From contig CABIKM010000022.1 of the NCBI GenBank assembly GCA_902196205.1, forward strand, positions 62,001 through 126,000: DNA of 64,000 bases, in the 5' to 3' direction. Of the stretch, positions 1 to 64,000 are shown piece after piece; positions within the stretch are counted from its first letter, which is position 1; every line of letters begins with the position of its first letter. Source of the stretch: Candidatus Methylomirabilis lanthanidiphila. GTDB lineage: Bacteria > Methylomirabilota > Methylomirabilia > Methylomirabilales > Methylomirabilaceae. The position numbers and the translations under genes were made by a program. Under the pieces are notes generated by a model that was not told the DNA's origin, ran no database searches, and saw only the letters and a program-made list of their open reading frames with translations.

Positions 1-1
1 G

Positions 2-265
2 GTTCTGGGGACGCGCGCTCTCGCCGTAGTCCGGACGCAGTTATATAATATGAAGTGTGGAGGGTACATCAGCGATCACGACGAACTGATTGCCGGAAAG
101 TTAGCCGGCGTCCTGGCCGGCGGTGATGTGACACCCGGCACGATGGTCAGCGAGGCGCACCTTCTGGATCTGGAGCGCGAGGCCTTTCTGAGTCTGTGCG
201 GCGAGCGAAAGTCTCAGGAGCGCATGGCGCATATGCTGAAGACCGGCAAGCCGCTGAGGAACTAA
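2..265 (+). CDS. fadN: 3-hydroxyacyl-CoA dehydrogenase/enoyl-CoA hydratase, C-terminal end (partial)
   Basis: The reading frame is open from the first bases of the window and ends at TAA 263-265, so only the last ~87 residues are present. The tail [20 protein letters not shown] is typical of the FadN/YusL-type multifunctional beta-oxidation enzyme, which oxidises 3-hydroxyacyl-CoA and hydrates enoyl-CoA in the cytoplasm. The next two genes are a thiolase and a long acyl-CoA dehydrogenase, the same order as the Bacillus fadNAE operon, which supports the call. The upstream part lies outside the window. Assigning FadN rather than another FadB/J-like enzyme rests on this C-terminus and the gene order. 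Confidence 0.8.
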
Positions 266-286
266 ACCCTATCCCCTATACCCTGT
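266..286. repeat. heptamer repeat locus 1 (ACCCTAT type)
   Basis: Three degenerate 7-bp units (accctat, cccctat, accctgt) lie directly after the fadN stop, before the fadA ribosome-binding site. This is one arm only. It belongs to the 7-bp-periodic intergenic family seen throughout the window. Confidence 0.55.
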
Positions 287-302
287 CCTTTGGAGTGAGC
301 AG

Positions 303-1487
303 ATGCGAGAGGCAGTCATTGTAGCGGCAGCGAGAACGGCGGTGGGCAAGGCGCCGCGCGGGACGCTCTGCGCCACGCCTCCTACGGCAATGGCGGCGGC
401 GGTCATCGCCGACCTGATGAAGCGTACGCCCGTTTTGGCGCCGGAAGAGGTCGAAGATGTCATCATCGGCTGCGCTTTTCCGGAGGCGGAACAGGGCATG
501 AATATGGCGAGGGCGGCGGCGCTGCGGGCGGGGCTGCCGTATACGGTTCCGGGACAGACGGTCAACCGCTTCTGCTCCTCAGGGCTCCAGACTATCGCCA
601 TAGCGGCTGAACAGATCATGGCCGGTTTTGCCGACGTGATCATCGCCGGCGGAGCCGAAAGTATGAGCCTGGTTCCAATGAGCGGGCATACCTACGCGCC
701 CGATCCTCACCTCGCTGAGCACTACCCGGCCGTCTACATCTCGATGGGCAACAGCGCCGAACACCTTGTTCGGACGTACAACGTCAGTCGAGAGGAACAG
801 GATGCCTTCGCGCTTCAGAGCCACCTCAAGGCTGCAGCCGCCATCCGAGCCGGACGTTTTAAAGATGAAATCGTCCCGCTCACCGTTGCGAGGAAATCAT
901 TCCGGGGGGAGGGCCAGCCGCGCATCGTCACCGAGGAGCTGATTTTCGACACCGACGAGGGAGTTCGATTCGACACCTCCGCCGAGGCGCTGGCCAGGCT
1001 GTCGCCCGTCTTCCACAAGCGGGGTACCGTCACCGCCGGCAATTCGTCCCAGACCAGCGACGGCGCGGCCGCGGTGCTGGTCATGTCGGGGGAAAAGGCG
1101 CGGCAGTTGAATCTGAAGCCGCTTGCTCGGTTCCGAGCATTCGCCGTCGCGGGTGTGCCGCCGGATCTGATGGGAATCGGACCGGTCGAAGCGATCCCAA
1201 AGGCGCTCCGACTCGCAAGCCTTACCCTCGACCAGATTGATCTGATCGAGCTGAACGAGGCGTTTGCCGCTCAGGCGCTTGTCGTCATCCGCGAGGCGAA
1301 GCTGCCGATTGAGCGAGTGAATGTGAACGGCGGCGCTGTCGCGCTGGGTCATCCCCTCGGCTGCAGCGGCGCAAAACTGACGGCGGCGCTGCTGTATGAG
1401 ATGCAGCGTCGAGACGCTCGCTATGGCATGGTGACGATGTGTATCGGCGGGGGGATGGGGGCAGCGGGTATCTTTGAGAGGGTATAG
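303..1487 (+). CDS. fadA: acetyl-CoA C-acyltransferase (thiolase)
   Basis: This is a 394-residue thiolase, normal length for the family, catalysing the last step of beta-oxidation: thiolytic cleavage of 3-ketoacyl-CoA to acetyl-CoA and a shortened acyl-CoA. The nucleophilic Cys is C91 in [10 protein letters not shown]. The active-site His is H350 in [15 protein letters not shown] and the C-terminal base Cys is C380 in [10 protein letters not shown]. The ATG at 303 has GGAGTGAG upstream. It lies between fadN and fadE in one operon. The final codons (FERV, stop) run into a GGGTATA heptamer repeat, so the stop TAG is part of the repeat. Confidence 0.95.
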
Positions 1488-1557
1488 GGTATAGAGGGTC
1501 TGGGGTTTGGCAACAACTTCACCGCGCTTTTTTACCCTACACCCTACACCCTAAACC
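1480..1557. repeat. heptamer repeat locus 2 (GGGTATA / ACCCTAC arms)
   Basis: Left arm: gggtata at 1480-1486 and 1487-1493, then gagggtc. Right arm: accctac at 1534-1540 and 1541-1547, then accctaa. The arms are roughly complementary and separated by ~33 bp, so the RNA could fold into an imperfect hairpin between fadA and fadE. The fadA stop codon lies within the first unit. Confidence 0.75.
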
Positions 1558-1579
1558 CGGTCTCTTATGGGAGGATCAG

Positions 1580-3370
1580 ATGACAACGGCACACGATGAG
1601 TGCGTTGCAGGCGGTAGCTTTCTCATTCGGGACGCGCCCGCACTGGAGGTCTTCACCCCAGAAGATCTGAGCGAGGAACAGCAGATGATGCGAAGGCTGA
1701 CTCACGAATTCATCGAAGCCGAGGTCAAGCCCCATGCTGAGCGGATCGAGCACCAGGATTGGGATCTCACGCTGACGCTCATCGGGAAAGCGGGAGAGCT
1801 GGGGCTGTTGTCGGTAGACATCCCGACCAGGTACGGGGGCCTGGGGCTGGATATGATTACCTCTACAGTCATTGCCGAACAGATGATTGAGGCCGGCTCG
1901 TTCGCCATCTCGCTGTTGGACCACTCCGGGATCGGGTCGCTTCCGATCGCCTGGTTCGGCAATGCGGAACAAAAGACCCGCTATCTGCCCCTGCTCGCTA
2001 CCGGGAAAAAGATCGGCTCCTACGCCCTGACGGAACCGGGCTCCGGATCTGATGCCCTCAGCGCCAAGACCAAGGCAGTTGTCTCGTCCGACGGGACGTT
2101 CTACACCTTGAACGGGACGAAACAGTTCATCACCAACGCGGGATTTGCCGATCTGTACATCACGTACGCCAAGGTGGACGGCGAGAAGTTCACCGCATTT
2201 ATCATCGACAAGGACACACCGGGCGTCACCCTGGGACCGGAAGAAAAAAAGATGGGGATCAAGGGCACCTCCACTCGAAGCGTGGTATTGGAGAATGTCA
2301 GGGTCCCGGCGGAGAACCTCCTCTACGAAATCGGGAAGGGCCACAAGGTCGCCTTCGATCTGCTGAACATCGGTCGGTTCAAGCTCGGAGCGGGCTGCGT
2401 AGGCGTGTGCAAGTTGGCCCTGCGCGAAGCGGTCAGGTACGCGAAGCAGCGGATACAATTCGGGCAGCCAATCGCCTCGTTCGGCCTCATTCAGAAAAAG
2501 TTAGCCGAGATGGCCATTCGGACCTATGTCGCCGAGTCGATAGTCTACCGAACTGCCGGTCTGATCGAGCAGAACCTATCGCGCATCGACCAGAAGGATG
2601 AACGGGCGGGACTCGAAACCGCCAAGGGGGTTGAAGAGTACGCCATTGAGTGTTCAATCAATAAGGTCTATGCCTCCGAGGCCCTGGACTACGTGGCTGA
2701 CGAAACCGTCCAGATTTTCGGCGGCTACGGGTACATCGCAGACTTTCCGGCCGAGCGGATCTACCGAGACGCGAGAATTAACCGACTCTTCGAGGGAACC
2801 AACGAAATCAATCGACTGCTGATTCCCGCAACGCTCTTCCGGCGAGCGCTGCAGGGGCGGCTGCCGCTTCTTGCCGCGACTCAGAAGCTGCCGGCTGATC
2901 TGTTGACCTATAATAGTAGCCAGGAAGACGGGCCTCCGGGCCCGCTTGACGAGCAGATTCGGCTGCTCCATGCGGCAAAAAAGATCGCGTTGATGGTCTC
3001 AGGAGCGGCCGTCCAGAAGTATCGTGAGCGGCTTCAGGATGAGCAGGAGATTCTCGGGGTGCTGAGTGATCTGGCGATTGAGCTGTTCGCCATAGAGAGC
3101 GCGCTGCTCCGCGCGCTGAAGTCGGTCGAGCAGCATGGGGAGGGCACAGCGGCGTCCAAAATGGATATCGTCAAGGTCTACGTCAACGACGCCTTCACCC
3201 GGATCGAGCTGCTGGCAAGGGAGGGCTTGGCCGCTATGGAAGAAGGGGATACCCTCCGGACCCAGCTCAGCGCCCTGAAGAAATTGACCCGTTACACACC
3301 TGCGAACACCACCCGCCTGCGAAGGGCCATTGCCAAACGCTTGATCGACGCTGAAGAGTACCGAGCCTGA
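1580..3370 (+). CDS. fadE: long acyl-CoA dehydrogenase
   Basis: This 596-residue acyl-CoA dehydrogenase has the ~200-residue C-terminal extension of FadE/VLCAD-type enzymes and matches the length of Bacillus FadE. It introduces the alpha-beta double bond of acyl-CoA using FAD and passes electrons to ETF. Visible motifs are YALTEPGSGSDAL (FAD/substrate loop, about residue 150), FGGYGYIADFPAERIYRDAR, and FEGTNEI with the probable catalytic base E405. The ATG at 1580 follows a clear GGGAGGATCAG ribosome-binding site. It is the third gene of the fadN-fadA-fadE operon. A heptamer locus lies on each side. Confidence 0.95.
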   Translation: MTTAHDECVAGGSFLIRDAPALEVFTPEDLSEEQQMMRRLTHEFIEAEVKPHAERIEHQDWDLTLTLIGKAGELGLLSVDIPTRYGGLGLDMITSTVIAEQMIEAGSFAISLLDHSGIGSLPIAWFGNAEQKTRYLPLLATGKKIGSYALTEPGSGSDALSAKTKAVVSSDGTFYTLNGTKQFITNAGFADLYITYAKVDGEKFTAFIIDKDTPGVTLGPEEKKMGIKGTSTRSVVLENVRVPAENLLYEIGKGHKVAFDLLNIGRFKLGAGCVGVCKLALREAVRYAKQRIQFGQPIASFGLIQKKLAEMAIRTYVAESIVYRTAGLIEQNLSRIDQKDERAGLETAKGVEEYAIECSINKVYASEALDYVADETVQIFGGYGYIADFPAERIYRDARINRLFEGTNEINRLLIPATLFRRALQGRLPLLAATQKLPADLLTYNSSQEDGPPGPLDEQIRLLHAAKKIALMVSGAAVQKYRERLQDEQEILGVLSDLAIELFAIESALLRALKSVEQHGEGTAASKMDIVKVYVNDAFTRIELLAREGLAAMEEGDTLRTQLSALKKLTRYTPANTTRLRRAIAKRLIDAEEYRA

Positions 3371-3372
3371 AA

Positions 3373-3435
3373 CAAGTTTCAAGTTTCGGGTCTCGGGTCG
3401 AGAATAGTCGAAACTCTGAACTCGAGACTCGAAAC
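3373..3435. repeat. heptamer repeat locus 3 (CAAGTTT / TCGAAAC arms)
   Basis: Nine consecutive 7-bp units run from 3373 to 3435: caagttt twice, cgggtct, cgggtcg, agaatag, tcgaaac, tctgaac, tcgagac, tcgaaac. The first and last units are partly complementary. The locus lies between convergent fadE and moaE, so it could serve as a bidirectional transcription end. Confidence 0.75.
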
Positions 3436-3846
3436 CTACATTCGGGGGCCGACCCACTCCTCCCCATCCGTCCAGACCTCCTTCTTCCAGATCGGTACGA
3501 TCTCTTTCAGGCGGTTGATGGCATAGCCGCATGCGGCGAGCGCCGCGTGGCGGTGAGGCGCAGACACGGCAATCGCAACGCTCGCTTCTCCAATCTCAAG
3601 ACGCCCAACCCGGTGTACCATAGCGATCTGGTCCACCTCCCACTTCCTGTGAATCTCATCGGCTATCTCGCGCATCTTAGGAATCGCCATCTCCCTGTAC
3701 GCCTCGTATTCCAGATAGCGGACCCGCCGGCCCCGCGTCTGCTCTCGCACCACACCGAGAAACGTCGCCACAGCTCCGGAACTCGATCGTTTCACGACAG
3801 AGATAAGCGGCTCCAGTGACAGCGCTTGATCAGTGATTTCAAACAT
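3436..3846 (-). CDS. moaE: molybdopterin synthase catalytic subunit
   Basis: This 136-residue MoaE converts precursor Z (cPMP) to molybdopterin, using sulfur from the MoaD C-terminal thiocarboxylate. Family motifs are HRVGRLEIGEASVAIAVSAP and the active-site lysine segment PIWKKEVW (K121/K122). The ATG at 3846 lies inside the last codons of moaD and overlaps them by 8 bp. The GGA-GGC codons for the MoaD Gly-Gly double as its Shine-Dalgarno sequence, which implies tight translational coupling. No molybdoenzyme gene is visible in the window. Confidence 0.95.
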   Translation of the reverse strand: MFEITDQALSLEPLISVVKRSSSGAVATFLGVVREQTRGRRVRYLEYEAYREMAIPKMREIADEIHRKWEVDQIAMVHRVGRLEIGEASVAIAVSAPHRHAALAACGYAINRLKEIVPIWKKEVWTDGEEWVGPRM

Positions 3847-4093
3847 CGACGCCTCCGCTTACAGGGGGGATGAGCGCGATTTCATCCCCCGCTATCAACG
3901 TGGTATCAGTGGAGGCATACTCTCGATTCACCGAAAATAAGAGCGATCCCGTCAACACTTGCAATCTCGGATACTGACCGCAAAGCTCGCGTATGAGCTG
4001 ATTCAGCGTACTTCCCTCCGGTACATCCACAACCAGCTCGGAAGCCCCCACTATCTCGCGAACCGCCGCAAAACATCGGACCCGGACCTTCAT
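3839..4093 (-). CDS. moaD: molybdopterin synthase sulfur carrier subunit with C-terminal extension
   Basis: This 84-residue ubiquitin-fold MoaD carries sulfur as a C-terminal thiocarboxylate. I start it at ATG 4093 (MKVRVRCFAAVREIVGA); a longer open frame exists but lacks family resemblance. MoaD normally ends in Gly-Gly. Here the sequence ends IPPVSGGVDV, so three residues follow the diglycine. They come from the overlap with moaE: the stop lies downstream of the moaE ATG. Either VDV is trimmed before adenylation by MoeB or the protein behaves unusually. The start overlaps the upstream 63-residue ORF as ATGA. Confidence 0.9.
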   Translation of the reverse strand: MKVRVRCFAAVREIVGASELVVDVPEGSTLNQLIRELCGQYPRLQVLTGSLLFSVNREYASTDTTLIAGDEIALIPPVSGGVDV

Positions 4094-4281
4094 CGCAATC
4101 TCTCTGCAATTCGGTAGCATCGCTCTACATCGGAATGGTTGCACACTCCGACGGCCTCGAACGCCTCTTCCAGTCGCAAACCGGCCCGATCCAGGGCGGC
4201 TTTCTCTTGTAGAATTACCATCTCAACCGTGCGTACGGCGTCGCCTCTCCGCCACACTGACCGCAATTCTATAGGATCCAT
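4090..4281 (-). CDS. hypothetical small protein upstream of moaD
   Basis: This 63-residue ORF overlaps the moaD start by an ATGA junction, which argues for translation. It is Arg/Glu-rich with predicted helical character and has one cysteine-containing stretch (GVCNHSDVERCYRIAERL). No family is recognised. No Shine-Dalgarno sequence is visible before the ATG, and the ATG lies within the terminal inverted repeat of a possible MITE-like element. The true start may therefore differ, or the element may have supplied it. Confidence 0.5.
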   Translation of the reverse strand: MDPIELRSVWRRGDAVRTVEMVILQEKAALDRAGLRLEEAFEAVGVCNHSDVERCYRIAERLR

Positions 4282-4399
4282 AGTATGTTAGAGTACATCC
4301 TGTACATATCTATAGTATCAATGATTTACTGATATATACTTCATGTATTATCTACACAGTTCAACATCTTTACCGTTCATCAGATACATACTATGATCC
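4274..4399. mobile_element. possible MITE-like element with 14-bp terminal inverted repeats
   Basis: An AT-rich ~126-bp segment is bounded by ggatccatagtatgt (4274-4288) and acatactatgatcc (4386-4399), an inverted repeat with a single bulge. The interior contains short palindromes such as gtacatcctgtac and no ORF. AT content contrasts with the GC-rich flanks. No target-site duplication was verified. It sits in the divergent region between the moaDE genes and the gene at 4469. Confidence 0.35.
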
Positions 4400-4468
4400 C
4401 CACTTACTTGTCAATCCGATAGAATTCTAAGTTACCATATACTAATAAAACAACTTGCAGCTTGACCT

Positions 4469-6316
4469 TTGAGTCTGCTTATGCTAAAAGGTAACAAAAC
4501 GTCAGATGGCATGAATTCCGTTAGGTGGGGAGGCTTGTCAAGGGTGGCACCAAAACAGCCGAGGACCATGGCGAAATCGTCTCCTGAGGCGATAGGCATG
4601 AAGATCCTGGCTGGATCGAATCAAGAGAAGGTACTCGCCTTAGCACAGCTCACGGAGGACCTCCTCGACGAGCTCGGCTATACCGATTATCATCCGAAGC
4701 TTTCCGCAGCCCATCTCACTATCGAACTGAAGGCTCGTCATCGTTCCAGCGGTCATCGTCTGCACTGTTATGGGTGTACGCTCGCCCACGAGATTCCTCT
4801 ACGGGACCTGCAGGGAGCTCATAAACGCTATGCCCTGGCGCGCCGCCGGGACAAGGACCTTGTCGGTATCTTTTTCTCTTTGTCCGGTTTCCATCTGACC
4901 GCCAGAACATGGTTTTCTCGTTTGGACGCTCCGGACAGGAGCGACTACCACCTGCTTGGAGTGGATAAGATTTGCGCCCTGCTTCGACGCGCCAAGCTGA
5001 TCGCCTCCTCCGATCAAATTATCCATGCCATCGAGAGTCGGATCCTCGCGCGATTAGAGGCGGGGCATCTGGTATTCGCTACGGGAAGGTTCTATTGGAT
5101 TTTCAGAATCGAGACCAAGAGAGGCGCTGCATACGCCGTCCTCGATGCCTATGGGTCGCCGGTCTCCCCGCGCGTGGGCATTTCTTTCAAGCGACTGGAC
5201 GGCTCCTTGAAAGGGAAGCGCCTTTTGAATCTACAAGCCATGGAAAAGGTTCTTCTTGCCTTAGCGGAGTCGGGACAGAAAAACATCGAGTTTCTGTCGC
5301 GCGAGACCAAGGAACCTCTGGATGAACTTCGCGAGGTCCTGCAAGAGCTTCTCGATGAAGGATTCCTCATCGCAGAGCCTGCCGGTCAGCCGCGATGGCG
5401 GTGTAATCGCTATTCCGTGAAGCCGGAATTCGACATCTTCCTCCGCCTCGCTCGCCTGTTTCTCGACAGTGCTCAGCGGTTTAAGTTTCTCCGCTCAAAC
5501 TTTGCCGTCCAAATGTTGGTGGCGGGTCTACGGCCTTATTTGGAGGAGCGCTTTCACTTGAAGCTCTCCGAGGAGGAACGGTCTTGGCTGCCGCGGTTCC
5601 TGGCGGTCTCCCCCTCCGCCCTTTCGTATGCCCTGTTTGCGCCCGCGGATGAGTTTATTTCCACATCGGAGGAGTTGGAGCACAGCCATTTGCCCGGTCC
5701 GGAAAAGGAGCGGCTCCGCACTCAACACCTCAGCACACTCTACGCCAACCTGCTGCTCCGATACGCGACCGATGCACAGGACAGCCGATTCGACGAGATG
5801 CTTCGTCATAAAGGGGTGCGAGGTCACCTCTATCGGATTACAGCGAAAGCCGCAAGTGCCGATGAGCTGTTTTTCTCTATGAAGGGGGAATCATATCTCA
5901 CGCTTGCCGTACCGTCTGTAGCCGGGGTCGCTGACCAGAAGGCGCTTGGACATCAGGCTGCGGTCAACGGTGAGATGCTCTTGAGTAACGCAAAGGCCCT
6001 GATGCATATACAGGAGTTTGACTACGCTATCGAGCTGTTCGACCGCGCGCTCAAAGAGCTGAAGGACCCAGGCAAACTCCTGGAGGCATGGTACTGTAAG
6101 GGGTCTTGCCTTTCCAACCAGAAACGTTACGCTGCCGCGATTACCTGTCTGAATGAGGCGCTCCGGTACGATAGCAATTATAAGGAGGCGTGGCTTCATA
6201 AGGCCACCTGTCTGAGGGGATTGGGCGACAACAGCGGAGCCGTTCATTGCGCCAGGCGAGCCATCGAGATCGATCCGGCCTATGACGAAGCGCGAGACTT
6301 CTTGAGGAGTACGTAA
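4469..6316 (+). CDS. uncharacterised protein: nuclease-like N-terminus, C-terminal TPR repeats
   Basis: The open frame starts at TTG 4469. ATG 4481, ATG 4568 (GAGG upstream) and ATG 4598 (GAGGCGA upstream) are alternatives, and the conserved-looking part begins near MKILAGSNQEKV. Residues ~45-200 (LTIELKAR, CYGCTLAHEIPLRDLQGA, GIFFSLSGFHLTARTWFSR) look like a restriction-endonuclease-like (Mrr/PD-(D/E)XK) region, which is inference from pattern only. The middle resembles winged-helix segments. The last ~110 residues hold two to three TPR units (YAIELFDRALKEL, YAAAITCLNEALRYDSNYKE, GAVHCARRAIEIDPAYDEA). It stands alone, between moaDE and bfr. No function is assigned. Confidence 0.75.
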   Translation: MSLLMLKGNKTSDGMNSVRWGGLSRVAPKQPRTMAKSSPEAIGMKILAGSNQEKVLALAQLTEDLLDELGYTDYHPKLSAAHLTIELKARHRSSGHRLHCYGCTLAHEIPLRDLQGAHKRYALARRRDKDLVGIFFSLSGFHLTARTWFSRLDAPDRSDYHLLGVDKICALLRRAKLIASSDQIIHAIESRILARLEAGHLVFATGRFYWIFRIETKRGAAYAVLDAYGSPVSPRVGISFKRLDGSLKGKRLLNLQAMEKVLLALAESGQKNIEFLSRETKEPLDELREVLQELLDEGFLIAEPAGQPRWRCNRYSVKPEFDIFLRLARLFLDSAQRFKFLRSNFAVQMLVAGLRPYLEERFHLKLSEEERSWLPRFLAVSPSALSYALFAPADEFISTSEELEHSHLPGPEKERLRTQHLSTLYANLLLRYATDAQDSRFDEMLRHKGVRGHLYRITAKAASADELFFSMKGESYLTLAVPSVAGVADQKALGHQAAVNGEMLLSNAKALMHIQEFDYAIELFDRALKELKDPGKLLEAWYCKGSCLSNQKRYAAAITCLNEALRYDSNYKEAWLHKATCLRGLGDNSGAVHCARRAIEIDPAYDEARDFLRST

Positions 6317-6377
6317 GGCCCCACCCAACTCATCATGCCGGCCAGCGACATGCCGACTACACCTACAAGGAGATCAC

Positions 6378-6854
6378 ATGCAGGGACAACCACAGATTAT
6401 TGAGCTGTTGAACAGCGTGCTCCGGATGGAGCTGACGGGGATTAATCAGTACTTTTTACACTCCAAGATGTGCGACGGTTGGGGGTATCAGGTCCTGGCC
6501 AAGGCAATCCTCGAGGAATCGATTGATGAGATGAAACATGCCGACAAGGTTATCGAGCGCATCTTATTCCTTGACGGGCGCCCCAATCTGTCAAACTATG
6601 ATCGGATTTCAATCGGCAGCAACGTCCGGCAACAGTTGGAGAACGATCTCGCGCTGGAAATGGCCGCGCTCCAACTTCTGAGTTCAGGCCTGAAGCTGTG
6701 CATTGAGCTTCAGGACACGGGAAGTCGCGAGTTGTTGGAGCGGATCACTGTCGATGAAGAACGTCATGTCGGATGGATCGAGGCGCAGCTCCACAAGATC
6801 GGCGAGCTGGGATATGAGAATTATCTGGCGGAGCAGATCTATGAGAAGAGCTGA
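6378..6854 (+). CDS. bfr: bacterioferritin
   Basis: This 158-residue bacterioferritin oxidises Fe(II) and stores ferric mineral inside a 24-mer cage in the cytoplasm. The dinuclear ferroxidase ligands are all present: E18, E51, H54, E94, E127 and H130. M52, the haem-bridging ligand between two subunits, is also present (DEMKHADK). Length matches the family. AAGGAGATCAC precedes ATG 6378. No bacterioferritin-associated ferredoxin gene is adjacent. Confidence 0.97.
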   Translation: MQGQPQIIELLNSVLRMELTGINQYFLHSKMCDGWGYQVLAKAILEESIDEMKHADKVIERILFLDGRPNLSNYDRISIGSNVRQQLENDLALEMAALQLLSSGLKLCIELQDTGSRELLERITVDEERHVGWIEAQLHKIGELGYENYLAEQIYEKS

Positions 6855-6896
6855 CGATTCCGCATGGAAGGACGGGAATCGGGTCGGTGCTCTCAG

Positions 6897-8258
6897 CTAA
6901 AATCTGTAGTTCAACTGGGCCGTAATCACATTGACATCACTATCGTAGTTGCCCTGCAACGTTCCCGCTCCGCTCGCGGTGTCTTTGATCGACGCATCCC
7001 TGACGAACAGGTGGGCGTAGGCGAAGTCCAGGGAGCTCGCGGCGGAAATCTTGACGTTCGTGCCAAGCGAAAGCCAGACGCGATCCTCATCGGGAACACG
7101 AGGGGTCCGGTACTTGTCCTTCACCGGAGTCGGGTCGTAGGCCCAACCGGCGCGTAGCTTCCAGGCGTCGGTAGCCTGATAGTTTACGGCCATTGCAAGG
7201 CGGACTGTGTCCCGCCAATTCTCTTTGGTCACGCTGTCCGGCGCGCCATTGCTGAAGCGGATCCGCAGCTCGTCAAAACGACTCCAGTTGGTCCACGTCA
7301 CATCCCCCAACACGGACCACTTCGGAGTGATCTGGGTGACAGAGCTGATCGATAGCGTTTCAGGTAAGGTCACGCTCGCCTTGGCCGCATTGTTGCTCGT
7401 CACCGCCGTAGAGGTCAACGCGGTGAACGGCGCGGGCAATGACGGCTTCCTGTAGGTCGCCGTACCGCTAATGACATGGGTAATCTTGGAACGGTACGCG
7501 ACACCAACACGCGTGGATGGAACGACTTGGTATAACACACCTAAGCTGTAGCCGAAACCCCAGTCCTCGCCTTCTACCTTGGCCCTACCATCTTTCGTCT
7601 GAGGCAGGATCCCCGCCCCGGTACAGGCGGCCGGCCCGAACGCTGAGCCGAAACAGGCTGCGCCGAAATCGATCGCCTTTGTCAGCTCTGCCTTGGCCCA
7701 CTCTGCAATGAACCCGACGCCAAGCGAAAGCCTGTCGTTCACTTTGAACGCCAGCGCCGGCGTCATGCTGATCGTTATCAGCTCTGATTTAATCGCGTGA
7801 TAGCGCCCGACCCAGTCGTTGTCATACTCGGTCTTTAACCCGAACGGAGAGTTAAATCCCATGCCAAACTTGAGTCGCGACGTCACATCCATCGCGTAGT
7901 ACCCGGCCGGCACAAACGCCCAACTCCCCGCGTCGCCGCCGTTGCCACCGGTCAGCGGGATAGATGGAATCGCAGACGTCGACCCGGAGTTGGAAAAGTT
8001 CGCCGACGGCCCAAGGGCAGAAGCTGCCATGGAAAGCTGGCGATCTTTCAGACGGGTAAGGCCGGCAGGATTGTAGAAGACCGTGGTCGCGTCCTCAGCA
8101 AGCGCAGCGCTCCCGGCCTGGGCGTTACCCACTGCCGCTGCTCCGCTCTCTACAAATAGAGAAAAACCACCGGCCGCGGCAGTACCAGCGGTTATCGCCT
8201 GGAACAGGCCGATAACCGCAGCCGTCGATACAGTCCACCAGAGCCGACGTTTACCCAT
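6897..8258 (-). CDS. fadL: OmpP1/FadL family outer-membrane transporter
   Basis: A 453-residue beta-barrel protein with an N-terminal signal peptide ending near TAAAGG. The FadL-type motif AEDATTVFYNPAGLTRLKD is present, and the C-terminus ends in an aromatic, AQLNYRF, as expected for outer-membrane insertion. FadL proteins admit long-chain fatty acids or other hydrophobic substrates, which fits the beta-oxidation genes at 1-3.4 kb. ATG 8258 has no strong Shine-Dalgarno sequence. A promoter-like pair lies ~60 bp upstream. Substrate cannot be read from sequence. Confidence 0.92.
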   Translation of the reverse strand: MGKRRLWWTVSTAAVIGLFQAITAGTAAAGGFSLFVESGAAAVGNAQAGSAALAEDATTVFYNPAGLTRLKDRQLSMAASALGPSANFSNSGSTSAIPSIPLTGGNGGDAGSWAFVPAGYYAMDVTSRLKFGMGFNSPFGLKTEYDNDWVGRYHAIKSELITISMTPALAFKVNDRLSLGVGFIAEWAKAELTKAIDFGAACFGSAFGPAACTGAGILPQTKDGRAKVEGEDWGFGYSLGVLYQVVPSTRVGVAYRSKITHVISGTATYRKPSLPAPFTALTSTAVTSNNAAKASVTLPETLSISSVTQITPKWSVLGDVTWTNWSRFDELRIRFSNGAPDSVTKENWRDTVRLAMAVNYQATDAWKLRAGWAYDPTPVKDKYRTPRVPDEDRVWLSLGTNVKISAASSLDFAYAHLFVRDASIKDTASGAGTLQGNYDSDVNVITAQLNYRF

Positions 8259-8319
8259 ATCGTTTCACAAGGATCACTTACAGTGTGTTATCACTACCCA
8301 TTCAATAAAACGATATGTT

Positions 8320-8349
8320 ACTATATGGGATACTATCGTATGTTGTCCA
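8320..8349 (-). promoter_or_regulatory. sigma-70-like promoter of fadL
   Basis: On the minus strand TGGACA (8349-8344) and TATAGT (8325-8320) are separated by 18 bp, ~62 bp before the fadL ATG. The surrounding 8259-8387 gap is AT-rich compared with the coding flanks. Confidence 0.5.
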
Positions 8350-8387
8350 GACCTTTTTCATGATTAGCCACAGACGTAAGCGCAAGC

Positions 8388-10331
8388 CTATCGAATGCGA
8401 AAAGCCTGAATCTCGCTTTTTGTGCCCCATCCCAATCTTCCGCTCTTCACAATCAACGCGAGAAGACGACGGCCAAGCCCCTCTCCGAGATCCGCAACCG
8501 CGTAATCGGCCAGCACACCATCAGCAACAGGCGCCTGTCGTACCTCATGAAATTGAGTTCCATCCCATTTCAGAACCGTCAAGCCGGCTGTCTTGCTTCC
8601 GCTCCACCAGAGCATCGGCCGGCCCTCGGCCTCACGGTCCCGCGCCACGATGATCTGAGGTTTCCCTTCATCTCTTTCCTTGTCGATGAGAATCCGAGGA
8701 TCAACCCGGTTCTTTGAGACTGTCGCCTCTTCACCTACCTTGTAGCGACTGATAAGCGCTCCGGTTTGTGAGCCGACTTCGAGTGTGCCACCCCCTCTAA
8801 AGGTCAACAGCCGCATTGCGCCATCTCCATTGAGGTCGGCAATCGTGAGTTCCAGCAGTGAGAAACCGGACGGGACATCGAGGGCAGGTCCCGCATGGAG
8901 GTTCTGCCCGTCCCACGTGTGGTGATGGATCGGTTGTGCGGCACGATCCCCTGGCGTCATCGCCTGGCCAAAGAGCCGAACCGATTTTCCATCTGGCGAC
9001 AGAGGCCGGAGGACAAGGTCGGGTCTCTCTGAAATCGATCTGAACTTGCCGTTCACCCACTGCAACACGATCGCGCGAACATGACGATCGCGCGACAGGG
9101 TCATGATGATCTCAGCCCCGCCATCGCCGGTGACATCCATTGCCTCCAGCGTCGTCACAATGTCCTTGCCGCCTAATGGGTATTCTGCAAGCAATTTGAG
9201 GCGGGACCCCTCGAATCGAAATGCCTGAAGCCGATCGGCCCCCGCCGCCAACAGCTCGCTCTTCCCGTCACCATCCAGATCCGCAACACCCATGGCCGTC
9301 AGGAATCCATCAATTGCCGGTTCGAGTACTACAGGTTCTGAAGATTCTGCGACTATGGGGGCGATCGGCGCCCTTTTAGATGGTGGAGGGGGAGCGATGG
9401 CCGGCGCCCTTGTCTGCGGTGGCGTCATCACGGCTGATCGACCAGTCGAAGGCGGCTGGAGTCCGCGGGACAGCCTGTCGGGAGTCATGGCGCCAAGCTG
9501 GACCAGCGCGCTGGCGAGGACAATCGAGTGTCCGGTCAGTGTTGAATAGGCCTGCACATCGAGCGATACGCCATCCGTCGATGGCGTCAAGCGGCTCAGT
9601 AGAAGGATCTGAATTTTTCCCTTCTCGGCGAGCTGTGTAAGGATTCCGGGCGTTGCCAACTCTGTCGCTTTGAGTTCCTTATCGGCCGACAACATCGACC
9701 GTAACTGTCGCTCGTCAATCAACTCGAAGCGTCCCGTCCGGACCAGGGCCGCCGCCAAATCCTTTGTGATCGATCGCGCACCGACCCCGCCGACCCCTAC
9801 AGCGTCGACATTCGGAAATGCCACAATCATTCGCGCCATCGAAACCCTGACCCGATCACCTTTCCGAAAGGCGGCCTTCTCGGCCTTTTTGATCACAGTC
9901 GTTTCGGCATAGCGTTCGCGGACATGAAGAACGCGAAGCGTTCCGAGATCCTTATCCAACCTTCCAAGAATCTCTCCTGTCAGCGGGTGTTTAAACTCTT
10001 CTCCTTCACGGAACACATTCAGCTCCATCCCCTGGACAACCCCATCGGCGGTTCCACGATCAATCAGGACGAGATCCCCCTCAAAACCGATAATCAGACC
10101 CGTGACGCGGGCAAAAGCAGCCGCGAGTTGTTCGGCTACAGCCCTGGCGGCTTCCGCAGGTCCACCCTGTCGATCCCGAGCCGAACTCACGCTGCCGCCT
10201 CGTACCGGAGGTCGCTCCTCACCCAATGCGGTCCCGGTCGGCGAGGCAATAATCGATAGGGAAGAAAGAAGGACGACAAGGAAGGCGATGCGGGAAGTGA
10301 GAACCAACGAAACAGATCGTTTGCAACCCAT
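8388..10331 (-). CDS. secreted protein: FlgT/CsgG-like domain plus FG-GAP (VCBS) repeats
   Basis: I choose ATG 10331 (ggaggatcgca upstream), giving 647 residues; an in-frame TTG further upstream lacks a ribosome site. The signal peptide is about residues 1-35. Residues ~60-150 resemble a small beta-domain (GFEGDLVLIDRGTADGVVQG). Residues ~160-260 resemble the FlgT/CsgG/TolB-type alpha-beta domain (DLAAALVRTGRFELIDERQL). A Pro-rich linker is followed by FG-GAP blades with calcium-type loops DLDGDGKSEL, DVTGDGGAEI and DLNGDGAMRL. Probably exported, perhaps envelope-associated. It follows the epimerase gene by 16 bp, so it may be cotranscribed. Function unknown. Confidence 0.8.
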   Translation of the reverse strand: MGCKRSVSLVLTSRIAFLVVLLSSLSIIASPTGTALGEERPPVRGGSVSSARDRQGGPAEAARAVAEQLAAAFARVTGLIIGFEGDLVLIDRGTADGVVQGMELNVFREGEEFKHPLTGEILGRLDKDLGTLRVLHVRERYAETTVIKKAEKAAFRKGDRVRVSMARMIVAFPNVDAVGVGGVGARSITKDLAAALVRTGRFELIDERQLRSMLSADKELKATELATPGILTQLAEKGKIQILLLSRLTPSTDGVSLDVQAYSTLTGHSIVLASALVQLGAMTPDRLSRGLQPPSTGRSAVMTPPQTRAPAIAPPPPSKRAPIAPIVAESSEPVVLEPAIDGFLTAMGVADLDGDGKSELLAAGADRLQAFRFEGSRLKLLAEYPLGGKDIVTTLEAMDVTGDGGAEIIMTLSRDRHVRAIVLQWVNGKFRSISERPDLVLRPLSPDGKSVRLFGQAMTPGDRAAQPIHHHTWDGQNLHAGPALDVPSGFSLLELTIADLNGDGAMRLLTFRGGGTLEVGSQTGALISRYKVGEEATVSKNRVDPRILIDKERDEGKPQIIVARDREAEGRPMLWWSGSKTAGLTVLKWDGTQFHEVRQAPVADGVLADYAVADLGEGLGRRLLALIVKSGRLGWGTKSEIQAFRIR

Positions 10332-10347
10332 TGCGATCCTCCTGTGA

Positions 10348-10758
10348 CTAGGCTCTACTGGGTTGCTCAACCAGCTCTATGAGAACACCATGGCATCCCT
10401 TGGGGTGTACGAAGGCCACTCTCGTACCGCGGGAGCCCGCTCTGGGAACGCGATCAATGAGAGGGAACCCGGCTGCATGGAGCAGCCCCAGGGTCCCGGA
10501 AAGATCCTCGACCTCAAGGCAGATGTGGTGGAGTCCCTCGCCCCGCCTCTCGATAAATGTACTCATCGGGTTATCCGAGTCGATCCCCTGCACCAGTTCG
10601 AGGCGGCTCCCCTCAAGCTCAAAGAATGCGACCTTCACACGTTCCTCCGGAAGCGTCTCGATGTCGCTACCATGCTTCCCGAGCAGCGTCTCAAATAGCC
10701 TGATTGACGCCTCGACGTCTTTTACCGCAACCGCGATATGCTCGATTCGACGCACCAT
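10348..10758 (-). CDS. mce: methylmalonyl-CoA epimerase
   Basis: A 136-residue glyoxalase-fold (VOC) protein with the epimerase pattern: RRIEHIAVAVKD at the N-terminus, GEGLHHICLEVED in the middle and GVLIELVEQ at the end, supplying the His/His/Glu metal ligands. It interconverts (S)- and (R)-methylmalonyl-CoA between propionyl-CoA carboxylase and the mutase. Upstream lie the mutase and the carboxylase subunits on the same strand, which confirms the assignment over other VOC enzymes. Confidence 0.95.
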   Translation of the reverse strand: MVRRIEHIAVAVKDVEASIRLFETLLGKHGSDIETLPEERVKVAFFELEGSRLELVQGIDSDNPMSTFIERRGEGLHHICLEVEDLSGTLGLLHAAGFPLIDRVPRAGSRGTRVAFVHPKGCHGVLIELVEQPSRA

Positions 10759-10768
10759 ATAAAAGACA

Positions 10769-10867
10769 GGGTGTAGGGTTTAGGGTTTAGGGTTTAGGGT
10801 TTAGGGTTTAGCGACTGAGGATTGAGGTATTCCTACCGTCCCCTATACCCCATACCCCAGCCCCTCA
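10769..10867. repeat. heptamer repeat locus 4 (GGGTTTA x5, telomere-like)
   Basis: gggtgta (10769-10775) is followed by five perfect gggttta copies (10776-10810). A right arm follows: ccctata, ccccata, ccccagc, cccctca from 10841. The arms are roughly complementary with ~30 bp between them. It sits between the mutase gene (stop at 10868) and the epimerase gene, inside what looks like one operon. Confidence 0.85.
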
Positions 10868-12547
10868 TTATAATGCGACTGATTCACGATGCTCTCCGAA
10901 CACTCGCCGCAACACAGCGCACATCTCCCCGATGGTGGCGTAGCTCTCTACCGCCTCAACGAAGATCGGCAGGAGGTTCTCGCGTGTTTGCGCCGCTTGA
11001 TCCAACCGATTGAGGATCCGCTCGACCCTACAGTTATCTCGACTGCGGCGAAGTTGATCCAGCTTCGCCTGTTGTTCCCGTTCAAGTTTGGGATCGACCG
11101 TGAAGACAGGAACGTGGACCGGATCCGCAGTCGTCAACTCGTTGACCCCGACCACAACACGCTGCCGTTCTTCAGTCGCCCGTTGCTCCCTGTACGCCGC
11201 CTCCTGGATCTCACGCTGGACAAACCCGAGCTCGATCGCACGCAGCATCCCCCCCATCGCATCGATCTTTTCGATATAGGCCGCAGCCTCGCGCTCGATC
11301 CGATCGGTCAGCGTCTCCAGATAGTACGAGCCGCCGAGAGGGTCGATGGTATTCGCCACCCCGCTCTCATGGGCGATGATCTGCTGGGTTCTGAGCGCAA
11401 GGCGGACCGCGTCTTCGGTAGGAAGTCCCAATGCCTCATCGCGCGAGTTGGTGTGCAACGACTGGGCGCCGCCCAGGACCGCCGCGAGGGCCTGTAGAGC
11501 AATGCGAATCAGATTGTTCTCGGCCTGTTGCGCCGTCAGGCTGACGCCGGAGGTCTGCGCGTGAAAGCGCAACATCCATGACCGCGGGTCGCGCGCGTGA
11601 AAACGCTGCCGCATAATCGTTGCCCAGAGACGACGGGCCGCCCGGAATTTCGCGACCTCCTCCAGCAGATCATTGTGAGCGTTGAAAAAGAAGGAGAGCG
11701 TGGAGGCGACACGATCTGCATCCAGCCCTGCGGCCAGCGCCGCCTCCATATAGGCGATCCCGTCGGCCAGCGTGAAGGCCAACTCCTGGATCGCCGTTGA
11801 GCCTGCCTCCCGAATATGATACCCGCTGACACTGATGGCATTCCAACGCGGCAGGTGCTCAGCGCAGTAGGCGAGCGTGTCGATCACCAGGCGCATGGAA
11901 GGTCCTGGCGGGAAGATATAGGTCCCCCTGGCGATGTATTCCTTGAGGATATCGTTCTGAATGGTACCTGCGAGCCGTTCGGATCCGATCCCCGCTCGCT
12001 TCGCCACGACCACATACATGGCCAGCAGGATGGCAGCGGTGGCATTGATGGTCATGGAGACGCTCACGCGATCGAGCGGAATGCCTCGCAGCAACGTCTC
12101 CATATCGGCCAGAGAGTCGATGGCGACACCCACCCTCCCCACCTCGCCGACGGCGATCGGATCATCAGCGTCGTACCCCAATTGGGTGGGCAGATCAAAG
12201 GCGACCGACAGCCCCGTCTGGCCCTGCTCAAGCAAAAAGTGAAACCTCCGGTTGGTCTCCTCCGCTGTTCCGTAACCCGCGTACTCCCGCATGGTCCAGA
12301 GCCGGCTTCGATACATGGTCGGCCTCACCCCGCGGGTATACGGATATCCGCCCGGAAATCCCAGTCGCTCCAGATAGTCATGATCGGCAAGATCCAGGGG
12401 GGTATACACGCGATCGACCTTGATGCCGGAACCCGTTCGACACTCTGTCTTCCGCTCAGGGGTGCGCGTAAGGACAGATGCAAGAACGTTCGACTGCCAG
12501 TCATCCAGCTCGCGCGTAAGCTGTGTCAATCGATCTTTCTCATCCAT
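10868..12547 (-). CDS. mcmA: methylmalonyl-CoA mutase, catalytic (large) subunit
   Basis: I start at ATG 12547 ([14 protein letters not shown], 559 residues); the longer frame begins inside heptamer repeats. It contains the substrate-binding TIM barrel ([39 protein letters not shown]) but no C-terminal cobalamin-binding domain, so a separate small B12 subunit is required and is not in the window. The Tyr of RPTMY and the Arg of PGPSMRLV, which read methylmalonyl-CoA rather than isobutyryl-CoA in this family, are both kept. It converts (R)-methylmalonyl-CoA to succinyl-CoA. It lies between the epimerase and propionyl-CoA carboxylase genes. Confidence 0.92.
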
Positions 12548-12563
12548 AGTTTGTGCGTTAGGA

Positions 12564-12668
12564 GGTTCAAGGTTCAAGGTTCAAGGTTCAAGGTTAAGAC
12601 AACAGCGAGGCGCCCGCCTATGCAGTATTCTTCAGTGAACCTTGAACCTTGAACGTCGAACGTTGAAC
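12564..12668. repeat. heptamer repeat locus 5 (GGTTCAA x4 / CTTGAAC arms)
   Basis: Four perfect ggttcaa units (12564-12591) and ggttaag form the left arm. After ~40 bp come cttgaac, cttgaac, gtcgaac and gttgaac (12641-12668). The arms are complementary. The same heptamer occurs near 17.3 kb and 53.5 kb. The locus separates the biotin carrier gene from the mutase gene. Confidence 0.9.
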
Positions 12669-12674
12669 TCCTCA

Positions 12675-13181
12675 TCATTCTATGATCACCAGGACGTCGC
12701 CCCCGCTCACAGCGGTGCCTTCCTGCGCCTTGATCTCTTTGATGATTCCAGGCCTGCAAGCCTTTAACTCGTTTTCCATCTTCATCGCCTCGATGACAAT
12801 CACTCCTTGGCCCGCACTCACCTCTTGCTCCGGTGAGACGAGCACCGCCACCACCTTACCCGGCATCGGAGCCGTGATCACCTGGCGACCGCTCGCGCCA
12901 TGGCCTGCCACCCCCGCGCCTCTTCTGGGACGACGCCCCTCCTCCTGGTACTCGATTCGGTACGTTTCGCCCTGCACCCAGACCGTCAGGACCCCGTCCG
13001 CCTCCTCGACGACATCGGCCTCATACGAACGGCCCATCACGAGCAGCGAGAGAAGGCTGCCGTCGACAGCGCTGAAATCGACCTCGTAGGTCTTTCCGTC
13101 AATCTGAACCGGCACCGGCGATCCCATACCCTTTACCGCAAGCTTGTGCGTTGTGCCCTGTAGTTCCGCAGAGTAGGTCAT
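12675..13181 (-). CDS. biotin carboxyl carrier protein of acyl-CoA (propionyl-CoA) carboxylase
   Basis: A 168-residue protein whose C-terminal lipoyl/biotinyl domain carries the biotin-accepting lysine in VIEAMKMENELKA. An N-terminal beta-rich part (KTYEVDFSAVDG) resembles the linker domain of PccA-type alpha subunits. I start at ATG 13181, which overlaps the biotin-carboxylase stop as ATGA, so the two are translationally coupled. A longer frame begins inside accC. In the usual PccA these domains are fused to the carboxylase; here they are split into two genes. Confidence 0.93.
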   Translation of the reverse strand: MTYSAELQGTTHKLAVKGMGSPVPVQIDGKTYEVDFSAVDGSLLSLLVMGRSYEADVVEEADGVLTVWVQGETYRIEYQEEGRRPRRGAGVAGHGASGRQVITAPMPGKVVAVLVSPEQEVSAGQGVIVIEAMKMENELKACRPGIIKEIKAQEGTAVSGGDVLVIIE

Positions 13182-14680
13182 CGTCGTCGTAACGCATTCT
13201 GGCGAGCGGCCAACTTCCATGCGCTATCAACTCGGACGCCCGGCGCGACCGATGAGGGAGCCGCACGCTTCCGTGTATGGAGATAGAGTGCTCCGGCAAT
13301 CAGCGCGATATCGGCAAAGGCGCCATGCTCAGGCGCAAATCCCTTGGTCAGCCAGCTCTCAAGAAATTCCGTAGTAATTTGACTCGTCACAAACTGCGGA
13401 AGGTTCAGCACCTGACGGTGAAACGGGATGTTCGTTTTGACGCCAAGCACGACATACTCGGCCAAGGCGCGCCGCAGCCGTTCTATGGCCTCCCCACGGT
13501 CACGACCCCACGCGACTAATTTTGCAATAAGCGGATCGTAGTAGATCGGAACATCGCATCCTTCGTAGATCGCGCTCTCGATCCGCAGGCCAGGCCCGCC
13601 GGGTGTGCGCAGCGCCCGGATGCGCCCAGGAGACGGCATAAAGTTGTTGAAGGGATCCTCGGCGTAGATACGGCACTCGATGGCGTGACCGCTCAATCGG
13701 ATCTCATCCTGCCGTACCGAGAGGGCCTCCCCAGAGGCAATGCGCACCTGCTCTTTCACTAAGTCAAGTCCGGTCACCATTTCCGTGACCGGATGCTCTA
13801 CCTGCAATCGCGTGTTCATCTCCAGGAAATAGAAGTTCTTCGCTGAATCGACCAGGAACTCCATTGTCCCGGCATTCGTGTAGCCTACGGCCCGGGCTAA
13901 CCTGACCGCGGCCTCTCCCATACGATGCCTCAGTTCAAGGTCGACAAAGGGTGACGGCGCCTCCTCGATCACCTTCTGGTGACGCCGCTGCAGCGAGCAT
14001 TCGCGCTCCCCCAGATAGACAACATTACCCCGCGCATCGGCCATGATCTGTATCTCGATGTGTCGAGCGCCGCCCAGATACCGCTCCACATAGATGGCCG
14101 CATCGCCGAACGCCGCAGACGCCTCAGAGCGGGTGGCGCGGATAGCCCCAGGGAGCATCGCCTCGGTGGAGACGATCCGCATCCCTTTTCCGCCCCCCCC
14201 GGCCGAGGCCTTGATCACAACCGGCAGGCCGATCTCTCGGACGGCCTCAAGCACCTCCCGATCGGTGAGGTCTCGGGTCGTGCCCGGGACGACAGGGACA
14301 CCGGCCTGGCTCGCCAGGCGCCGACCGGCGGTCTTGCCGCCCATCGCGCGGATCGCGCGGGAGGACGGACCGATAAACACCAACCCCTCTTCCTCGCATC
14401 GCATGGCGAATTCGGCATTTTCCGACAGAAAACCATAGCCCGGATGTATGGCTCTCGCTCCGGCCAGCTTCGCAGTCTCGAGAATCCGATCAATCTTGAG
14501 ATAGCTCTGGGGGGAAGGGGCCGGTCCGATCAGGTACGCCTCGTCGGCCAGCCTGACATGCAGCGCGGCGCGGTCGGCCTCCGAGTAGACGGCGACTGTG
14601 CCGATCCCCATCTCGCGGCAGGCGCGGATCACTCGAACGGCAATCTCTCCGCGATTCGCAATCAGGATTTTATCGAACAT
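13178..14680 (-). CDS. accC: biotin carboxylase subunit
   Basis: A 500-residue ATP-grasp biotin carboxylase that carboxylates biotin with bicarbonate and ATP. Motifs: MFDKILIANRGEIAVRVIRA, AIHPGYGFLSENAEFA, the glycine-rich ATP loop KASAGGGGKGMRIV, EMNTRLQVEHPVTEMVTG and the end of the C-terminal lobe. It is followed by the carrier protein (ATGA overlap) and preceded by the carboxyltransferase, so together they make a propionyl/acetyl-CoA carboxylase. The symbol refers to the family; propionyl-CoA as main substrate is inferred from the mutase and epimerase next door. Confidence 0.95.
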   Translation of the reverse strand: MFDKILIANRGEIAVRVIRACREMGIGTVAVYSEADRAALHVRLADEAYLIGPAPSPQSYLKIDRILETAKLAGARAIHPGYGFLSENAEFAMRCEEEGLVFIGPSSRAIRAMGGKTAGRRLASQAGVPVVPGTTRDLTDREVLEAVREIGLPVVIKASAGGGGKGMRIVSTEAMLPGAIRATRSEASAAFGDAAIYVERYLGGARHIEIQIMADARGNVVYLGERECSLQRRHQKVIEEAPSPFVDLELRHRMGEAAVRLARAVGYTNAGTMEFLVDSAKNFYFLEMNTRLQVEHPVTEMVTGLDLVKEQVRIASGEALSVRQDEIRLSGHAIECRIYAEDPFNNFMPSPGRIRALRTPGGPGLRIESAIYEGCDVPIYYDPLIAKLVAWGRDRGEAIERLRRALAEYVVLGVKTNIPFHRQVLNLPQFVTSQITTEFLESWLTKGFAPEHGAFADIALIAGALYLHTRKRAAPSSVAPGVRVDSAWKLAARQNALRRR

Positions 14681-14686
14681 GTGAAT

Positions 14687-14749
14687 CAGCCGTCAGCGAT
14701 CAGCATTCAGCAGCCAGCCAAGAGCTAAAAGCTGACCGCTGAAGGCTGC
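14687..14749. repeat. heptamer repeat locus 6 (CAGCNNN / NNGCTGA arms)
   Basis: Nine contiguous 7-bp units: cagccgt, cagcgat, cagcatt, cagcagc, cagccaa, gagctaa, aagctga, ccgctga, aggctgc. CAGC units face GCTG units, so the transcript can fold back on itself. It lies between accC and pccB. Confidence 0.8.
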
Positions 14750-14753
14750 CTGT

Positions 14754-16313
14754 CTACAGTGGGATGTTCCCGTGCTTCTTTGGCGGGTTCATATCGCGCT
14801 TCGTCCCGAGCGCCCTGAGCGCCCTGATCAGTTTCGGACGGGTCTCTTTCGGCTCGATCACTTCATCGATATACCCGCGCTCGGCGGCAATATACGGATT
14901 GGCAAACTTGTCCCGGAACTCCGCCACCTTTTCCGCGCGATAGGATGCGACATCAACCTCTTCCGCAATCTTTCGCTTATACAGGATGTTGACCGCCCCC
15001 TCGGGTCCCATCACCGCGATCTCCGCCGTCGGATAGGCGAAGTTGATATCGGCCCGCATATGCTTGCTGCCCATCACGCAATAGGCGCCGCCGTAGGCCT
15101 TTCGCACGATGATGGTGATCTTCGGCACGGTGGCCTCCCCATAGGCGTACAACAGCTTCGCCCCGTGCTTGATGATGCCGCCGTGTTCCTGGGCCGTACC
15201 CGGAAGATAGCCGGGAACGTCTTCCAGGGTGATAATGGGAATATTGAACGCATCGCAAAAGCGAATGAAACGGGCCGCCTTGACGGAGGAGCCGATATCC
15301 AGACATCCGGCCAACACGGCCGGCTGATTCGCGACAAATCCGACCGACTGTCCATCCAGACGCCCAAAGCCCACCACCATATTCTGGGCGAAGTGTTCCT
15401 GCACCTCAAGAAACTCGCGGTCGTCCACTACCATGCCGATCAACTCCTTGATATTGTACGGTCTGTTGGAGCTGTCCGGGACGAGGGCGTTCAGCGCATC
15501 CTCTTGCCGATCCGGATCGTCCCTGGACTCACAGCGAGGCGGATCCTCCAGATTGTTTTGAGGCAGGTACGAGAGGAGTTCCTTAATCGAGGCCAGACAC
15601 TCCTGCTCTGAATCGACGGCAAAGTGGGCAACGCCCGACGTGGCATTATGGGTCATCGCGCCGCCCAGTCCCTCGAAGTCTACCTCCTCGTGGAGGACCG
15701 TCTTGATCACGTCAGGTCCTGTCACGAACATGTGGCTGGTATGCCGGACCATGAGGATAAAGTCCATCAGGGCCGGCGAATAGACGGCGCCGCCCGCGCA
15801 TGGCCCCATGATGGCTGCGATCTGCGGGATCACTCCAGACGCTAACGTGTTCCGGAGGAAGATATCGGCATATCCGGCCAACGAGACGACCCCCTCCTGG
15901 ATTCTCGCCCCGCCAGAATCGTTGAGGCCGATGATCGGCGCGCCCATTTTTACGGCCAGATCCATCACCTTGCAGATCTTGGCGGCGTGGGCCGCACCGA
16001 GGCTGCCTCCGAACACGGTGAAATCCTGAGCAAAGAGGTAGACCTGTCGCCCGTCAATCGTCCCGTATCCGATGACAACGCCGTCGCCGGGGATCCGTTG
16101 CTGGTCCATGTCGAAGTCGTGGCACTGATGGGCGACGAAGGCATCCAGCTCGGTAAAGCTCCCCGGATCGAGGAGCAGGTCGATCCGTTCGCGCGCCGTC
16201 AGCTTGCCGGACTGGTGATGCCGTTCAACACGCTCGTGTCCGCCGCCCTGGAGCGAGGTGTCGCGTCGACGGCGCAGCTCTTCCAGTTTGTCCTTGTGGT
16301 GTTCATTCGCCAT
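14754..16313 (-). CDS. pccB: propionyl-CoA carboxylase beta subunit (carboxyltransferase)
   Basis: A 519-residue acyl-CoA carboxyltransferase with two crotonase-fold halves. It transfers carboxyl from carboxybiotin to propionyl-CoA. Visible motifs are the N-terminal [17 protein letters not shown], the first oxyanion region [34 protein letters not shown], and the second-half [15 protein letters not shown]. Length is typical. It lies upstream of accC and the carrier gene on the same strand and, with mcmA and mce, forms the propionyl-CoA to succinyl-CoA route that handles odd-chain fatty-acid products. Confidence 0.95.
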
Positions 16314-16331
16314 CCTACTCTCCCCTTCAGC

Positions 16332-17240
16332 CTACAGATCTTCAAAATGCGCAAGGCGTTTGAATACCTTATATCTCGCCTCGATCTCCGGATATGTCAG
16401 CCGTCGCAAGCGATCGAGCGAAAATGCCTCAACGTTGAATGAGGCCATCACCGATCCCATGACAATCGCCTTTCGGATGTTGGCCTCCTCAAAATTCATC
16501 GTATTGGCCAGATATCCGATGAAGCCGCCCGCAAAGCAATCGCCCGCGCCTGTCGGGTCAAACACCGAATCGAGCGGGAGCGCAGGCGCGGCAAACCACC
16601 TGCCCTTTCTGACCATCAGCGCGCCGTACTCGCCTCGCTTGATGGCCAGTGAGGTCGGCCCCCAGCCCAGGACCTTCTGGGCGGCCCGGACGAGATTCGG
16701 CTCATCGGCAAGTTGACGGGTTTCGGCGTCGTTAATCAGCAGGATATCCACCGATTTCAGCGTTTCCCGCAACGCCTCCGGTTTCCCATTGATCCAGTAA
16801 TTCATCGTGTCGGCGGCAACCAGCTTCGGTGAGCGCACCTGACCGAGCACCTCCCGTTGCAGATCGGGATCGATATTGGCCAGGAAGACCAGGTCGCTCT
16901 CCCTGTACGCGTCCGGAATCTCAGGCTGAAACGCCGCAAAGACATTGAGCTGTGTCTCCAGCGTCTTCGCGTCGTTCAGATCGAACCCATACTCTCCGGT
17001 CCACCGGAAGGTGCGCCCAGGCACCCGCACCAGCCCCTCGAGGTCAATCGACCGGCTTTTCAGAAATGACAGGTGTTCTTCCGGAAAGTCTTCCCCCACC
17101 ACCGCGACGACGCGAACGTCGGCAAAGAAGCTGGCCGCCACCGAGAAGTAGGTGGCCGATCCCCCCAGCGCCTCTTTCGCGGTGCCGAATGGCGTACGAA
17201 CGGAATCAAGCGCAACCGAACCCACAACCAGGATACTCAT
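16332..17240 (-). CDS. PfkB-family sugar/nucleoside kinase
   Basis: A 302-residue ribokinase-fold kinase starting at ATG 17240 (gcggagcagac upstream); the longer frame starts in heptamer repeats. Signature regions are the N-terminal ALGGSATYFSVAASFFADV and the C-terminal DPTGAGDCFAGGFIGYLA, with Asp as catalytic base and the GAGD anion hole. The substrate is not readable. It is 120 bp downstream of mtnP, so a role in salvage of the ribose part of methylthioadenosine, or adenosine kinase activity, is possible. That is inference from location. Confidence 0.85.
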   Translation of the reverse strand: MSILVVGSVALDSVRTPFGTAKEALGGSATYFSVAASFFADVRVVAVVGEDFPEEHLSFLKSRSIDLEGLVRVPGRTFRWTGEYGFDLNDAKTLETQLNVFAAFQPEIPDAYRESDLVFLANIDPDLQREVLGQVRSPKLVAADTMNYWINGKPEALRETLKSVDILLINDAETRQLADEPNLVRAAQKVLGWGPTSLAIKRGEYGALMVRKGRWFAAPALPLDSVFDPTGAGDCFAGGFIGYLANTMNFEEANIRKAIVMGSVMASFNVEAFSLDRLRRLTYPEIEARYKVFKRLAHFEDL

Positions 17241-17277
17241 GTCTGCTCCGCAAGGTTCCAGGTGAAAAACAGTTCGG

Positions 17278-17351
17278 GGTTCAAGGTTCAAGGTTCAAGG
17301 TTCAAGGTTGAGAACTCAATGACGAAAAACGTTGAACGTTGAACTTTGAAC
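17278..17351. repeat. heptamer repeat locus 7 (GGTTCAA x4 / GTTGAAC arms)
   Basis: ggttcaa is repeated four times (17278-17305), followed by ggttgag. The right arm is gttgaac, gttgaac, tttgaac (17331-17351). Same heptamer and architecture as the locus at 12.6 kb but with a different spacer. It lies between mtnP and the PfkB kinase gene. Confidence 0.9.
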
Positions 17352-17360
17352 ATCTTTTTA

Positions 17361-18224
17361 CTACAGATACTTCCCGATAATCGGCCCCAACCGCTCCCGA
17401 ACATCCACCGGGATCGCCTCGTGTGCTGTGATGATCGCATCCCGCATAGCGCTCCCGCATAGACAGCCGTCTCTGGCGGTCGGAAACGACGACACCGTCG
17501 CCCTGATGATGGCCTTAGCGGTCTCGGCATTCTGTTTCAGAATTGCCACCACCGCCTCCACGGATACATCCTGCTCTGTCTCATGCCACACATCATAATC
17601 GGTCACCAACGCCAGCGTCGCATAGCAGATCTCGGCCTCTCGACAGAGCTTTGCCTCCTGGAGATTGGTCATCCCGATCACATCGACGCCCCAGCTTCGA
17701 TAAATCCGCGACTCGGCCCTGGTCGAGAACTGCGGCCCCTCGATGCACAGATACGTGCCGCCATGATGTATCCGGGCGCCTACCGATTGTCCGGCAGCAA
17801 ACAGTGACTTTCCCAGGGCCGGACAGGTCGGATCGGCAAGACTGACGTGAGCGACGAGACCGCCTCCGAAGAAGGTGCTGACCCGCCCTTTCGTTCGATC
17901 AAAGAACTGGTCCGGAATGACGATGTCCAGAGGCGGCAGATCCTCGCGCATGCTGCCGACCGCCGAGGCCGAAATCACCCACTCCGCGCCCAGGACCTTG
18001 AATCCGAAGATGTTCGCCCGAAAATTCAACTCGGACGGCATCAGCCGATGGCCGCGTCCGTGCCGTGCGAGAAACGCCACCCGTCGTCCTGCCAGTGATC
18101 CAGTAATGTAAGCATCCGACGGCGCTCCAAAGGGGGTTTCGACACGACGCTCTTCAACCCCTTCGAGTCCCTCCATTCCGTACAATCCGCTTCCGCCGAT
18201 GATGCCGATGAGTCCCTGGGTCAT
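17361..18224 (-). CDS. mtnP: S-methyl-5'-thioadenosine phosphorylase
   Basis: A 287-residue purine-nucleoside-phosphorylase-fold enzyme that phosphorolyses MTA (from polyamine synthesis or radical SAM chemistry) to adenine and methylthioribose-1-phosphate. Motifs: GIIGGSGLYGMEGLEGVEE, LARHGRGHRLMPSELNFRAN, ISASAVGSMREDLPPLDIV, CIEGPQFSTRAESRIYRSWG and GMTNLQEAKLCREAEICYAT. I start at ATG 18224, right after a strong gggaggggag site; an upstream in-frame GTG overlaps that site. MtaB, which uses S-adenosylmethionine, is upstream. Confidence 0.95.
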   Translation of the reverse strand: MTQGLIGIIGGSGLYGMEGLEGVEERRVETPFGAPSDAYITGSLAGRRVAFLARHGRGHRLMPSELNFRANIFGFKVLGAEWVISASAVGSMREDLPPLDIVIPDQFFDRTKGRVSTFFGGGLVAHVSLADPTCPALGKSLFAAGQSVGARIHHGGTYLCIEGPQFSTRAESRIYRSWGVDVIGMTNLQEAKLCREAEICYATLALVTDYDVWHETEQDVSVEAVVAILKQNAETAKAIIRATVSSFPTARDGCLCGSAMRDAIITAHEAIPVDVRERLGPIIGKYL

Positions 18225-18241
18225 CTCCCCTCCCACAAACA

Positions 18242-18345
18242 GGGCATAGGGTCTAGGGTGCAGGGTTTAGGGTTTAAACGAAAACCGTTGCCTTGCCAGC
18301 CCCTGCCCCCTGCTCCGTACCCCATACCCTACACCCGACACCCTA
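18242..18345. repeat. heptamer repeat locus 8 (GGGTNTA / CCNTACC arms)
   Basis: Left arm 18242-18276: gggcata, gggtcta, gggtgca, gggttta, gggttta. Right arm 18301-18342: ccctgcc, ccctgct, ccgtacc, ccatacc, ctacacc, cgacacc. The spacer is ~25 bp. Seven-base phase holds throughout both arms although the sequence drifts. Located between mtaB and mtnP. Confidence 0.85.
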
Positions 18346-19659
18346 TTTTTGCACCCTACCTGTCAGGCGACCAACGGTCTCTCGTTCGGTAGCCGCCGTG
18401 ATGGTCAGATCAATCATGCGGCCGATAGACCCCTCAGCGTTTTCAAGCCGTACCGTCATATAGTTGTCGGTCAGCGCCTCGAGTCGCCCGGTTCGCGCAT
18501 CTCGCCCTTCCAGGACAACCGCCGAGAATGACTGCCCCACCTGTGTCTGTCGAAACCGCTGCCACTTTACGTCGCTGAGCGCTCGGAGGGCCGCGCTTCT
18601 CGTCGCCCTCACATCCTTGGGAATCTGGTTCGGCATTGACGCCGCAACGGTTCCCTTCCGCTGTGAGTAGTTGAACACGTGCAGATACGCAATCGGCAAA
18701 CGGTCGAGCAGCCGGTAGGTCTGTTCAAATTCTTCTTCGCCCTCGCCCGGAAAACCGACAATGACATCGGTCCCGATCGCGATCCCCGGGACTGCCTCCA
18801 CAAGTTGCTCCACCAGCCGTCGAAAATCGTCTGCGGTGTGCGGTCGTCGCATGCGCTTGAGGACGGCCTCATCACCGCTCTGTACCGGCAGGTGCAGGTG
18901 CCGGCACAAGTTTCCATAGCGGCCAAAGCAGTCGATCAACTCTTCCCCGACCTCGTGCGGATCGAGGGAACTCAGGCGCAGCCGCGCCGGCGCCGCCGCC
19001 TCCAGCATCTCCGCCACCAATCCGGCGATTGACCTGCCGATCGGCAGGTCGCGCCCATACGTCCCCAAGTGAGTTCCCGTCAGGACCACCTCCGGATATC
19101 CGGCCTCGACGAGCGCCTGCAGCTCGCGCAGTGCCGACTCAGTCGACTGGCTCCGGTTCGGCCCGCGGGTCTCCGGAACAATACAGAAGGTGCAGCGATA
19201 GCCGCATCCATCCTGAACCTTGAGGAGCGCCCGGCTCCGGGCCGCAGCGACCGGTGTCGGCAACGGCGCAAAGCGGCGTGACTGCTGAATGTCCGATACG
19301 GCGATGAGCGGCGGCGCCTGCTCGCGCAGACCCGCGATCAGCTCAGCCAGTTGCGCCTTCTCGCCGTTGCCTGCAACCAATGCGACGCCGGAGATTGCCG
19401 CAATCTCTTCAGCGCCGACCTGCGCATAGCAGCCGGTGACCACCACCCGGGCCGAGGGATTACGGCGAATCGCCCGCCGGACCGCCTGTCGCGAGTCGGC
19501 GTCGGCTTCATTCGTGACGCTACAGGTGTTGATGATGAACAGATCGGCCGCGTCGTCGGGGCCAACCGCCGTGTAGCCGTCCTGTCGCAGCGACTCCTGG
19601 AGCGCATCGCTCTCGTACTGATTCTGGCGGCACCCCAACGTCTTAATCGCGACGCGCAT
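18343..19659 (-). CDS. mtaB: tRNA threonylcarbamoyladenosine (t6A37) methylthiotransferase
   Basis: A 438-residue radical-SAM enzyme of the MiaB/MtaB family that adds a methylthio group to t6A37 of tRNA. The N-terminal UPF0004 domain has KTLGCRQNQYESDALQESL with cluster Cys residues, including NTCSVTNEA and VVTGCYAQ. The radical-SAM motif CGYRCTFC (CxxxCxxC) and the TRAM-like C-terminus are present. ATG 19659 with gaagggacgt upstream is preferred over the in-frame TTG. The QNQYES signature favours MtaB over MiaB or RimO. It overlaps the end of the upstream exonuclease gene by 17 bp. Confidence 0.93.
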   Translation of the reverse strand: MRVAIKTLGCRQNQYESDALQESLRQDGYTAVGPDDAADLFIINTCSVTNEADADSRQAVRRAIRRNPSARVVVTGCYAQVGAEEIAAISGVALVAGNGEKAQLAELIAGLREQAPPLIAVSDIQQSRRFAPLPTPVAAARSRALLKVQDGCGYRCTFCIVPETRGPNRSQSTESALRELQALVEAGYPEVVLTGTHLGTYGRDLPIGRSIAGLVAEMLEAAAPARLRLSSLDPHEVGEELIDCFGRYGNLCRHLHLPVQSGDEAVLKRMRRPHTADDFRRLVEQLVEAVPGIAIGTDVIVGFPGEGEEEFEQTYRLLDRLPIAYLHVFNYSQRKGTVAASMPNQIPKDVRATRSAALRALSDVKWQRFRQTQVGQSFSAVVLEGRDARTGRLEALTDNYMTVRLENAEGSIGRMIDLTITAATERETVGRLTGRVQK

Positions 19660-20131
19660 ACGTCCCTTCAATCTCCATAAGCCGCGCTTCGAGCAGTGGG
19701 AGGTTCAGGACATCCTCTCTGTTGTAGGTGAGGAGGACCTGCAGCGCCTCCTTGTCACCGCCATCCTCGTATCTGGACCACAACCGCATCGCCTCCATGC
19801 CATCGATCCCTTTCGACCGGCGCGGGATACCGAGTTGCTCTTCCACTCGTTTCAGCCCACCGAACAGGCCATGCCGCCAACATGTGTACATCAGATCATG
19901 GGATTGGAATGCCGCACACAGGTCAAGGCTCAATCGGCGGCGGATCATCGGGAGATCGAAGCGGCTGCCGTTATATGTACAAATCGTCTCCACGCCCTCA
20001 AGCGCCTGCCAGACTGTCACGTCGCTGATGTGTGGGTCAACCAACTGTATCAGGCCACGGTCGGTCGCATACAGGCCCACCACCGTGATGGCGCCTTCAA
20101 ACGAGGTTTCGATATCCAGGTAGGCCTTCAT
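19643..20131 (-). CDS. RNase H-like (YprB-type) 3'-5' exonuclease domain protein
   Basis: A 162-residue stand-alone ribonuclease-H-like domain (RNase_H_2 type). The DEDD-type motifs are YLDIETSFEG (first D/E pair), YNGSRFDLPMI (second D) and YNREDVLNLP (third D). Members trim nucleic acids, and this one may act in tRNA/RNA maturation or DNA repair, which sequence alone cannot settle. It starts the minus-strand run that continues with mtaB, which overlaps its 3' end. Confidence 0.85.
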   Translation of the reverse strand: MKAYLDIETSFEGAITVVGLYATDRGLIQLVDPHISDVTVWQALEGVETICTYNGSRFDLPMIRRRLSLDLCAAFQSHDLMYTCWRHGLFGGLKRVEEQLGIPRRSKGIDGMEAMRLWSRYEDGGDKEALQVLLTYNREDVLNLPLLEARLMEIEGTYARRD

Positions 20132-20234
20132 CGGTCCTTCAGCTTATCACAGGTCGAAGAAATTTCAATTCAAAAGCATCAGACGGAGCGGTTTGGGTAG
20201 CGCGCCCTTTAAGGCTGTGCTATTGTGAACCCCG

Positions 20235-20360
20235 CATCAGCAGTCAGCTTTCAGCTCAAACGAAGGACGTGACAAATCATCCGCAGATGCCAAGCGAGCG
20301 TTCGAATACAACAATCGGTTTTTCACAATTTTGCTGACCGCTGATGGCTGTCAGCTAAGG
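20235..20360. repeat. heptamer repeat locus 9 (NNTCAGC / GCTGANN arms)
   Basis: Left arm 20235-20255: catcagc, agtcagc, tttcagc. Right arm 20333-20360: gctgacc, gctgatg, gctgtca, gctaagg. The ~77 bp between them are unique. This locus fills most of the divergent 240-bp region between the exonuclease gene and ychF and ends just before the ychF start, so it would form part of the ychF leader. Confidence 0.8.
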
Positions 20361-20371
20361 GCTTTTCTCAT

Positions 20372-21451
20372 ATGCGTATCGGAATCATTGGACTGCCGGC
20401 CTCAGGTAAGAGCACTGTCTACCAACTGCTGACCCACGGGCAGCCAAGCCATCAGGTGGGTCAGTTGGGGGAGGCTTCCATCGCCGTCGTCAAGGTTCCC
20501 GATCCCCGACTCGAGCGCTTAGCGCTCATGTTTAACCCAAAAAAGGTTACCCCGGCCAGCGTCGAGCTCGCCGACTTCGCCCCCCTCGTGAAAGAATCGG
20601 GTAAACCCGCAAGCCCTGGTGGACAGCTCCTCCCTCAGATGCGACAGAGCACCGCGCTCCTCATGGTCGTTCGGGCCTTCCAGGACGAGCGGGTCCCCCA
20701 CATCGAGGGGCGGGTCGACCCGGTCAAGGATGCGGCGTCGCTGTGGACCGAGTTGGTCTTAGCCGATCTTGATGTCGTGGAGAAGCGGATCGCCAGGATC
20801 GAAGAGGCCATGCGAAAAGGGAAAAAGGGCGAAAGTCATCAGGAATTGGCCCTCTTGAAGCGTTGTTACGCTGCGCTACAGGAGGAACAGCCGCTGCGCG
20901 GGATGTCGTTAACTGCTGAGGAGGAGCGCCTGCTTCGCGGCTTTCAGTTTCTGACGGCGAAGCCGAGCCTGCTGGTGGTCAATACCGATGAAGGGGCCGG
21001 AGGCGAACTTGGGAGCCTTGCGCCCATACCGGCACTGGGAGCCTCCCAGCCTGCCTCAATGGCCATCTCGGCCAAACTGGAATTGGAGCTGGCGGACCTG
21101 CCTCCCGATGAAGCGAGCGCCTTTTGCGCCGAACTCGGCGTCGGGGCGTCTGCGGCGCCTCGGCTGCGCCAGGCCTGCTATGACCTGCTGGGCGTGATGA
21201 CCTTCTTTACGGTGGGAAGCGACGAGGTGAGAGCCTGGACGATCCCCCTTCACGCTACGGCCCTACAAGCGGCGGGGGCAATCCACAGCGATCTCGCGCA
21301 GGGCTTCATCAGAGCAGAAGTAGTGGCCTACGAGGCGCTCATCCGCTGTGGGTCGCTGGCGGCCACACGACACGACGGGTCGCTACGGCTCGAGGGAAAA
21401 GACTACCTCGTGGCCGATGGCGATATCATGAACATCCGATTCAACATCTGA
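20372..21451 (+). CDS. ychF: redox-regulated OBG-family ATPase YchF
   Basis: A 359-residue YchF/Ola1 ATPase that binds ribosomes and negatively affects oxidative-stress responses in other bacteria. The Walker A loop is GIIGLPASGKST, where the canonical form has Asn-Val instead of Ala-Ser before Gly-Lys. The G4-equivalent NxxE-like strand is LLVVNTDEG. The C-terminal TGS-like DUF933 domain reads TFFTVGSDEVRAWTI and DYLVADGDIMNIRFNI. Length is normal. It is preceded by a heptamer locus and followed by a decayed region. Confidence 0.93.
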   Translation: MRIGIIGLPASGKSTVYQLLTHGQPSHQVGQLGEASIAVVKVPDPRLERLALMFNPKKVTPASVELADFAPLVKESGKPASPGGQLLPQMRQSTALLMVVRAFQDERVPHIEGRVDPVKDAASLWTELVLADLDVVEKRIARIEEAMRKGKKGESHQELALLKRCYAALQEEQPLRGMSLTAEEERLLRGFQFLTAKPSLLVVNTDEGAGGELGSLAPIPALGASQPASMAISAKLELELADLPPDEASAFCAELGVGASAAPRLRQACYDLLGVMTFFTVGSDEVRAWTIPLHATALQAAGAIHSDLAQGFIRAEVVAYEALIRCGSLAATRHDGSLRLEGKDYLVADGDIMNIRFNI

Positions 21452-21490
21452 TCCACAGGCTGTGCGTGCAGGCATAACGCTTCGCGCGCA

Positions 21491-21867
21491 TCAGACGAGC
21501 CACGTTACGATCCACACCAAGCCGATAAGCCGTCGTCTGGAGGCGCGGGACCAGGTCTGGCCGCCCGCTTTCAGCTTCATGACGATCAGGTCGATAACAT
21601 CAATGACCGGAATGGCCGTGCCGCCAATCAGAATCAAAGGCGCCCGTTCGAGCATCTGCACCTGCCTCCGGTACCGCGGCGCGATCCAATCGACGTGGAT
21701 CCCCCCAGGATAGACCGCGCGTAGGCATCGAGCAATCGGTCCCGCGGCGATAGGGAAGTGCTCGGACCCGGGTGAATCTCGCGCATCGCCAGAACGAACT
21801 GCTCCAGCGTCGAAGCCTCCGCGGAGACAGTACCAGAGAGGGAGCAGAGAAACGGAGGCTCCAGCAT
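21491..21867 (-). pseudogene. frameshifted nucleotidyltransferase-like remnant
   Basis: Two minus-strand frames join into one plausible protein. The first holds LEQFVLAMREIHPG and DRLLDAYARSILGG; the second continues VDWIAPRYRRQVQMLERA, LILIGGTAIPVIDVIDLIVM, KLKAGG, ending at TGA 21491-21493. The switch falls at a run of six G (ctggggggatcc near 21708). The second part resembles DUF-type nucleotidyltransferases that end in a DLIxxKLxAG segment. This is either a sequencing indel or a decayed gene. The remaining bases of the 21452-21959 gap show nothing recognisable. Confidence 0.4.
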
Positions 21868-21959
21868 GCTCCGATAAGTTCGGTACCCATCAGTCGAACT
21901 GATTTCGGCACCATGAAGTGACCGCGCAGCTATGAACCTAGAGGGAGGGTGATGACGCC

Positions 21960-22226
21960 ATGCTTGTCCGAAGTTGCCTCATGGGAGCACTCGTGGGGAT
22001 GTCCGGAGGATTCATTGTCGGCCTCATCAGCGCATTTGTTCTCGGATCGATTGGGTTTATGTTATCTGAGGAAGGGACAGAGCCGGCGGTCGATATCTTG
22101 AGCTGGGACTTGCTGCTTTCGATTCCTACCGGCACGATCATTGGCATCGTGGTCGCGATTCGCAAACACAAGCGACGTCAGGCTACCGAAGCGCAGGAGG
22201 AAGAGGAGGCTCAATCGCGCCGCTAG
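21960..22226 (+). CDS. small membrane protein (hypothetical)
   Basis: An 88-residue protein with two predicted membrane helices (GALVGMSGGFIVGLISAFVL and LLLSIPTGTIIGIVVAI), a short acidic loop between them and a charged cytoplasmic tail (HKRRQATEAQEEEE). gagggagggtg lies upstream of ATG 21960, supporting expression. No family recognised. Confidence 0.65.
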   Translation: MLVRSCLMGALVGMSGGFIVGLISAFVLGSIGFMLSEEGTEPAVDILSWDLLLSIPTGTIIGIVVAIRKHKRRQATEAQEEEEAQSRR

Positions 22227-22297
22227 GGGCCGGATACAGCAGACCGACACCGCCGCCAACATCAGTCGCGGTCGGGGTATCGTGACGAGATGATCGG

Positions 22298-22687
22298 TTA
22301 GTACGATCGACTCCCCCTTGGGATCGGCTGTGGCGTGGTCGGCGTCGCGCTATTGACCGTTACCGTCGCGCTCGCCTCAGGTCCGACTTCTTGGTGGCGC
22401 GTATTCGCACCGACGATCCTGACGATGTGCGGGCCGTTTTGGAGACCCGTGATCTCCATCGCCGTTCCAAACGGCGGCCCCGGGTTACGCCCGTCCAGGT
22501 AGAGATGAATGTGGTTGATATCCCCCGCCTTCTGGAACTCCCACTGGATCAACAGGTTGGGACCTGTAGCCTCCCCATCCTTCGGCGACAGGAGTTTGAC
22601 CGTGGCCTGCTGCGCCCAGCCGACCGAGAGCCCCGCGACGAACACAACCGCTAATCCAGTCATCATCGACATCATCGACTTTCCCAT
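22298..22687 (-). CDS. exported DUF6130-like beta-sandwich protein (hypothetical)
   Basis: A 129-residue protein starting at ATG 22687 behind gcggaaggagatatcac; the longer frame is not supported. The signal peptide is MMTGLAVVFVAGLSVGWAQQ. The mature part (VKLLSPKDGEATGPNLLIQW, HIHLYLDGRNPGPPFGT, GPHIVRIVGAN) is an Ig-like fold resembling periplasmic proteins that accompany copper or cytochrome systems; the resemblance is weak. It lies convergent to the small membrane gene. Function unknown. Confidence 0.7.
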   Translation of the reverse strand: MGKSMMSMMTGLAVVFVAGLSVGWAQQATVKLLSPKDGEATGPNLLIQWEFQKAGDINHIHLYLDGRNPGPPFGTAMEITGLQNGPHIVRIVGANTRHQEVGPEASATVTVNSATPTTPQPIPRGSRSY

Positions 22688-22864
22688 GTGATATCTCCTT
22701 CCGCAAGGTGCTGGAGCCGACTGTTGCCTGGACAGGCCCGCCTCCACTACAGTACTATGCAAATCCTGCCCGCAGATCAATTCGGATCGCCGAAAGTGAC
22801 AGCCCAACGGTAGCAACTCGGCAGACTCAGCCGAAAGGCGGCTATGTACGCAGTTGATTTTCCA

Positions 22865-22940
22865 TGGAGCCGGCGGGGGGACTCGAACCCTCGACCTGCT
22901 GATTACGAATCAGCTGCTCTACCAACTGAGCTACGCCGGC
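22865..22940 (-). tRNA. tRNA-Thr (anticodon CGT)
   Basis: A complete 76-nt cloverleaf on the minus strand: acceptor GCCGGCG/CGCCGGC, D arm TAGCTCAGTTGGTAGAGCA, anticodon stem CTGAT/ATCAG with loop TTCGTAA giving CGT, T arm with GGTTCGAGTCC. The 3' CCA is encoded. It reads Thr ACG codons. Confidence 0.97.
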
Positions 22941-22979
22941 ACGAGAAAGTCATTACTATAGCCAAGGGGCTCAGAGCTG

Positions 22980-23618
22980 TCAAGCTGCAGAGATGGTGGG
23001 ATCTGCGCCGCTCTTACGCCGACGGACGGTTGCGATCTCGCGGGGACTCCGCAGGCGTGTCAGACTTTTCAGATCCGCGCCCTCGAAGGCCAACAGCTTC
23101 GCCTTCATAGAAGGGCCGCCTCCGGAATACTCCCCGAGATGACCATCGCTCCTGATCACCCGGTGACACGGGATCAACCACGGGACCGGGTTCTTGGCCA
23201 ATGCCGTCCCAACCGCGCGCGCTGCCCGCTCTGCGCCGATCGCCTGGGCGACCCATCGGTACGAGCGCACCTGGCCGACGGGGATGGTCCGAACCTTTTG
23301 CAGCACCCTCCGTTGGAACGGTGTGAGACAAGACAGATCAATTCGGCCGGAAAAGCGCCGCCGCCCTGCCAGACAGTCCAGCACCTGTTTGGCCATCTCG
23401 TCCGGCAGGCAACGATCAGGTATCGGTCGGATGCCGAACATCGTCGCGCACGCCCGCTCAAAGCTCCGGCGATCGGACCTGAGGGCGACATAGCAGACCG
23501 CCTTGCCACGATAGGCCATGTAGAGCCGTCCAAGCGGGGTTGACACCTGGGCGTACCGCAAAGGGTGCGGAGTACGGGGTGCGGGGTGCGGACACGCAGA
23601 TCGATTAGTGACCGCCAT
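22980..23618 (-). CDS. ogt: methylated-DNA-protein cysteine methyltransferase
   Basis: A 212-residue suicide DNA-repair protein that removes alkyl groups from O6-alkylguanine. The acceptor Cys is in PCHRVIRSDG, and the helix-turn-helix segment is TPFQRRVLQKVRTIPVGQVR. The N-terminal RNase-H-like domain is shortened. The ATG at 23618 overlaps the upstream nuclease gene stop by 14 bp, but the first 26 codons cross a heptamer repeat (HPAPRTPHPLRY). An in-frame GTG at about 23540 (VSTPLGRLYMAY) may be the true start, with the repeat in the leader. Confidence 0.9.
   Translation of the reverse strand: MAVTNRSACPHPAPRTPHPLRYAQVSTPLGRLYMAYRGKAVCYVALRSDRRSFERACATMFGIRPIPDRCLPDEMAKQVLDCLAGRRRFSGRIDLSCLTPFQRRVLQKVRTIPVGQVRSYRWVAQAIGAERAARAVGTALAKNPVPWLIPCHRVIRSDGHLGEYSGGGPSMKAKLLAFEGADLKSLTRLRSPREIATVRRRKSGADPTISAA
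23563..23597. repeat. heptamer repeat locus 10 (GGGTGCG type)
   Basis: Five 7-bp units: gggtgcg, gagtacg, gggtgcg, gggtgcg, gacacgc. Single arm. It lies at the junction of the nuclease gene and ogt and may be translated as the N-terminus of Ogt. Confidence 0.6.
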
Positions 23619-24789
23619 ACCAGTCCTCCTGTGAAGATAACGCCAGGTACCGCTGCAGCTTTTCTACAAAGGGAGCGCTCAACCGCGCCAGCTCCATCTG
23701 TCTGAAGAGCAGAGGTAGGCTCTCGACAGACAGCCGGACCCATCCGTCTGCGGCACTATTCAGGTGAGTCTTCCGATCGGAGTGGCTCATACTGATCCAG
23801 AGCTGACCATGTTCGCCGAAACGGATCTCCGCCCCTTCAGGCTCGGCCGCCAACGTAATCGCCTCCCGGAGCGCATCGCGAGCAATGGATTGTATATCAG
23901 GCTCGCGTCGATCGACCGAGGTCCGGACCTCCATCGATCGCCCATCACCCACAGCGGGCGCGTATGCCGTACCGGTCGCGTCGGAGTGATCGGTCCAGAG
24001 CGGGCAGATATTCTGGTAGACGCACCAGTGACACAGGCGGCTCTTAATCGGCGTAAACTCGGTATCGGCTTCAATCCGGTCGATCACGGCGATGGTCGAA
24101 CGTTTCAGCCCGTCAAGCGCCTTGGGTGATCGCTTTGAGCGGAGCTCTCTTCCGAAGGCCAGATAGTGCCAGACCAGGTCGATCTCTTTGGCGTCGGGCC
24201 ATCTCTCCTCCACCGCAAGCTGATAGAGAGCCAGTTGCCGATCGACGTCGAGATCCCCCTGGCTCGGCAGACGACCGGACGTCTTATAGTCATGGATCTC
24301 ATAGCGCCCAGATCCGACACAGACAAGACGGTCGATGTAGCCTTGAATCTTGTAGCAGCCATCGGGATCAAGAGATGTCGCCACCTGACATTCCAATCCC
24401 AGCACCTCTCCGTGATTGAACGGCTGATGCGCCTGATAGTAGTTCACCAGACAACGCTCGCCGAACTCCTTATAATGATCGATGGAGCGGTCCTGCTTGA
24501 CAATCTTCACCTGGTTGTGCCAGCACTCCCCCCACTGCCGATGATAGTCCTTTAACAGATCCGACAGGCTTGGTCCGCCGCCACGCTGCACCGTGTGATA
24601 CAAAACGCTCAACGCCTCATGGACCCGCGAACCAAGATACGCCTCGATCGATTCCTCCGTTCTGGGGATTCGATCGATGTAGCGGTACCGGAATTGAAGC
24701 GGGCAGGATTCGTACGTGGAGAGCCGAGAAGCAGAGTAGACCGGCCTTACGCTCTGCCGACGAATCGGCGTGTCGCCGGACTCAGGCAT
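23605..24789 (-). CDS. RecB-type PD-(D/E)XK nuclease with predicted 4Fe-4S cluster
   Basis: A 394-residue RecB/Cas4/AddB-like nuclease (PDDEXK_1). It starts SRLSTYESCPLQFRYRYIDR, the usual opening with the first cluster cysteine. The catalytic core is IQGYIDRLVCVGSGRYEIHDYKTSG, with Asp and ExK-type residues. The end CHWCVYQNICP supplies three more cysteines for a Fe-S cluster. ATG 24789 overlaps the MBL gene stop by 8 bp; the upstream TTG is less likely. Probably acts in DNA end processing. It sits in an MBL-nuclease-ogt operon and lacks a helicase partner nearby. Confidence 0.88.
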   Translation of the reverse strand: MPESGDTPIRRQSVRPVYSASRLSTYESCPLQFRYRYIDRIPRTEESIEAYLGSRVHEALSVLYHTVQRGGGPSLSDLLKDYHRQWGECWHNQVKIVKQDRSIDHYKEFGERCLVNYYQAHQPFNHGEVLGLECQVATSLDPDGCYKIQGYIDRLVCVGSGRYEIHDYKTSGRLPSQGDLDVDRQLALYQLAVEERWPDAKEIDLVWHYLAFGRELRSKRSPKALDGLKRSTIAVIDRIEADTEFTPIKSRLCHWCVYQNICPLWTDHSDATGTAYAPAVGDGRSMEVRTSVDRREPDIQSIARDALREAITLAAEPEGAEIRFGEHGQLWISMSHSDRKTHLNSAADGWVRLSVESLPLLFRQMELARLSAPFVEKLQRYLALSSQEDWYGGH

Positions 24790-25459
24790 TGCCCGTGGCG
24801 CGGAGAAACGCAGCAAGAGAACGGCACTGTGTATAGCGATTCGTTTTGCGCTCCTCGCCGATACTGCTGGAGGTGCGACCGGCGGCGTAGTTGTGGCCGG
24901 GCAGGACGACGGTCGTGTCGTCCAGCCTCATCACTCTATTGATCAGCGAATCGTACATCTGCTCAGGACTGCTGCCCGGAAGATCGACTCGGCCGCACGA
25001 ACCGATGAACAGCGTATCGCCTGTGATCAGACGATCCCGGATCAGAAAACATTGCGATCCCGGCGTGTGGCCTGGGGTATGGATCATCGTCACGGCAACA
25101 TCGCCCACGTTCAGGGTATCCCCATGGTCGACTTGCCTGATATTCGAGCCGGCAAGCGGCGTCAGGTGGTCGGCCTCCGCCTTATGCACTACGACCTGGG
25201 CATCAATCCGATCGAGCAGCTCCGCGACTCCCTGGATCTGCAGATTGAACAGCTTACCCCCTACATGATCAGGATGAGTGTGGGTGACCAGGATGTGGGT
25301 GAGTCGCATTCCATCGGCTTCAGCAAGCTCTACGATCCTATCGATCTCCCAGGCGGGATCGATGACCGCAGCCTCCTTCGTCCTGGTCGAACCGATCAGA
25401 TAGACATAGTTGGCCATGTCGCCCAATTCCACTTGCCTCAGATAGAGAGTATGGCTCAT
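24782..25459 (-). CDS. MBL-fold metallohydrolase (glyoxalase II-like)
   Basis: A 225-residue metallo-beta-lactamase-fold hydrolase with THTHPDHVGG (HxHxDH), GHTPGSQ, ITGDTLFIGSCGRVDL and the final LPGHNY motif, giving a full dinuclear metal site. Close relatives are hydroxyacylglutathione hydrolases and persulfide dioxygenases. The GRVDLPGSSPEQMYDSL segment resembles the latter group, but the choice is not certain. Cytoplasmic. It overlaps the nuclease gene downstream and follows the SDR gene by 17 bp. Confidence 0.88.
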   Translation of the reverse strand: MSHTLYLRQVELGDMANYVYLIGSTRTKEAAVIDPAWEIDRIVELAEADGMRLTHILVTHTHPDHVGGKLFNLQIQGVAELLDRIDAQVVVHKAEADHLTPLAGSNIRQVDHGDTLNVGDVAVTMIHTPGHTPGSQCFLIRDRLITGDTLFIGSCGRVDLPGSSPEQMYDSLINRVMRLDDTTVVLPGHNYAAGRTSSSIGEERKTNRYTQCRSLAAFLRATGNA

Positions 25460-25476
25460 CTCACCCTCATAGCGTC

Positions 25477-26211
25477 CTATTGGATCGAACGACCGCCATC
25501 CACCACCACGACTTGACCGGTGATGAAATCCGAGCCTTCCACAAGGAAGAGGACGGTCTGGGCGATATCGGCCGGGTCACCGATCCGTTTGAGCGGCGTG
25601 CGCCTGATAATCGACTCCCGCTCCTGCTCGCTATACTCCTCTGCCAACAACACCGTACCGGGCACGACCGCGTTCACCTGGACCTCCGGCGCCAGCGCCT
25701 TCGCCAGCCCCTGGGTCACGGTGATCACCATCCCCTTGGAAACCGAATACGGTAAGAAGTCGGCCCACGGCGTGATCCCCGCGACATCGGCAACATTGAT
25801 GATCTTCCCCATCCCCTGCCGGCGCATCAGCAGGCCCAGTCGTCTGGCCAGGAAGAACGGTCCCGTCAGGTTCACGCGCAGGAACTGGTCCCAGTCCTGC
25901 ATCGTAAGCTGATCGAGCGCCGTCCTGCGAAAGATTGCGGCGCTGTTCACCAGAACATCGATCTTCCCATATGCCTTCACCGCGCGGTCGGCCAGCGCCT
26001 CGACCTGATCCGGTTCCGCAAGGTCAGCCTGAATAGCGGACGCGCGCCGGCCAAGACGCTCTACAGCCTCCACCGTCTGCCTGGCCTCGGATGCGCTGCT
26101 GTTGTAGTGGATGACCACATCCGCGCCCCGACCGGCCAACGCCAAGGCGATCGCCCGGCCCACGCGCCTGGCCGCCCCAGTCACTAACGCCGTTCGCCCG
26201 TGAAGCTCCAT
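25477..26211 (-). CDS. short-chain dehydrogenase, pteridine-reductase-like
   Basis: A 244-residue SDR starting at ATG 26211 (gagcgggggg upstream). The nucleotide loop TGAARRVGRAIALAL fits the TGxxxRxG pattern of pteridine reductases (FolM/PTR1), and the usual catalytic Ser is replaced by Asp (INVADVAG) as in that group; YSVSK supplies Tyr and Lys. The cofactor should be NADPH. Dihydromonapterin or dihydrofolate reduction is likely but a FabG-like role cannot be excluded. First gene of the SDR-MBL-nuclease-ogt run. Confidence 0.85.
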   Translation of the reverse strand: MELHGRTALVTGAARRVGRAIALALAGRGADVVIHYNSSASEARQTVEAVERLGRRASAIQADLAEPDQVEALADRAVKAYGKIDVLVNSAAIFRRTALDQLTMQDWDQFLRVNLTGPFFLARRLGLLMRRQGMGKIINVADVAGITPWADFLPYSVSKGMVITVTQGLAKALAPEVQVNAVVPGTVLLAEEYSEQERESIIRRTPLKRIGDPADIAQTVLFLVEGSDFITGQVVVVDGGRSIQ

Positions 26212-26385
26212 CCCCCCGCTCAATTCACGTCAGTCTCGCGCCACAACGGTCGCATACGTCGCCATGATACGCCTGATTAGAATTACCTATCCGATTCGAG
26301 CCTATGATACTGTTCTGACCGGATACTGCCAAGCCCTATCTCCTGCCAGGTTAAAACATGGCGATACCTCCCGACGTCGTCGGCA

Positions 26386-26432
26386 AACACAAAGGGCTCC
26401 CCCGCATCATGCCGAGGAGCCCTCTTGTTTTT
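26386..26432. terminator. rho-independent terminator, possibly bidirectional
   Basis: agggctcc ... ggagccct forms an 8-bp stem with a loop of about 20 nt, followed on plus by cttgttttt and on minus by ttgtgtttg. It lies just downstream of the minus-strand zinc-ribbon gene. Confidence 0.7.
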
Positions 26433-26458
26433 CCGAAGAGGCCGCTGACTACCGTGTC

Positions 26459-26635
26459 CTACCCCACCTTTGGTAGAGCGGTCCCGCACTTCTCGCAGAC
26501 CTTCATCATGCGACCGCGAGGATTAAAGACCATACTCCAGATCAGATCGCCGCCGCACTGGCACTGCCCGGCCGTCTTCTTGATCTGGTTTTTTGTACGG
26601 CTGGCAAGCTTTGCGCCTTGTGGTTTCTCTGCCAT
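26459..26635 (-). CDS. zinc-ribbon miniprotein (58 residues)
   Basis: This short gene has a strong gaaaggagggag site before ATG 26635 and ends at TAG 26459-26461, directly before a terminator. The 58-residue basic protein starts MAEKPQGAKLASRTKNQIKK and has a CxC (C25, C27) and a CxxC (C47, C50) pair that should bind one zinc. Such zinc ribbons often bind nucleic acid or a partner protein. No family name can be given. Confidence 0.75.
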   Translation of the reverse strand: MAEKPQGAKLASRTKNQIKKTAGQCQCGGDLIWSMVFNPRGRMMKVCEKCGTALPKVG

Positions 26636-26903
26636 GTCGACTTCTCCCTCCTTTCACACACAAGCAACAGTACCATCCCTGTTCCGGTCCCACACACGCG
26701 TGCCGGCTGCGCGCCGCGACGCGATGCGCCCAACAGGCCGGGTACCCATACGTAGCCCGTGAAAGCCAATTGCGCTCATTCTATTGGCGGTACCCAAGAC
26801 AGAACTTGGTGAGCTTGCGGCTTCGGTGGGCCATGGTAGCCTGAAAGGGCATTGTACGTATTGTCACGCACTTGTCAAGACAAATTTCCTACCCGTCTTC
26901 TCG

Positions 26904-27329
26904 TTATTCCGGCGCCCTATGGATTTCCCACGAGTAGCCCTCTCCAAGATCGCCGTCGTCCGGAATCATTCGATACCCGAAGTTGTGCGCTGTCAATATC
27001 GTGTTGAGCTCGTCGACGAATTCCGTTCCTCCGTGATCACGAGCCAAGTCGCGAAGAAAATCCAAGAATTTGTACAACTTCTTTCTGATGACTCGTTCCA
27101 ACATGGAGTTCAGATCATTAACCAGCCAATCCCACCCCACATTTTGAGTCGGTTCGCACGGGACGCGAGACGCGATGTCGTTGCAGATCGTCTGAAGATG
27201 CCGAGCGGAACACGCTACCTGGAGAATAAGACCCTTGACGGGCGCGACCACGGCGGGCGGAACCCTCGTATAGTACAACGGGCCGTCTTGATAGGTCTCG
27301 TAGTCCGGATGGTCATCACGAAAAGCCAT
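26904..27329 (-). CDS. hypothetical protein, weak AbiJ-NTD-like pattern
   Basis: A 141-residue soluble protein, predicted largely helical. The end FVDELNTILTAHNFGYRMI, after a helix RKKLYKFLDFLRDLARDH, recalls the N-terminal domain of AbiJ-type abortive-infection proteins, where a helix pair precedes an FxxELNxxLxxxNxGYR strand. The C-terminal HEPN effector of AbiJ is absent, and no partner gene is adjacent. The assignment is pattern-based and tentative. Confidence 0.6.
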   Translation of the reverse strand: MAFRDDHPDYETYQDGPLYYTRVPPAVVAPVKGLILQVACSARHLQTICNDIASRVPCEPTQNVGWDWLVNDLNSMLERVIRKKLYKFLDFLRDLARDHGGTEFVDELNTILTAHNFGYRMIPDDGDLGEGYSWEIHRAPE

Positions 27330-27419
27330 CAGTTCCGCTCCTGGTTCGTTGTCATCTATTCAGGCGACATGTGATGTAGGCTCATCGGTCAACCGGTGGC
27401 TACCTGCTCAACGCCGTTG

Positions 27420-28325
27420 CTACAGTGGCACCCTGTCCAGCACCATCAGCAGGAGCAAGGCCGGAAGGTAGACAAGCGACGCGAGGACCAGCCGCCTGGC
27501 GTCTGTCGCGGTCCGGCGCCTGACAAGCGCAATCCCGCAACCCAGCATACCGATCCCCAACGCCAGCGCGCCCAGGCAATAGAGTGCCCCGGCAAATCCG
27601 ATCAGGGTCGGCAATAGACTGACGGCGAGCAGGACGAGACAGTCGCAAATGATCCGCCATTTCGTCATGTGATCGTCCGGGTCGATCTCCGGCAGGAGTC
27701 GGATTCCGGCTCGCGCAAAGTCCTCCCGATACTGCATGGCGATGGCCAGCGTATGCGGAAGCTGCCACACATACAGGATGGCAAACAGCACCCAGGCTTC
27801 GATGTCGAACCGTCCCGTGGCTGCCGCCCAGCCGATCACCGGCGGCAGCGCCCCTGGCACCGCTCCGACAATCAGACACCATGCGGTCTTGCGCTTCATT
27901 GGCGTATACAGCAACAGATAGCTTCCTGCCGTTACCGCCGCCGCGAGACCGCTTACGACATTGACCGCAATGGCCAGGTACAGCAGGCCAGAGACGACGA
28001 GCACCACCCCAAACAGGAGCACCTCTACAGGCTGTAGCCGACCGGACGGCAACGGCCGGAGCAGCGTGCGCGCCATTCGCGCATCCAGATCACGCTCCAG
28101 GAACTGATTCAGCGCAAGCGTTCCGCCCGCTGCGAGCGCCGTCCCGGCAAGGACCTGCAGCAGCACCACATAGTCCGGCGTACTGCGAACGCCCAGGTAA
28201 AAACCAGCAAGTATGGTGAGAAGGACCATCAGCAGGATACGCGGCTTCATCAGGGACACAAAATCCGCTGCTCGCCTGGATGCGCGCGTGACCTCGGCGC
28301 CCAATGTGTGAGATGTGGGCATCAT
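27420..28325 (-). CDS. ctaB: protohaem IX farnesyltransferase
   Basis: A 301-residue UbiA-family membrane prenyltransferase that adds a farnesyl chain to haem B to make haem O. The first Asp-rich motif is NQFLERDLDARMARTLLRP and the second is YREDFARAGIRLLPEIDP; about nine membrane helices are visible. The start ATG 28325 overlaps the ctaA stop as ATGA. The longer open frame upstream is antisense-like sequence inside ctaA and is not part of the gene. It implies that a haem O/A-containing oxidase exists elsewhere in the genome. Confidence 0.93.
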   Translation of the reverse strand: MMPTSHTLGAEVTRASRRAADFVSLMKPRILLMVLLTILAGFYLGVRSTPDYVVLLQVLAGTALAAGGTLALNQFLERDLDARMARTLLRPLPSGRLQPVEVLLFGVVLVVSGLLYLAIAVNVVSGLAAAVTAGSYLLLYTPMKRKTAWCLIVGAVPGALPPVIGWAAATGRFDIEAWVLFAILYVWQLPHTLAIAMQYREDFARAGIRLLPEIDPDDHMTKWRIICDCLVLLAVSLLPTLIGFAGALYCLGALALGIGMLGCGIALVRRRTATDARRLVLASLVYLPALLLLMVLDRVPL

Positions 28326-29296
28326 GCGCGCACCCGCTCGCCGAGCAATCCTTGGCTGACGACGGCTTGTCGCGACGTCAGCAGTCGATAGACTCGCAGC
28401 GTCAACACCATACAGATGCCCAGCATCAGTGCCCCGGTGATCCTGTGAACGGTCGGAAGCGCCAGCCGGGTCACGGTCGAAAAAGGGATGTCGAGCGAGG
28501 TAAAGCGATTCACATACGACCCGAGACCCAGCAGAAGCTGTAATCCCACCACACCGACCAGAAGAGTGACAGGCCGCGTGAGCGTCACGTGATTCGAGTA
28601 ATGCTTGAGAATCCGTGTCGCCAGTCGCCAGACGTGGATGGTCACGAGGGCAGCAGACAACAGATGGATTACGGTCCAGTCGCCGATATGTGTCAGCATC
28701 CCCCCAAAGAAGATCTGAAAGTATACCAAACCGGTTGTCAGAAGACAGAAACGCGGGATCGCTCCACCATCGGTCATCATGATCTCTCCCGGCCTCTGTT
28801 TCCACTCAGCGGAGGTCAACACGACGACGCTCACGATCAGGGCAAAAAAGGCTTGAGCCAGCAGACCATGGATGAGCGCAAGTTCGCTTCCGGTCGGCGT
28901 CAGTATCACTCGCAGGCCGCCAAGTACGCCCTGAATGATCACCGCGCCAACGGCGACTACCCCCAACCATCGAACCGATCCTCCCGGCTCTTTCAGCCAG
29001 AGTACACACGCTAATGCGACCGTGAGCAGGCCCACGAGCGATCCGATCAGTCGATGACTATGTTCGTAGAAGATCCCCCCCACCATCTGCGACCACGGGT
29101 ACAAGAACATGTTATACCCGAACGTAGTCGGCCAGTCCGGCACCGCCAGGCCCGCTCCGGTATTCGTCACCAGACCGCCGACAAAGATCAACAGCAACGT
29201 GGCTGCCGCGGTCGACAGCGCAAATCGATGGGGCCACGGGCTACAGACCCGCGCTCGCGTGTGGTTGATTAATCTCTTCTCATGATCCATCATCAT
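28322..29296 (-). CDS. ctaA: haem A synthase
   Basis: A 324-residue COX15/CtaA membrane protein with eight predicted helices. It oxidises the C8 methyl of haem O to a formyl group. Haem-binding histidines are in YEHSHRLIGSLVG, ELALIHGLLAQ, VIHLLSAALVTIH and LPTVHRITG. Three consecutive ATG codons mark the start (29296, 29293, 29290) without an obvious Shine-Dalgarno sequence. Translationally coupled to ctaB. The divergent peroxidase gene begins 245 bp away. Confidence 0.93.
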   Translation of the reverse strand: MMMDHEKRLINHTRARVCSPWPHRFALSTAAATLLLIFVGGLVTNTGAGLAVPDWPTTFGYNMFLYPWSQMVGGIFYEHSHRLIGSLVGLLTVALACVLWLKEPGGSVRWLGVVAVGAVIIQGVLGGLRVILTPTGSELALIHGLLAQAFFALIVSVVVLTSAEWKQRPGEIMMTDGGAIPRFCLLTTGLVYFQIFFGGMLTHIGDWTVIHLLSAALVTIHVWRLATRILKHYSNHVTLTRPVTLLVGVVGLQLLLGLGSYVNRFTSLDIPFSTVTRLALPTVHRITGALMLGICMVLTLRVYRLLTSRQAVVSQGLLGERVRA

Positions 29297-29541
29297 GTAT
29301 GTTTTCTATCCGAGGCGTACAGCGAAGTCAATCAAAAACCAGGAAGCTGCTCTGCGAACTACGATAGGTCACTCACTGAATAGGCTTCCCACAGATGGGG
29401 TCGCAGTCGTTGTGCTGCCTGTTCGGATGTGCTATATAGGAACGCTGAAGTGGTCCGACAGAATCATGAAACGGGCGAAGATAATCCGGGCTGAAATGAT
29501 GCGGTATACACGGCGGTCTAAAGAAGACCGGGAGGGACAGC

Positions 29542-30576
29542 ATGCAACGCCGTACACGAACGGTACTGATTGGCAGTACGCTATTCTCCATGGTGTTGAG
29601 TCTGTGCGCGACAGGTAGCAACGCCGCAGAACCGTACAAGCTCAAGCTGCCGTCCGGTCTCCAAGAGGACGCGGCGTATATCCCCCCGGACAATCCTCTG
29701 ACGGCCGAGAAGATCAATCTCGGCAAGCAGCTTTATTTCGATAAGCGACTCTCAGCCGATGGAACCGTGGCGTGTGCAAGCTGTCACGCGGCGGACAAAG
29801 GGTTTTCCGATGGCCGCCCCACCTCTACGGGAATCAAAGGACAGGTCGGTGGCCGCAATGCCCCTGTGACGATCAATCGCCTCTTCAGCCAGGAACAGTT
29901 CTGGGATGGCCGGTCTCCGTCGTTGGAAGATCAGGCGCTGGGCCCGGTGCAGAACCCCATCGAGATGGGCCACACATTGCAGGGGATGATTGCCACACTG
30001 GATACGTTGGGGGGATACCGGGAGCAGTTCAAGAAGGCCTTCGGGACAGGGATCACTAAAGAAGGGGTTGCCCAGGCCATCGCATCTTTCGAGCGAACCC
30101 TCCTCTGCGGCAACTCAGCCTTTGACAAGTTCGAGGCCGGGGACAAAAAGGCTCTCACCGCCGGCGCCCAGCGCGGGCTCGCCCTCTTTCGCGGAAAGAA
30201 GGCGAACTGCGTAGCCTGTCACACCGGCTTTAACTTCACCGACGAAAGCTATCACAACCTCGGTGTAGGAATGGACAAGAAGGACCCGGACCTTGGCCGA
30301 TTTAAGGTCACCAAAAAAGAGTCTGAGAAGGGCGCTTTCAAGACGCCGACCCTGCGCAACATCGCCGCCAGCGCGCCCTATTTGCATGACGGCAGCGCCA
30401 AGACGCTGGAAGAGGTGATTGACTTCTACGACAAGGGCGGCACCAAGAATCCGAATCTCTCGAAGGAGATCAAGCCGCTCAAGCTGACGGCCCAGGAAAA
30501 GGGAGATCTGGCAGCGTTCATGAAATCGCTGAGCTGCCCCGATCTCAAGGTCGCCGCGCCTACACTACCGAAGTAA
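29542..30576 (+). CDS. dihaem cytochrome c peroxidase / MauG family, copy 1
   Basis: A 344-residue exported dihaem protein with a signal peptide ending near SNAAEP. It has two CxxCH motifs, CASCH (~residue 78) and CVACH (~residue 225), in the typical two-domain arrangement. Conserved blocks include INRLFSQEQFWDGR, GAFKTPTLRNIA and SAPYLHDGSAKTLEEV. Family members reduce periplasmic hydrogen peroxide or modify protein cofactors (MauG). gggagggacagc precedes ATG 29542. A close paralogue lies 5 kb downstream, and the cupredoxin follows on the same strand. Confidence 0.92.
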   Translation: MQRRTRTVLIGSTLFSMVLSLCATGSNAAEPYKLKLPSGLQEDAAYIPPDNPLTAEKINLGKQLYFDKRLSADGTVACASCHAADKGFSDGRPTSTGIKGQVGGRNAPVTINRLFSQEQFWDGRSPSLEDQALGPVQNPIEMGHTLQGMIATLDTLGGYREQFKKAFGTGITKEGVAQAIASFERTLLCGNSAFDKFEAGDKKALTAGAQRGLALFRGKKANCVACHTGFNFTDESYHNLGVGMDKKDPDLGRFKVTKKESEKGAFKTPTLRNIAASAPYLHDGSAKTLEEVIDFYDKGGTKNPNLSKEIKPLKLTAQEKGDLAAFMKSLSCPDLKVAAPTLPK

Positions 30577-30587
30577 TGAGCGGTTTA

Positions 30588-30658
30588 GACTGAAGGCCGA
30601 AGGCTGTCAGGAATAACCTCCTGCTCCCTTCAGCCTTCAGTCTATCAGTCTATCCACC
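30588..30658. repeat. heptamer repeat locus 11 (GACTGAA / CCTTCAG arms)
   Basis: Left arm 30588-30608: gactgaa, ggccgaa, ggctgtc. Right arm 30631-30658: cagcctt, cagtcta, tcagtct, atccacc. GACTGAAGGC pairs exactly with GCCTTCAGTC, and with one mismatch the stem extends to ~16 bp, so this locus could act as the terminator of peroxidase copy 1. Confidence 0.75.
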
Positions 30659-30812
30659 TGTTTCTCCTCTTCCTACTTCCCCCCTACTTCTTTAACCTCG
30701 CCCTCGCGGCGCTGACGAGCCGCTACCAACGCGTAGACGGCCTGCAGGGATCTTTTCGCTCTCCGCACTGTCGTTATCTCAAGAATTCTTCCGGATCCTC
30801 TTGAGAAAGTTC

Positions 30813-30841
30813 TTGACAAACACTGTTTTAGTCTCTAATTT
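30813..30841 (+). promoter_or_regulatory. sigma-70-like promoter of cupredoxin gene 1
   Basis: TTGACA (30813-30818), a 17-bp spacer and TAATTT (30836-30841) lie 25 bp upstream of ATG 30866. An inverted repeat tctcaaga (30777-30784) / tcttgaga (30799-30806) sits just before the -35 box and could be an activator or repressor site. Confidence 0.6.
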
Positions 30842-30865
30842 TCCGTTTAACAAGGAGGCTGAGCC

Positions 30866-31597
30866 ATGACACTGTCGAGAACGTTCGTCAGCTCTGTCGC
30901 ACTTGCAGTGACTCTCATCACCCTCGCGCTTACGCCTGCCGCCCACTCCTATCAAGAAGTTGCCGTTACCGACGGCGGAACTATCACCGGAACGGTGATC
31001 TTTCAAGGGTCGCCCCCTCCTATGAAACTGATCATTCCCACGAAAGATCAAGAGGTCTGCGGGGGGATTCGCGAGGAACCTCATATTGTCCTGAGCGAGG
31101 ATCAGGGGGTCCGGCATGCCGTCGTGTTTCTGAAGGACGTTCAAAGCGGCAAGGCCTGGGGGCAGCCCGCAAAAATGCCGGACCTGACCAATCTGAAATG
31201 CGACTTCGTGCCTCATGTCCAGGTGGTACCGGTCGGATCGGATCTCGAGATCATCAGCGTCGATGCGGTTCTACACGCCACACACGGGTTCCTGGGAAAA
31301 CGAACCGTCTTCAGCGTCACTCTGCCGAACAAGGGAGACCGGGTCACACGGCCGCTCAAGAAGACCGGGATGGTCCGGGTCGAGTGTGATGCCCACGGCT
31401 GGATGCTGGGGTGGATTTACGTCGCCGATAACCCATACGCGGCTGTCACCGCTCAAGACGGTACGTTCACCATTACGGATGTCCCGCCTGGCGCCTACAC
31501 CCTTGTGGTCTGGCAGGAGTACTTGGGTCTCACTGAGACTCCGGTTACCGTCAAGGCAAAGGATGCCGTATCGGTGAAGATCGAGTTGAACAAATAG
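30866..31597 (+). CDS. periplasmic cupredoxin-like protein with carboxypeptidase-regulatory-like domain, copy 1
   Basis: A 243-residue exported protein with a signal peptide to about SYQEV. The likely type-1 copper ligands are a His in VLHATHGF and the C-x-x-H-x-x-M cluster in VECDAHGWMLGW. The C-terminal third (DGTFTITDVPPGAYTLVVWQ) is a carboxypeptidase-regulatory-like Ig fold. aacaaggaggctgagcc precedes ATG 30866. Probably carries electrons for, or takes them from, the neighbouring c-type haem proteins. A paralogue lies at 38.5 kb beside the bc complex. Confidence 0.82.
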   Translation: MTLSRTFVSSVALAVTLITLALTPAAHSYQEVAVTDGGTITGTVIFQGSPPPMKLIIPTKDQEVCGGIREEPHIVLSEDQGVRHAVVFLKDVQSGKAWGQPAKMPDLTNLKCDFVPHVQVVPVGSDLEIISVDAVLHATHGFLGKRTVFSVTLPNKGDRVTRPLKKTGMVRVECDAHGWMLGWIYVADNPYAAVTAQDGTFTITDVPPGAYTLVVWQEYLGLTETPVTVKAKDAVSVKIELNK

Positions 31598-31642
31598 GCA
31601 ACATCGGAACCTGTGCACAACGACGTGAAGGAGGTTCGTGCC

Positions 31643-32875
31643 ATGGATGATTATAGCCGTGATCGCGATCGACTGAGGCTTCTGAGAACACAGGCAAGGT
31701 TGCTCTGGGCGCGAACCATCGGCTCCTCCCCAGAGGTCGAGAGCCAACGCCGTGATATGGATCGGACCTTGAGACAGGCCGACGAGCGGCCCGACAAGAC
31801 CATGGAGATTACCCGGCGGATGTTCATACACAAATCGTTGCTGGCCGGAGCCGCCGCCGGCGTCGCCTCATCCGGCTGGCTGCCGTGGCTGAACACCATC
31901 GACCTGGCCTTCGGCGCTGACGCCTTCAAATTTGCGTGGATCTCCGATAGCCATCTCTACCCGAAAACCGTCAATACCCGCTTCGTCGATAAGATTACCC
32001 GCGCAGTGAAAGACCTCCAAGCCATGTCTCCGCCTGCTGATTTCCTGATCTACGGGGGCGATCTGGCGCAACTCGGGGATCCCGTCGAACTGGAGTTGGG
32101 GGCCGAGATCCTGAAAGAGGTGACAATCAAAAAGGTCTTCATCCCAGGCGAACACGATTGGTACCTCGATATGGGGCTCAAGTGGGAGAAGCTTTTCGGA
32201 AAATCGACCTGGACCTTCGACCATAAGGGGGTCCGGTTTATCGGGCTTGATACGGTCAGTCGCGGCCCGGACTACTGGACGGCCAAAAAGATGACACCGA
32301 AGGAGCGGATGGGTCACATGGCTACGCTTGACGGGAGCGTAGCCGGCGCGTGGGCCGGTGTCGGCCGCGATCAGCTCGAGTGGCTCGCCCGCACCCTGTC
32401 CGACTGGCCTAAGAACAAGCCGGTCGTAATTTTCACCCACAATCCGCTGTATGAATACTACCCGCCGTGGAACTTCTGGGTGCGGGACTGGCGAGAGGTT
32501 CATGAGGTGCTGAAGCCGTATGCCAACGTGACCAATATACACGGTCATACCCATCAGGTGCTGTACAACGAGATCGGCAAGGTACGGTCGATTGGGATGC
32601 TGGCGACGTCCTGGACCTGGCCATATGCCCCTGAAGGGGTGCCGGCCCTCACCACATGCAAGGTCCGCGTCGATCCCGGCGACCCCTTTGACGGGGTGGG
32701 TTGGTCGAAACTTGCGATCAGCACTGCGGACAAGATCAACAACGACTACGTGATGTGGCGGAAAGATATCCTTGGCGAGGCGCCGTGGGACTCGGGATGC
32801 GCAGACAACACGAATCAGATCCTGAGCCCACGACTGGCCGATCGCGAGTGGCCGTACTATGGGGCATATAAGTAA
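31643..32875 (+). CDS. Tat-exported calcineurin-like metallophosphoesterase
   Basis: A 410-residue protein starting at ATG 31643 (aaggaggttcgtgcc upstream); the frame from GTG 31613 is less likely. The N-terminal ~50 residues are charged, then a Tat signal ITRRMFIHKSLLAG. Dimetal motifs: AWISDSHLY, IYGGDLAQLGD, IPGEHDWYL (GEHD instead of GNHD), VIFTHNPLYE and IHGHTHQVLY. SoxB, the hydrolase of the Sox system, also has this fold and a Tat signal, but this protein lacks the 5'-nucleotidase C-terminal domain. The location next to a SoxYZ-like gene is suggestive only. Confidence 0.85.
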   Translation: MDDYSRDRDRLRLLRTQARLLWARTIGSSPEVESQRRDMDRTLRQADERPDKTMEITRRMFIHKSLLAGAAAGVASSGWLPWLNTIDLAFGADAFKFAWISDSHLYPKTVNTRFVDKITRAVKDLQAMSPPADFLIYGGDLAQLGDPVELELGAEILKEVTIKKVFIPGEHDWYLDMGLKWEKLFGKSTWTFDHKGVRFIGLDTVSRGPDYWTAKKMTPKERMGHMATLDGSVAGAWAGVGRDQLEWLARTLSDWPKNKPVVIFTHNPLYEYYPPWNFWVRDWREVHEVLKPYANVTNIHGHTHQVLYNEIGKVRSIGMLATSWTWPYAPEGVPALTTCKVRVDPGDPFDGVGWSKLAISTADKINNDYVMWRKDILGEAPWDSGCADNTNQILSPRLADREWPYYGAYK

Positions 32876-32911
32876 CTGCCGGCTGGTCATACATCCAAGA
32901 GGAGGACCACG

Positions 32912-33376
32912 ATGAAGCGCCAACATAGTGATATCAGAACCGCATTAGGTGCCTTTCTCCTGGGTCTGCTCCTGGTCGCCGTCTCCGGACCCAGCCAGGC
33001 CCTCGCTCATAAAGCCAAGCACACGCCTGAGCAACTGAAGGCGTTCGAACAGGTCTTCCTGGAACAGGTCAGGATAGGCGACCTCCTGTTCCACGGCGAC
33101 GGCGCCACCCAGAAGCGGTTGGGGGTAACATTGTCCAATACCGGAATGGCATGCGCGATGTGCCATCCCTTTGCGTCGGATACTCACCCGTACACGTTTC
33201 CTAAGTTCCAGGAACAGGTCAATAAGTTTTCCACACTGCGGGATATGATCAACTGGTGCATTGAAAAGGCCGCCGAGGGCGAGAGGATCGAGGACGATTC
33301 AGACGCCATGAAGGCTTTAGAGACATACATCTACTGGTCTACCCGAGGCTCGAAGCTCGACCCGGGACGGCACTAA
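32912..33376 (+). CDS. monohaem c-type cytochrome
   Basis: A 154-residue exported protein with a signal peptide (FLLGLLLVAVSGPSQALAHK) and one haem site, CAMCHPFASDTHPYTFPKFQ. The C-terminal helix pattern STLRDMINWCIEKAAEGERI resembles SoxA/TsdA-type cytochromes, in which a Cys or Met/His near the haem binds the iron. gaggaggaccacg precedes the ATG. It lies between the metallophosphoesterase and the SoxYZ-like gene and is likely cotranscribed. Confidence 0.85.
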   Translation: MKRQHSDIRTALGAFLLGLLLVAVSGPSQALAHKAKHTPEQLKAFEQVFLEQVRIGDLLFHGDGATQKRLGVTLSNTGMACAMCHPFASDTHPYTFPKFQEQVNKFSTLRDMINWCIEKAAEGERIEDDSDAMKALETYIYWSTRGSKLDPGRH

Positions 33377-33400
33377 CCGGAACGGCGCCGCGTAAATCCC

Positions 33401-34285
33401 ATGAGGAAGACAGGTACGCGCACCAACAGTCACGAGCGGGTTACCCAGGGGGCGGCGTCATCGACAGCGTCGAGACGAGTCTTTCTCCGTCTCGCCTCGA
33501 CGCTGATCACCTTGGAGTGGGCCAACATTGCGTTCGCCCTGGAGCCACACACTCCCGGTAGTTCGAATCAGCCGACTCCTCTTGAACAGGCGTATCCGCT
33601 TGCCCTCAAGGTGCCGCCCTTCACCCGCAATGGTGCGAATGTCCCGATCGTTGTCGAAATACGACACCCGATGGAGGCTGACCACTATATCAAGAGCCTT
33701 CAGATCCTGAACGAAACCGATCCGATCCCATCGAAAGGGATTTTTCACCTGAGCCCAGCCAATGGTCGGGCCTATCTGTCAATGCAAGCTCGCATAAACA
33801 GCGGCTCCTCCACGGTACTGGCCGTTGCCGAATGTACCCGACATGGCCGGTGGACGACACGCCAATCCATCACGATTCCTGAAGGAGATGGGGGGTGCGC
33901 AACCGAGACTGAGGAGGACGATCATGTATCGTCGGATGACGGGATCCGTCCGCCGGTTATCCGAATCCCCGAGCTGGTCGAGCGTGGATGGATCGGACGG
34001 GATGAGATCATCCGAGTACAGATGAGCATCAGACACCCGAGCCGGACCGGCTTGACCCATCAAGGCGCGACATTCCGTCAAACCGGCGATCCTTTCTATC
34101 TGAAAGAGATGAAAGTGTTGTATGGGGATCGTCTGGTCAGCCGGTACGAGATGACGCCCGCCATCAGCGATAATCCGTTCATCACCTTTACGTTGAGGGC
34201 GTCGGAACAATCAGCCATCCGGGTTGTCCTCACCAACAGTCGCGGTCAGCAGTTCCAGGCCGCGCAAGAGGTTGTGCTCGCGTAA
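33401..34285 (+). CDS. SoxY-SoxZ fusion-like sulfur carrier protein
   Basis: A 294-residue protein with a Tat-like signal (ASRRVFLRLASTLITLEWAN). Residues ~55-165 resemble SoxY (PLALKVPPFTRNGANVPIVV, HYIKSLQILNE) and end with EGDGGCATE, where the Cys sits as in the SoxY GGC carrier arm. Residues ~185-294 resemble SoxZ (IRVQMSIRHPSRTGLT, FYLKEMKVLYG, FITFTLRA). In two-gene systems SoxYZ carries thiosulfate-derived sulfur; fused relatives often accompany quinoprotein dehydrogenases. SoxAX, SoxCD and canonical SoxB are not seen. Confidence 0.82.
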   Translation: MRKTGTRTNSHERVTQGAASSTASRRVFLRLASTLITLEWANIAFALEPHTPGSSNQPTPLEQAYPLALKVPPFTRNGANVPIVVEIRHPMEADHYIKSLQILNETDPIPSKGIFHLSPANGRAYLSMQARINSGSSTVLAVAECTRHGRWTTRQSITIPEGDGGCATETEEDDHVSSDDGIRPPVIRIPELVERGWIGRDEIIRVQMSIRHPSRTGLTHQGATFRQTGDPFYLKEMKVLYGDRLVSRYEMTPAISDNPFITFTLRASEQSAIRVVLTNSRGQQFQAAQEVVLA

Positions 34286-34330
34286 TCCAGTGTTCTCGGT
34301 TGGACGTTCAATGGAGAGTCAGTGTTCACT

Positions 34331-34430
34331 CTGTCGCCATTCCGTCGAAAGACGGAATCCAGAGTTCCGGATATTTCCCGGATTCCGGCTCACGTTTGCG
34401 ATGCAGGCGTGGCCGGAATGACAGTAGGAA
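34331..34430. repeat. dispersed palindromic intergenic repeat, copy 1
   Basis: A block from cgccattccgtcgaaagacg through ccggattccggctcac to ggccggaatgacag resembles two other intergenic blocks near 43.7 and 44.8 kb. All share GGAATCCAG and a CATTCC/GGAATGAC pair, and two share TATTTCCCGGATT. It precedes peroxidase copy 2. These are probably dispersed REP/MITE-like palindromes. Confidence 0.55.
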
Positions 34431-34498
34431 ATATGCTGCGATAGCGCTTGAATTGTCATACTGAAACGATGGTCCCCTGAAAAACCGGGAGAGAAACA

Positions 34499-35521
34499 AT
34501 GGGACGATGGGCAAAAGGCGCATCGATTATTGTTGTCCTGATTATCGTTGGCGGCATGCTGAGTCGGAGCGTGGCGGAAGGACCGTACAAGCTCACACTC
34601 CCCTTGGGGCTGCAGAAAGAGGCCGCCTACATCCCTCCGGATAATCCACTCACAGCGGAGAAGATCGAACTCGGACGACAACTGTTCTTTGACGGTCGAC
34701 TCTCTGCGGATGGAACCGTATCCTGCGCAACCTGCCACGCGCCGGACAAAGGGTTTTCGGACGGACGGCCGACCTCTGTGGGGATTAAGGGGCAAGTAGG
34801 CGGTCGCAACGCGCCCGCCACAATCAATCGTCTCTTCAGTCAGGAGCAGTTCTGGGATGGCCGGGCCGCCTCGCTGGAAGAGCAGGCGCTGGCTCCGATT
34901 CAGAATCCGATCGAGATGGGAAATACACTGGACGGGATGATTGCGACCGTGTCAGGGATCAAAGGGTACCGAAAACAGTTCAAGCAGGTATTCGGAACTG
35001 ACGTGAATGCAGCGGGGGTGGCGAAGGCTATCGCCGCATTTGAGCGCAGCCTCGTGTGCGGCAATTCGGCATTCGACAGATATGAGGACGGCGACGACGC
35101 AGCGCTCTCGGAGAGTGAGCAGCGAGGACTTGAGATCTTCCGGGAGAGAGGGAATTGCGCACGATGCCATACCGGCTTTGCGTTTACCGATGAGCGGTAC
35201 CACAACATCGGCGTAGGCATGGACAAGTCGAACCCGGATCTCGGACGGTATGGGATTACCAAGAAAGAATCGGATAAGGGAGCGTTCAAGACACCGACCC
35301 TGCGTGATATCGCCGCCAGCGCGCCCTATATGCATGATGGCAGCACCAAGACCCTGGACGACGTAATTGAGTTCTACGATAAGGGCGGCGTCAAGAACCC
35401 CAATCTGTCGAACGAGATCAAACGACTCCTCTTGTCGGCCCCGGAAAAAGCCGACCTCGTGGCGTTCCTGAAGTCGCTGAGCTGCCCTAATCTCAAAGTC
35501 GCCGCACCGGTTGCGAAGTAA
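34499..35521 (+). CDS. dihaem cytochrome c peroxidase / MauG family, copy 2
   Basis: A 340-residue paralogue of the protein at 29.5 kb, alignable end to end. Haem motifs are CATCH (~residue 76) and CARCH (~residue 221); shared blocks include AYIPPDNPLTAEKI, INRLFSQEQFWDGR and GAFKTPTLRDIA. The signal sequence has diverged. gggagagaaaca precedes ATG 34499. The two copies bracket the cupredoxin-phosphoesterase-cytochrome-SoxYZ genes, suggesting duplication of a redox module or division of labour. Confidence 0.92.
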   Translation: MGRWAKGASIIVVLIIVGGMLSRSVAEGPYKLTLPLGLQKEAAYIPPDNPLTAEKIELGRQLFFDGRLSADGTVSCATCHAPDKGFSDGRPTSVGIKGQVGGRNAPATINRLFSQEQFWDGRAASLEEQALAPIQNPIEMGNTLDGMIATVSGIKGYRKQFKQVFGTDVNAAGVAKAIAAFERSLVCGNSAFDRYEDGDDAALSESEQRGLEIFRERGNCARCHTGFAFTDERYHNIGVGMDKSNPDLGRYGITKKESDKGAFKTPTLRDIAASAPYMHDGSTKTLDDVIEFYDKGGVKNPNLSNEIKRLLLSAPEKADLVAFLKSLSCPNLKVAAPVAK

Positions 35522-35539
35522 CTAGGGGTTTAACCTGAA

Positions 35540-35637
35540 GGCTTTTAGGCTTTTAGGCTTTTAGGGGTAGCACAAGACTATCCTCCTTCAGCCTACTGTC
35601 CTACAGCCTTCAGTCTATTGGCCTATCCGCCTGTCTT
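35540..35637. repeat. heptamer repeat locus 12 (GGCTTTTA arm / CCTNCAG arm)
   Basis: The left arm has three ggctttta units (35540-35563), an 8-bp period unlike the other loci. The right arm returns to 7-bp phase: cagccta, ctgtcct, acagcct, tcagtct, attggcc, tatccgc, ctgtctt (35589-35637). Lies between convergent peroxidase copy 2 and ppdK. Confidence 0.7.
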
Positions 35638-35645
35638 TCCTTGAC

Positions 35646-38303
35646 CTACTTCTCCCCCATCTCCTTAATCTTGACCTTGCCCTTCAGGACGGCATGAGCC
35701 GCCGCCAGCTTGGCAATGGGGACCCGGTACGGCGAGCAGCTCACGTAATCCAGTCCCAGTCGGTGACAGAGTTCGACCGAGCTGGGCTCGCCTCCGTGCT
35801 CGCCGCAGATGCCGATCTCCAACTGTGGCTTGGCCCGCCGTCCTTTCTCTATCCCGATCCGCATGAGCGCGCCCACCCCCTCTTCGTCAAGGGCGGCGAA
35901 GGGATCAGTCTTGAGGATGCCCTTTTCCAGGTAGAGAGGCAGAAACCGGCCGGCGTCGTCCCGCGACAACCCGAAGGTCGTCTGTGTCAGATCGTTTGTC
36001 CCGAAGGAGAAAAAGTCAGCCGCCTCAGCGATCTGATCGGCCACCAACGCCGCCCTGGGCAGCTCGATCATCGTCCCCACAAGGTAGCGGACCTTCACGC
36101 CATATTCCTTCATGACCTCACGACCGACCCTCTCCACGATCTCCCGTTGGGCCCGCAGCTCTTTCACGTCGCTGACGAGGGGGATCATGATCTCCGGGAA
36201 TGGGCGCTTCCCTTCCCGTTTCAGTTCGCATGCCGCCTCAAAGATCGCCCGCGCCTGCATCTCGGTAATCTCCGGATGGCTGATTCCGAGGCGACAGCCG
36301 CGGTGGCCCAGCATCGGGTTGAACTCCTGGAGGTAGCGGACCTTGTCCTTCAGCGCGTCCTCCGATACTCCCATGTTCTCCGCAACTTTTCGGATTTCCT
36401 CGTCTTTCCTCGGAAGGAACTCGTGCAACGGGGGATCCAGGGTCCTGATGATGACAGGGAGGCCGTTCATGAGCTCGAAGATCGCCTTAAAGTCTTGCTT
36501 CTGTATCGGCAGGAGCTTGGCCAGGGCCTTCCGCCGCTCGTCAGCGTTCTCGGCCAGGATCATCTCCCGCACGGCGACGATCCGATCGCCCTCAAAAAAC
36601 ATGTGTTCGGTCCGGCAGAGGCCGATCCCTTCAGCCCCGAACTTCCGCGTGACCCGCGCATCGGTCGGCGTGTCGGCGTTGGTCCTGACGCCGATCTTCC
36701 GAAAGCTGTCCGCCCACCCAATCAGAGAACCAAATTCACCGGTCAGCTCTTCAGGCTGGGTCAGTTCCACCGCTCCGATGATCACATCACCGGTGGTGCC
36801 GTCGATCGTGATCGAATCTCCCCGCCGGATGGTCAGATTTGCGACCTGGAAGTAGCCGTCTTCGTCGTTGACGACGATGTCGGTGCAGCCGGCCACGCAG
36901 GCCTTCCCCATGCCCCGCGCCACGACAGCCGCATGGCTGGTCAGGCCGCCACGAGCCGTGAGAATCCCCTGAGCGGCGACCATGCCCGCGATATCCTCCG
37001 GAGAGGTCTCCGGCCTGACCAGGATCACCTTCTCATGCTGCTCCGCAGCCTCCACCGCCTCCTCCGCCGTGAAGACCGCCTTCCCGACGGCCGCGCCCGG
37101 CGAAGCCGCCAGGCCCTTGGCGATCTTGCGCACCTTGAGCGTCGGATCGATCCTCGGGTGCAACAGTTGCTCGAGTTGCCACGGCTCCACCCGCAGGACG
37201 GCCACCTTTCGGTCGATCAGGCGCTCTTTGGCCATGTCGACCGCGATCTTGATGGCGGCGTGCGCCGTCCGTTTGCCGACGCGGCACTGCAGCATGTAGA
37301 GCGTCCCGTTCTCGATGGTAAACTCGATATCCATCATATCCCGATAATGGCGCTCCAAGGTTCGGCAGATTCGCTCGAACTCCCGGTAGACGCGAGGCCA
37401 CGCCTCTTTCAGATCCGCGATGGGTCGGGGTGTTCTGATGCCCGCCACCACATCTTCCCCTTGAGCATTCTGGAGAAACTCCCCATAGATCCGTCTCTCC
37501 CCCATGGACGGATCGCGGGTGAACGCAACCCCCGTTCCGGAGTCGTCGCCAAGATTGCCGAAGACCATCGCCTGGATATTGACAGCGGTGCCCCAGTCGT
37601 CAGGCACCTTGTAGATCCGGCGGTACTCGATCGCCCGCTTGTTGTGCCAGGATTCGAACACGGCCCCGATCGCCATACGAAGCTGCTCCTGGGGATCCTG
37701 GGGAAAGTCCCGCCCCGCCTCGCGCCGAACCACCTCTTTAAACTGTTCGACCAAGTTCATAAGATCATCGGCGGTCAGATCCGTATCGGCCGTCACCTTT
37801 TTCTGCCGCTTCATGTCGCTGAGGAGTCCCTCGAATGCGATCTTTTTGATGCCCAGCACGACATCCCCGAACATCTGGAGCAGCCGCCGGTAACTGTCGT
37901 AGGCAAAGCGCGGGTTTTGGGAGCGTTGTATGAGGCCCTGGACCGTCTTATCGTTCAATCCCAGGTTCAGTACAGTATCCATCATCCCCGGCATGGAGAT
38001 CCTGGCCCCGGAGCGGACAGAGACCAACAGGGGATCCTTCGGATCGCCGAACCGCTTCCCCATGGCGCGCTCCAGCTTGGCGACCTGTGTCTCGACCTCC
38101 GACCACAGTCCGCGCGGGAAGCGTCGGCCCTGCTTGAAGTACTCGATGCAGGTATCGGTCGAGATGGTGAAGCCTGGCGGCACGGGGATCTTGAGGGCGG
38201 TCATCTCATGGAGGTTCGCCCCCTTGCCCCCGAGAAGATTCTTCTGCTCTGCCCTGCCTTCCGCCCGACCTTTTCCGAAGAAGTATGTATATTTCTTTGC
38301 CAT
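35646..38303 (-). CDS. ppdK: pyruvate, phosphate dikinase
   Basis: An 885-residue PPDK that interconverts pyruvate + ATP + Pi and PEP + AMP + PPi. The order is the N-terminal ATP-grasp domain (KNLLGGKGANLHEMTALKIP), the phosphohistidine domain with GGLTSHAAVVARGMGKACVA (catalytic His, about residue 460), and the C-terminal PEP barrel ending GICGEHGGEPSSVELCHRLG and YVSCSPYRVPIAKLA (catalytic Cys). Length is normal for a bacterial enzyme. It is a single gene with heptamer loci on both sides. It supports gluconeogenic PEP formation in a C1 or fatty-acid-using metabolism. Confidence 0.97.
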   Translation of the reverse strand: MAKKYTYFFGKGRAEGRAEQKNLLGGKGANLHEMTALKIPVPPGFTISTDTCIEYFKQGRRFPRGLWSEVETQVAKLERAMGKRFGDPKDPLLVSVRSGARISMPGMMDTVLNLGLNDKTVQGLIQRSQNPRFAYDSYRRLLQMFGDVVLGIKKIAFEGLLSDMKRQKKVTADTDLTADDLMNLVEQFKEVVRREAGRDFPQDPQEQLRMAIGAVFESWHNKRAIEYRRIYKVPDDWGTAVNIQAMVFGNLGDDSGTGVAFTRDPSMGERRIYGEFLQNAQGEDVVAGIRTPRPIADLKEAWPRVYREFERICRTLERHYRDMMDIEFTIENGTLYMLQCRVGKRTAHAAIKIAVDMAKERLIDRKVAVLRVEPWQLEQLLHPRIDPTLKVRKIAKGLAASPGAAVGKAVFTAEEAVEAAEQHEKVILVRPETSPEDIAGMVAAQGILTARGGLTSHAAVVARGMGKACVAGCTDIVVNDEDGYFQVANLTIRRGDSITIDGTTGDVIIGAVELTQPEELTGEFGSLIGWADSFRKIGVRTNADTPTDARVTRKFGAEGIGLCRTEHMFFEGDRIVAVREMILAENADERRKALAKLLPIQKQDFKAIFELMNGLPVIIRTLDPPLHEFLPRKDEEIRKVAENMGVSEDALKDKVRYLQEFNPMLGHRGCRLGISHPEITEMQARAIFEAACELKREGKRPFPEIMIPLVSDVKELRAQREIVERVGREVMKEYGVKVRYLVGTMIELPRAALVADQIAEAADFFSFGTNDLTQTTFGLSRDDAGRFLPLYLEKGILKTDPFAALDEEGVGALMRIGIEKGRRAKPQLEIGICGEHGGEPSSVELCHRLGLDYVSCSPYRVPIAKLAAAHAVLKGKVKIKEMGEK

Positions 38304-38326
38304 TGCCCCTATCTCCCCTGAGTAGC

Positions 38327-38478
38327 CATCAGCAGTCAGCCGTCAGCCATGATCCCTTCGGCTTCCGCTGCATGAGACCTCCCCGTTGTTCATAGGTGAA
38401 GCCGCGCCAAGCCTCTGCTTGGCGCGGCTTCACCCCCGTTTACTCTACATGCTGAGAGCTGATTGCTGGCCGCTGAAG
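38327..38478. repeat. heptamer repeat locus 13 (NNTCAGC / GCTGANN arms) around a perfect hairpin
   Basis: Left arm 38327-38347: catcagc, agtcagc, cgtcagc. Right arm 38451-38478: gctgaga, gctgatt, gctggcc, gctgaag. The arms flank an 18-bp perfect hairpin, so the locus could fold as a nested double stem in the ppdK upstream region. Confidence 0.8.
38395..38434. terminator. perfect 18-bp hairpin with 4-nt loop
   Basis: ggtgaagccgcgccaagc (38395-38412) pairs without mismatch with 38417-38434 around the loop ctct. No T-run follows (ccccc on plus; tatgaac on minus), so a classical rho-independent terminator is only one option. It lies 50 bp downstream of the cupredoxin-2 stop on the minus strand. 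Confidence 0.65.
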
Positions 38479-38484
38479 TACGTA

Positions 38485-39207
38485 CTACTTTGTCAGCTCA
38501 ACAGCAACCTTCGTCTCCTGCTTCGCCTTGACGACGACGTCCTGCACCTTCTTACCGAGCGTCTCCTGCCACACCTCAAGCTTATAGTTGCCCGGTGGAA
38601 CATTGCCGAGCGTGAACTCACCCTTGTCGTTGGTCACCGCCACATACGGATGGTCGGACACAACGAGCCAGCCAAGCATCCAACTGTGGGCATCACAGGT
38701 GACCTTGACAATCTCCGGTTTCGCAAACTTCTCGGTCAGCACCTTCTTGAATTTCGGCTGAGCCTTGTTGATCGAAGAGTTGACCTTGCTGTAGGTGTGA
38801 ATGTTGTGGAGGATCCCGTCATTGTTCAGGATGTCCAGTTCGCCGCCCGCGGGCATGACCACAACATGCGGCTCATAGACGCACCCATTCTGATCCAGTG
38901 TGGCCTTCGTGATCGTCCACTTCTTCCCGTTTTTCACATCGACCAGACTGACCACCGCATTTTCAATCCCCTTGTTCGGACCCACAATGAGATCATAGCT
39001 CAGGTGCTGTTTCTTTCCGCACACCTCTTTGTCTTTCGTAACCTGGAGCTCCTTCCGCGCCGGCGGGGTCCCGACGAACTTGATCGTACCGGTAATCGTC
39101 CCGCCGTCCTTCACCTCGCCGCCCTCATATGCTAAGGCCTGAGTCGCGGTCCCAAGGCAAAAGCTCGCTACTACGGTTACTGCGACTATTTCGCGTATCC
39201 TGCGCAT
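38485..39207 (-). CDS. periplasmic cupredoxin-like protein with carboxypeptidase-regulatory-like domain, copy 2
   Basis: A 240-residue paralogue of the protein at 30.9 kb. The signal peptide ends near TQALAYEG. Putative copper ligands are in GILHNIHTYS and VTCDAHSWMLGW (C-x-x-H-x-x-M). The C-terminal GEFTLGNVPPGNYKLEVWQE is the regulatory-like fold. gaaggaggcgatgctcc precedes ATG 39207. It is the last gene of the Rieske/cytochrome b/octahaem cytochrome run, so it is a good candidate for the soluble electron acceptor or donor of that complex. Confidence 0.82.
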   Translation of the reverse strand: MRRIREIVAVTVVASFCLGTATQALAYEGGEVKDGGTITGTIKFVGTPPARKELQVTKDKEVCGKKQHLSYDLIVGPNKGIENAVVSLVDVKNGKKWTITKATLDQNGCVYEPHVVVMPAGGELDILNNDGILHNIHTYSKVNSSINKAQPKFKKVLTEKFAKPEIVKVTCDAHSWMLGWLVVSDHPYVAVTNDKGEFTLGNVPPGNYKLEVWQETLGKKVQDVVVKAKQETKVAVELTK

Positions 39208-39279
39208 GGAGCATCGCCTCCTTCTGTCGATATATGACTCGGTGTCGTTGGATTTCTCTCGTTGCCCCGACAGTATAAA

Positions 39280-41931
39280 TCAGTTCTCGCCCGAACGCAT
39301 CAGGTATTCTGTGATCGCCTGAATCTGCCGGTCCTCCTTCCCCTCGAGGATATCCTCCGGACCGTCCGGATAGTAGCTGGGCATCTTGGTCCCCGGTTGG
39401 ATCTTCTGCGGATCCTTCAGCCACTTGCCGATCCAGATCGGCCGTAAGCGGCGCTTGGCCAGGCTGAGATCAGGGGCCCAATTCTCCGGCGGTCCCTCCG
39501 GTTTTTTCTCGCCCTGCTGGTGACAGGTGAAACAATCAAAGTACTCCTTCGACATCAGCAATCGACCCGCCTTCACGAGTTCCGGGGACGGCTCCCCGAC
39601 CGAGACATACTCGTAGGGCACCTGCTGCTTGCCCATGACTGCGAAGTAGTTCGTCAGGGCGGTGGCTTCCTCGATGCTGAGGCCGAAGGCCGGCATCCGG
39701 ACGTCAAGCCACGGCCTGAGCGGCGTCGGCCGCCCGAGGAATTGATACAGCCAGGTAGCCTGGACCTTCTCCCCTTCATGCATCGTCCCCACCTCGAGGG
39801 GAGGCGGAACCCGGGTTTCGTTGGCATAGTATTGAGCTATTGCGCCGCCCTGCCCCTCGATGACGTGACACCCGTTGCAGTTGTAGCGTTTCACAAGGGT
39901 CCGCCCGTTCTGAATGGCCCGCTCTTCACCGGACAGTCCCCTCTGAAACTGCGGCTGGACACGATCGGCGCTGAGGCTTTTCAGGTAGACCATGAGTGTC
40001 TTTGCCTCGTCATCGGTAAAGCCGAAGTTCGGCATCAACTGCTCCACTCGTTCGGTGGCGTAAATCCTGGGGTTCTTCAGCTTCCAGAACGTGTAATCCT
40101 GCCAGGTCTGCTTCACCTGGACCGCCTCGCCAAAGAACAGCTCCAGCAATCGCTTTCGGCTGAAGTTGCTGAGATCCGGAGCAATCTTCTCCGACGTCTC
40201 AAACCCTTTGATGTCGTGACAGCCAAAACAACCCCGCTTGCGGATCAGACGCTCACCGGCCGCGATTCGCTCGACCCTCCTCACCTCTCGTTCTACACCG
40301 GCAACGGTTTGCTTCTGACCCAGTGTCATCAGGAAGGCGGTGACTGCCCCGGCCTCCTCGTCGGAGAGACGCAGATCAGGCATCCGGGTGGTCGGCCGCA
40401 ACTGCTTCGGATTCTTGAGCCACGCGAACAGCCACTCCGCATTCACCTTGCCGGCTATCTTCGAGAGATCCGGCGCGAAATCCTGATCCTCCGGCGAGGG
40501 AGGAGGGGCAAACGGCGATGTCAGAGTGTGCGCGGGCGAGACGGCGGCGGGAGTGCCGACAGGCGGGGTCTTCGCCTCTATACCTGGGATCCGATGACAA
40601 CCAAGGCAGCCGACCGTACTCACGATCTCTCGTCCACGTTCGACCGAGGCGGGCGCCTTCGGGGCGCTCCCAAGCGCCGGCATGGGCTGGGACGCGCGAA
40701 GCAGATACGCCGCAATGCTCAATGCGTCGTCATCCGACAGATCAAAATGAGGCATCTTCGTCTTGGGCAGGTGCGCTCTTGGCTGCTTAATCCACCGGAC
40801 CAGCCAGCTTGGATCGACCTTACCGGCGATCCGCGTCAAATCCGGCCCCACCTTCTGAATCTTTTCGAACCCCGCTATCGTGTGACAGCCGAAGCAGCCG
40901 AGATCCTCCACCATCTGCCTGCCGCGCGAATAGACAGGCGCCAGCGCAAACTCCTTCTTGTCGGTATGGCACTTCCGGCAGCTCGTCTGCACAAAATCGC
41001 CGCGCAGTAACGGGCGATCCCAGTGGGAGACCTCGCCGTGCGCCGCATCAACCTCGAGCGTCGGCCCCTGTCCCTGATGGCACGATGTACAACCGAACCG
41101 AGCGCTCCGGTGATTGCCCAACAGGATCTCCCGATGCGGATGGGTGCGGAAGGGTTGCTCGGCCTGTTCAAATCCGGGCCGATCGATGGCGAGGTGACAT
41201 GTCGCGCAGCGATCGACAGTCAGAATCGGCACCTTGAACTCATTGGTCGCGAGACCCTCCACCACCATCTGCTTGATCTCTGGAGAACGACCTTCGATTG
41301 ACTCCAGACGTCGCTCAAGGGTAATGACCGGAGCGTTCAACTCCTCGATCCTGCTCTGAATGGTATCCACATCGGTCTGAAACCGCTTGACCCCATCCCG
41401 AGCCTCCTCGACTCGCGCGCTCAGCTTATCCACCTGTGTGGTAAGTTCTCGTAACTTCTCTTCAAGCGCCGCCACCTTGACCCGGAGCTTTGCAGGATCC
41501 TTTTTTTCGTAAACGGCATGCTCCACCCAGTACAGCGTCTCATCCAGTTGGCTCTTGATAAATTGCGCCTGTCTGTTTATCTCTGTATACTCGGCCTCGC
41601 GTTGCGCAAGGAGCTGCTGCACCTTGGCAGACTCGGGTCCGGCCAACCTCGCCTGCGCCGCCTTCAGGTCCTGCTGCAGCTTGGCGAGGGCGACTCGAAC
41701 CTCTGGCGCGTTCAGCTTTGATCGCTCAGCGGCCAGTTCCCGAGTGATCTGTTGGGACTCCAGCCGATTGAACTCTTGCTGATACGCTTTCCATGGACGC
41801 CTGGTCTTTCCCTCATTCCACACTGCCCAGACGGCGACCAGCATAAAGAGCATGCTTGAAATAAAGAACAGGACCCGTAAGGATCGCTGCTCTGCCAGCT
41901 TACTCGTGCGCCACCCGCTCCACGACCGCAC
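39280..41931 (-). CDS. membrane-anchored octahaem cytochrome c with coiled-coil stalk
   Basis: An 883-residue protein with a GTG start at 41931 (gaggatgcctg upstream). Residues ~20-40 form a membrane anchor (RVLFFISSMLFMLVAVWAVW). Residues ~45-215 form a long coiled coil. Eight CxxCH sites follow in order: CATCH (~240), CTSCH (~280), CRKCH (~316), CFGCH (~344), CLGCH (~440), CFGCH (~567), CNGCH (~684) and CFTCH (~798). The C-terminal half looks like several fused cytochrome-c-like domains (PNFGFTDDEAKTLMVYLKSL). It follows cytochrome b subunit IV by 21 bp, so it probably replaces cytochrome c1/f in this complex. Confidence 0.88.
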   Translation of the reverse strand: MRSWSGWRTSKLAEQRSLRVLFFISSMLFMLVAVWAVWNEGKTRRPWKAYQQEFNRLESQQITRELAAERSKLNAPEVRVALAKLQQDLKAAQARLAGPESAKVQQLLAQREAEYTEINRQAQFIKSQLDETLYWVEHAVYEKKDPAKLRVKVAALEEKLRELTTQVDKLSARVEEARDGVKRFQTDVDTIQSRIEELNAPVITLERRLESIEGRSPEIKQMVVEGLATNEFKVPILTVDRCATCHLAIDRPGFEQAEQPFRTHPHREILLGNHRSARFGCTSCHQGQGPTLEVDAAHGEVSHWDRPLLRGDFVQTSCRKCHTDKKEFALAPVYSRGRQMVEDLGCFGCHTIAGFEKIQKVGPDLTRIAGKVDPSWLVRWIKQPRAHLPKTKMPHFDLSDDDALSIAAYLLRASQPMPALGSAPKAPASVERGREIVSTVGCLGCHRIPGIEAKTPPVGTPAAVSPAHTLTSPFAPPPSPEDQDFAPDLSKIAGKVNAEWLFAWLKNPKQLRPTTRMPDLRLSDEEAGAVTAFLMTLGQKQTVAGVEREVRRVERIAAGERLIRKRGCFGCHDIKGFETSEKIAPDLSNFSRKRLLELFFGEAVQVKQTWQDYTFWKLKNPRIYATERVEQLMPNFGFTDDEAKTLMVYLKSLSADRVQPQFQRGLSGEERAIQNGRTLVKRYNCNGCHVIEGQGGAIAQYYANETRVPPPLEVGTMHEGEKVQATWLYQFLGRPTPLRPWLDVRMPAFGLSIEEATALTNYFAVMGKQQVPYEYVSVGEPSPELVKAGRLLMSKEYFDCFTCHQQGEKKPEGPPENWAPDLSLAKRRLRPIWIGKWLKDPQKIQPGTKMPSYYPDGPEDILEGKEDRQIQAITEYLMRSGEN

Positions 41932-41952
41932 CAGGCATCCTCGACTGTGGCG

Positions 41953-42762
41953 TTAAATATTGAACCAGGGTGTCACCCAGATATTCTGGATGTTAAATGC
42001 CAGACGCAGAAACATCTTAATCGGAAGGCTCATCATCGTCAGAAAGAGGAAGGCCACGATCCCGTAACGCACAGGACCTAACTGACGGATCGTCTCGCTC
42101 ATATCCCGTTTGACATAGTAAAATACGAACGCCGTACTGGAGTAGAGCGCAATCAGCACGAACCCGATCACCTCGATCCCGAAGATCTTTGGATTACCCA
42201 TCCACTTGAACGGACCCCACGCCGGCAGATCGATATTGGTCAGCGCAATCACCATATGGGGATCCCACGTCTCCCACGGCCAGAAGAGGTTCCAGCCAGG
42301 GCCTCTGAAGAATACGCCTGTAATGATAAGCGAGATCCACAGAAAGAAAAAGCCGAAGAGAAACGTCGTGATCGCGAAGGGACGCTCTTTGAAGGTGTAA
42401 TATCCGTTACCTTTAGGATTGATATCGACGTATGGGATCACCATGAGCCCAACGATGATCAGGCTGGGTAGAACAACACCGGCAAACCAGGGATCGAAAT
42501 AGACCAGCATCTCCTGAAGTCCCAGAAAATACCATGGCGCCTTACTTGGATTGGGGGTCTGCGTCGGATTAGCCGGCTCCTCCAGGGGCGCATCAATGAC
42601 GATCGACCAGACAGTCAGAATCACCATGACAATGATCGAACAGATGAACTCGTTGCGGACGAGGTAGGGCCAGACATGGACCCTATCGGCCACTATGGGT
42701 TCTTTCGCGCCGCTAGATTGCGCGCTCGGTTTTGGCGTCGTGTTTTCTTTTACGTCAGCCAT
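41953..42762 (-). CDS. cytochrome b C-terminal half (subunit IV/QcrC-like)
   Basis: A 269-residue membrane protein with about four to five helices, matching the C-terminal part of cytochrome b as a separate subunit, as in b6f complexes and Bacillus QcrC. The quinol-oxidation loop reads KAPWYFLGLQEMLVYFDPWF, with APWY in place of the PEWY motif of mitochondrial-type enzymes. An extra helix pair is present at the C-terminus. It is 71 bp downstream of the N-terminal half, with heptamer repeats in between. Confidence 0.9.
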   Translation of the reverse strand: MADVKENTTPKPSAQSSGAKEPIVADRVHVWPYLVRNEFICSIIVMVILTVWSIVIDAPLEEPANPTQTPNPSKAPWYFLGLQEMLVYFDPWFAGVVLPSLIIVGLMVIPYVDINPKGNGYYTFKERPFAITTFLFGFFFLWISLIITGVFFRGPGWNLFWPWETWDPHMVIALTNIDLPAWGPFKWMGNPKIFGIEVIGFVLIALYSSTAFVFYYVKRDMSETIRQLGPVRYGIVAFLFLTMMSLPIKMFLRLAFNIQNIWVTPWFNI

Positions 42763-42796
42763 CGCCTCGCTCGTCGGTTGTGATTAGCTCCTCTTC

Positions 42797-42831
42797 ACTC
42801 ACCACTATCCACTGATCACTCACCACTTGAT
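42797..42831. repeat. heptamer repeat locus 14 (ACTCACC type) inside the bc operon
   Basis: Five 7-bp units: actcacc, actatcc, actgatc, actcacc, acttgat. Single arm. It fills the short gap between the two cytochrome b genes, so it must be transcribed within the operon. Confidence 0.7.
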
Positions 42832-42833
42832 TA

Positions 42834-43604
42834 CTATAACGGCCCAGAGATCCCCCCGTCTTTCCTGATCCTCCAGAAATGCACGATCATGAGGAGGCTG
42901 ATCAGAATCGGTAAGAAGATACAGTGCAGCACGTAAAATCTGAGGAGTGCGGGAGGTCCAACAAGGGTACCGCCCAGCAGGAACGCCCTGGCATCATACC
43001 GCGGGGTCACGCCGACCACCTCGCCGAAAGGACCCTCACTCCCTACGAACGGAGTCGCCCTGGCCATATTGGTCCCCACCGTGACGGCCCAAATCGAAAG
43101 CTGATCCCACGGCAGCAGGTAGCCGGTAAAACTCAACAACAGCGTGATAGTCAGCAGGACGACACCGAGGACCCAGTTGAACTCTCTCGGTGGCTTGTAT
43201 GAGCCGGTCATGAACACGCGGAACATGTGCAGCCAGACGGTAATCACCATGCCGTGGGCCGCCCACCGATGCATGTTGCGCATAATCATACCGAACGGGA
43301 CATCGTATTGGAGGTATTTCATATCGGCATAGGCGTACTCTGCTACCGGGCGATAGTAGAACATCAGGATGACACCGGTCACGACCGTCACCAGAAACAT
43401 CAGAAAGGTAATGCCGCCCATGCACCAGGTAAAGCGGATCTTGATGGCGTGGCGTCGGATCTTGGGCGGGTGCAGGTGGAGCCAGACGTTCGCCATGATC
43501 TGGAGCACCCGGTTGCGCGGCGTATCCGGATAATCGTGGCGAAACATCGAGCGCCAAAGCTGCGACTCGACGATCCTTTTCTTCAACTCGTTCAGGTTGG
43601 GCAT
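42834..43604 (-). CDS. cytochrome b N-terminal half (b6-like)
   Basis: A 256-residue four-helix cytochrome b carrying the two b haems. Ligand histidines lie in [20 protein letters not shown] (helix B) and [20 protein letters not shown] (helix D). [20 protein letters not shown] is the conserved quinone-site segment. Together with the Rieske protein upstream and subunit IV downstream it builds a quinol:electron-carrier oxidoreductase that pumps protons by a Q cycle. Confidence 0.93.
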
Positions 43605-43679
43605 TCAGAATCGTATCCTCTCACCGCGCCCCTTAGAACGACCCTAGCGTCCTGTTTCCAAAAATTGTTATATATTGTG

Positions 43680-43795
43680 GACGTCATTCCGCCCCCGATC
43701 AGGTCGGGGGCCGCATAGCGGGCGCGAGCCGGAATCCAGGAAAGAGCAGCGGTTCTGGCTTCCCGCTTTCGCAGGAATGACGATACAGAGGACAC
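43680..43795. repeat. dispersed palindromic intergenic repeat, copy 2
   Basis: A block with cgtcattccgcccccgatca, ggtcgggggc, gagccggaatccag and gcaggaatgacg contains two nested inverted repeats. It shares GGAATCCAG and the CATTCC/GGAATGAC borders with the copy at 34.3 kb. It lies between the Rieske gene and the cytochrome b gene, both on minus. Confidence 0.55.
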
Positions 43796-43827
43796 CGACG
43801 CGTTCCTCTAACTTCTGGCTCACGACA

Positions 43828-44421
43828 CTAGACCTTGAGTTTGAGAAACGCCCCAGGTTTGGTCCAGTCGCCTCGCTCGAAGCGAAACTGCACGCTCTTG
43901 TCGATCTCAAGCTGCCCGTCGTCGCTCAGCGTGATCTTGACCCGCTCCAATGGCCGAGGGGCGGGACCCTCGAAGTTGACCCCGGTCCTCCGGAAGCCGC
44001 TGCCGTGGCAGGGGCACTTGAACTTATTCTCCGCATTCAGCCAGTTGGGGGTGCAGCCGAGATGCGTGCAGACTGCCAGGAGCGCGTAAAACCCGTCGGG
44101 TTCATGGACGATCCAGACGCGTTCCTCCTGTTTCCACCGTTCGCTGACGGTGCCGACCGGATACTCTTCCGGCAGGCCGGCCTTAAAGACCGCAGCCGGC
44201 TCGAAAAGCACCCGGGGAAACATAAAGCGCCCGAACGCTACGCCGCCGATACCAAGCCCGGCCGCTATCCCGCACCATCCTGCAAGACAAAACACATCGC
44301 GCCGCGACCAGAGGGTCGCCCCGCTCTCCTCCGGCGTCGCGATCACCGGCTCTTCTCGATCCCCTCCGGTACTACTCTGATCTGCCACTACCTCCCCCGC
44401 CGCGACGATCGATACTGTCAC
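43828..44421 (-). CDS. Rieske [2Fe-2S] protein
   Basis: A 197-residue membrane-anchored Rieske protein. Cluster ligands are in VCTHLGCTPNW and CPCHGSGF. The N-terminus has a Tat-like twin Arg followed by a hydrophobic anchor (SRRDVFCLAGWCGIAAGLGI). It starts at GTG 44421, three bases after a possible small ORF. It transfers electrons from quinol to the high-potential chain and is the first conventional gene of the bc operon. Confidence 0.93.
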   Translation of the reverse strand: MTVSIVAAGEVVADQSSTGGDREEPVIATPEESGATLWSRRDVFCLAGWCGIAAGLGIGGVAFGRFMFPRVLFEPAAVFKAGLPEEYPVGTVSERWKQEERVWIVHEPDGFYALLAVCTHLGCTPNWLNAENKFKCPCHGSGFRRTGVNFEGPAPRPLERVKITLSDDGQLEIDKSVQFRFERGDWTKPGAFLKLKV

Positions 44422-44422
44422 G

Positions 44423-44530
44423 CTACCAAATCACTGGACTTGCCTTCGGCTGCAGCTCTTGCAGCGCTATCGCTTCGTCGACCTCATCCTCTTTATCCGT
44501 GTACGCAGCATACATAGTATAGCACCACAT
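44423..44530 (-). CDS. possible small membrane protein before the Rieske gene
   Basis: A 35-residue ORF from ATG 44530 ends at TAG directly before the Rieske GTG. Its N-terminus, and the in-frame codons just upstream (SVFAFFTLTG then MWCYTMYAAY), form a hydrophobic helix, followed by an acidic tail TDKEDEVDEAIALQELQ. No ATG lies further upstream; TTG 44539 is an alternative. It could be a small extra subunit of the complex. No Shine-Dalgarno sequence is visible, so confidence is low. Confidence 0.35.
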   Translation of the reverse strand: MWCYTMYAAYTDKEDEVDEAIALQELQPKASPVIW

Positions 44531-44539
44531 ACCTGTCAA

Positions 44540-45020
44540 GGTGAAAAAGGCGAAAACCGAGGTGTATATGGAGGTCTTACTGGTAGGCGATCTGGATCGA
44601 CCCGATAACGGTCAACGGGGCACCGGTATGGTTGCAGACGTTTGTAAGGCCCGGGTGCACGTGGACCACAAGAACCCGATCAAACTGATCCGCTCGTTCG
44701 AGCCGGTGCCCTAACTGCAAAGCCAGGACGCCCGCTCGCGTCCTGAGTCAGAAATTCGGCGAAGACGCCGGCGCTCGGTGTCTCGTCATGCCCGCGAACG
44801 CGGGAATCCAGCACTCCCCGTATTTCCCGGATTTCGGCTCGCGCCCGCCAGGCGGCGACGTAACCGTTAACCGGCGCCTCCAGAACCATTGCATCCGCCG
44901 CCGGCCCCACCCCATATCCATGTCCCGCCCCTTCCACCTCAGACTTGGCGTCACGCACGGCTCTGCACTGGGCAGGAATTTCGCTTTACAGCGAGACAAC
45001 GCCGGACTATATTTACAATA
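44540..45020. other. gene-poor stretch with dispersed repeat
   Basis: No supported gene is seen. A 48-codon ORF at 44568-44714 (plus) has no homologue that I recognise. Positions ~44786-44845 hold a third copy of the dispersed palindrome (catgcccgcgaacgcgggaa, then tatttcccggatttcggctc). The rest shows no clear signal until the toxin-antitoxin operator. Confidence 0.5.
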
Positions 45021-45041
45021 TGTCACATTGTCAATATGACA
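45021..45041 (+). promoter_or_regulatory. palindromic operator of the Phd/VapC-type operon
   Basis: TGTCAcATTGtCAATaTGACA is a 21-bp palindrome with only one mismatched pair besides the centre, ending directly at the aggaggt site of the antitoxin gene. Antitoxins of this kind usually repress their own operon at such a site. Confidence 0.7.
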
Positions 45042-45052
45042 GGAGGTAACGG

Positions 45053-45346
45053 ATGGCAAAAACGGTCAGTGTTGCCGAGGCGAAACGGGACTTTTCGGAC
45101 TTGCTGAGCCGTGCCGCGCTGAAGGGAGAGCGGTTTATTATCACACGGCGGGGAAAGGCCGTAGCCGCCCTCGTCGACGTCACGGATCTGGACGCACTGC
45201 AAGCGGTGAGTGCGCGTGAGGAAGGGAAGGGTCTGCTGGCATCCTTGGCCGCCTGGGAGGATTACCCCCAGGTCGAGGAACTGATCGTTGATCTGTACCG
45301 GGCCAGAGAGCAGGCAAGAGATCGAGGGGTGAGAAAGCTACCGTAG
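45053..45346 (+). CDS. Phd/YefM-family antitoxin
   Basis: A 97-residue antitoxin. The N-terminal Phd/YefM DNA-binding fold is AKTVSVAEAKRDFSDLLSRA, GERFIITRRGKAVAALVDV; the C-terminal ~45 residues should wrap the toxin. aggaggtaacgg precedes the ATG. The stop TAG overlaps the toxin GTG start by 1 bp. It neutralises the PIN toxin downstream and likely represses the operon with it. Confidence 0.9.
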   Translation: MAKTVSVAEAKRDFSDLLSRAALKGERFIITRRGKAVAALVDVTDLDALQAVSAREEGKGLLASLAAWEDYPQVEELIVDLYRAREQARDRGVRKLP

Positions 45347-45750
45347 TGTACCTTTTTGACACGGATACCATCAGTAATCTGCTCACAAAACGTCCATCGC
45401 CAGGCTTGGTGCGGAGGCTCGCCGGTATTGCACCACGACATCAATTCACCTCCGCCATTACGGTCGGTGAGCTGACCTACGGCGCCTTTCGAAGCGCCCG
45501 CCCGGATTATTTTCTGCATAAACTGGATCAGCTTGTCTGGCCGAACGTGACGATCCTTGCATTCGATGAAGCCGCAGCGCGCGTCTATGGATCGCTCAGG
45601 GCTGAATTGGAACGCGGAGGGATCCCGATATCGGAGCCCGATCTTCGCATTGCGTCCATTGCCCTGGTTCACCAGCTCACAGTGATTACCGGCAATATCC
45701 GGCATTTCTCCCGAATCTCCAGCCTTCGTGTTGAGAACTGGCTTCGTTAG
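45346..45750 (+). CDS. VapC-type PIN-domain toxin
   Basis: A 134-residue PIN-domain ribonuclease starting with GTG. The acidic site is D5 (LFDTDTISNLL), E42 (TVGELTYGAF) and D99 (ISEPDLRIASIAL); the fourth position is N116 (VITGNIRHF), which is common in this subgroup. Members cut tRNA or rRNA when released from the antitoxin. Translational coupling to the antitoxin supports a functional pair. Confidence 0.92.
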   Translation: MYLFDTDTISNLLTKRPSPGLVRRLAGIAPRHQFTSAITVGELTYGAFRSARPDYFLHKLDQLVWPNVTILAFDEAAARVYGSLRAELERGGIPISEPDLRIASIALVHQLTVITGNIRHFSRISSLRVENWLR

Positions 45751-45952
45751 TTCGTTCGTAGCCCATTGTAATCGAATTCAGGGGCATCATGCCTACCTTA
45801 TAATCAGCGAGATTGCGGACTGCCCATTTCGTAGTCATCCAAGAGTCAGGTGAATGGTCAGCCAAGTCCTGAATCACTCATCGTGACGCCTGCCAGGCCG
45901 GATTCTTCGGTAGTTCCAAGCGTTTCTGCACAAATGAATTACAATCAGTCGT
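45751..45952. other. intergenic region upstream of the amtB1 promoter
   Basis: No gene is supported here. The open frame that runs from 45850 into amtB1 is a non-coding extension: it has no ribosome-binding site and spans the sigma-54 promoter. No clear NtrC or NifA upstream activator site (GCAC/GTGC or TGT-N10-ACA) was found by eye. Confidence 0.5.
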
Positions 45953-45968
45953 TGGCACGGAAACTGCT
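45953..45968 (+). promoter_or_regulatory. sigma-54 promoter of amtB1
   Basis: TGGCACGGAAACTGCT matches the -24/-12 consensus TGGCACG-N4-TTGCW at all but one position, with GG and GC separated by exactly 10 bp. It lies ~95 bp upstream of the amtB1 ATG and fits nitrogen-controlled transcription. Confidence 0.8.
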
Positions 45969-46062
45969 CGCTTCTACTCTTTCGATGTATTCTTACAAAA
46001 ATGTCGGGTTCAACACCGTTGCAGGTTCCCTACATTTCCCTACACCACAACAAGGAGTAGCC

Positions 46063-47436
46063 ATGCCACAACGACGGATCGTCAACGCTGTCATCCTGCT
46101 GATTTTCGCCGGCGCACTGCTGTACGCCCCGGTCGCGTCCTTCGCCCAAGAGGTCCTTCCGGACCAGCCGGCCGTGGAGACCTCCACGCCCGCCCCGCCG
46201 GCGCCGCCCAAGATCGACTCCGGGGATACGGCCTGGATGCTCACCTCTTCGGCGTTGGTGCTGTTGATGACGGCCCCCGGTCTCGCCCTGTTTTATGCGG
46301 GCCTGGTCCGTCGCAAAAACGCGCTGGGAACGATCATGCAGAGCTTCATTACCCTGGCCTTGATCAGCGTGCAGTGGGCCCTGATCGGCTACTCCCTGGC
46401 CTTCGGTCCCGATACGGGCGGGATCATCGGAAGCCTCGCCTGGGTGGGACTGCGCGGTGTGGGACTCGACCCGAACCCCGACTATGCGGCAACCATTCCG
46501 CACCAGGCCTACATGATCTACCAGATGATGTTTGCGGTGATTACCCCGGCCCTCATTACGGGCGCGGTGGCCGAGCGGATGAAGTTCAGCGCGTTCCTGC
46601 TCTTTACCCTCCTGTGGGCCACATTAATTTATGATCCGCTTGCGCACTGGGTCTGGGGGGTAGGCGGATGGCTGCGCAAGATGGGCGCGCTCGACTTCGC
46701 CGGCGGCACAGCAGTCCACATCAGTTCCGGCATCTCGGCCCTGGCAGCAGCCCTCGTCATGGGGCGACGTCGCGGCCATCCGGGCGAACCGATGCCGCCC
46801 CATAACCTCACGATGACCGTGACCGGCGCGGCCCTGCTCTGGTTTGGCTGGTTCGGCTTTAACGCGGGGAGCGCCGCCGCCGCCAACCGGCTGGCCGTCA
46901 ATGCCTTTGTCGTCACCCATCTCGCGACGGCGGCAGCGGCGCTGGCCTGGATGCTCATTGAGTGGAGTTCCAGGGGCAAGCCAACCGTCCTGGGGGCGGC
47001 CAGCGGCGCCGTCGCCGGACTCGTTGCCATCACCCCGGCGTCCGGCTTCGTCGGCCCGATGTCCGCCATGGCCATCGGGGCCGTCGGCGGAATCCTCTGC
47101 TACTCCGCCTGTATGCTCAAGGCGCGGCTGGGGTACGACGACTCACTGGATGTCGTAGGTGTCCACGGCGTCGGCGGCACCTGGGGCGCGCTGGCCACCG
47201 GTCTGTTCGCGTCGAAGGCGATCAACCCCGATGCCGCCGACGGGCTGTTCTTCGGCAATCCTCATCAGTTCGTGGTGCAGGTAATCGCCGTATTGGCCTG
47301 CATGGTCCTGGCATTTGTCGGTACGGTGATCCTGCTGAAGCTTATTGACGCATTGGTCGGCTTGCGGGTCAGCGATGAAGACGAACAGGTCGGTCTCGAC
47401 CTGAGCCAGCATGAAGAGAACGCCTACGGCTTCTAA
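46063..47436 (+). CDS. amtB: ammonium transporter 1
   Basis: I start at ATG 46063 (aaggagtagcc upstream), giving 457 residues including a cleavable signal (ILLIFAGALLYAPVASFAQE). It has the Amt/Rh fold with 11 expected helices. The signature GAVAERMKFSAF and the pore twin-His positions (LDFAGGTAVHISSG and DVVGVHGVGGTWG) are intact. It conducts ammonium across the inner membrane. No glnK gene is adjacent, unlike most amtB operons; a NifA-like regulator follows instead. Confidence 0.95.
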   Translation: MPQRRIVNAVILLIFAGALLYAPVASFAQEVLPDQPAVETSTPAPPAPPKIDSGDTAWMLTSSALVLLMTAPGLALFYAGLVRRKNALGTIMQSFITLALISVQWALIGYSLAFGPDTGGIIGSLAWVGLRGVGLDPNPDYAATIPHQAYMIYQMMFAVITPALITGAVAERMKFSAFLLFTLLWATLIYDPLAHWVWGVGGWLRKMGALDFAGGTAVHISSGISALAAALVMGRRRGHPGEPMPPHNLTMTVTGAALLWFGWFGFNAGSAAAANRLAVNAFVVTHLATAAAALAWMLIEWSSRGKPTVLGAASGAVAGLVAITPASGFVGPMSAMAIGAVGGILCYSACMLKARLGYDDSLDVVGVHGVGGTWGALATGLFASKAINPDAADGLFFGNPHQFVVQVIAVLACMVLAFVGTVILLKLIDALVGLRVSDEDEQVGLDLSQHEENAYGF

Positions 47437-47447
47437 GGGAGGGACGG

Positions 47448-47504
47448 TGCCAACGCACGGCGTCGACCGTGATGAAGGGGTCGGCGCTGCGTGTTGGCAC
47501 CAAA
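47448..47504. terminator. long imperfect hairpin between amtB1 and the NifA-like gene
   Basis: ggtgccaacgcacggcgtcg and its imperfect complement cggcgctgcgtgttggcacc form a ~24-bp stem with a perfect 9-bp base. caaattt follows. It may attenuate read-through from amtB1 into the regulator gene. Confidence 0.5.
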
Positions 47505-47514
47505 TTTGAATACG

Positions 47515-48246
47515 ATGGCCGGCATGACCGTGCAGAAAGAACAGGAGCGTCACGACCCAAAGACGATCAGGTTCAGCGCCCTCTACGAAGCGGCGAAGAT
47601 CCTGAGCGACCAGATCGACCTCGCGCGGGGGCTTCACGACGTCCTTAGACTGCTCGACGCCTGTATGGGCATGACGACGAGTACGGTCTGCCTGTACGAT
47701 CCTCAACGTTGCGAGCTGACCATTGAGGCCGCGGTCGGGCTGACCGATGAGGAGCAACGTCGTGGACGGTATCGGCTCGGAGAAGGGATTGTCGGAAAGG
47801 TCATGCAGTCAGGCCTGCCGATTGTCGTCCCCGATATCGGCGGACAACCTCACGTCTTGAACAAGACCCGCGCTTGCGATCCCCAGGGTACTGTCTTCAT
47901 CTGTCTGCCCATCAAGGTCTATGGGAAGATCCTGGGCGTACTCAGCGCGGGAGGGCCAGCTCGCGATACACGCGCCTCAGTAGACGCAGACGTGCAGGTG
48001 CTGACGATCATGGCATCGCTGATCGGACATGCCGTATGGCTCCGCCGGGAGCAGACGCACAATCTGCACACGCTAGATACGTGGAAGGGACTTCGTGACC
48101 TTGAACGCGAGTTGGTCATGCGCGCGCTGAAGGAAAATAGAGGTGTCCAGGCGAGGGCTGCTGCTCGCCTGGGCATCACACCCCGACAACTTGCCTACAA
48201 AATGCACAAATATCGGATCATCAAGGAGTTCCGCATCGAAGGCTGA
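47515..48246 (+). CDS. NifA-like regulator lacking the AAA+ domain (GAF + Fis-type HTH)
   Basis: A 243-residue protein from ATG 47515 (GTG 47491 is possible). Residues ~20-170 are a NifA-type GAF domain (IRFSALYEAAKILSDQIDLA, RYRLGEGIVGKVMQSGLPIV, VFICLPIKVYGKILGVLS). The C-terminus is a NifA-type helix-turn-helix (RALKENRGVQARAAARLGIT, PRQLAYKMHKY). The ~240-residue AAA+ sigma-54-interaction domain, with Walker motifs and GAFTGA, is missing, and the two parts join in frame. It could bind activator sites without activating, or act with a partner. It sits directly after amtB1. Confidence 0.88.
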   Translation: MAGMTVQKEQERHDPKTIRFSALYEAAKILSDQIDLARGLHDVLRLLDACMGMTTSTVCLYDPQRCELTIEAAVGLTDEEQRRGRYRLGEGIVGKVMQSGLPIVVPDIGGQPHVLNKTRACDPQGTVFICLPIKVYGKILGVLSAGGPARDTRASVDADVQVLTIMASLIGHAVWLRREQTHNLHTLDTWKGLRDLERELVMRALKENRGVQARAAARLGITPRQLAYKMHKYRIIKEFRIEG

Positions 48247-48487
48247 CGGTGCATGCAGCGACCGGAAATCTGATCTCACGCCCCTGCCTCCAATATTTCC
48301 CTCGTTAAACTCGACGCATTTTTTGTTCCAGTATTGACTACCAAACACTTCATATCTATATTAAATTGATTTTGAGAAATCGTATTGAAACTCCCTCAAG
48401 GGTGGAGTCCGGATGCGCAAACGCTTGCCGGAGCAATTTTAACCTGTATCTTGCCCGCCGCTGGCGGGCGGCAAAGGGAGGTCCCTG

Positions 48488-48994
48488 ATGATTACGCTCA
48501 AGAAGGTGCTGGTGCCGACGGATTTTAGCGAGGCCTCGAAGGTGGCGATCAAGTATGCGCGGAACTTCGCCTCCGCGTACCATGGCTCAGTGCACGTCGT
48601 ACACGTATTACCGGATGCCTCGGTCACGCCGTGGGCGTTCGGGGTCGAACCCGAGGTCATGGGACTGTCGAGCGCGGAGCGGGAAAAGCGGTGGAAGGAG
48701 CGGGCCGCCGAGCAGATGAAGCAATTGTTCTCGGAGGCGGAGCGAAAGGATCTTGAACTGCACCTGACAACGGTGGTGGGTCATCCGGTCCAGCAGATTC
48801 TACAATACGCCACCGAGCAGGAGGTTGACCTCATTGTGATGGGGACGCACGGCCGAAGCACTGAAGGGCCTAACATCGGGCAGAATTTTCCATGGGAACC
48901 CCCAATAGGCAGTGTCGCTGAGCGAGTGGTTCGCGGGGCCCCGTGTCCGGTCCTCTCCGTTCGTAATCCGGAGCATGAGTTTGTAACGCCTTAA
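48488..48994 (+). CDS. universal stress protein (UspA family)
   Basis: A 168-residue Usp domain: KKVLVPTDFSEASKVAIKYA at the N-terminus and the nucleotide motif VDLIVMGTHGR ... GSVAERVVRGAPCPVLSV at the end. An insertion (STEGPNIGQNFPWEPPI) lengthens the loop between the GTHGR and GSVAERV parts of the ATP-binding motif. gggaggtccctg precedes ATG 48488. A role in stress tolerance is usual for the family; no more can be said. Confidence 0.9.
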   Translation: MITLKKVLVPTDFSEASKVAIKYARNFASAYHGSVHVVHVLPDASVTPWAFGVEPEVMGLSSAEREKRWKERAAEQMKQLFSEAERKDLELHLTTVVGHPVQQILQYATEQEVDLIVMGTHGRSTEGPNIGQNFPWEPPIGSVAERVVRGAPCPVLSVRNPEHEFVTP

Positions 48995-49066
48995 CTGATC
49001 TTCAGGAACGCGCGAGCCGATGACGCCGACCAATTTAGTCGAGCGCTCGCGAAGAGGCAAAACGAC

Positions 49067-49112
49067 AAACGCGACGCGGGTTACGACAAGGAGTGTGACC
49101 CGCGTCGCGTTT
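49067..49112. terminator. bidirectional terminator between usp and the DUF2249-hemerythrin gene
   Basis: aaacgcgacgcgggt (49067-49081) pairs perfectly over 15 bp with 49098-49112, with a 16-nt loop. Plus-strand tail ttttatgttt; minus-strand tail gtttgtcgtttt. It lies between convergent genes. Confidence 0.85.
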
Positions 49113-49183
49113 TATGTTTCCCGGATGCTACGACATCTGATAGGAAGGGGTGGCAGCATCTCCCCGCAGGAAGATTGAACCGT

Positions 49184-50098
49184 CTACATACATGAATGGC
49201 CGCCCGGCTTCAACTCCTCCAGCAATGCCATCATAGAGTTGTGGACGTCGGCGCCGATCTTTTCGTTCTCGAAGCGCTCGAACTCCTCGCTCAGGTGCGC
49301 CTGGTCGTCCGCGCTCAGCATGTTGTCGGCCATGGCGTACAGGATCATGTTCTCTTTATCGATGTGGGGCCGCAGCATCTGGATATAGGCCCGCCCGTTC
49401 CGGATGATCTTCTGTGTCGCAGCCGGATCGGTCTGGATCGCCGCCGCAGCATCAGCCATATCACGAACGTATGTGCGCCCCGCCTCGTGCTCCGACAGCA
49501 TGACCGCGATCGGTCCGCCCTGCAACGGAAAGCCGCGGTTCACCATCGTCTTGAACAGCAGATCCTCTTCCTTGCCGTGATGGCACTGATCGGCGAAGGT
49601 CCGGATAAACTTGACCGCCTTCTCGAAATAGGCTCGATCCGGTGCAGCGCCGGCCTCCAGCGCGATCAGCTTTCGCTCCAGTCCATCCAACGCCTGAAGG
49701 ATCAGGGTATGTTCATCCTTGAGGATCTGGGTCGGGGAACCGGTATGGGCGTGCTCGTGTCCGTGGTGTTCGTGGTGTTCATGGTGTTCGTGGTGCGCAT
49801 GATGTTCGTGATGCATGCCGCAGCCCATTCCTTGCGCGGGCGCCTGCTGGCCCTCCGCGGCGGCAATCCGGCGGATCGCCACCTGCCACACCTCGGGACC
49901 GGCCTCCAGATAGCGCCACTCGAACTGTTCGGTCCGCTCCGCGGCGAATGTGTAATAGAGCGGCTTCGGATCGTGATCGTTCACCAGGAGCATCGTGTCC
50001 CCGACCGCCAGCTCGTCAAAGACGCGGAAGATGGTCGGGTGCTTCTGTGGAATCGGCAGGACACGGGCATCCACGGTTGCTGCATAGTTCGCTGACAT
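49184..50098 (-). CDS. DUF2249-hemerythrin fusion with His-rich linker
   Basis: A 304-residue cytoplasmic protein. Residues ~8-80 are a DUF2249 (TusA-like) domain (VDARVLPIPQKHPTIFRVFD, LYYTF). Residues ~92-120 are a histidine-rich linker (HHEHHAHHEHHEHHEHHGHE) encoded by short GTG/TTC repeats. Residues ~125-290 are a hemerythrin domain with diiron-type residues DEHTLIL, FADQCHHGKEEDLLF, SEHEAGRTYV and RPHIDKENMIL. Domain order suggests NO/O2 sensing or Fe-S repair (RIC-like), and the linker could bind metal. It heads a cluster with Mrp, DUF59 and a Crp/Fnr regulator. Confidence 0.88.
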   Translation of the reverse strand: MSANYAATVDARVLPIPQKHPTIFRVFDELAVGDTMLLVNDHDPKPLYYTFAAERTEQFEWRYLEAGPEVWQVAIRRIAAAEGQQAPAQGMGCGMHHEHHAHHEHHEHHEHHGHEHAHTGSPTQILKDEHTLILQALDGLERKLIALEAGAAPDRAYFEKAVKFIRTFADQCHHGKEEDLLFKTMVNRGFPLQGGPIAVMLSEHEAGRTYVRDMADAAAAIQTDPAATQKIIRNGRAYIQMLRPHIDKENMILYAMADNMLSADDQAHLSEEFERFENEKIGADVHNSMMALLEELKPGGHSCM

Positions 50099-50137
50099 AG
50101 AGACGTCCTCCTTTGAGCAATACAGGGTTGTTGGTGG

Positions 50138-51214
50138 TTAGCGGATGATCATCTGAGGCATCGCCTCGACGGCTGCTTCGGCTGCCAGGCGGACCCGTTC
50201 TGCGACATTGCGGAAGACCAGCGCCTCGGCGGATTCCGGCTTCGCCACGACGACGGGCGCGCCGGTATCCCCGCCTTCGCGGATCGCCGGGTTCAGGGGA
50301 ATCTCCCCCAGGAACGGAACCCCAAGCGACTCACTCACCTGCCGCCCGCCGCCACGACTGAAGATGTCGGTCTCGCCCTGGCAGTGGGGGCAGATGAAGT
50401 AGCTCATATTTTCTACGATGCCCAGGATCGGGACGCGGGCCTCCCGGAACATCTTGAGGCCCCGCTCGGCATCCATCAGGGCCACGGCTGAAGGGGTCGT
50501 CACGATGACCCCGCCGGTCAACGGCACCGACTGCACAAGGGTTAACTGGGTATCCCCCGTCCCAGGAGGAAGGTCTACGACCAGGTAGTCCAACTGGCCC
50601 CAGTGCACCTCGTGCAGGAGTTGCTTCAGGGCCTGCGCTACCAGTGGACCGCGCCAGATGATCGGCGATTGGTCGCCCAGCAGATATCCCACCGATATCA
50701 CATTCAGGCCGTACCGGACAAGCGGGACAATCTTGCCCTCATGCGCCTTGGGACGACCAGGCTCGCCCAGCATCCGGGGCACATTCGGCCCGTAGATATC
50801 GGCGTCCAGCAGGCCGACCGCGGCCCCCGACTGCGCCAGCGCCAGGGCCAGGTTTACGGCTACGGTACTCTTCCCCACACCGCCTTTACCCGACGCCACG
50901 GCGATGATGCGCCGGACACCGGGGAGCGGGGCCGGTCCGGACGCGGCCTCCTGAGGCGCCTGGCGCGGGGCGGCCTGGATGTGCAGCTCGCCGATCCCCG
51001 GCACACGACCGAGCGCCTCACGAACCGACGCCTGCACCTTGGCAATCACCGCGGCATCCTCCGTCGGGATCTGAAGCTCAAGGTAGACGGTGGTACCCTC
51101 TACCCGGGTATTCTTAATCATGCCGAAGGATACCAGGTCGCGGCTCATCCCAGGGTACTTGACCTCGCGCAGCGCTGAGATGACCGCATCTTCCGTCAAC
51201 TGAGGCGTTACCAT
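50138..51214 (-). CDS. mrp: Mrp/NBP35-type Fe-S carrier ATPase
   Basis: A 358-residue P-loop ATPase. An N-terminal MIP18/DUF59 domain (ALREVKYPGMSRDLVSFGMI) is followed by the deviant Walker A SGKGGVGKSTVAVNLALAL, switch region LLDADIYGPNVPRML, DLPPGTGDTQLTL and the cluster-binding CPHC in YFICPHCQGETDIF. It assembles or transfers Fe-S clusters. It overlaps the upstream DUF59 gene by 7 bp. The context (hemerythrin, DUF2249, NnrS-like) points to Fe-S repair under nitrosative stress, by inference. Confidence 0.94.
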   Translation of the reverse strand: MVTPQLTEDAVISALREVKYPGMSRDLVSFGMIKNTRVEGTTVYLELQIPTEDAAVIAKVQASVREALGRVPGIGELHIQAAPRQAPQEAASGPAPLPGVRRIIAVASGKGGVGKSTVAVNLALALAQSGAAVGLLDADIYGPNVPRMLGEPGRPKAHEGKIVPLVRYGLNVISVGYLLGDQSPIIWRGPLVAQALKQLLHEVHWGQLDYLVVDLPPGTGDTQLTLVQSVPLTGGVIVTTPSAVALMDAERGLKMFREARVPILGIVENMSYFICPHCQGETDIFSRGGGRQVSESLGVPFLGEIPLNPAIREGGDTGAPVVVAKPESAEALVFRNVAERVRLAAEAAVEAMPQMIIR

Positions 51215-51552
51215 GCCGGCGCCCCCTGTCCCCCGCCGGTCAGGGCTCGCTTGCCCTCAGGCGAGATCATGTCCGGATTCCAGGCCGGTTCCCATACGAT
51301 CTCAACGGTCACGCCGGTGACGGCTGGTAACTCCCGGAGGGCGCGGTCGACCGCCTGAACGAAGCTGGCGTGCATGGGGCAGCCTCGTGTGGTGAGCGTC
51401 ATGCGGATCCCGATGTCACCGCCTTGGATCTGCACATCGTAAACGAGGCCCAGATCGACGATATTCACTCCCAACTCCGGATCAATGAGCTTCCGGAGGG
51501 TCGCATAGACCTGCTCTTCAGTTATCGGTGATGTTTCCGGTTGCGTCATCAT
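51208..51552 (-). CDS. MIP18/DUF59 (SufT/PaaD-like) protein
   Basis: A 114-residue stand-alone DUF59 protein: EEQVYATLRKLIDPELGVNI, VDLGLVYDV, MTLTTRGCPMHASF with the conserved Cys. Such proteins assist Fe-S cluster maturation. Two adjacent ATG codons start the gene behind gaaaggagag. It overlaps mrp, which itself carries a DUF59 domain, so the two are likely coupled in function. Confidence 0.92.
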   Translation of the reverse strand: MMTQPETSPITEEQVYATLRKLIDPELGVNIVDLGLVYDVQIQGGDIGIRMTLTTRGCPMHASFVQAVDRALRELPAVTGVTVEIVWEPAWNPDMISPEGKRALTGGGQGAPAW

Positions 51553-51606
51553 CTCTCCTTTCTGTACCTGTACTTCTTGACTCGCGCCGCCAATCGACTG
51601 GGGATC

Positions 51607-52935
51607 CTATACTCCCACAGTCTGCGCCTCAGGAAGCGGCGTCAGGCGGGGAACCAGGTGGCGGTAGATCCGGCAAACGGCGACAGCGAACGTCAAACCC
51701 GCAACAGCCAATACAAGGGTGCCAACCTGGAGGAGCAGCCAGGACGTAAAGATTACGCCGGCTGCGGTCATGGCGAGACCCGCGTAGAGCAGCCAGAACT
51801 CCATCCGAGGCGTTGATTCGCCGAGTAGCTGGGTAGCGGCCGGAACAGGCCGGAGTCCTACAAGGTCGCTGTAACGGTGGTGCCAGACCAGGAATGGGAT
51901 GATTTTATACATCATACCAATGATCGTTACGGAAATCCAGCCCAGAAGCGCCAGCACCCCATACCCAAAAGCCAGGCGAGCGCCGAATTCCTCGCTCGGA
52001 ACCCAACCGGTACTCAGCCAGAGCCCCAGGATCGTCACAATCACCAGCATCATCATTGCACTCAGGGAATGCCGCAGCCCCCAGTCCAGCCGTGGGCGCC
52101 GGCGCGTCCGCAGGACCTCGCACATCGTCCACAAGAACAGGCCCACCGCCACGGCGATCAGGAGGGCGCACAGCGCAGCCCACGCACTCTCCATCAACAG
52201 CGATAGATAGAGACCCGCGAGGCCGGCGTTGAGCAGCCAGAACTCCCGATAGGCCCACCGCTCATCGCGCAGCTCGCTCAGACTGAACATCGCGATCAGC
52301 TTGTAGCTCGCTCCGAAGATCATCATCGTGACCCAGCCAATACCGCCTAAATGGGCGTGGGCGTGGATCGTCCGCAGGACCTGACCTCCAAGGAAGTCGA
52401 ACATCTTATCGAGCGCCATCAGATTGCCCATAACCGCTGTGGAGGCCAGATAGACCAGCGCGGCCGCTACGTGTCGCCCCACGATATCCCAGCGGGGGAG
52501 CTGCCACATCGTCCATCCCATATTGATCAGGAAGAGCGTGATGGCGATCAGCACCAGGCCCGCGCCGATCGCGACACCATGGTGATGACCGATCCAGAAA
52601 TGGCTGACCATCAGCGCGACGCCTGACAGCATGATCCAATACTGCCAGCAGGCCAGGCGTTCGCTCCACAGCGTAGTCTCCAGGGCGACCGGAACCAACT
52701 GAAACGACGCGCCCATGACGGTCATTGTGATCCACCCAAGCGTCAGCAGGTGGGTGAGGGCGAGGGTGTGCCCCTGGTAGTAGAAGTCCAGCAGATTGTC
52801 GACCTGCCACGGCGCCCATAACAAGGCGGTCACAAAGGCCGCCTGCGCCGTCACGAAATAGCGCAGCGGCACCCACAGTGACGGTTGTCTGGCCGGGGCG
52901 GCGCTACTTCCAGATGCGGGTTTCGAACCAACCAT
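51607..52935 (-). CDS. NnrS / haem-copper oxidase subunit I-like membrane protein
   Basis: A 442-residue polytopic protein with about 12 membrane helices. Histidines sit at membrane positions as in the haem-copper oxidase superfamily: GHTLALTHLLTLGW, FWIGHHHGV, IHAHAHLGGIGW and FLVWHHRYSD. It lacks a clear CuB/Tyr set, so NO or O2 reduction cannot be claimed. NnrS-like proteins occur in NO-response loci, which fits the neighbours (DUF2249, hemerythrin, Crp/Fnr). It overlaps the upstream DUF2249 gene by 32 bp. Confidence 0.75.
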   Translation of the reverse strand: MVGSKPASGSSAAPARQPSLWVPLRYFVTAQAAFVTALLWAPWQVDNLLDFYYQGHTLALTHLLTLGWITMTVMGASFQLVPVALETTLWSERLACWQYWIMLSGVALMVSHFWIGHHHGVAIGAGLVLIAITLFLINMGWTMWQLPRWDIVGRHVAAALVYLASTAVMGNLMALDKMFDFLGGQVLRTIHAHAHLGGIGWVTMMIFGASYKLIAMFSLSELRDERWAYREFWLLNAGLAGLYLSLLMESAWAALCALLIAVAVGLFLWTMCEVLRTRRRPRLDWGLRHSLSAMMMLVIVTILGLWLSTGWVPSEEFGARLAFGYGVLALLGWISVTIIGMMYKIIPFLVWHHRYSDLVGLRPVPAATQLLGESTPRMEFWLLYAGLAMTAAGVIFTSWLLLQVGTLVLAVAGLTFAVAVCRIYRHLVPRLTPLPEAQTVGV

Positions 52936-53470
52936 TCATTGTCTCTTCGGTGGAGAAGCTGAAACCTCGCTCCTCCAGCTTGGGATAGAGCAGCATCGGC
53001 CGCCGATCGGTCATGGCCAGGATCTGCCCACTCTCCGCAATCCGAGGGAGGTTCTCCAGGATCTTCGCCATCGGCTGTGGCGGCTCCAGTCCGCGGGCAT
53101 CTACGACAATCGCGTCCCCGGCAGGCGCCGCCGGCCTCGATGCCGTGGATGGCGCCGGAGCGGTTGCGGCCTGCGCGTCCGCGCGATAAAACGTGATGCA
53201 CCAGTCTTGCGGACCGCGCTTCTGCGTCCAGTGTGTGAAACCCCGCTGCGCCATCACGCCATACAACGGGATCGGCTCGAAGATATTGTACAGCACGAAT
53301 ATCTGATCGTCTTTGAGCAACATGACAGTTTGCATGATCCGCTGAAACGGCTCTTCTCCTGCCCGCACCTGGTCGCGGACATCCAGGATTACCCGACGAT
53401 CATCGGGCACGTTCCGAAGCGCCTCGGGCATTGACGGGCCCTCGCCGTGACAACTACTCTCATTAGCCAT
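52904..53470 (-). CDS. tandem DUF2249 protein
   Basis: A 188-residue protein from ATG 53470 (aacaaggaggaatacg upstream); the longer frame crosses heptamer repeats. It has two DUF2249 domains: VILDVRDQVRAGEEPFQRIM, FEPIPLYGVMAQRGF and IVVDARGLEPPQPMAKILEN, MLLYPKLEERGFSF, joined by an Ala/Pro linker. DUF2249 has a TusA-like fold and often accompanies NO reductases and denitrification regulators. It precedes the NnrS-like gene in the same operon. Confidence 0.88.
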   Translation of the reverse strand: MANESSCHGEGPSMPEALRNVPDDRRVILDVRDQVRAGEEPFQRIMQTVMLLKDDQIFVLYNIFEPIPLYGVMAQRGFTHWTQKRGPQDWCITFYRADAQAATAPAPSTASRPAAPAGDAIVVDARGLEPPQPMAKILENLPRIAESGQILAMTDRRPMLLYPKLEERGFSFSTEETMNGWFETRIWK

Positions 53471-53513
53471 AAGTCGTATTCCTCCTTGTTTAGAAAATGT
53501 CGATCGCGTTGCG

Positions 53514-53569
53514 TTGAACCTTGAACGTTGAACCTTGAACGTTGAACCTCGCACCTTGAACGTTGAACT
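53514..53569. repeat. heptamer repeat locus 15 (TTGAACC/TTGAACG x8)
   Basis: Eight consecutive 7-bp units: ttgaacc, ttgaacg, ttgaacc, ttgaacg, ttgaacc, tcgcacc, ttgaacg, ttgaact. The same heptamer as at 12.6 and 17.3 kb, here as a single long arm. It lies in the leader of the DUF2249 gene, ~40 bp before its Shine-Dalgarno sequence. Confidence 0.9.
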
Positions 53570-53659
53570 CGTCAACTCGATTGTAGTATAGAGCGGAAGA
53601 TTCAAGGATGTCTGCGACTTTGGTCTCATGTCTTGCAGGTCTTGCAGGTAAGGATACGA

Positions 53660-54331
53660 TCAGAGCATACGGATCAGGGCGGCCCGACTCACGATCACAA
53701 CCCCGTGGCGATCAAACGTGATGGCGCCCTCCTTTTCCAGGGCCTTGAAGGCGCGGCCGACCATCTCGCGGGCCGTTCCCACAACGGACGCCATCTCCTG
53801 TTGCGTAGACTGCTGCTTCAGGCGCAAACCGCCCTGGCCGTCATCCTCGGCCATCTCCAGAAGGTGCTTGGCCACACGGCTGGTCACGCTGCGAAACGAC
53901 AGGTCCTCCACCTTGCGCGTAAAATAGCGAAGCTTCCCGGCAAACGCCTTGAGAAAGCCGATGGCAATGGCCGGGTGTTCCTCGACCAGGCGCCGCATCC
54001 CCTCCCGCCGGATACCCCAGAGCGCCGCAGGCTCCACCGCCTGGGCGTTGGCAGGGTTCGGCCCGCCGTCAAAAATCGGAACCTCGTTAAAGCAGTCGCC
54101 GGCCTCCGCAATCCGGAGGACCTGTTCGCGCCCGTCAGGGGACAGCTTGAAGATCTTCACCTTCCCGGATCGAACGACGTACATCGCCTGAGCCGGCTCC
54201 CCCTCGGTAAAGAGCACGTGGCCCTTCTCTAACCGCACCTCGAATGCGTTGGCCCGGATGCCGTCCAACGCTCGCGCATCAAGGTCCTGAAAATACGAAA
54301 TCGCTTTTAACTGCTCCGACAGCATAGCCAT
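53660..54331 (-). CDS. Crp/Fnr-family transcriptional regulator
   Basis: A 223-residue regulator from ATG 54331; a GTG start at 54394 is possible. The cNMP-binding-like beta roll is GHVLFTEGEPAQAMYVVRSG, KVKIFKLSPDGREQVLRI; the dimer helix is followed by the winged HTH STQQEMASVVGTAREMVGRA. No Fnr-type N-terminal Cys set is present, so it is not an O2-sensing [4Fe-4S] Fnr; a Dnr-like haem/NO sensor or Crp-like effector is more likely. Probably controls the DUF2249/NnrS/Mrp genes. A palindrome lies upstream. Confidence 0.92.
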   Translation of the reverse strand: MAMLSEQLKAISYFQDLDARALDGIRANAFEVRLEKGHVLFTEGEPAQAMYVVRSGKVKIFKLSPDGREQVLRIAEAGDCFNEVPIFDGGPNPANAQAVEPAALWGIRREGMRRLVEEHPAIAIGFLKAFAGKLRYFTRKVEDLSFRSVTSRVAKHLLEMAEDDGQGGLRLKQQSTQQEMASVVGTAREMVGRAFKALEKEGAITFDRHGVVIVSRAALIRML

Positions 54332-54395
54332 CCTGGGACAGCGAAACAGGAACGTTTTAAACGCCCGGTAACATTGTAGGGGGACAAACCGCACA

Positions 54396-54421
54396 GGTCA
54401 ATCATTCTACATGATTTGACC
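54396..54421. promoter_or_regulatory. palindromic operator candidate between the Crp/Fnr gene and the TlpA-like gene
   Basis: ggtcaatcat-tctac-atgatttgacc is an inverted repeat of ~10 bp arms with a one-base bulge. It is just upstream of the regulator gene, a position suited to autoregulation. Confidence 0.45.
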
Positions 54422-54499
54422 GGCGATGGTTTTTCCTGTAGGTTCTACCTTGGGAAAAGTCACCTGGTGGCCAACAACACGACATAAGCCTCAAGCGGT

Positions 54500-54592
54500 T
54501 TGTCATTGCGAGCGACCAACGGGAGCGCGGCAATCTCACCGTATTTTGACTGCGAGATTGCTTCGTCGCTGCGCTCCTCGCAATGACATGAG
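54500..54592. repeat. dispersed GTCATTGCGAG-type palindromic repeat
   Basis: tttgtcattgcgagcg ... gcaatctc and gcgagattgcttcgtcgctg ... tcctcgcaatgaca are inverted copies ending in CATTGCGAG/CTCGCAATG. This kind of repeat is widespread in bacterial intergenic regions. It ends ~20 bp before the TlpA-like start. Confidence 0.65.
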
Positions 54593-54612
54593 TGAGGGAA
54601 ACTTTCGGGACA

Positions 54613-55206
54613 ATGACGTCCATTGTTGCGATGTATGACGCAATGTATAAAAATATTCGACGCCTTCTCTCCCGTTTAGTACCCACAATAGCAATCGTGG
54701 GCATTATGCTCGGACTCGTCGTTGGTGGTCTGTCGATCGGGACCGACCTGTGGGCGGATGATGTACGGCCCGAAAAGGGCCACTTCGCGCCTGACTTTAC
54801 GCTGAAGACGCTTGAGGGCAATACCGTTCGGCTCTCGGAGTTGCGCGGCAAGAAGGTTGTGTTGATTAACTTCTGGGCCACCTGGTGCCCCCCTTGCCGC
54901 TTGGAAATGCCGACGATGCAGCAGATCTACTCGGAGTACAAGGACAAAGGATTCGAGATCCTCGCAGTCAACATCGAGTCCGACGCGAACCAGGCCATCA
55001 GTGACTTCGCGAAAGAGCTTCGCCTGACCTTTCCCATTCTGTTGGACCCCGACATGAAAGTTATCCGCAAGTTCCGGGTCATCGGGCTTCCGGTCTCGGT
55101 TCTGATCGACCGCCAAGGTTTCGTTCATGCCAAGGAGATCGGATATCATGACTGGACCACCAGGGCTTCGCGAAAGCAAGTCGAGGCGCTCCTGAACTCG
55201 CACTAA
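54613..55206 (+). CDS. TlpA/ResA-like thiol-disulfide oxidoreductase
   Basis: A ~197-residue protein; ATG 54613 is chosen, but ATG 54592, 54631 and 54643 are in frame and no ribosome site decides. It has one N-terminal membrane anchor (TIAIVGIMLGLVVGGLSIGT) and a periplasmic thioredoxin fold with HFAPDFTLKTLEGNTVRLSE and the active site NFWATWCPPCRLEMP. It should reduce apocytochrome c or other disulfides in the periplasm, in line with the many c-type haem proteins in the window. Confidence 0.9.
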   Translation: MTSIVAMYDAMYKNIRRLLSRLVPTIAIVGIMLGLVVGGLSIGTDLWADDVRPEKGHFAPDFTLKTLEGNTVRLSELRGKKVVLINFWATWCPPCRLEMPTMQQIYSEYKDKGFEILAVNIESDANQAISDFAKELRLTFPILLDPDMKVIRKFRVIGLPVSVLIDRQGFVHAKEIGYHDWTTRASRKQVEALLNSH

Positions 55207-55224
55207 AGCGAGAGCCCAAAAGCA

Positions 55225-55303
55225 GGGTTTGGGGTATAGGGTATAGGGTGGAGTGCACAGGGTTTGAAGGAAAACCTATGCCTTATGACCCCATACCCCA
55301 TCC
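55225..55303. repeat. heptamer repeat locus 16 (GGGTATA / CCCATAC arms)
   Basis: Left arm 55225-55266: gggtttg, gggtata, gggtata, gggtgga, gtgcaca, gggtttg. Right arm 55283-55303: ttatgac, cccatac, cccatcc. The arms are complementary in part. It directly follows the TlpA-like stop. Confidence 0.85.
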
Positions 55304-55310
55304 TTTTCGC

Positions 55311-55515
55311 CGCGCACGTCTCTTGAGCATCGTTCTCATCGCCCTGCCTAGAAGATAATCACCTTTTTTTCATAGCGCTCCACTTCACATAAACCTCAGA
55401 TCACCATTTACCTTCAATTCTCCTGGCGTAACGCCGCGTTTTTCGGTCATTTCTCTTATCCCCCTACCCTACTTCGCAGCGATGGTACCCGCAGCAGTCT
55501 GTCGTTGAGCGAAGC
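55311..55515. other. intergenic stretch upstream of the porin promoter
   Basis: No gene seen. It holds a T-run (accttttttt near 55360) without a strong preceding stem and an AT-richer patch, and leads into the sigma-54 promoter. Confidence 0.4.
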
Positions 55516-55531
55516 TGGCTCGCTTCTTGCG
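55516..55531 (+). promoter_or_regulatory. sigma-54 promoter of the porin-amtB2-ANTAR genes
   Basis: TGGCTCGCTTCTTGCG keeps GG and GC 10 bp apart and matches TGGCACG-N4-TTGCW except for one base in the -24 box and the last position. It lies ~70 bp before the porin ATG. Confidence 0.7.
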
Positions 55532-55598
55532 AGCGTACCGATTCGACTCGGTCAACGGGGACTTTCTAAGCAGTCACACCCAAAGAGGGGAGGAATCA

Positions 55599-56978
55599 AT
55601 GAGAGTGCGGAAGTTGAAGCAACTGGCAGTGGCTGGAGTAGTCATGGGCGGGGCGTTCTTCCTTGGATCCACAATCGGGGCGCCTGCGGCCTGGGCTGAG
55701 GACGCCAAGGATCGACAGATCAAAGAGTTGCGGGAGCTGGTAGAACGGATGGGGCAGCGGCTCAACCAACTCGAAAACCAGGTCGGCGCCAAGAAAGACG
55801 TAGCCGCAGCGCCGGCGTCGGGCGCGCCGGCGGAGGCCGCTCAAAGTCTGGGCGATCGAATCAAGAATCTGGAGGAGGCCGTCAAGGGTACCCCCATCCT
55901 GGCCACCATGAAAGACTGGCAGTTCGGGGGACATGTGGCCGTCTCCTATAACTATAATTTCAGAGATCCACAATCGCAGAATAATGGACTCAGACTCTTC
56001 GACAACAAGGCTAATCAATTTGACATCAACCAGGCCGAGTTTTATGTCGAAAAACCGACCAGCGAGGCATCACCTGCCGGCTTTGGCTTTGACGTCGTTC
56101 TTGGACGCGACGCCAAGCAGATTCACTCGACGGGGCTCGGTGAGGCGAATCAGCCGTTTGATCTGACTCAGGCCTATGTCACCTACAAGGTACCGATCGG
56201 CAGGGGCCTGGATCTCAAAGGCGGAAAGTTCGTGACCCTGCACGGCGCCGAGGTTATCCGCCGAACGGGCAATTTCAACATCTCGCGTTCGATGGCCTTC
56301 TCCTACGCCATCCCGTTCACTCACACGGGTGTGATGGCGACCTACCCCTTTACCGATTGGCTTTCGACCACCGTAGGGATTGTGAACGGCTGGGATAACA
56401 CCGACGACAACAACCGAGGCAAGTCGTTCCATGGCGCAGCCACCGTCACGCCGACCTTCCTGAAGGATTTCACGCTCACCCTCGGCGGGTCATGGGGGGC
56501 TGAAACAGTCTCTGCTGCGTTCGACCCTACTCGTAACGTCAATCGTAACGGTCCGAAGCGAGGCCTTATCGATTTGATCGCCACCTATAAGCCGATCGCG
56601 CCGCTCACCCTCACGCTGAACTACGACTATGGGAGGCAGGAGGAAGCCTTCGTCGATGATGGTGATACCGCGATCTGGCACGCAGTGGCGGCCTATGCCA
56701 TGTACGACATCACCGACAGACTCACGGTCGGCGTGCGGGGTGAGTACTTCAGGGACCAGGATGGCTTCCGGCTCCCAGTCGCAACGCCAGGTGAAAAACT
56801 GGAGGTCTGGGGTACGACACTCACCAGCCGATACAAGTTGTTCGATCACCTGTTCGCCAATATCGAGTATCGCCACGACCAGGCGAGGCACGGCAAAGAG
56901 GTGTTTGACAGACATGACGGAACACAAAACACCAAGTCCCAAAATACGGTTCAAGGCGAGCTGATCTACCAGTTCTAA
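55599..56978 (+). CDS. outer-membrane porin (BBP2/OmpL-like)
   Basis: A 459-residue protein from ATG 55599 (gaggggaggaatca upstream). A signal peptide (VVMGGAFFLGSTIGAPAAWA) is followed by a coiled-coil segment (KELRELVERMGQRLNQLENQ) and a beta barrel that ends in Phe (GELIYQF). The barrel pattern (QAEFYVEKP, AYVTYKVPIGRGLDLKGGKF) fits the putative beta-barrel porin-2 family. Placed behind a sigma-54 promoter and before amtB2, it may admit small nitrogen compounds; that is inference. Confidence 0.88.
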   Translation: MRVRKLKQLAVAGVVMGGAFFLGSTIGAPAAWAEDAKDRQIKELRELVERMGQRLNQLENQVGAKKDVAAAPASGAPAEAAQSLGDRIKNLEEAVKGTPILATMKDWQFGGHVAVSYNYNFRDPQSQNNGLRLFDNKANQFDINQAEFYVEKPTSEASPAGFGFDVVLGRDAKQIHSTGLGEANQPFDLTQAYVTYKVPIGRGLDLKGGKFVTLHGAEVIRRTGNFNISRSMAFSYAIPFTHTGVMATYPFTDWLSTTVGIVNGWDNTDDNNRGKSFHGAATVTPTFLKDFTLTLGGSWGAETVSAAFDPTRNVNRNGPKRGLIDLIATYKPIAPLTLTLNYDYGRQEEAFVDDGDTAIWHAVAAYAMYDITDRLTVGVRGEYFRDQDGFRLPVATPGEKLEVWGTTLTSRYKLFDHLFANIEYRHDQARHGKEVFDRHDGTQNTKSQNTVQGELIYQF

Positions 56979-56992
56979 GCGTAACGGGCGAC

Positions 56993-57022
56993 GGCGGCTG
57001 CCTCGCGGTAGAGGCAGCCGCC
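56993..57022 (+). promoter_or_regulatory. 12-bp hairpin with hexaloop in the amtB2 leader
   Basis: ggcggctgcctc pairs perfectly with gaggcagccgcc around the six-base loop gcggta. No T-run follows. ANTAR proteins bind pairs of hexaloop hairpins with A at position 1 and G at position 4; this loop has the G but not the A, and no clear second hexaloop is seen. Confidence 0.5.
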
Positions 57023-57074
57023 CGAATCCTACAGCGGCGTGAGGACGCGCCCTGAAGACAGTAAGGAGGAAGCG

Positions 57075-58616
57075 ATGTTCACCCAATTGAGACGACAAGC
57101 GGTTCTGGCCATGGCTTTCATGGCCCTGCTGTTCCTCGGATTGGCGACCACTCTTTGGGCCCAGGAGACGCCGGCACCGGCAACAACGGCCGTCGCCGAG
57201 ACTGTCACCTTCACCAAGGAGATGGCTGACGCCATCAAGGATTATAAGATCGCAGTTGATACCCTCTGGGTTATGGTCACGGCATTCCTGGTCTTCTTCA
57301 TGAACCTCGGATTCGGCATGGTAGAATCCGGGCTCTGCCGAGCCAAGAATACCGTTAATATCCTGTCAAAAAACTTCATCGTCTTTGCCATCTCATCGCT
57401 TGCCTTCTACATCCTTGGATGGGGACTCATGTTCGGCGACGGCAATCCCTTCGTCGGTCTGAAGGGACTGTGGTTCGTGAGCGGGGCCGACAATAGCCCG
57501 GCCATGGGCGACGCCTACCAGGGGGTCTACAGCGCCATCAACTGGACCGGCGTCCCGATCTGGGCAAAGTTCTTCTTCCAGCTTGTCTTTGCCGGTACCG
57601 CGGCGACGATCGTATCCGGCGCAGTGGCCGAGCGGATCAAGTTCCACTCCTTCATCGTCTTTACGTTCGTCATCGCCGGCGTCATCTACCCGGTAGTCGG
57701 TCACTGGGTCTGGGGCGGAGGGTGGCTCCAGAAGCTCGGAATGTGGGACTTCGCCGGCTCGACGGTCGTCCACTCGGTTGGCGGCTGGGCGGCGCTGGCC
57801 GGGATCCTTATGCTGGGACCTCGCATCGGCAAGTACACCAAAGACGGCAAGGTCAATCCGATACCGGGCCACAGCATGACAGCCGCCACGATCGGCGCCT
57901 TCGTCCTCTGGTTCGGGTGGTTTGGCTTCAATCCGGGAAGCACCATGGCGGCCTCCTGGAACGACATCTCCCGCATCGCCGTCACCACTAACAGCGCGGC
58001 GGCAGCGGGGGCCTTCAGCGCTACCCTTGCCGCATGGTTGCTGATCGGCAAGCCCGATCTCTCGATGACCTTGAACGGATGTCTGGCCGGACTCGTCGCC
58101 ATTACGGCCCCTTGTGCGTTTGTAAGCGTCGGCAGCTCGGTCGTGATCGGTCTTATCGCAGGGGTCGTCGTGGTCGCGGCAGTCCTGATGTTCGACAATG
58201 TGAAGATCGATGATCCCGTCGGCGCCACCTCCGTCCACCTGGTGTGCGGGGTCATGGGTACCCTGTTCGTGGGCCTGTTCGCTCAGGACAGTATCATGCC
58301 GAAGACTACCGGGAACGGACTCTTCTTCGGGGGCGGGTTGGCACTACTGAAGGCTCAGGCGATCGGGGCCCTTGGCGTCGGCCTGTTCAGCTTTACGGTC
58401 TCATTGGCGGCGTGGGCCGTCATCAAGATGGTCATGGGAATGCGCGTGAGTCCGGAGGAGGAAATGGAAGGACTCGACTACGGCGAGCACGGGATGCTGG
58501 CCTATCCGGACTTTCAGGGGGTGACCCATTCCATTGGGGTACCAGGCTCAGCCCCGGATTCCGGATATCAGATGAGCCAGGTGACAGTACCAAAGAGGGC
58601 TCCGGCGCACCAATAG
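57075..58616 (+). CDS. amtB: ammonium transporter 2
   Basis: A 513-residue Amt protein starting at ATG 57075 (agtaaggaggaagcg upstream), with a signal peptide (MALLFLGLATTLWAQE). GAVAERIKFHSF is the family signature. The pore His positions are in FAGSTVVHSVGG and GATSVHLVCGVMG. The ~45-residue tail after the last helix (MLAYPDFQGVTHSIG) is long. It is clearly diverged from amtB1. It is followed by the ANTAR regulator, not by glnK, and shares the sigma-54-driven segment with the porin. Confidence 0.95.
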   Translation: MFTQLRRQAVLAMAFMALLFLGLATTLWAQETPAPATTAVAETVTFTKEMADAIKDYKIAVDTLWVMVTAFLVFFMNLGFGMVESGLCRAKNTVNILSKNFIVFAISSLAFYILGWGLMFGDGNPFVGLKGLWFVSGADNSPAMGDAYQGVYSAINWTGVPIWAKFFFQLVFAGTAATIVSGAVAERIKFHSFIVFTFVIAGVIYPVVGHWVWGGGWLQKLGMWDFAGSTVVHSVGGWAALAGILMLGPRIGKYTKDGKVNPIPGHSMTAATIGAFVLWFGWFGFNPGSTMAASWNDISRIAVTTNSAAAAGAFSATLAAWLLIGKPDLSMTLNGCLAGLVAITAPCAFVSVGSSVVIGLIAGVVVVAAVLMFDNVKIDDPVGATSVHLVCGVMGTLFVGLFAQDSIMPKTTGNGLFFGGGLALLKAQAIGALGVGLFSFTVSLAAWAVIKMVMGMRVSPEEEMEGLDYGEHGMLAYPDFQGVTHSIGVPGSAPDSGYQMSQVTVPKRAPAHQ

Positions 58617-58637
58617 CATCACTTCTCTCCCTATGCC

Positions 58638-59222
58638 ATGCGAAAAACGGTAGTAATCGTTGATGACAGCCTTGGATCGCGGGCGACTCTCAGCCAAGCG
58701 CTCAAACGACTTGGATGCGAGGTGGTGGGAGAAGGCTCGCGTGGCTCCGAGGCGATTCGCCTGGTCCAAACGCTGAAACCCGATGTGCTGTTCCTGGCGG
58801 TGGGTCTCCCGGATATGGATGGCCTGACAGTGGCTGCTCATATCCTGGAGGCCCTCCCCCTTCCGATCCTGATTCTGAGCAGCCATCTCGACCAGGAGTT
58901 GATCCAGCGCGCCAAGGAGGCGGGCGTCATGGCGTATCTGCTGAAGCCGCTTCGCGAGGAGGAGTTGCTGCCGGCCATCGAGCTGGCGATCTCCCGATTC
59001 GAGGAATTCAACGCCCTGAGAAAAGAGAACGCGGACTTGAGGCGAATCCTTGAGGACCGGAAGCTGATTGAGCGCGCCAAGGGCATTCTGATGGAACGAG
59101 AACGGATCTCCGAACAGCAGGCGTTTGCGCGGATCCAGAAAACCAGTATGAACACACGGCGATCAATGGCCGAGATCGCTCAGGCCATCTTGCTGAGCGA
59201 AGCGGTCACCGGTAGAGCTTAG
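58638..59222 (+). CDS. ANTAR-domain response regulator with degenerate receiver
   Basis: A 194-residue protein of the AmiR/NasT type: receiver (1-120), coiled linker, and ANTAR RNA-binding domain (DRKLIERAKGILMERERISE, QQAFARIQKTSMNTRRSMAE). In the receiver D9 and D10 and the KP motif (YLLKPL) are kept, but the phosphoacceptor position is Ala: PDVLFLAVGLPDMDG has A54 where Asp is expected. Phosphorylation control is therefore unlikely. ANTAR proteins act as antiterminators on leader hairpins. It lies 22 bp after amtB2, so it may control that operon. Confidence 0.92.
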   Translation: MRKTVVIVDDSLGSRATLSQALKRLGCEVVGEGSRGSEAIRLVQTLKPDVLFLAVGLPDMDGLTVAAHILEALPLPILILSSHLDQELIQRAKEAGVMAYLLKPLREEELLPAIELAISRFEEFNALRKENADLRRILEDRKLIERAKGILMERERISEQQAFARIQKTSMNTRRSMAEIAQAILLSEAVTGRA

Positions 59223-59343
59223 GCGAATGGGCCAATGCGGCCAACCGCAGCGCTGTTGCTGCGGGACACGACGATAGTTGCGATCAACGGTGATCGTATG
59301 ACCCGTGACGAATGATGATTGTATAGTGTAAGGACACGGGAAG

Positions 59344-59805
59344 ATGAAAGGGGTGCTCCACCCCCTATTTGTACACCTCCCCATCGCCCTGCTCTTCATG
59401 GCCTTTATGACGATGGGGTATTGGCTGCTCCGAGGGTTGGCGACATCGGTGTTTGAGAACCGAATCTACAGCCTGACGCGCTTCAATACCGCTGCCGGCG
59501 TGGTGTGCGTCCTCTTGTCCATGGCGACAGGGTTCCGGGATGTCCTGGCCGGATATTGGATCGCCTTCAACTCTCCCCTTGGTAAATGGCTGTACGTCAA
59601 GGTCATCCTGGCTGCACTCATGGTGGTCATCTACAGTACGTTTCTCTGGCAAAGCCGCAAGAAACCCCAGTATCTACAAGAAGACCCCAAGATCATGACG
59701 TGGTGTCTGACGACGCAGTTGGTAGGCTTCCTCCTGGTCATCACCGTCACCGCGCTTGGGACGATGCTGGTGTTTTATCCTCACGTCCTGGCGCAAATCG
59801 GATGA
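59344..59805 (+). CDS. DUF2231 membrane protein
   Basis: A 153-residue protein with four predicted helices and the DUF2231 opening KGVLHPLFVHLPIALLFMAF. The conserved His residues of this family (HPxxVHLP) may bind haem. Function unknown. It precedes NDH-2 by 28 bp and is probably cotranscribed, which suggests a respiratory role. Confidence 0.85.
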   Translation: MKGVLHPLFVHLPIALLFMAFMTMGYWLLRGLATSVFENRIYSLTRFNTAAGVVCVLLSMATGFRDVLAGYWIAFNSPLGKWLYVKVILAALMVVIYSTFLWQSRKKPQYLQEDPKIMTWCLTTQLVGFLLVITVTALGTMLVFYPHVLAQIG

Positions 59806-59833
59806 GGACTCGACGGATGAAAGGTATGAGTGC

Positions 59834-61162
59834 ATGAGACGAACGCCTGCGCAGATCGTAGTGCTCGGAGGGGGGTTCGGCGGCCTGTACGCGGCCATGA
59901 CGCTGCAGCGGGAGCTGGCCGGATCTGACGTCGCCCAGGTCACCCTGGTGGACCGACGCAACTATTTCACCTTCACCCCGTTCCTCCCTGAGGTGGCCGC
60001 AGGCACCCTTGGCCGGGCGCATGTGACCTACCCCTTCAGGTTCCTGGCCCAGAAAGGCCAGTTTCGTTTTATTCAAGGCGTGGTGCAGACCTTTGACCTC
60101 GGCAATCGGACGATCCAGACGGACACCACCACCATCCCCTACGATTATCTGATTGTCTCGCTTGGGGGAGTGCCTTCCTTCTTCGGCAATCCCCAGATCG
60201 AGGCGCACACCCTGACACTCAACTCGGTGGACGATGCGCTGGGCATTCGCAACCATGTGATCAGGCTCTTCGAGCAGGCCGTGGTTGAGCCGGATCCGAT
60301 CCGTCGGCGTCAGCTTCTCACCTTCGTGGTGGCCGGAGCCGGACCCTGCGGCGTGGAGCTGGCCGCTGAGTTGCACCATCTGATCCGGACGGCCCTGCTC
60401 AAGTACTATCCGGTGGACCCATCTGAGGTCCGGATCGTGTTGGTGTCCAAGGGCGATCGGATCCTCCCTGACTTTGGCGGCAAGCTGGCCGACACCGGTC
60501 AGCAGACGCTGATGAGGCGTGGGATTGAGGTCAGGCTGAACAGTCGCGTGACCGGGGCAAGCGCGGAGCACGTAGAGCTTAATGATGACGAGACCATCCC
60601 CACACGGACCCCCATCTGGGCAGCCGGCGTGACCCCGAACCCTATATTGGCCAGACTGCCCGTGCCAAAGAACCCGCAGGGAGGCGTTGTAGTCGATGAG
60701 TTTCTCAATATTCCCGAGTTCCCGGAGGTGTACGTGATCGGGGATGGCGCATCCGTCGTTGATCGACGCCAAGGGCGACCGTATCCTGCCCTGGCGCCGG
60801 TGGCGATTCGCCAGGGGATCCGGGCCGCCGGCAATATCATGAATACCCTCCAGGGGAGAGCCGCGGAGCCGTTTCGATTTGACTTCACCGGCAATATCGT
60901 CGGGCTCGGGTGCGGGATGGCCCTCGTCAACCTGTTGGGCATCAAGTTTCATGGTCGGATTGGGTGGTGGCTCTACCGGATGATCCACCTGCAGCGATTG
61001 GTCAGCTTCAGAAACAAGGCGTCACTCGCCCTCACCCTGGCGCTGAATGCGATCTTTGATCGGGACCTCTCCTGCGAAACCTGGCCCGAGGCCGACCAGA
61101 GCATGAACAGTGAAAAGGTCTCGCAGGCTCTCCCGGATTCAGGCGCGCCAGTCACCTCCTGA
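59834..61162 (+). CDS. ndh: type II NADH dehydrogenase (NDH-2)
   Basis: A 442-residue single-subunit flavoprotein from ATG 59834. The FAD-binding loop is [17 protein letters not shown], the NADH-binding loop is [20 protein letters not shown], with [10 protein letters not shown] for FAD. A C-terminal amphipathic segment ([20 protein letters not shown]) anchors it to the membrane. It oxidises NADH and reduces quinone without proton pumping. Sulfide:quinone oxidoreductase is unlikely because the catalytic cysteines are not seen. Confidence 0.92.
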
Positions 61163-61169
61163 CCCCCTC

Positions 61170-61334
61170 TGCCCTCGTCTACCGCCCCAAGCCGCGACTT
61201 TCACCGATGTTCGCTATTCCTTCGCCACCTATCTGCTAGAAGAGGGTTACGATATCCGGACGGTCCAGGAGCTGTTGGGCCACCGGGATGTCAGCACGAC
61301 GATGATCTATACCCGCCATGAGCCTACCGACTGA
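61170..61334 (+). pseudogene. C-terminal remnant of a tyrosine recombinase (integron-integrase-like)
   Basis: The frame encodes [20 protein letters not shown] and [20 protein letters not shown]: catalytic Arg, the GHRD His and the Tyr nucleophile of the C-terminal catalytic motif. The N-terminal two thirds are missing, and the first conserved His of the LRHSFAT motif is Tyr. The [21 protein letters not shown] string is typical of integron integrases and related XerC-like enzymes. It directly follows ndh, marking the edge of the accessory segment. Confidence 0.75.
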
Positions 61335-61379
61335 ATTGCGGGCACAGTTAGCGGGCCTTCCGGTCGAGCCCTTGTTACC

Positions 61380-61398
61380 TATAATGGAATCCATTATA
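61380..61398 (+). promoter_or_regulatory. 19-bp perfect palindrome overlapping the higBA promoter
   Basis: TATAATGGA-a-TCCATTATA is a perfect 9-1-9 palindrome whose first half is also a -10-like TATAAT. It lies 10 bp before the higB GTG, so a bound antitoxin would block both polymerase and ribosome access. Confidence 0.75.
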
Positions 61399-61407
61399 AT
61401 GTGACGT

Positions 61408-61701
61408 GTGATACGTTCCTTCGGGAATCTCGGCACTGAGGACATCTTTGACGGAGCTGATACCCAGGCGGCCCGCAGGGTATGCCCGAGATCTCTCTGG
61501 GGAGTGGCACGACGGAAGCTCGATCAGATCAACCGGGTTCGGGAGCTCGCGGAACTTACTGTTCCACCTGGCAATCGGCTCGAGCGTCTGCGCAGCGACC
61601 GGCGTGGACAGTACAGCATACGGATCAATGACCAGTATCGGGTGTGTTTCCATTGGGAGGCTAACTATGCCGACGACGTCGAGATTGCAGAGTACCATTA
61701 G
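61408..61701 (+). CDS. higB: HigB-type toxin (RelE/ParE superfamily)
   Basis: A 97-residue mRNA-interferase-type toxin starting at GTG 61408. Pattern: IRSFGNLGTEDIF, ARRKLDQINRVRELAELTVP, RLERLRSDRRGQYSIRINDQ, YRVCFHWE and the final DVEIAEYH. The gene order toxin-antitoxin is as in HigBA. The antitoxin gene overlaps its last 35 bp, with the Shine-Dalgarno sequence inside higB. Confidence 0.93.
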   Translation: MIRSFGNLGTEDIFDGADTQAARRVCPRSLWGVARRKLDQINRVRELAELTVPPGNRLERLRSDRRGQYSIRINDQYRVCFHWEANYADDVEIAEYH

Positions 61702-62059
61702 TCGCTGCGAGTCCGCCCAGCGATCCGCCCGCGCCGGGGCGCTCGTGACACGGCGCCTCCCCGGGCACAGAGCCCCCACGCATCCGGGGGAGATGTTGTT
61801 GGAGGAGTTCCTGAAGCCGCTGGGAGTGAGCCAGTCCGCCTTTGCCATCCGACTGGGGATTTCTTTCCCGCGACTCAACGAGATCGTCCGAGGGAAGCGG
61901 GCGGTCACCCCGGACACCGCGCTTCGACTCGGACGCGTTCTCGGAACTTCCGCTGATTTCTGGCTGGGTCTGCAGCAGGACTGGGATCTTTGGCATGCCA
62001 TGCGGGGCAAGAAGGCCGCGCAAATCGCTGAACTGGAACCCCTCCGCCAGATCGCGTGA
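61667..62059 (+). CDS. higA: HigA-type antitoxin
   Basis: A 130-residue HTH protein starting at ATG 61667 behind ttgggaggctaact, inside higB. The XRE-type HTH is MLLEEFLKPLGVSQSAFAIR, LGISFPRLNEIVRGKRAVTP, DTALRLGRVLGTSADFWLGL. The ~35-residue N-terminal extension is longer than in many HigA proteins; a later start at GTG/ATG near HPGEML (ATG 61793) is possible. It should repress at the upstream palindrome. Confidence 0.92.
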   Translation: MPTTSRLQSTISRCESAQRSARAGALVTRRLPGHRAPTHPGEMLLEEFLKPLGVSQSAFAIRLGISFPRLNEIVRGKRAVTPDTALRLGRVLGTSADFWLGLQQDWDLWHAMRGKKAAQIAELEPLRQIA

Positions 62060-62467
62060 CAAGCCGCCTGAACCCGCCCGCCGATCGTGTCACCGGGACC
62101 TTGCAAGGTTGACCAAGGTGTCGTTCACCTCATCGCCGAACACCTCCGGAAGCCGAAACTGCACGCCGTTTTCATCACCGCCCCCAGCCGCAACTACCAC
62201 TACCCCATTTCGCATCCGCCGGTGGTACGCCTACGGAGATGATAGCTCCCACCCTCCCCCTCGCCCCCATCTGGCAAACCAGAAATTCCTTGCTAACTGC
62301 TGAACAACGCAATAGAATTTGCATTGACGACGAAAATAGCTGATAAAGATAGGCTGACCAGCCTGCTTCATAGCTCTGCAGACAAAAATGCAGGGAATCA
62401 TTTCGTCCGGGCCAGCGTCTGCATACGGGTTAGGTGGTCTCCATTAATGCACCTCATGGGGGGAGTG
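62060..62467. other. non-coding stretch between higA and the GIY-YIG gene
   Basis: About 400 bp with no supported gene. The open frames here have no ribosome sites or family resemblance. An AT-richer block (62285-62400) precedes the GIY-YIG gene and could hold its promoter. I found no convincing attC site here. Confidence 0.45.
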
Positions 62468-62818
62468 ATGAATCTGACGTGGAACAAGTGCGAGGGTGAC
62501 AAGTGGTGCCCCTTCCTGACGGTGAACCTCGACCACCCTCATTTCCACCTCCTCGAAGGCGTCTACATCATCTGGCATGGGGGCCAAACGCCTCGGACTG
62601 TTTACGTCGGGCAAGGGACAATCGCCGAGAGGCTCAGAGCTCATCGGCTAGAACAGGAGATTTTGCAGTACAGCCCTATGGGCCTCTTCGTGACCTGGGC
62701 CCAAGTTGACCGAGCCAGCAGGGATGGAGTGGAACGCTTTCTCGCCGAAAGCCTGCGACCAATGGTAGGAACGCGCTCTCCACTCGCGGGGCCTATCCAG
62801 GTGAATCTCCCGTGGTGA
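62468..62818 (+). CDS. GIY-YIG-like nuclease-fold protein
   Basis: A 116-residue protein from ATG 62468 (ggggggagtg upstream). The GIY-YIG signature is present as GVYIIWHGG ... TVYVGQGTIAERLRAH, and the catalytic-type Glu in GVERFLAESLRP follows at the expected distance. The N-terminus NLTWNKCEGDKWCPF has two cysteines. Small GIY-YIG proteins of this kind are found in mobile cassettes. Substrate unknown. Confidence 0.75.
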   Translation: MNLTWNKCEGDKWCPFLTVNLDHPHFHLLEGVYIIWHGGQTPRTVYVGQGTIAERLRAHRLEQEILQYSPMGLFVTWAQVDRASRDGVERFLAESLRPMVGTRSPLAGPIQVNLPW

Positions 62819-62858
62819 CGAGAATCGAAGCCGGTGCGCAGTAAGGAGTACATGCCAG

Positions 62859-63236
62859 ATGAGCTCGCCGCCCGACGAACCTCAGGTCATCACGCATCGG
62901 ATTCCTCGAATCGAGGTCTACCAAGTCACGGACGATGAATTGAGGAGGATCGAGGATGGGTTTGGTCAGGTTGGTCAGGATCTCACCTTCGCTGTCGCGG
63001 CACTTTCGTTCTGCATCGCCTTCGTAATCGTCCTCGCCACAGTAAGCCTCTCAGAGGGGCTCTTCATCATCTTCCTGTCCCTTGTTGTCATCTCTGCCCT
63101 TGTGGCCCTGTATACTGGTGTCCGATGGTGGCGAGCCAAGAAGGCCGCCCCTGGGGTGATTGCGACGATACGAAGCCGACGAGTCGAGCCGCAGGCTAGC
63201 CAGGACGAACACGGCGCTAAAATGAGGGGGCCGTAG
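62859..63236 (+). CDS. small two-helix membrane protein (hypothetical)
   Basis: A 125-residue protein from ATG 62859 (taaggag upstream). After ~43 polar residues two hydrophobic helices follow (TFAVAALSFCIAFVIVLAT and GLFIIFLSLVVISALVALYT), then a basic tail. No family recognised. It ends just before a possible attC-like palindrome, in line with a gene cassette. Confidence 0.65.
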   Translation: MSSPPDEPQVITHRIPRIEVYQVTDDELRRIEDGFGQVGQDLTFAVAALSFCIAFVIVLATVSLSEGLFIIFLSLVVISALVALYTGVRWWRAKKAAPGVIATIRSRRVEPQASQDEHGAKMRGP

Positions 63237-63249
63237 AACAGCGGCATGC

Positions 63250-63299
63250 GCCTGGTAGCGTTGCCCACCGTAGCGTGCGACTCAACGCGGACGTTAGGC
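63250..63299 (+). other. possible degenerate attC-like site
   Basis: gttaggc (63293-63299) fits the integron core GTTRRRY. caacgc (63283-63288) pairs with gcgttg (63258-63263), and gcctggt (63250-63256) can pair with gttaggc using G-T wobbles. The left core lacks the usual AAC and spacer lengths are not canonical, so the call is weak. Confidence 0.35.
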
Positions 63300-63667
63300 A
63301 GAAACGGAGGCACATCATAGAACCCGTTTACGATCGTCAAGGCGCAGTAGTCGGGTGGATACATGAAGGTCGTATTCTCGACCGTTCAAATCGGTATCGA
63401 GGATTTCTTAACGGCAACGCTCTATACTCAATGTCAGGAAGGTACTTGGGTCGGTATCGCAACGGCTTCTTCCGCGATAGGTCCGGCAGCGCGGTCGCAT
63501 TTACGCAAGGCGCATCTGGCGGACCTATTCCGCCAATTCCGCACATCCCGCCGATTCCCCCAATTCCTCTAATTCCGCCGATCAACCCCATTCCACCAAT
63601 TGCACCGATTGCGCCAATCGAATCACTTGGCTGGGGCACCGACTGGGATTCGTACTTGAACGGGTGA
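63275..63667 (+). CDS. 4-fold beta-flower-like protein with Pro-Ile-rich tail
   Basis: Repeats of the type VYDRQGAVVGWIHEGRILDR, GNALYSMSGRYLGRYRNGFF and RDRSGSAVAFTQGASGGP fit the 4-fold beta-flower domain, followed by a low-complexity tail (IPPIPHIPPIPPIPLIPPIN). The only standard start in frame is GTG 63275, inside the attC-like site. A good Shine-Dalgarno sequence (cggagg, 63305-63310) instead points to ATA 63317, where homologues would be expected to begin M-EPxYD. The natural start may have mutated, or ATA is used. Confidence 0.65.
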   Translation: MRLNADVRQKRRHIIEPVYDRQGAVVGWIHEGRILDRSNRYRGFLNGNALYSMSGRYLGRYRNGFFRDRSGSAVAFTQGASGGPIPPIPHIPPIPPIPLIPPINPIPPIAPIAPIESLGWGTDWDSYLNG

Positions 63668-63705
63668 TGCGTCTTGCCCAGTCCTCATCAGAAAGGGTAG
63701 CTACC

Positions 63706-63954
63706 ATGCGAAATCTAGCAATACTACTCAACATCGCCTTGATTGGCCTCTTCCTGTACTTTCTCGTGACGAAAGGCCTCCCTAAGGAAGGCTCCGAGTC
63801 CTTGATTGCACTTCTATTATTCGCTGCTCCAACCTCGACTCTATGGGCACTACTAATCGACAAGGACGAAAATTGGCTCTCATTGTATCTGAGGCGGAAA
63901 GCTCTCGAAGAGCGGAAGAAGATTCAAAGCCTCAGCTCCGACAAGCATTCGTAA
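63706..63954 (+). CDS. small membrane protein of cassette type (hypothetical)
   Basis: An 82-residue protein from ATG 63706 (aaagggtagctacc upstream). It has two hydrophobic helices (LAILLNIALIGLFLYFLV and SLIALLLFAAPTSTLWALLI) and a charged C-terminal helix WLSLYLRRKALEERKKIQSL. I recognise this general pattern from proteins encoded in integron cassettes, but give no function. Confidence 0.65.
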   Translation: MRNLAILLNIALIGLFLYFLVTKGLPKEGSESLIALLLFAAPTSTLWALLIDKDENWLSLYLRRKALEERKKIQSLSSDKHS

Positions 63955-63978
63955 CCACATCTAAAGAAGATAAGGACA

Positions 63979-64000
63979 ATGCCCATGTCTGTTCAGTACA
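63979..64000 (+). CDS. start of a truncated gene at the window edge
   Basis: taaggaca precedes ATG 63979 and a second in-frame ATG 63985; the first residues would be MPMSVQY before the window ends. Too short to classify. Confidence 0.25.

Follow-up and report, generated by a model that had tools for sequence, protein, structure and literature searches.

Within the window, the whole 64-kb stretch of DNA that was analysed, six consecutive open reading frames on the + strand encode exported proteins (Table 1). Their order is that of the original prediction: a cupredoxin, a Tat metallophosphoesterase, a SoxA/TsdA-type cytochrome and a SoxY-SoxZ fusion form a four-gene core, with MauG-like paralogues on both sides. 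The intergenic gaps are 46, 37 and 25 bp within the core, and 290 and 214 bp from the core to the two MauG genes. The phosphoesterase start is placed at ATG 31643, which corrects an earlier call. A promoter and terminator scan gave fewer matches than shuffled sequence and was uninformative, and an Rfam scan of 24000-46000 gave none. We found no paper on the cluster or its function, and none combining a Sox-like operon, oxidase linkage and a carrier bearing superoxide reductase (SOR) residues; the viral contigs searched held no SoxYZ relatives.

Table 1. Features of the cluster, in window positions
Feature	Position	Strand	Remarks
MauG/MbnH-like di-haem protein 1	29542..30576	+	CCP_MauG, Pfam E 2.8e-59; two CXXCH; variable flank
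Degenerate copy of pyruvate phosphate dikinase gene 3' end and 3' flank	30627..30707	-	Intact copy 35600-35680; gene 35646-38303, minus strand
Cupredoxin-like protein, predicted exported, 243 aa	30866..31597	+	C-terminal CarboxypepD_reg domain; H137, C174, H177, M180
Metallophosphoesterase-fold protein, Tat motif, 410 aa	31643..32875	+	Metallophos match 3.5e-11
Monohaem cytochrome c, SoxA/TsdA domain family, predicted exported, 154 aa	32912..33376	+	
SoxY-SoxZ fusion, predicted Tat-exported, 294 aa	33401..34285	+	SoxY and SoxZ domain matches
MauG/MbnH-like di-haem protein 2	34499..35521	+	CCP_MauG, Pfam E 7.5e-62; two CXXCH; variable flank

Proteins of the core and its flanks

The cupredoxin itself scores with no cupredoxin family and carries a complete type-1 copper ligand set, at least 97% conserved among 89 sequences. 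The phosphoesterase is about 60-90% identical across phyla, with numerous invariant Trp residues, and in the alignment of relatives R58 of its Tat motif is invariant and R59 nearly so, in line with the Tat signal proposed originally. Its metal motifs are D102xH104, G139D140, GEHD at 169-172, H266 and H300GH302xH304, with Glu170 in place of Asn (GNHD to GEHD) in all relatives examined. The closest solved folds and sequence matches are GpdQ, Rv0805 and purple acid phosphatase, the structure model being weak (pLDDT 59) and unreliable over the C-terminal 90 residues. The hydrolase had been called SoxB-fold, which is wrong in detail: it lies outside the SoxB clade, and the likeness ends at the superfamily level.

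The cytochrome matches SoxA-TsdA_cyt-c (E 5e-10), as anticipated, and is the only SoxA/TsdA-domain match in the host genome. It falls below the cut-off of the SoxA equivalog TIGR04484 (32.5 bits against 110), and with a single CXXCH in 154 residues it lacks the two haem domains of TsdA. The residues of its one haem motif, C81AMC84H85, are invariant at C81, C84 and H85 in relatives. Cys116, also invariant, aligns with Cys96 of TsdA and with a Cys of a SoxA haem domain, and the haem is predicted to be ligated by His85 and Cys116. The fusion matches SoxY at 8.1e-20 and SoxZ at 1.3e-15 and has the SoxY trait of a carrier Cys on a Gly-rich arm. This GGC cysteine, Cys166, whose loss in orthologues would have spoken against a carrier, is invariant together with Gly165 in 25 of 25 SoxYZ sequences and is also present in a further phylum set.

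The two MauG-like proteins are paralogues, 71-74% identical, and both have the MauG/MbnH-type Tyr at the axial position (FYDKGG), not the CcP-type Met; one relative, L091, has a Met nearby instead of the Tyr. They score below cut-off for both MauG (TIGR03791, 262-264 bits against 443.85) and MbnH (TIGR04039, 259-264 bits against 362.85). A gene 89% identical to the first occupies the same site in the Methylomirabilis genome L141, where another cassette stands; the second is found in some relatives and is missing beside the cluster in L030/L040. The pair lies outside the conserved core, and we no longer count the two genes as members of the block. The degenerate dikinase copy is probably the scar of the event that put the cassette here. 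M. iodofontis has the idrP1/P2 peroxidases of iodate reductase, and other Methylomirabilis genomes show no significant matches to its iodate reductase genes (PMC10989891). For this reason, and because the block has no idrAB-like gene, that identity was dropped for the di-haem pair.

Linkage across genomes

Gene order was read by tblastn, and neighbours were counted in 80 loci from many phyla. The cupredoxin gene lies directly upstream of the phosphoesterase in 78 of 79 loci, the cytochrome neighbours the phosphoesterase in all 76, and a divergent cbb3-type oxidase (ccoN) stands beside the core in 57 of 61. A SoxYZ fusion follows the core directly in 18/72. Cupredoxin, phosphoesterase and cytochrome next to this oxidase make up the unit that is really conserved; SoxYZ joins it in some lineages. 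The wider neighbourhood in relatives is ccoN-ccoO-CcoI-DsbD_2, joined in rhizobia by SCO, ALAS and GroEL. In the window, the core adjoins COX15 and UbiA, genes for haem-A/haem-O synthases, and a bc1-type operon, which lies 3 kb from the cluster and has a cupredoxin paralogue. In Methylomirabilis genomes, which lack the oxidase, the phosphoesterase is retained at 87-89% identity.

The carrier partner varies. An SOR-type SoxYZ stands directly downstream of the core in Methylomirabilota, Binatia, Tectomicrobia and others, and in L095 a canonical-type SoxYZ takes this position. SoxY and SoxZ lie just downstream of CcoI in L084, and in four rhizobial genomes the cluster ends in a flavocytochrome c sulfide dehydrogenase (FCSD), a cytochrome and a SoxY that is the genome's only one in three of the four. 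We take these cases as support for the view that several lineages recruited SoxYZ to the cluster independently. Among 25 genomes whose cluster has no adjacent SOR-type SoxYZ, a SoxY gene is present in 20, against 0 of 14 control genomes not matched for lifestyle. SoxYZ is not obligatory, since no SoxY match was obtained in the other five core-positive genomes and since two other Methylomirabilis genomes (L141 and L142) carry at the same site a diverged cassette of phosphoesterase and cytochrome without SoxYZ, preceded by a MauG-like gene.

The host genome has no match to SoxB (TIGR04486) or SoxC (TIGR04555) at E <= 0.001 and none to FCSD, and no SoxX was seen in the block. The original prediction of a block without canonical Sox genes is borne out for SoxB and SoxC. 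Its proposal of a separate periplasmic redox block agrees with these absences, with the conserved linkage found in relatives and with the carrier Cys; the conserved unit is narrower than the six genes proposed.

Metal-ligand positions in the SoxYZ fusion

The SoxYZ fusions of these clusters form one clade (support 0.996) that carries, next to the invariant carrier Cys, the SOR ligand set His, His, His, Cys, His. All five ligands of SOR centre II are present, for example, in the relatives L037, L107 and L053. The window protein has four of the five (Tyr65, His89, His95, Cys145, His148): the first His is replaced by Tyr65 here and by Tyr in each of the six aligned Methylomirabilis sequences, and it is His in most other relatives. 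A PDB search reached SOR chains at 2.8e-8 with the SoxYZ profile and at 3.6e-9 with the L037 relative. Foldseek of the SoxYZ model gave mostly antibody Ig folds as top matches (rmsd >15); the informative entries were those of Paracoccus SoxYZ alone (TMt 0.75-0.91), and SOR was not among the 50 matches listed. This site in the SoxY half had gone unmentioned in the original prediction. A second SOR-type SoxYZ subtype occurs in Rokubacteria, with a Sulf_transp (YeeE-type) gene nearby in the three loci checked.

It is quite possible, if short of probable, that this fusion family keeps an SOR-type mononuclear metal site beside its carrier Cys, and so links SOR to SoxY. The protein would be a two-site carrier with its own redox chemistry, inside an uncharacterised multi-phylum respiratory module (cupredoxin, GEHD phosphoesterase, Cys-ligated cytochrome) coupled to the divergent cbb3-type oxidase. 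If metal is bound there, SoxY and SOR would belong to a single family for which an intermediate is already available, and ideas on the origin of SoxY could be tested directly.

Possible roles and relation to known systems

We lean, at a little under an even chance, towards a periplasmic Sox-like sulfur-carrier and electron-transfer module that originally fed the cbb3-type oxidase and has persisted in Methylomirabilis without this partner. The SoxA/TsdA-type cytochrome and the metallophosphoesterase would work with SoxYZ as a swinging-arm carrier through Cys166. A reduced inorganic sulfur species, the substrate we infer, would most likely be joined oxidatively to this Cys at the Cys-ligated haem, and the phosphoesterase may free the sulfur product by hydrolysis. 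Electrons might then exit via the cytochrome and cupredoxin to the co-encoded oxidase in most bacteria. Because that oxidase is absent in Methylomirabilis, some other acceptor would be needed there, the nearby bc1-type operon being a candidate, and the SoxY half may add its predicted SOR-like metal site to the carrier function. Support for a Sox-like module comes from the core linkage, the invariant Cys166, the alignment of Cys116 with TsdA Cys96, the repeated SoxYZ recruitment, the occurrence of SoxY in core-positive genomes relative to controls and the Rokubacteria Sulf_transp neighbours. Counted against it are the genomes without SoxY, the SoxYZ-free cassette, the host's lack of SoxB, SoxC and FCSD, the phosphoesterase's place outside the SoxB clade and the unmatched controls.

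The oxidase and haem-synthase neighbours, and the retention of the core where SoxY is missing, would also suit a biogenesis set, with cupredoxin, phosphoesterase and cytochrome as assembly or metallation factors for a haem-copper oxidase or some other haem or copper complex and SoxYZ as a thiol-redox helper. We consider this unlikely, though a serious contender: Methylomirabilis conserves its phosphoesterase closely although the oxidase is gone. To our knowledge, oxidase chaperones do not typically have a Cys of the SoxA/TsdA type or a carrier Cys. Defence against reactive oxygen or NO, in which electrons from the cytochrome and cupredoxin serve to reduce superoxide or NO at the SoxY site and the di-haem proteins remove peroxide, would draw on the SOR ligand set, the SOR chains in the PDB search and the di-haem pair around the operon. 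It appears improbable, as the first His is Tyr throughout the Methylomirabilis sequences aligned, the di-haem proteins have the MauG-type Tyr and show no conserved association with the core, and SOR has no need of the invariant carrier Cys.

That same Tyr, the many invariant Trp of the phosphoesterase and the MauG-like gene before the diverged pair in L141 and L142 could fit maturation, in which the di-haem enzymes oxidise Trp residues of the Trp-rich phosphoesterase to form a protein-derived cofactor, the remaining genes serving the phosphoesterase; this is very unlikely, with nearly all core loci outside Methylomirabilis lacking a MauG gene. The least credible role is that of a quinoprotein-associated carrier. 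TIGR04557 is the best NCBIfam match of the window SoxYZ, at 105.7 bits, but the cut-off is 140 (relatives score 85-109 bits), the host has one PQQ alcohol dehydrogenase, encoded on contig C14 and not on C22 with the cluster, and the relatives' clusters that were read showed no quinoprotein dehydrogenase gene. The methanol-dehydrogenase alternative raised originally was rejected on this linkage.

If the Sox-like module is real in Methylomirabilis, it would be an unsuspected periplasmic electron route in an oxygen-producing methanotroph. Since the core is highly conserved, cultivated genera carry it (Bradyrhizobium, Mesorhizobium, Cupriavidus, Thiocapsa, Methylobacterium) and no function was found for it in the literature, a knockout is feasible.

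Among known systems, the GpdQ/Rv0805-class phosphodiesterases give the best fold and sequence matches of the phosphoesterase, which differs by its predicted Tat export and by GEHD in place of GNHD. The TIGR04557 carrier likewise fuses SoxY to SoxZ and has one arm Cys; the window protein scores below its cut-off, lacks PQQ dehydrogenase linkage and has SOR-like ligands, absent from the canonical-type SoxY sequences compared. The cytochrome shares CXXCH and the axial Cys96 position with the haem-1 domain of the thiosulfate dehydrogenase TsdA and differs in having one haem domain only. The Sox system (SoxXA, SoxYZ, SoxB, SoxCD) likewise has an arm-Cys carrier, an axial-Cys haem protein, a hydrolase of the metallophosphoesterase superfamily and Tat/Sec export. 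Here, the hydrolase belongs to another clade, the cytochrome has one haem domain, SoxB and SoxC were not found, and SoxYZ is fused, has a second metal-like site and stands with a cupredoxin and, in other bacteria, with a cbb3-type oxidase. With SOR/neelaredoxin (PF01880, centre II), SoxYZ shares His-x5-His and Cys-x2-His, placed on corresponding strands of an Ig-like fold, and many relatives share the first His as well; it differs by the SoxY arm Cys, the SoxZ domain and, in the window, Tyr for that first His.

Gene neighbourhood and oxidase linkage

In the window, the genes for the cupredoxin, the metallophosphoesterase, the cytochrome and SoxYZ follow one another in that order, with gaps of 46, 37 and 25 bp, and sites of the GGAGG or AGGAGG type precede the starts of the first three in the sequence. 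The di-haem genes mauG1 and mauG2 stand 290 and 214 bp from this run. One flank carries COX15 and UbiA-type haem synthase genes; the other has a pyruvate phosphate dikinase gene, another cupredoxin-like gene and an operon of Rieske, cytochrome b and multihaem genes. In this bc1-type operon the cytochrome c subunit is an unusual multihaem protein of 883 aa, cytochrome b is split, and a Rieske protein is also encoded. The host assembly is 3.05 Mb and 99.98% complete.

Features of the window and its relatives
Feature	Position	Remarks
Second SOR-type SoxYZ subtype	L037:1364-2107, L168-L175, L177	Rokubacteria
Second cupredoxin/CarboxypepD_reg paralogue and bc1-type operon	window 38485-39207 and 39280-44421	minus strand
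Degenerate second copy of dikinase 3' end and flank	window 30627-30707	versus copy at 35600-35680
Two ammonium-transporter-like genes	window 45850-47436 and 57039-58616 (within 45850-58616)	regulator-like gene after each (read by eye)

The original prediction treated the genes as one block, to be compared for conservation across genomes. Named relatives are Methylomirabilis and Rokubacteria, and phosphoesterase, cytochrome and SoxYZ occur together in NC10 relatives. With the phosphoesterase as query, 84,980 species genomes yielded 80 loci in Methylomirabilota, Proteobacteria, Nitrospirae, SAR324, Tectomicrobia, Binatia and others. The cupredoxin-phosphoesterase-cytochrome part of the block held (cupredoxin directly upstream in 78/79 loci, cytochrome directly downstream in 76/76), but a SoxYZ fusion lies directly downstream in only 18 of 72. 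The stretch includes ccoN in 57/61 loci; the oxidase subunit of relative L102 scores 240 bits against TIGR00780 (cut-off 583), and that of L107 aligns with a cbb3 CcoN of known structure, with the Tyr and His-His of the active-site helix retained in the alignment. The three core genes therefore belong, as a unit, to an oxidase cluster, with SoxYZ as an additional partner. Within the genus Methylomirabilis, CcoN of the core-type oxidase was not found (best E 5e-6, versus 1e-200 elsewhere), and 7/15 genomes retain the SoxYZ-bearing unit. Two gammaproteobacterial genomes (L109, L117) carry the cupredoxin twice in the cluster, and their ccoN and ccoO genes stand in a rearranged order. Searches of mostly open-access literature found no paper on the cluster under SoxYZ/metallophosphoesterase/MauG, metallophosphoesterase/cbb3/cupredoxin, sulfide dehydrogenase/cbb3/calcineurin, or Methylomirabilis with SoxYZ or MauG, which is weak evidence of novelty.

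A superoxide reductase-like site in SoxYZ

The SoxY half of the window protein matches Desulfoferrodoxin (PF01880, 1.7e-8), as do 23/25 aligned SoxYZ sequences; the match was not found in four canonical-type SoxY or SoxYZ proteins. For the L037 relative, phmmer ranked the Ignicoccus superoxide reductase (SOR; 3.6e-9) above SoxY itself (0.013), and the first His, HP, H and C-x2-HG all align between the two proteins. The window positions are Tyr65, His89, His95, Cys145 and His148. The ligand set is complete in 11 of the 23 SOR-type rows of the alignment, and Tyr occupies the first place in all six Methylomirabilis rows. In the predicted model (pLDDT 84, read for topology only), His89 and His95 would share an inter-strand loop, with Cys145 and His148 at another. 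In an unrooted FastTree phylogeny, 36 SOR-type SoxY domains split from 19 others (support 0.996). No paper dealing with both SoxY and superoxide reductase was found in the open-access literature searched.

Most members of the second, Rokubacteria subtype have His in the first ligand position, and the subtype lacks the core; a Sulf_transp gene lies nearby in three loci checked, and MoeA, a YncE-type beta-propeller and Sulf_transp in several. A YVTN-type beta-propeller gene repeatedly adjoins the cluster and SOR-type SoxYZ genes (L030, L031, L040, L105, L107, L143).

History of the locus

In two other Methylomirabilis genomes (L141/L142), the same site, bordered by COX15, mauG1 and the dikinase (gene order from L141), holds a different cassette: a MauG-like gene, a phosphoesterase (49%) and a SoxA-like cytochrome (45%); it lacks SoxYZ, and no cupredoxin lies next to it. 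The mauG1-dikinase interval looks like a place where redox cassettes are swapped. Downstream of mauG1 in the window lies a degenerate copy of the dikinase 3' end (VYALVAARQRREGEVKEVGGK* versus KLAAAHAVLKGKVKIKEMGEK*). The most economical explanation is that the dikinase once adjoined mauG1 and that recombination at the dikinase end introduced the cassette with mauG2.

Possible roles: sulfur chemistry or oxidase assembly

The window cytochrome matches SoxA (4.7e-8) and TsdA (1.6e-4) in profile searches and has the only SoxA/TsdA-type domain in the host genome; its Cys116 aligns with TsdA Cys96, the axial ligand of the catalytic haem. The phosphoesterase retains the usual metal motifs, with the Asn of GNHD replaced by Glu in all relatives examined, including the L141 paralogue (48% identical). 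Four rhizobial genomes (L144-L147) share the order cupredoxin, phosphoesterase, cytochrome, ccoN, ccoO, ccoQ, DsbD_2 and CcoI, followed on the opposite strand by flavocytochrome c sulfide dehydrogenase (confirmed by PF21706 and PF09242 matches in the Ensifer relative), a cytochrome c and SoxY, the genome's sole SoxY in 3/4; SCO lies upstream in 3/4. SoxYZ or SoxY/SoxZ is linked to the cluster independently in L095 and L084.

Counting against a sulfur link, SoxY is absent altogether from 5/25 core-bearing genomes. Such genomes are the main reason why a sulfur-carrier pathway, the reading we place first, is put tentatively, at somewhat below an even chance, and why the alternative that the core serves oxidase assembly is kept, as a rather unlikely one. 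By this pathway, the cytochrome would load a sulfur species onto the SoxYZ arm Cys and the phosphoesterase would release it hydrolytically. In the SoxA/TsdA family, a Cys-ligated haem protein couples a sulfur species with either a thiol, as in SoxA, or another thiosulfate, as in TsdA; in the Sox system, the SoxYZ arm Cys carries the sulfur species and the binuclear hydrolase SoxB frees the oxidised end. The sulfur-carrier pathway ranks first because these three roles, haem coupling, carrier and hydrolase, all have counterparts in the window block, although none of them is canonical.
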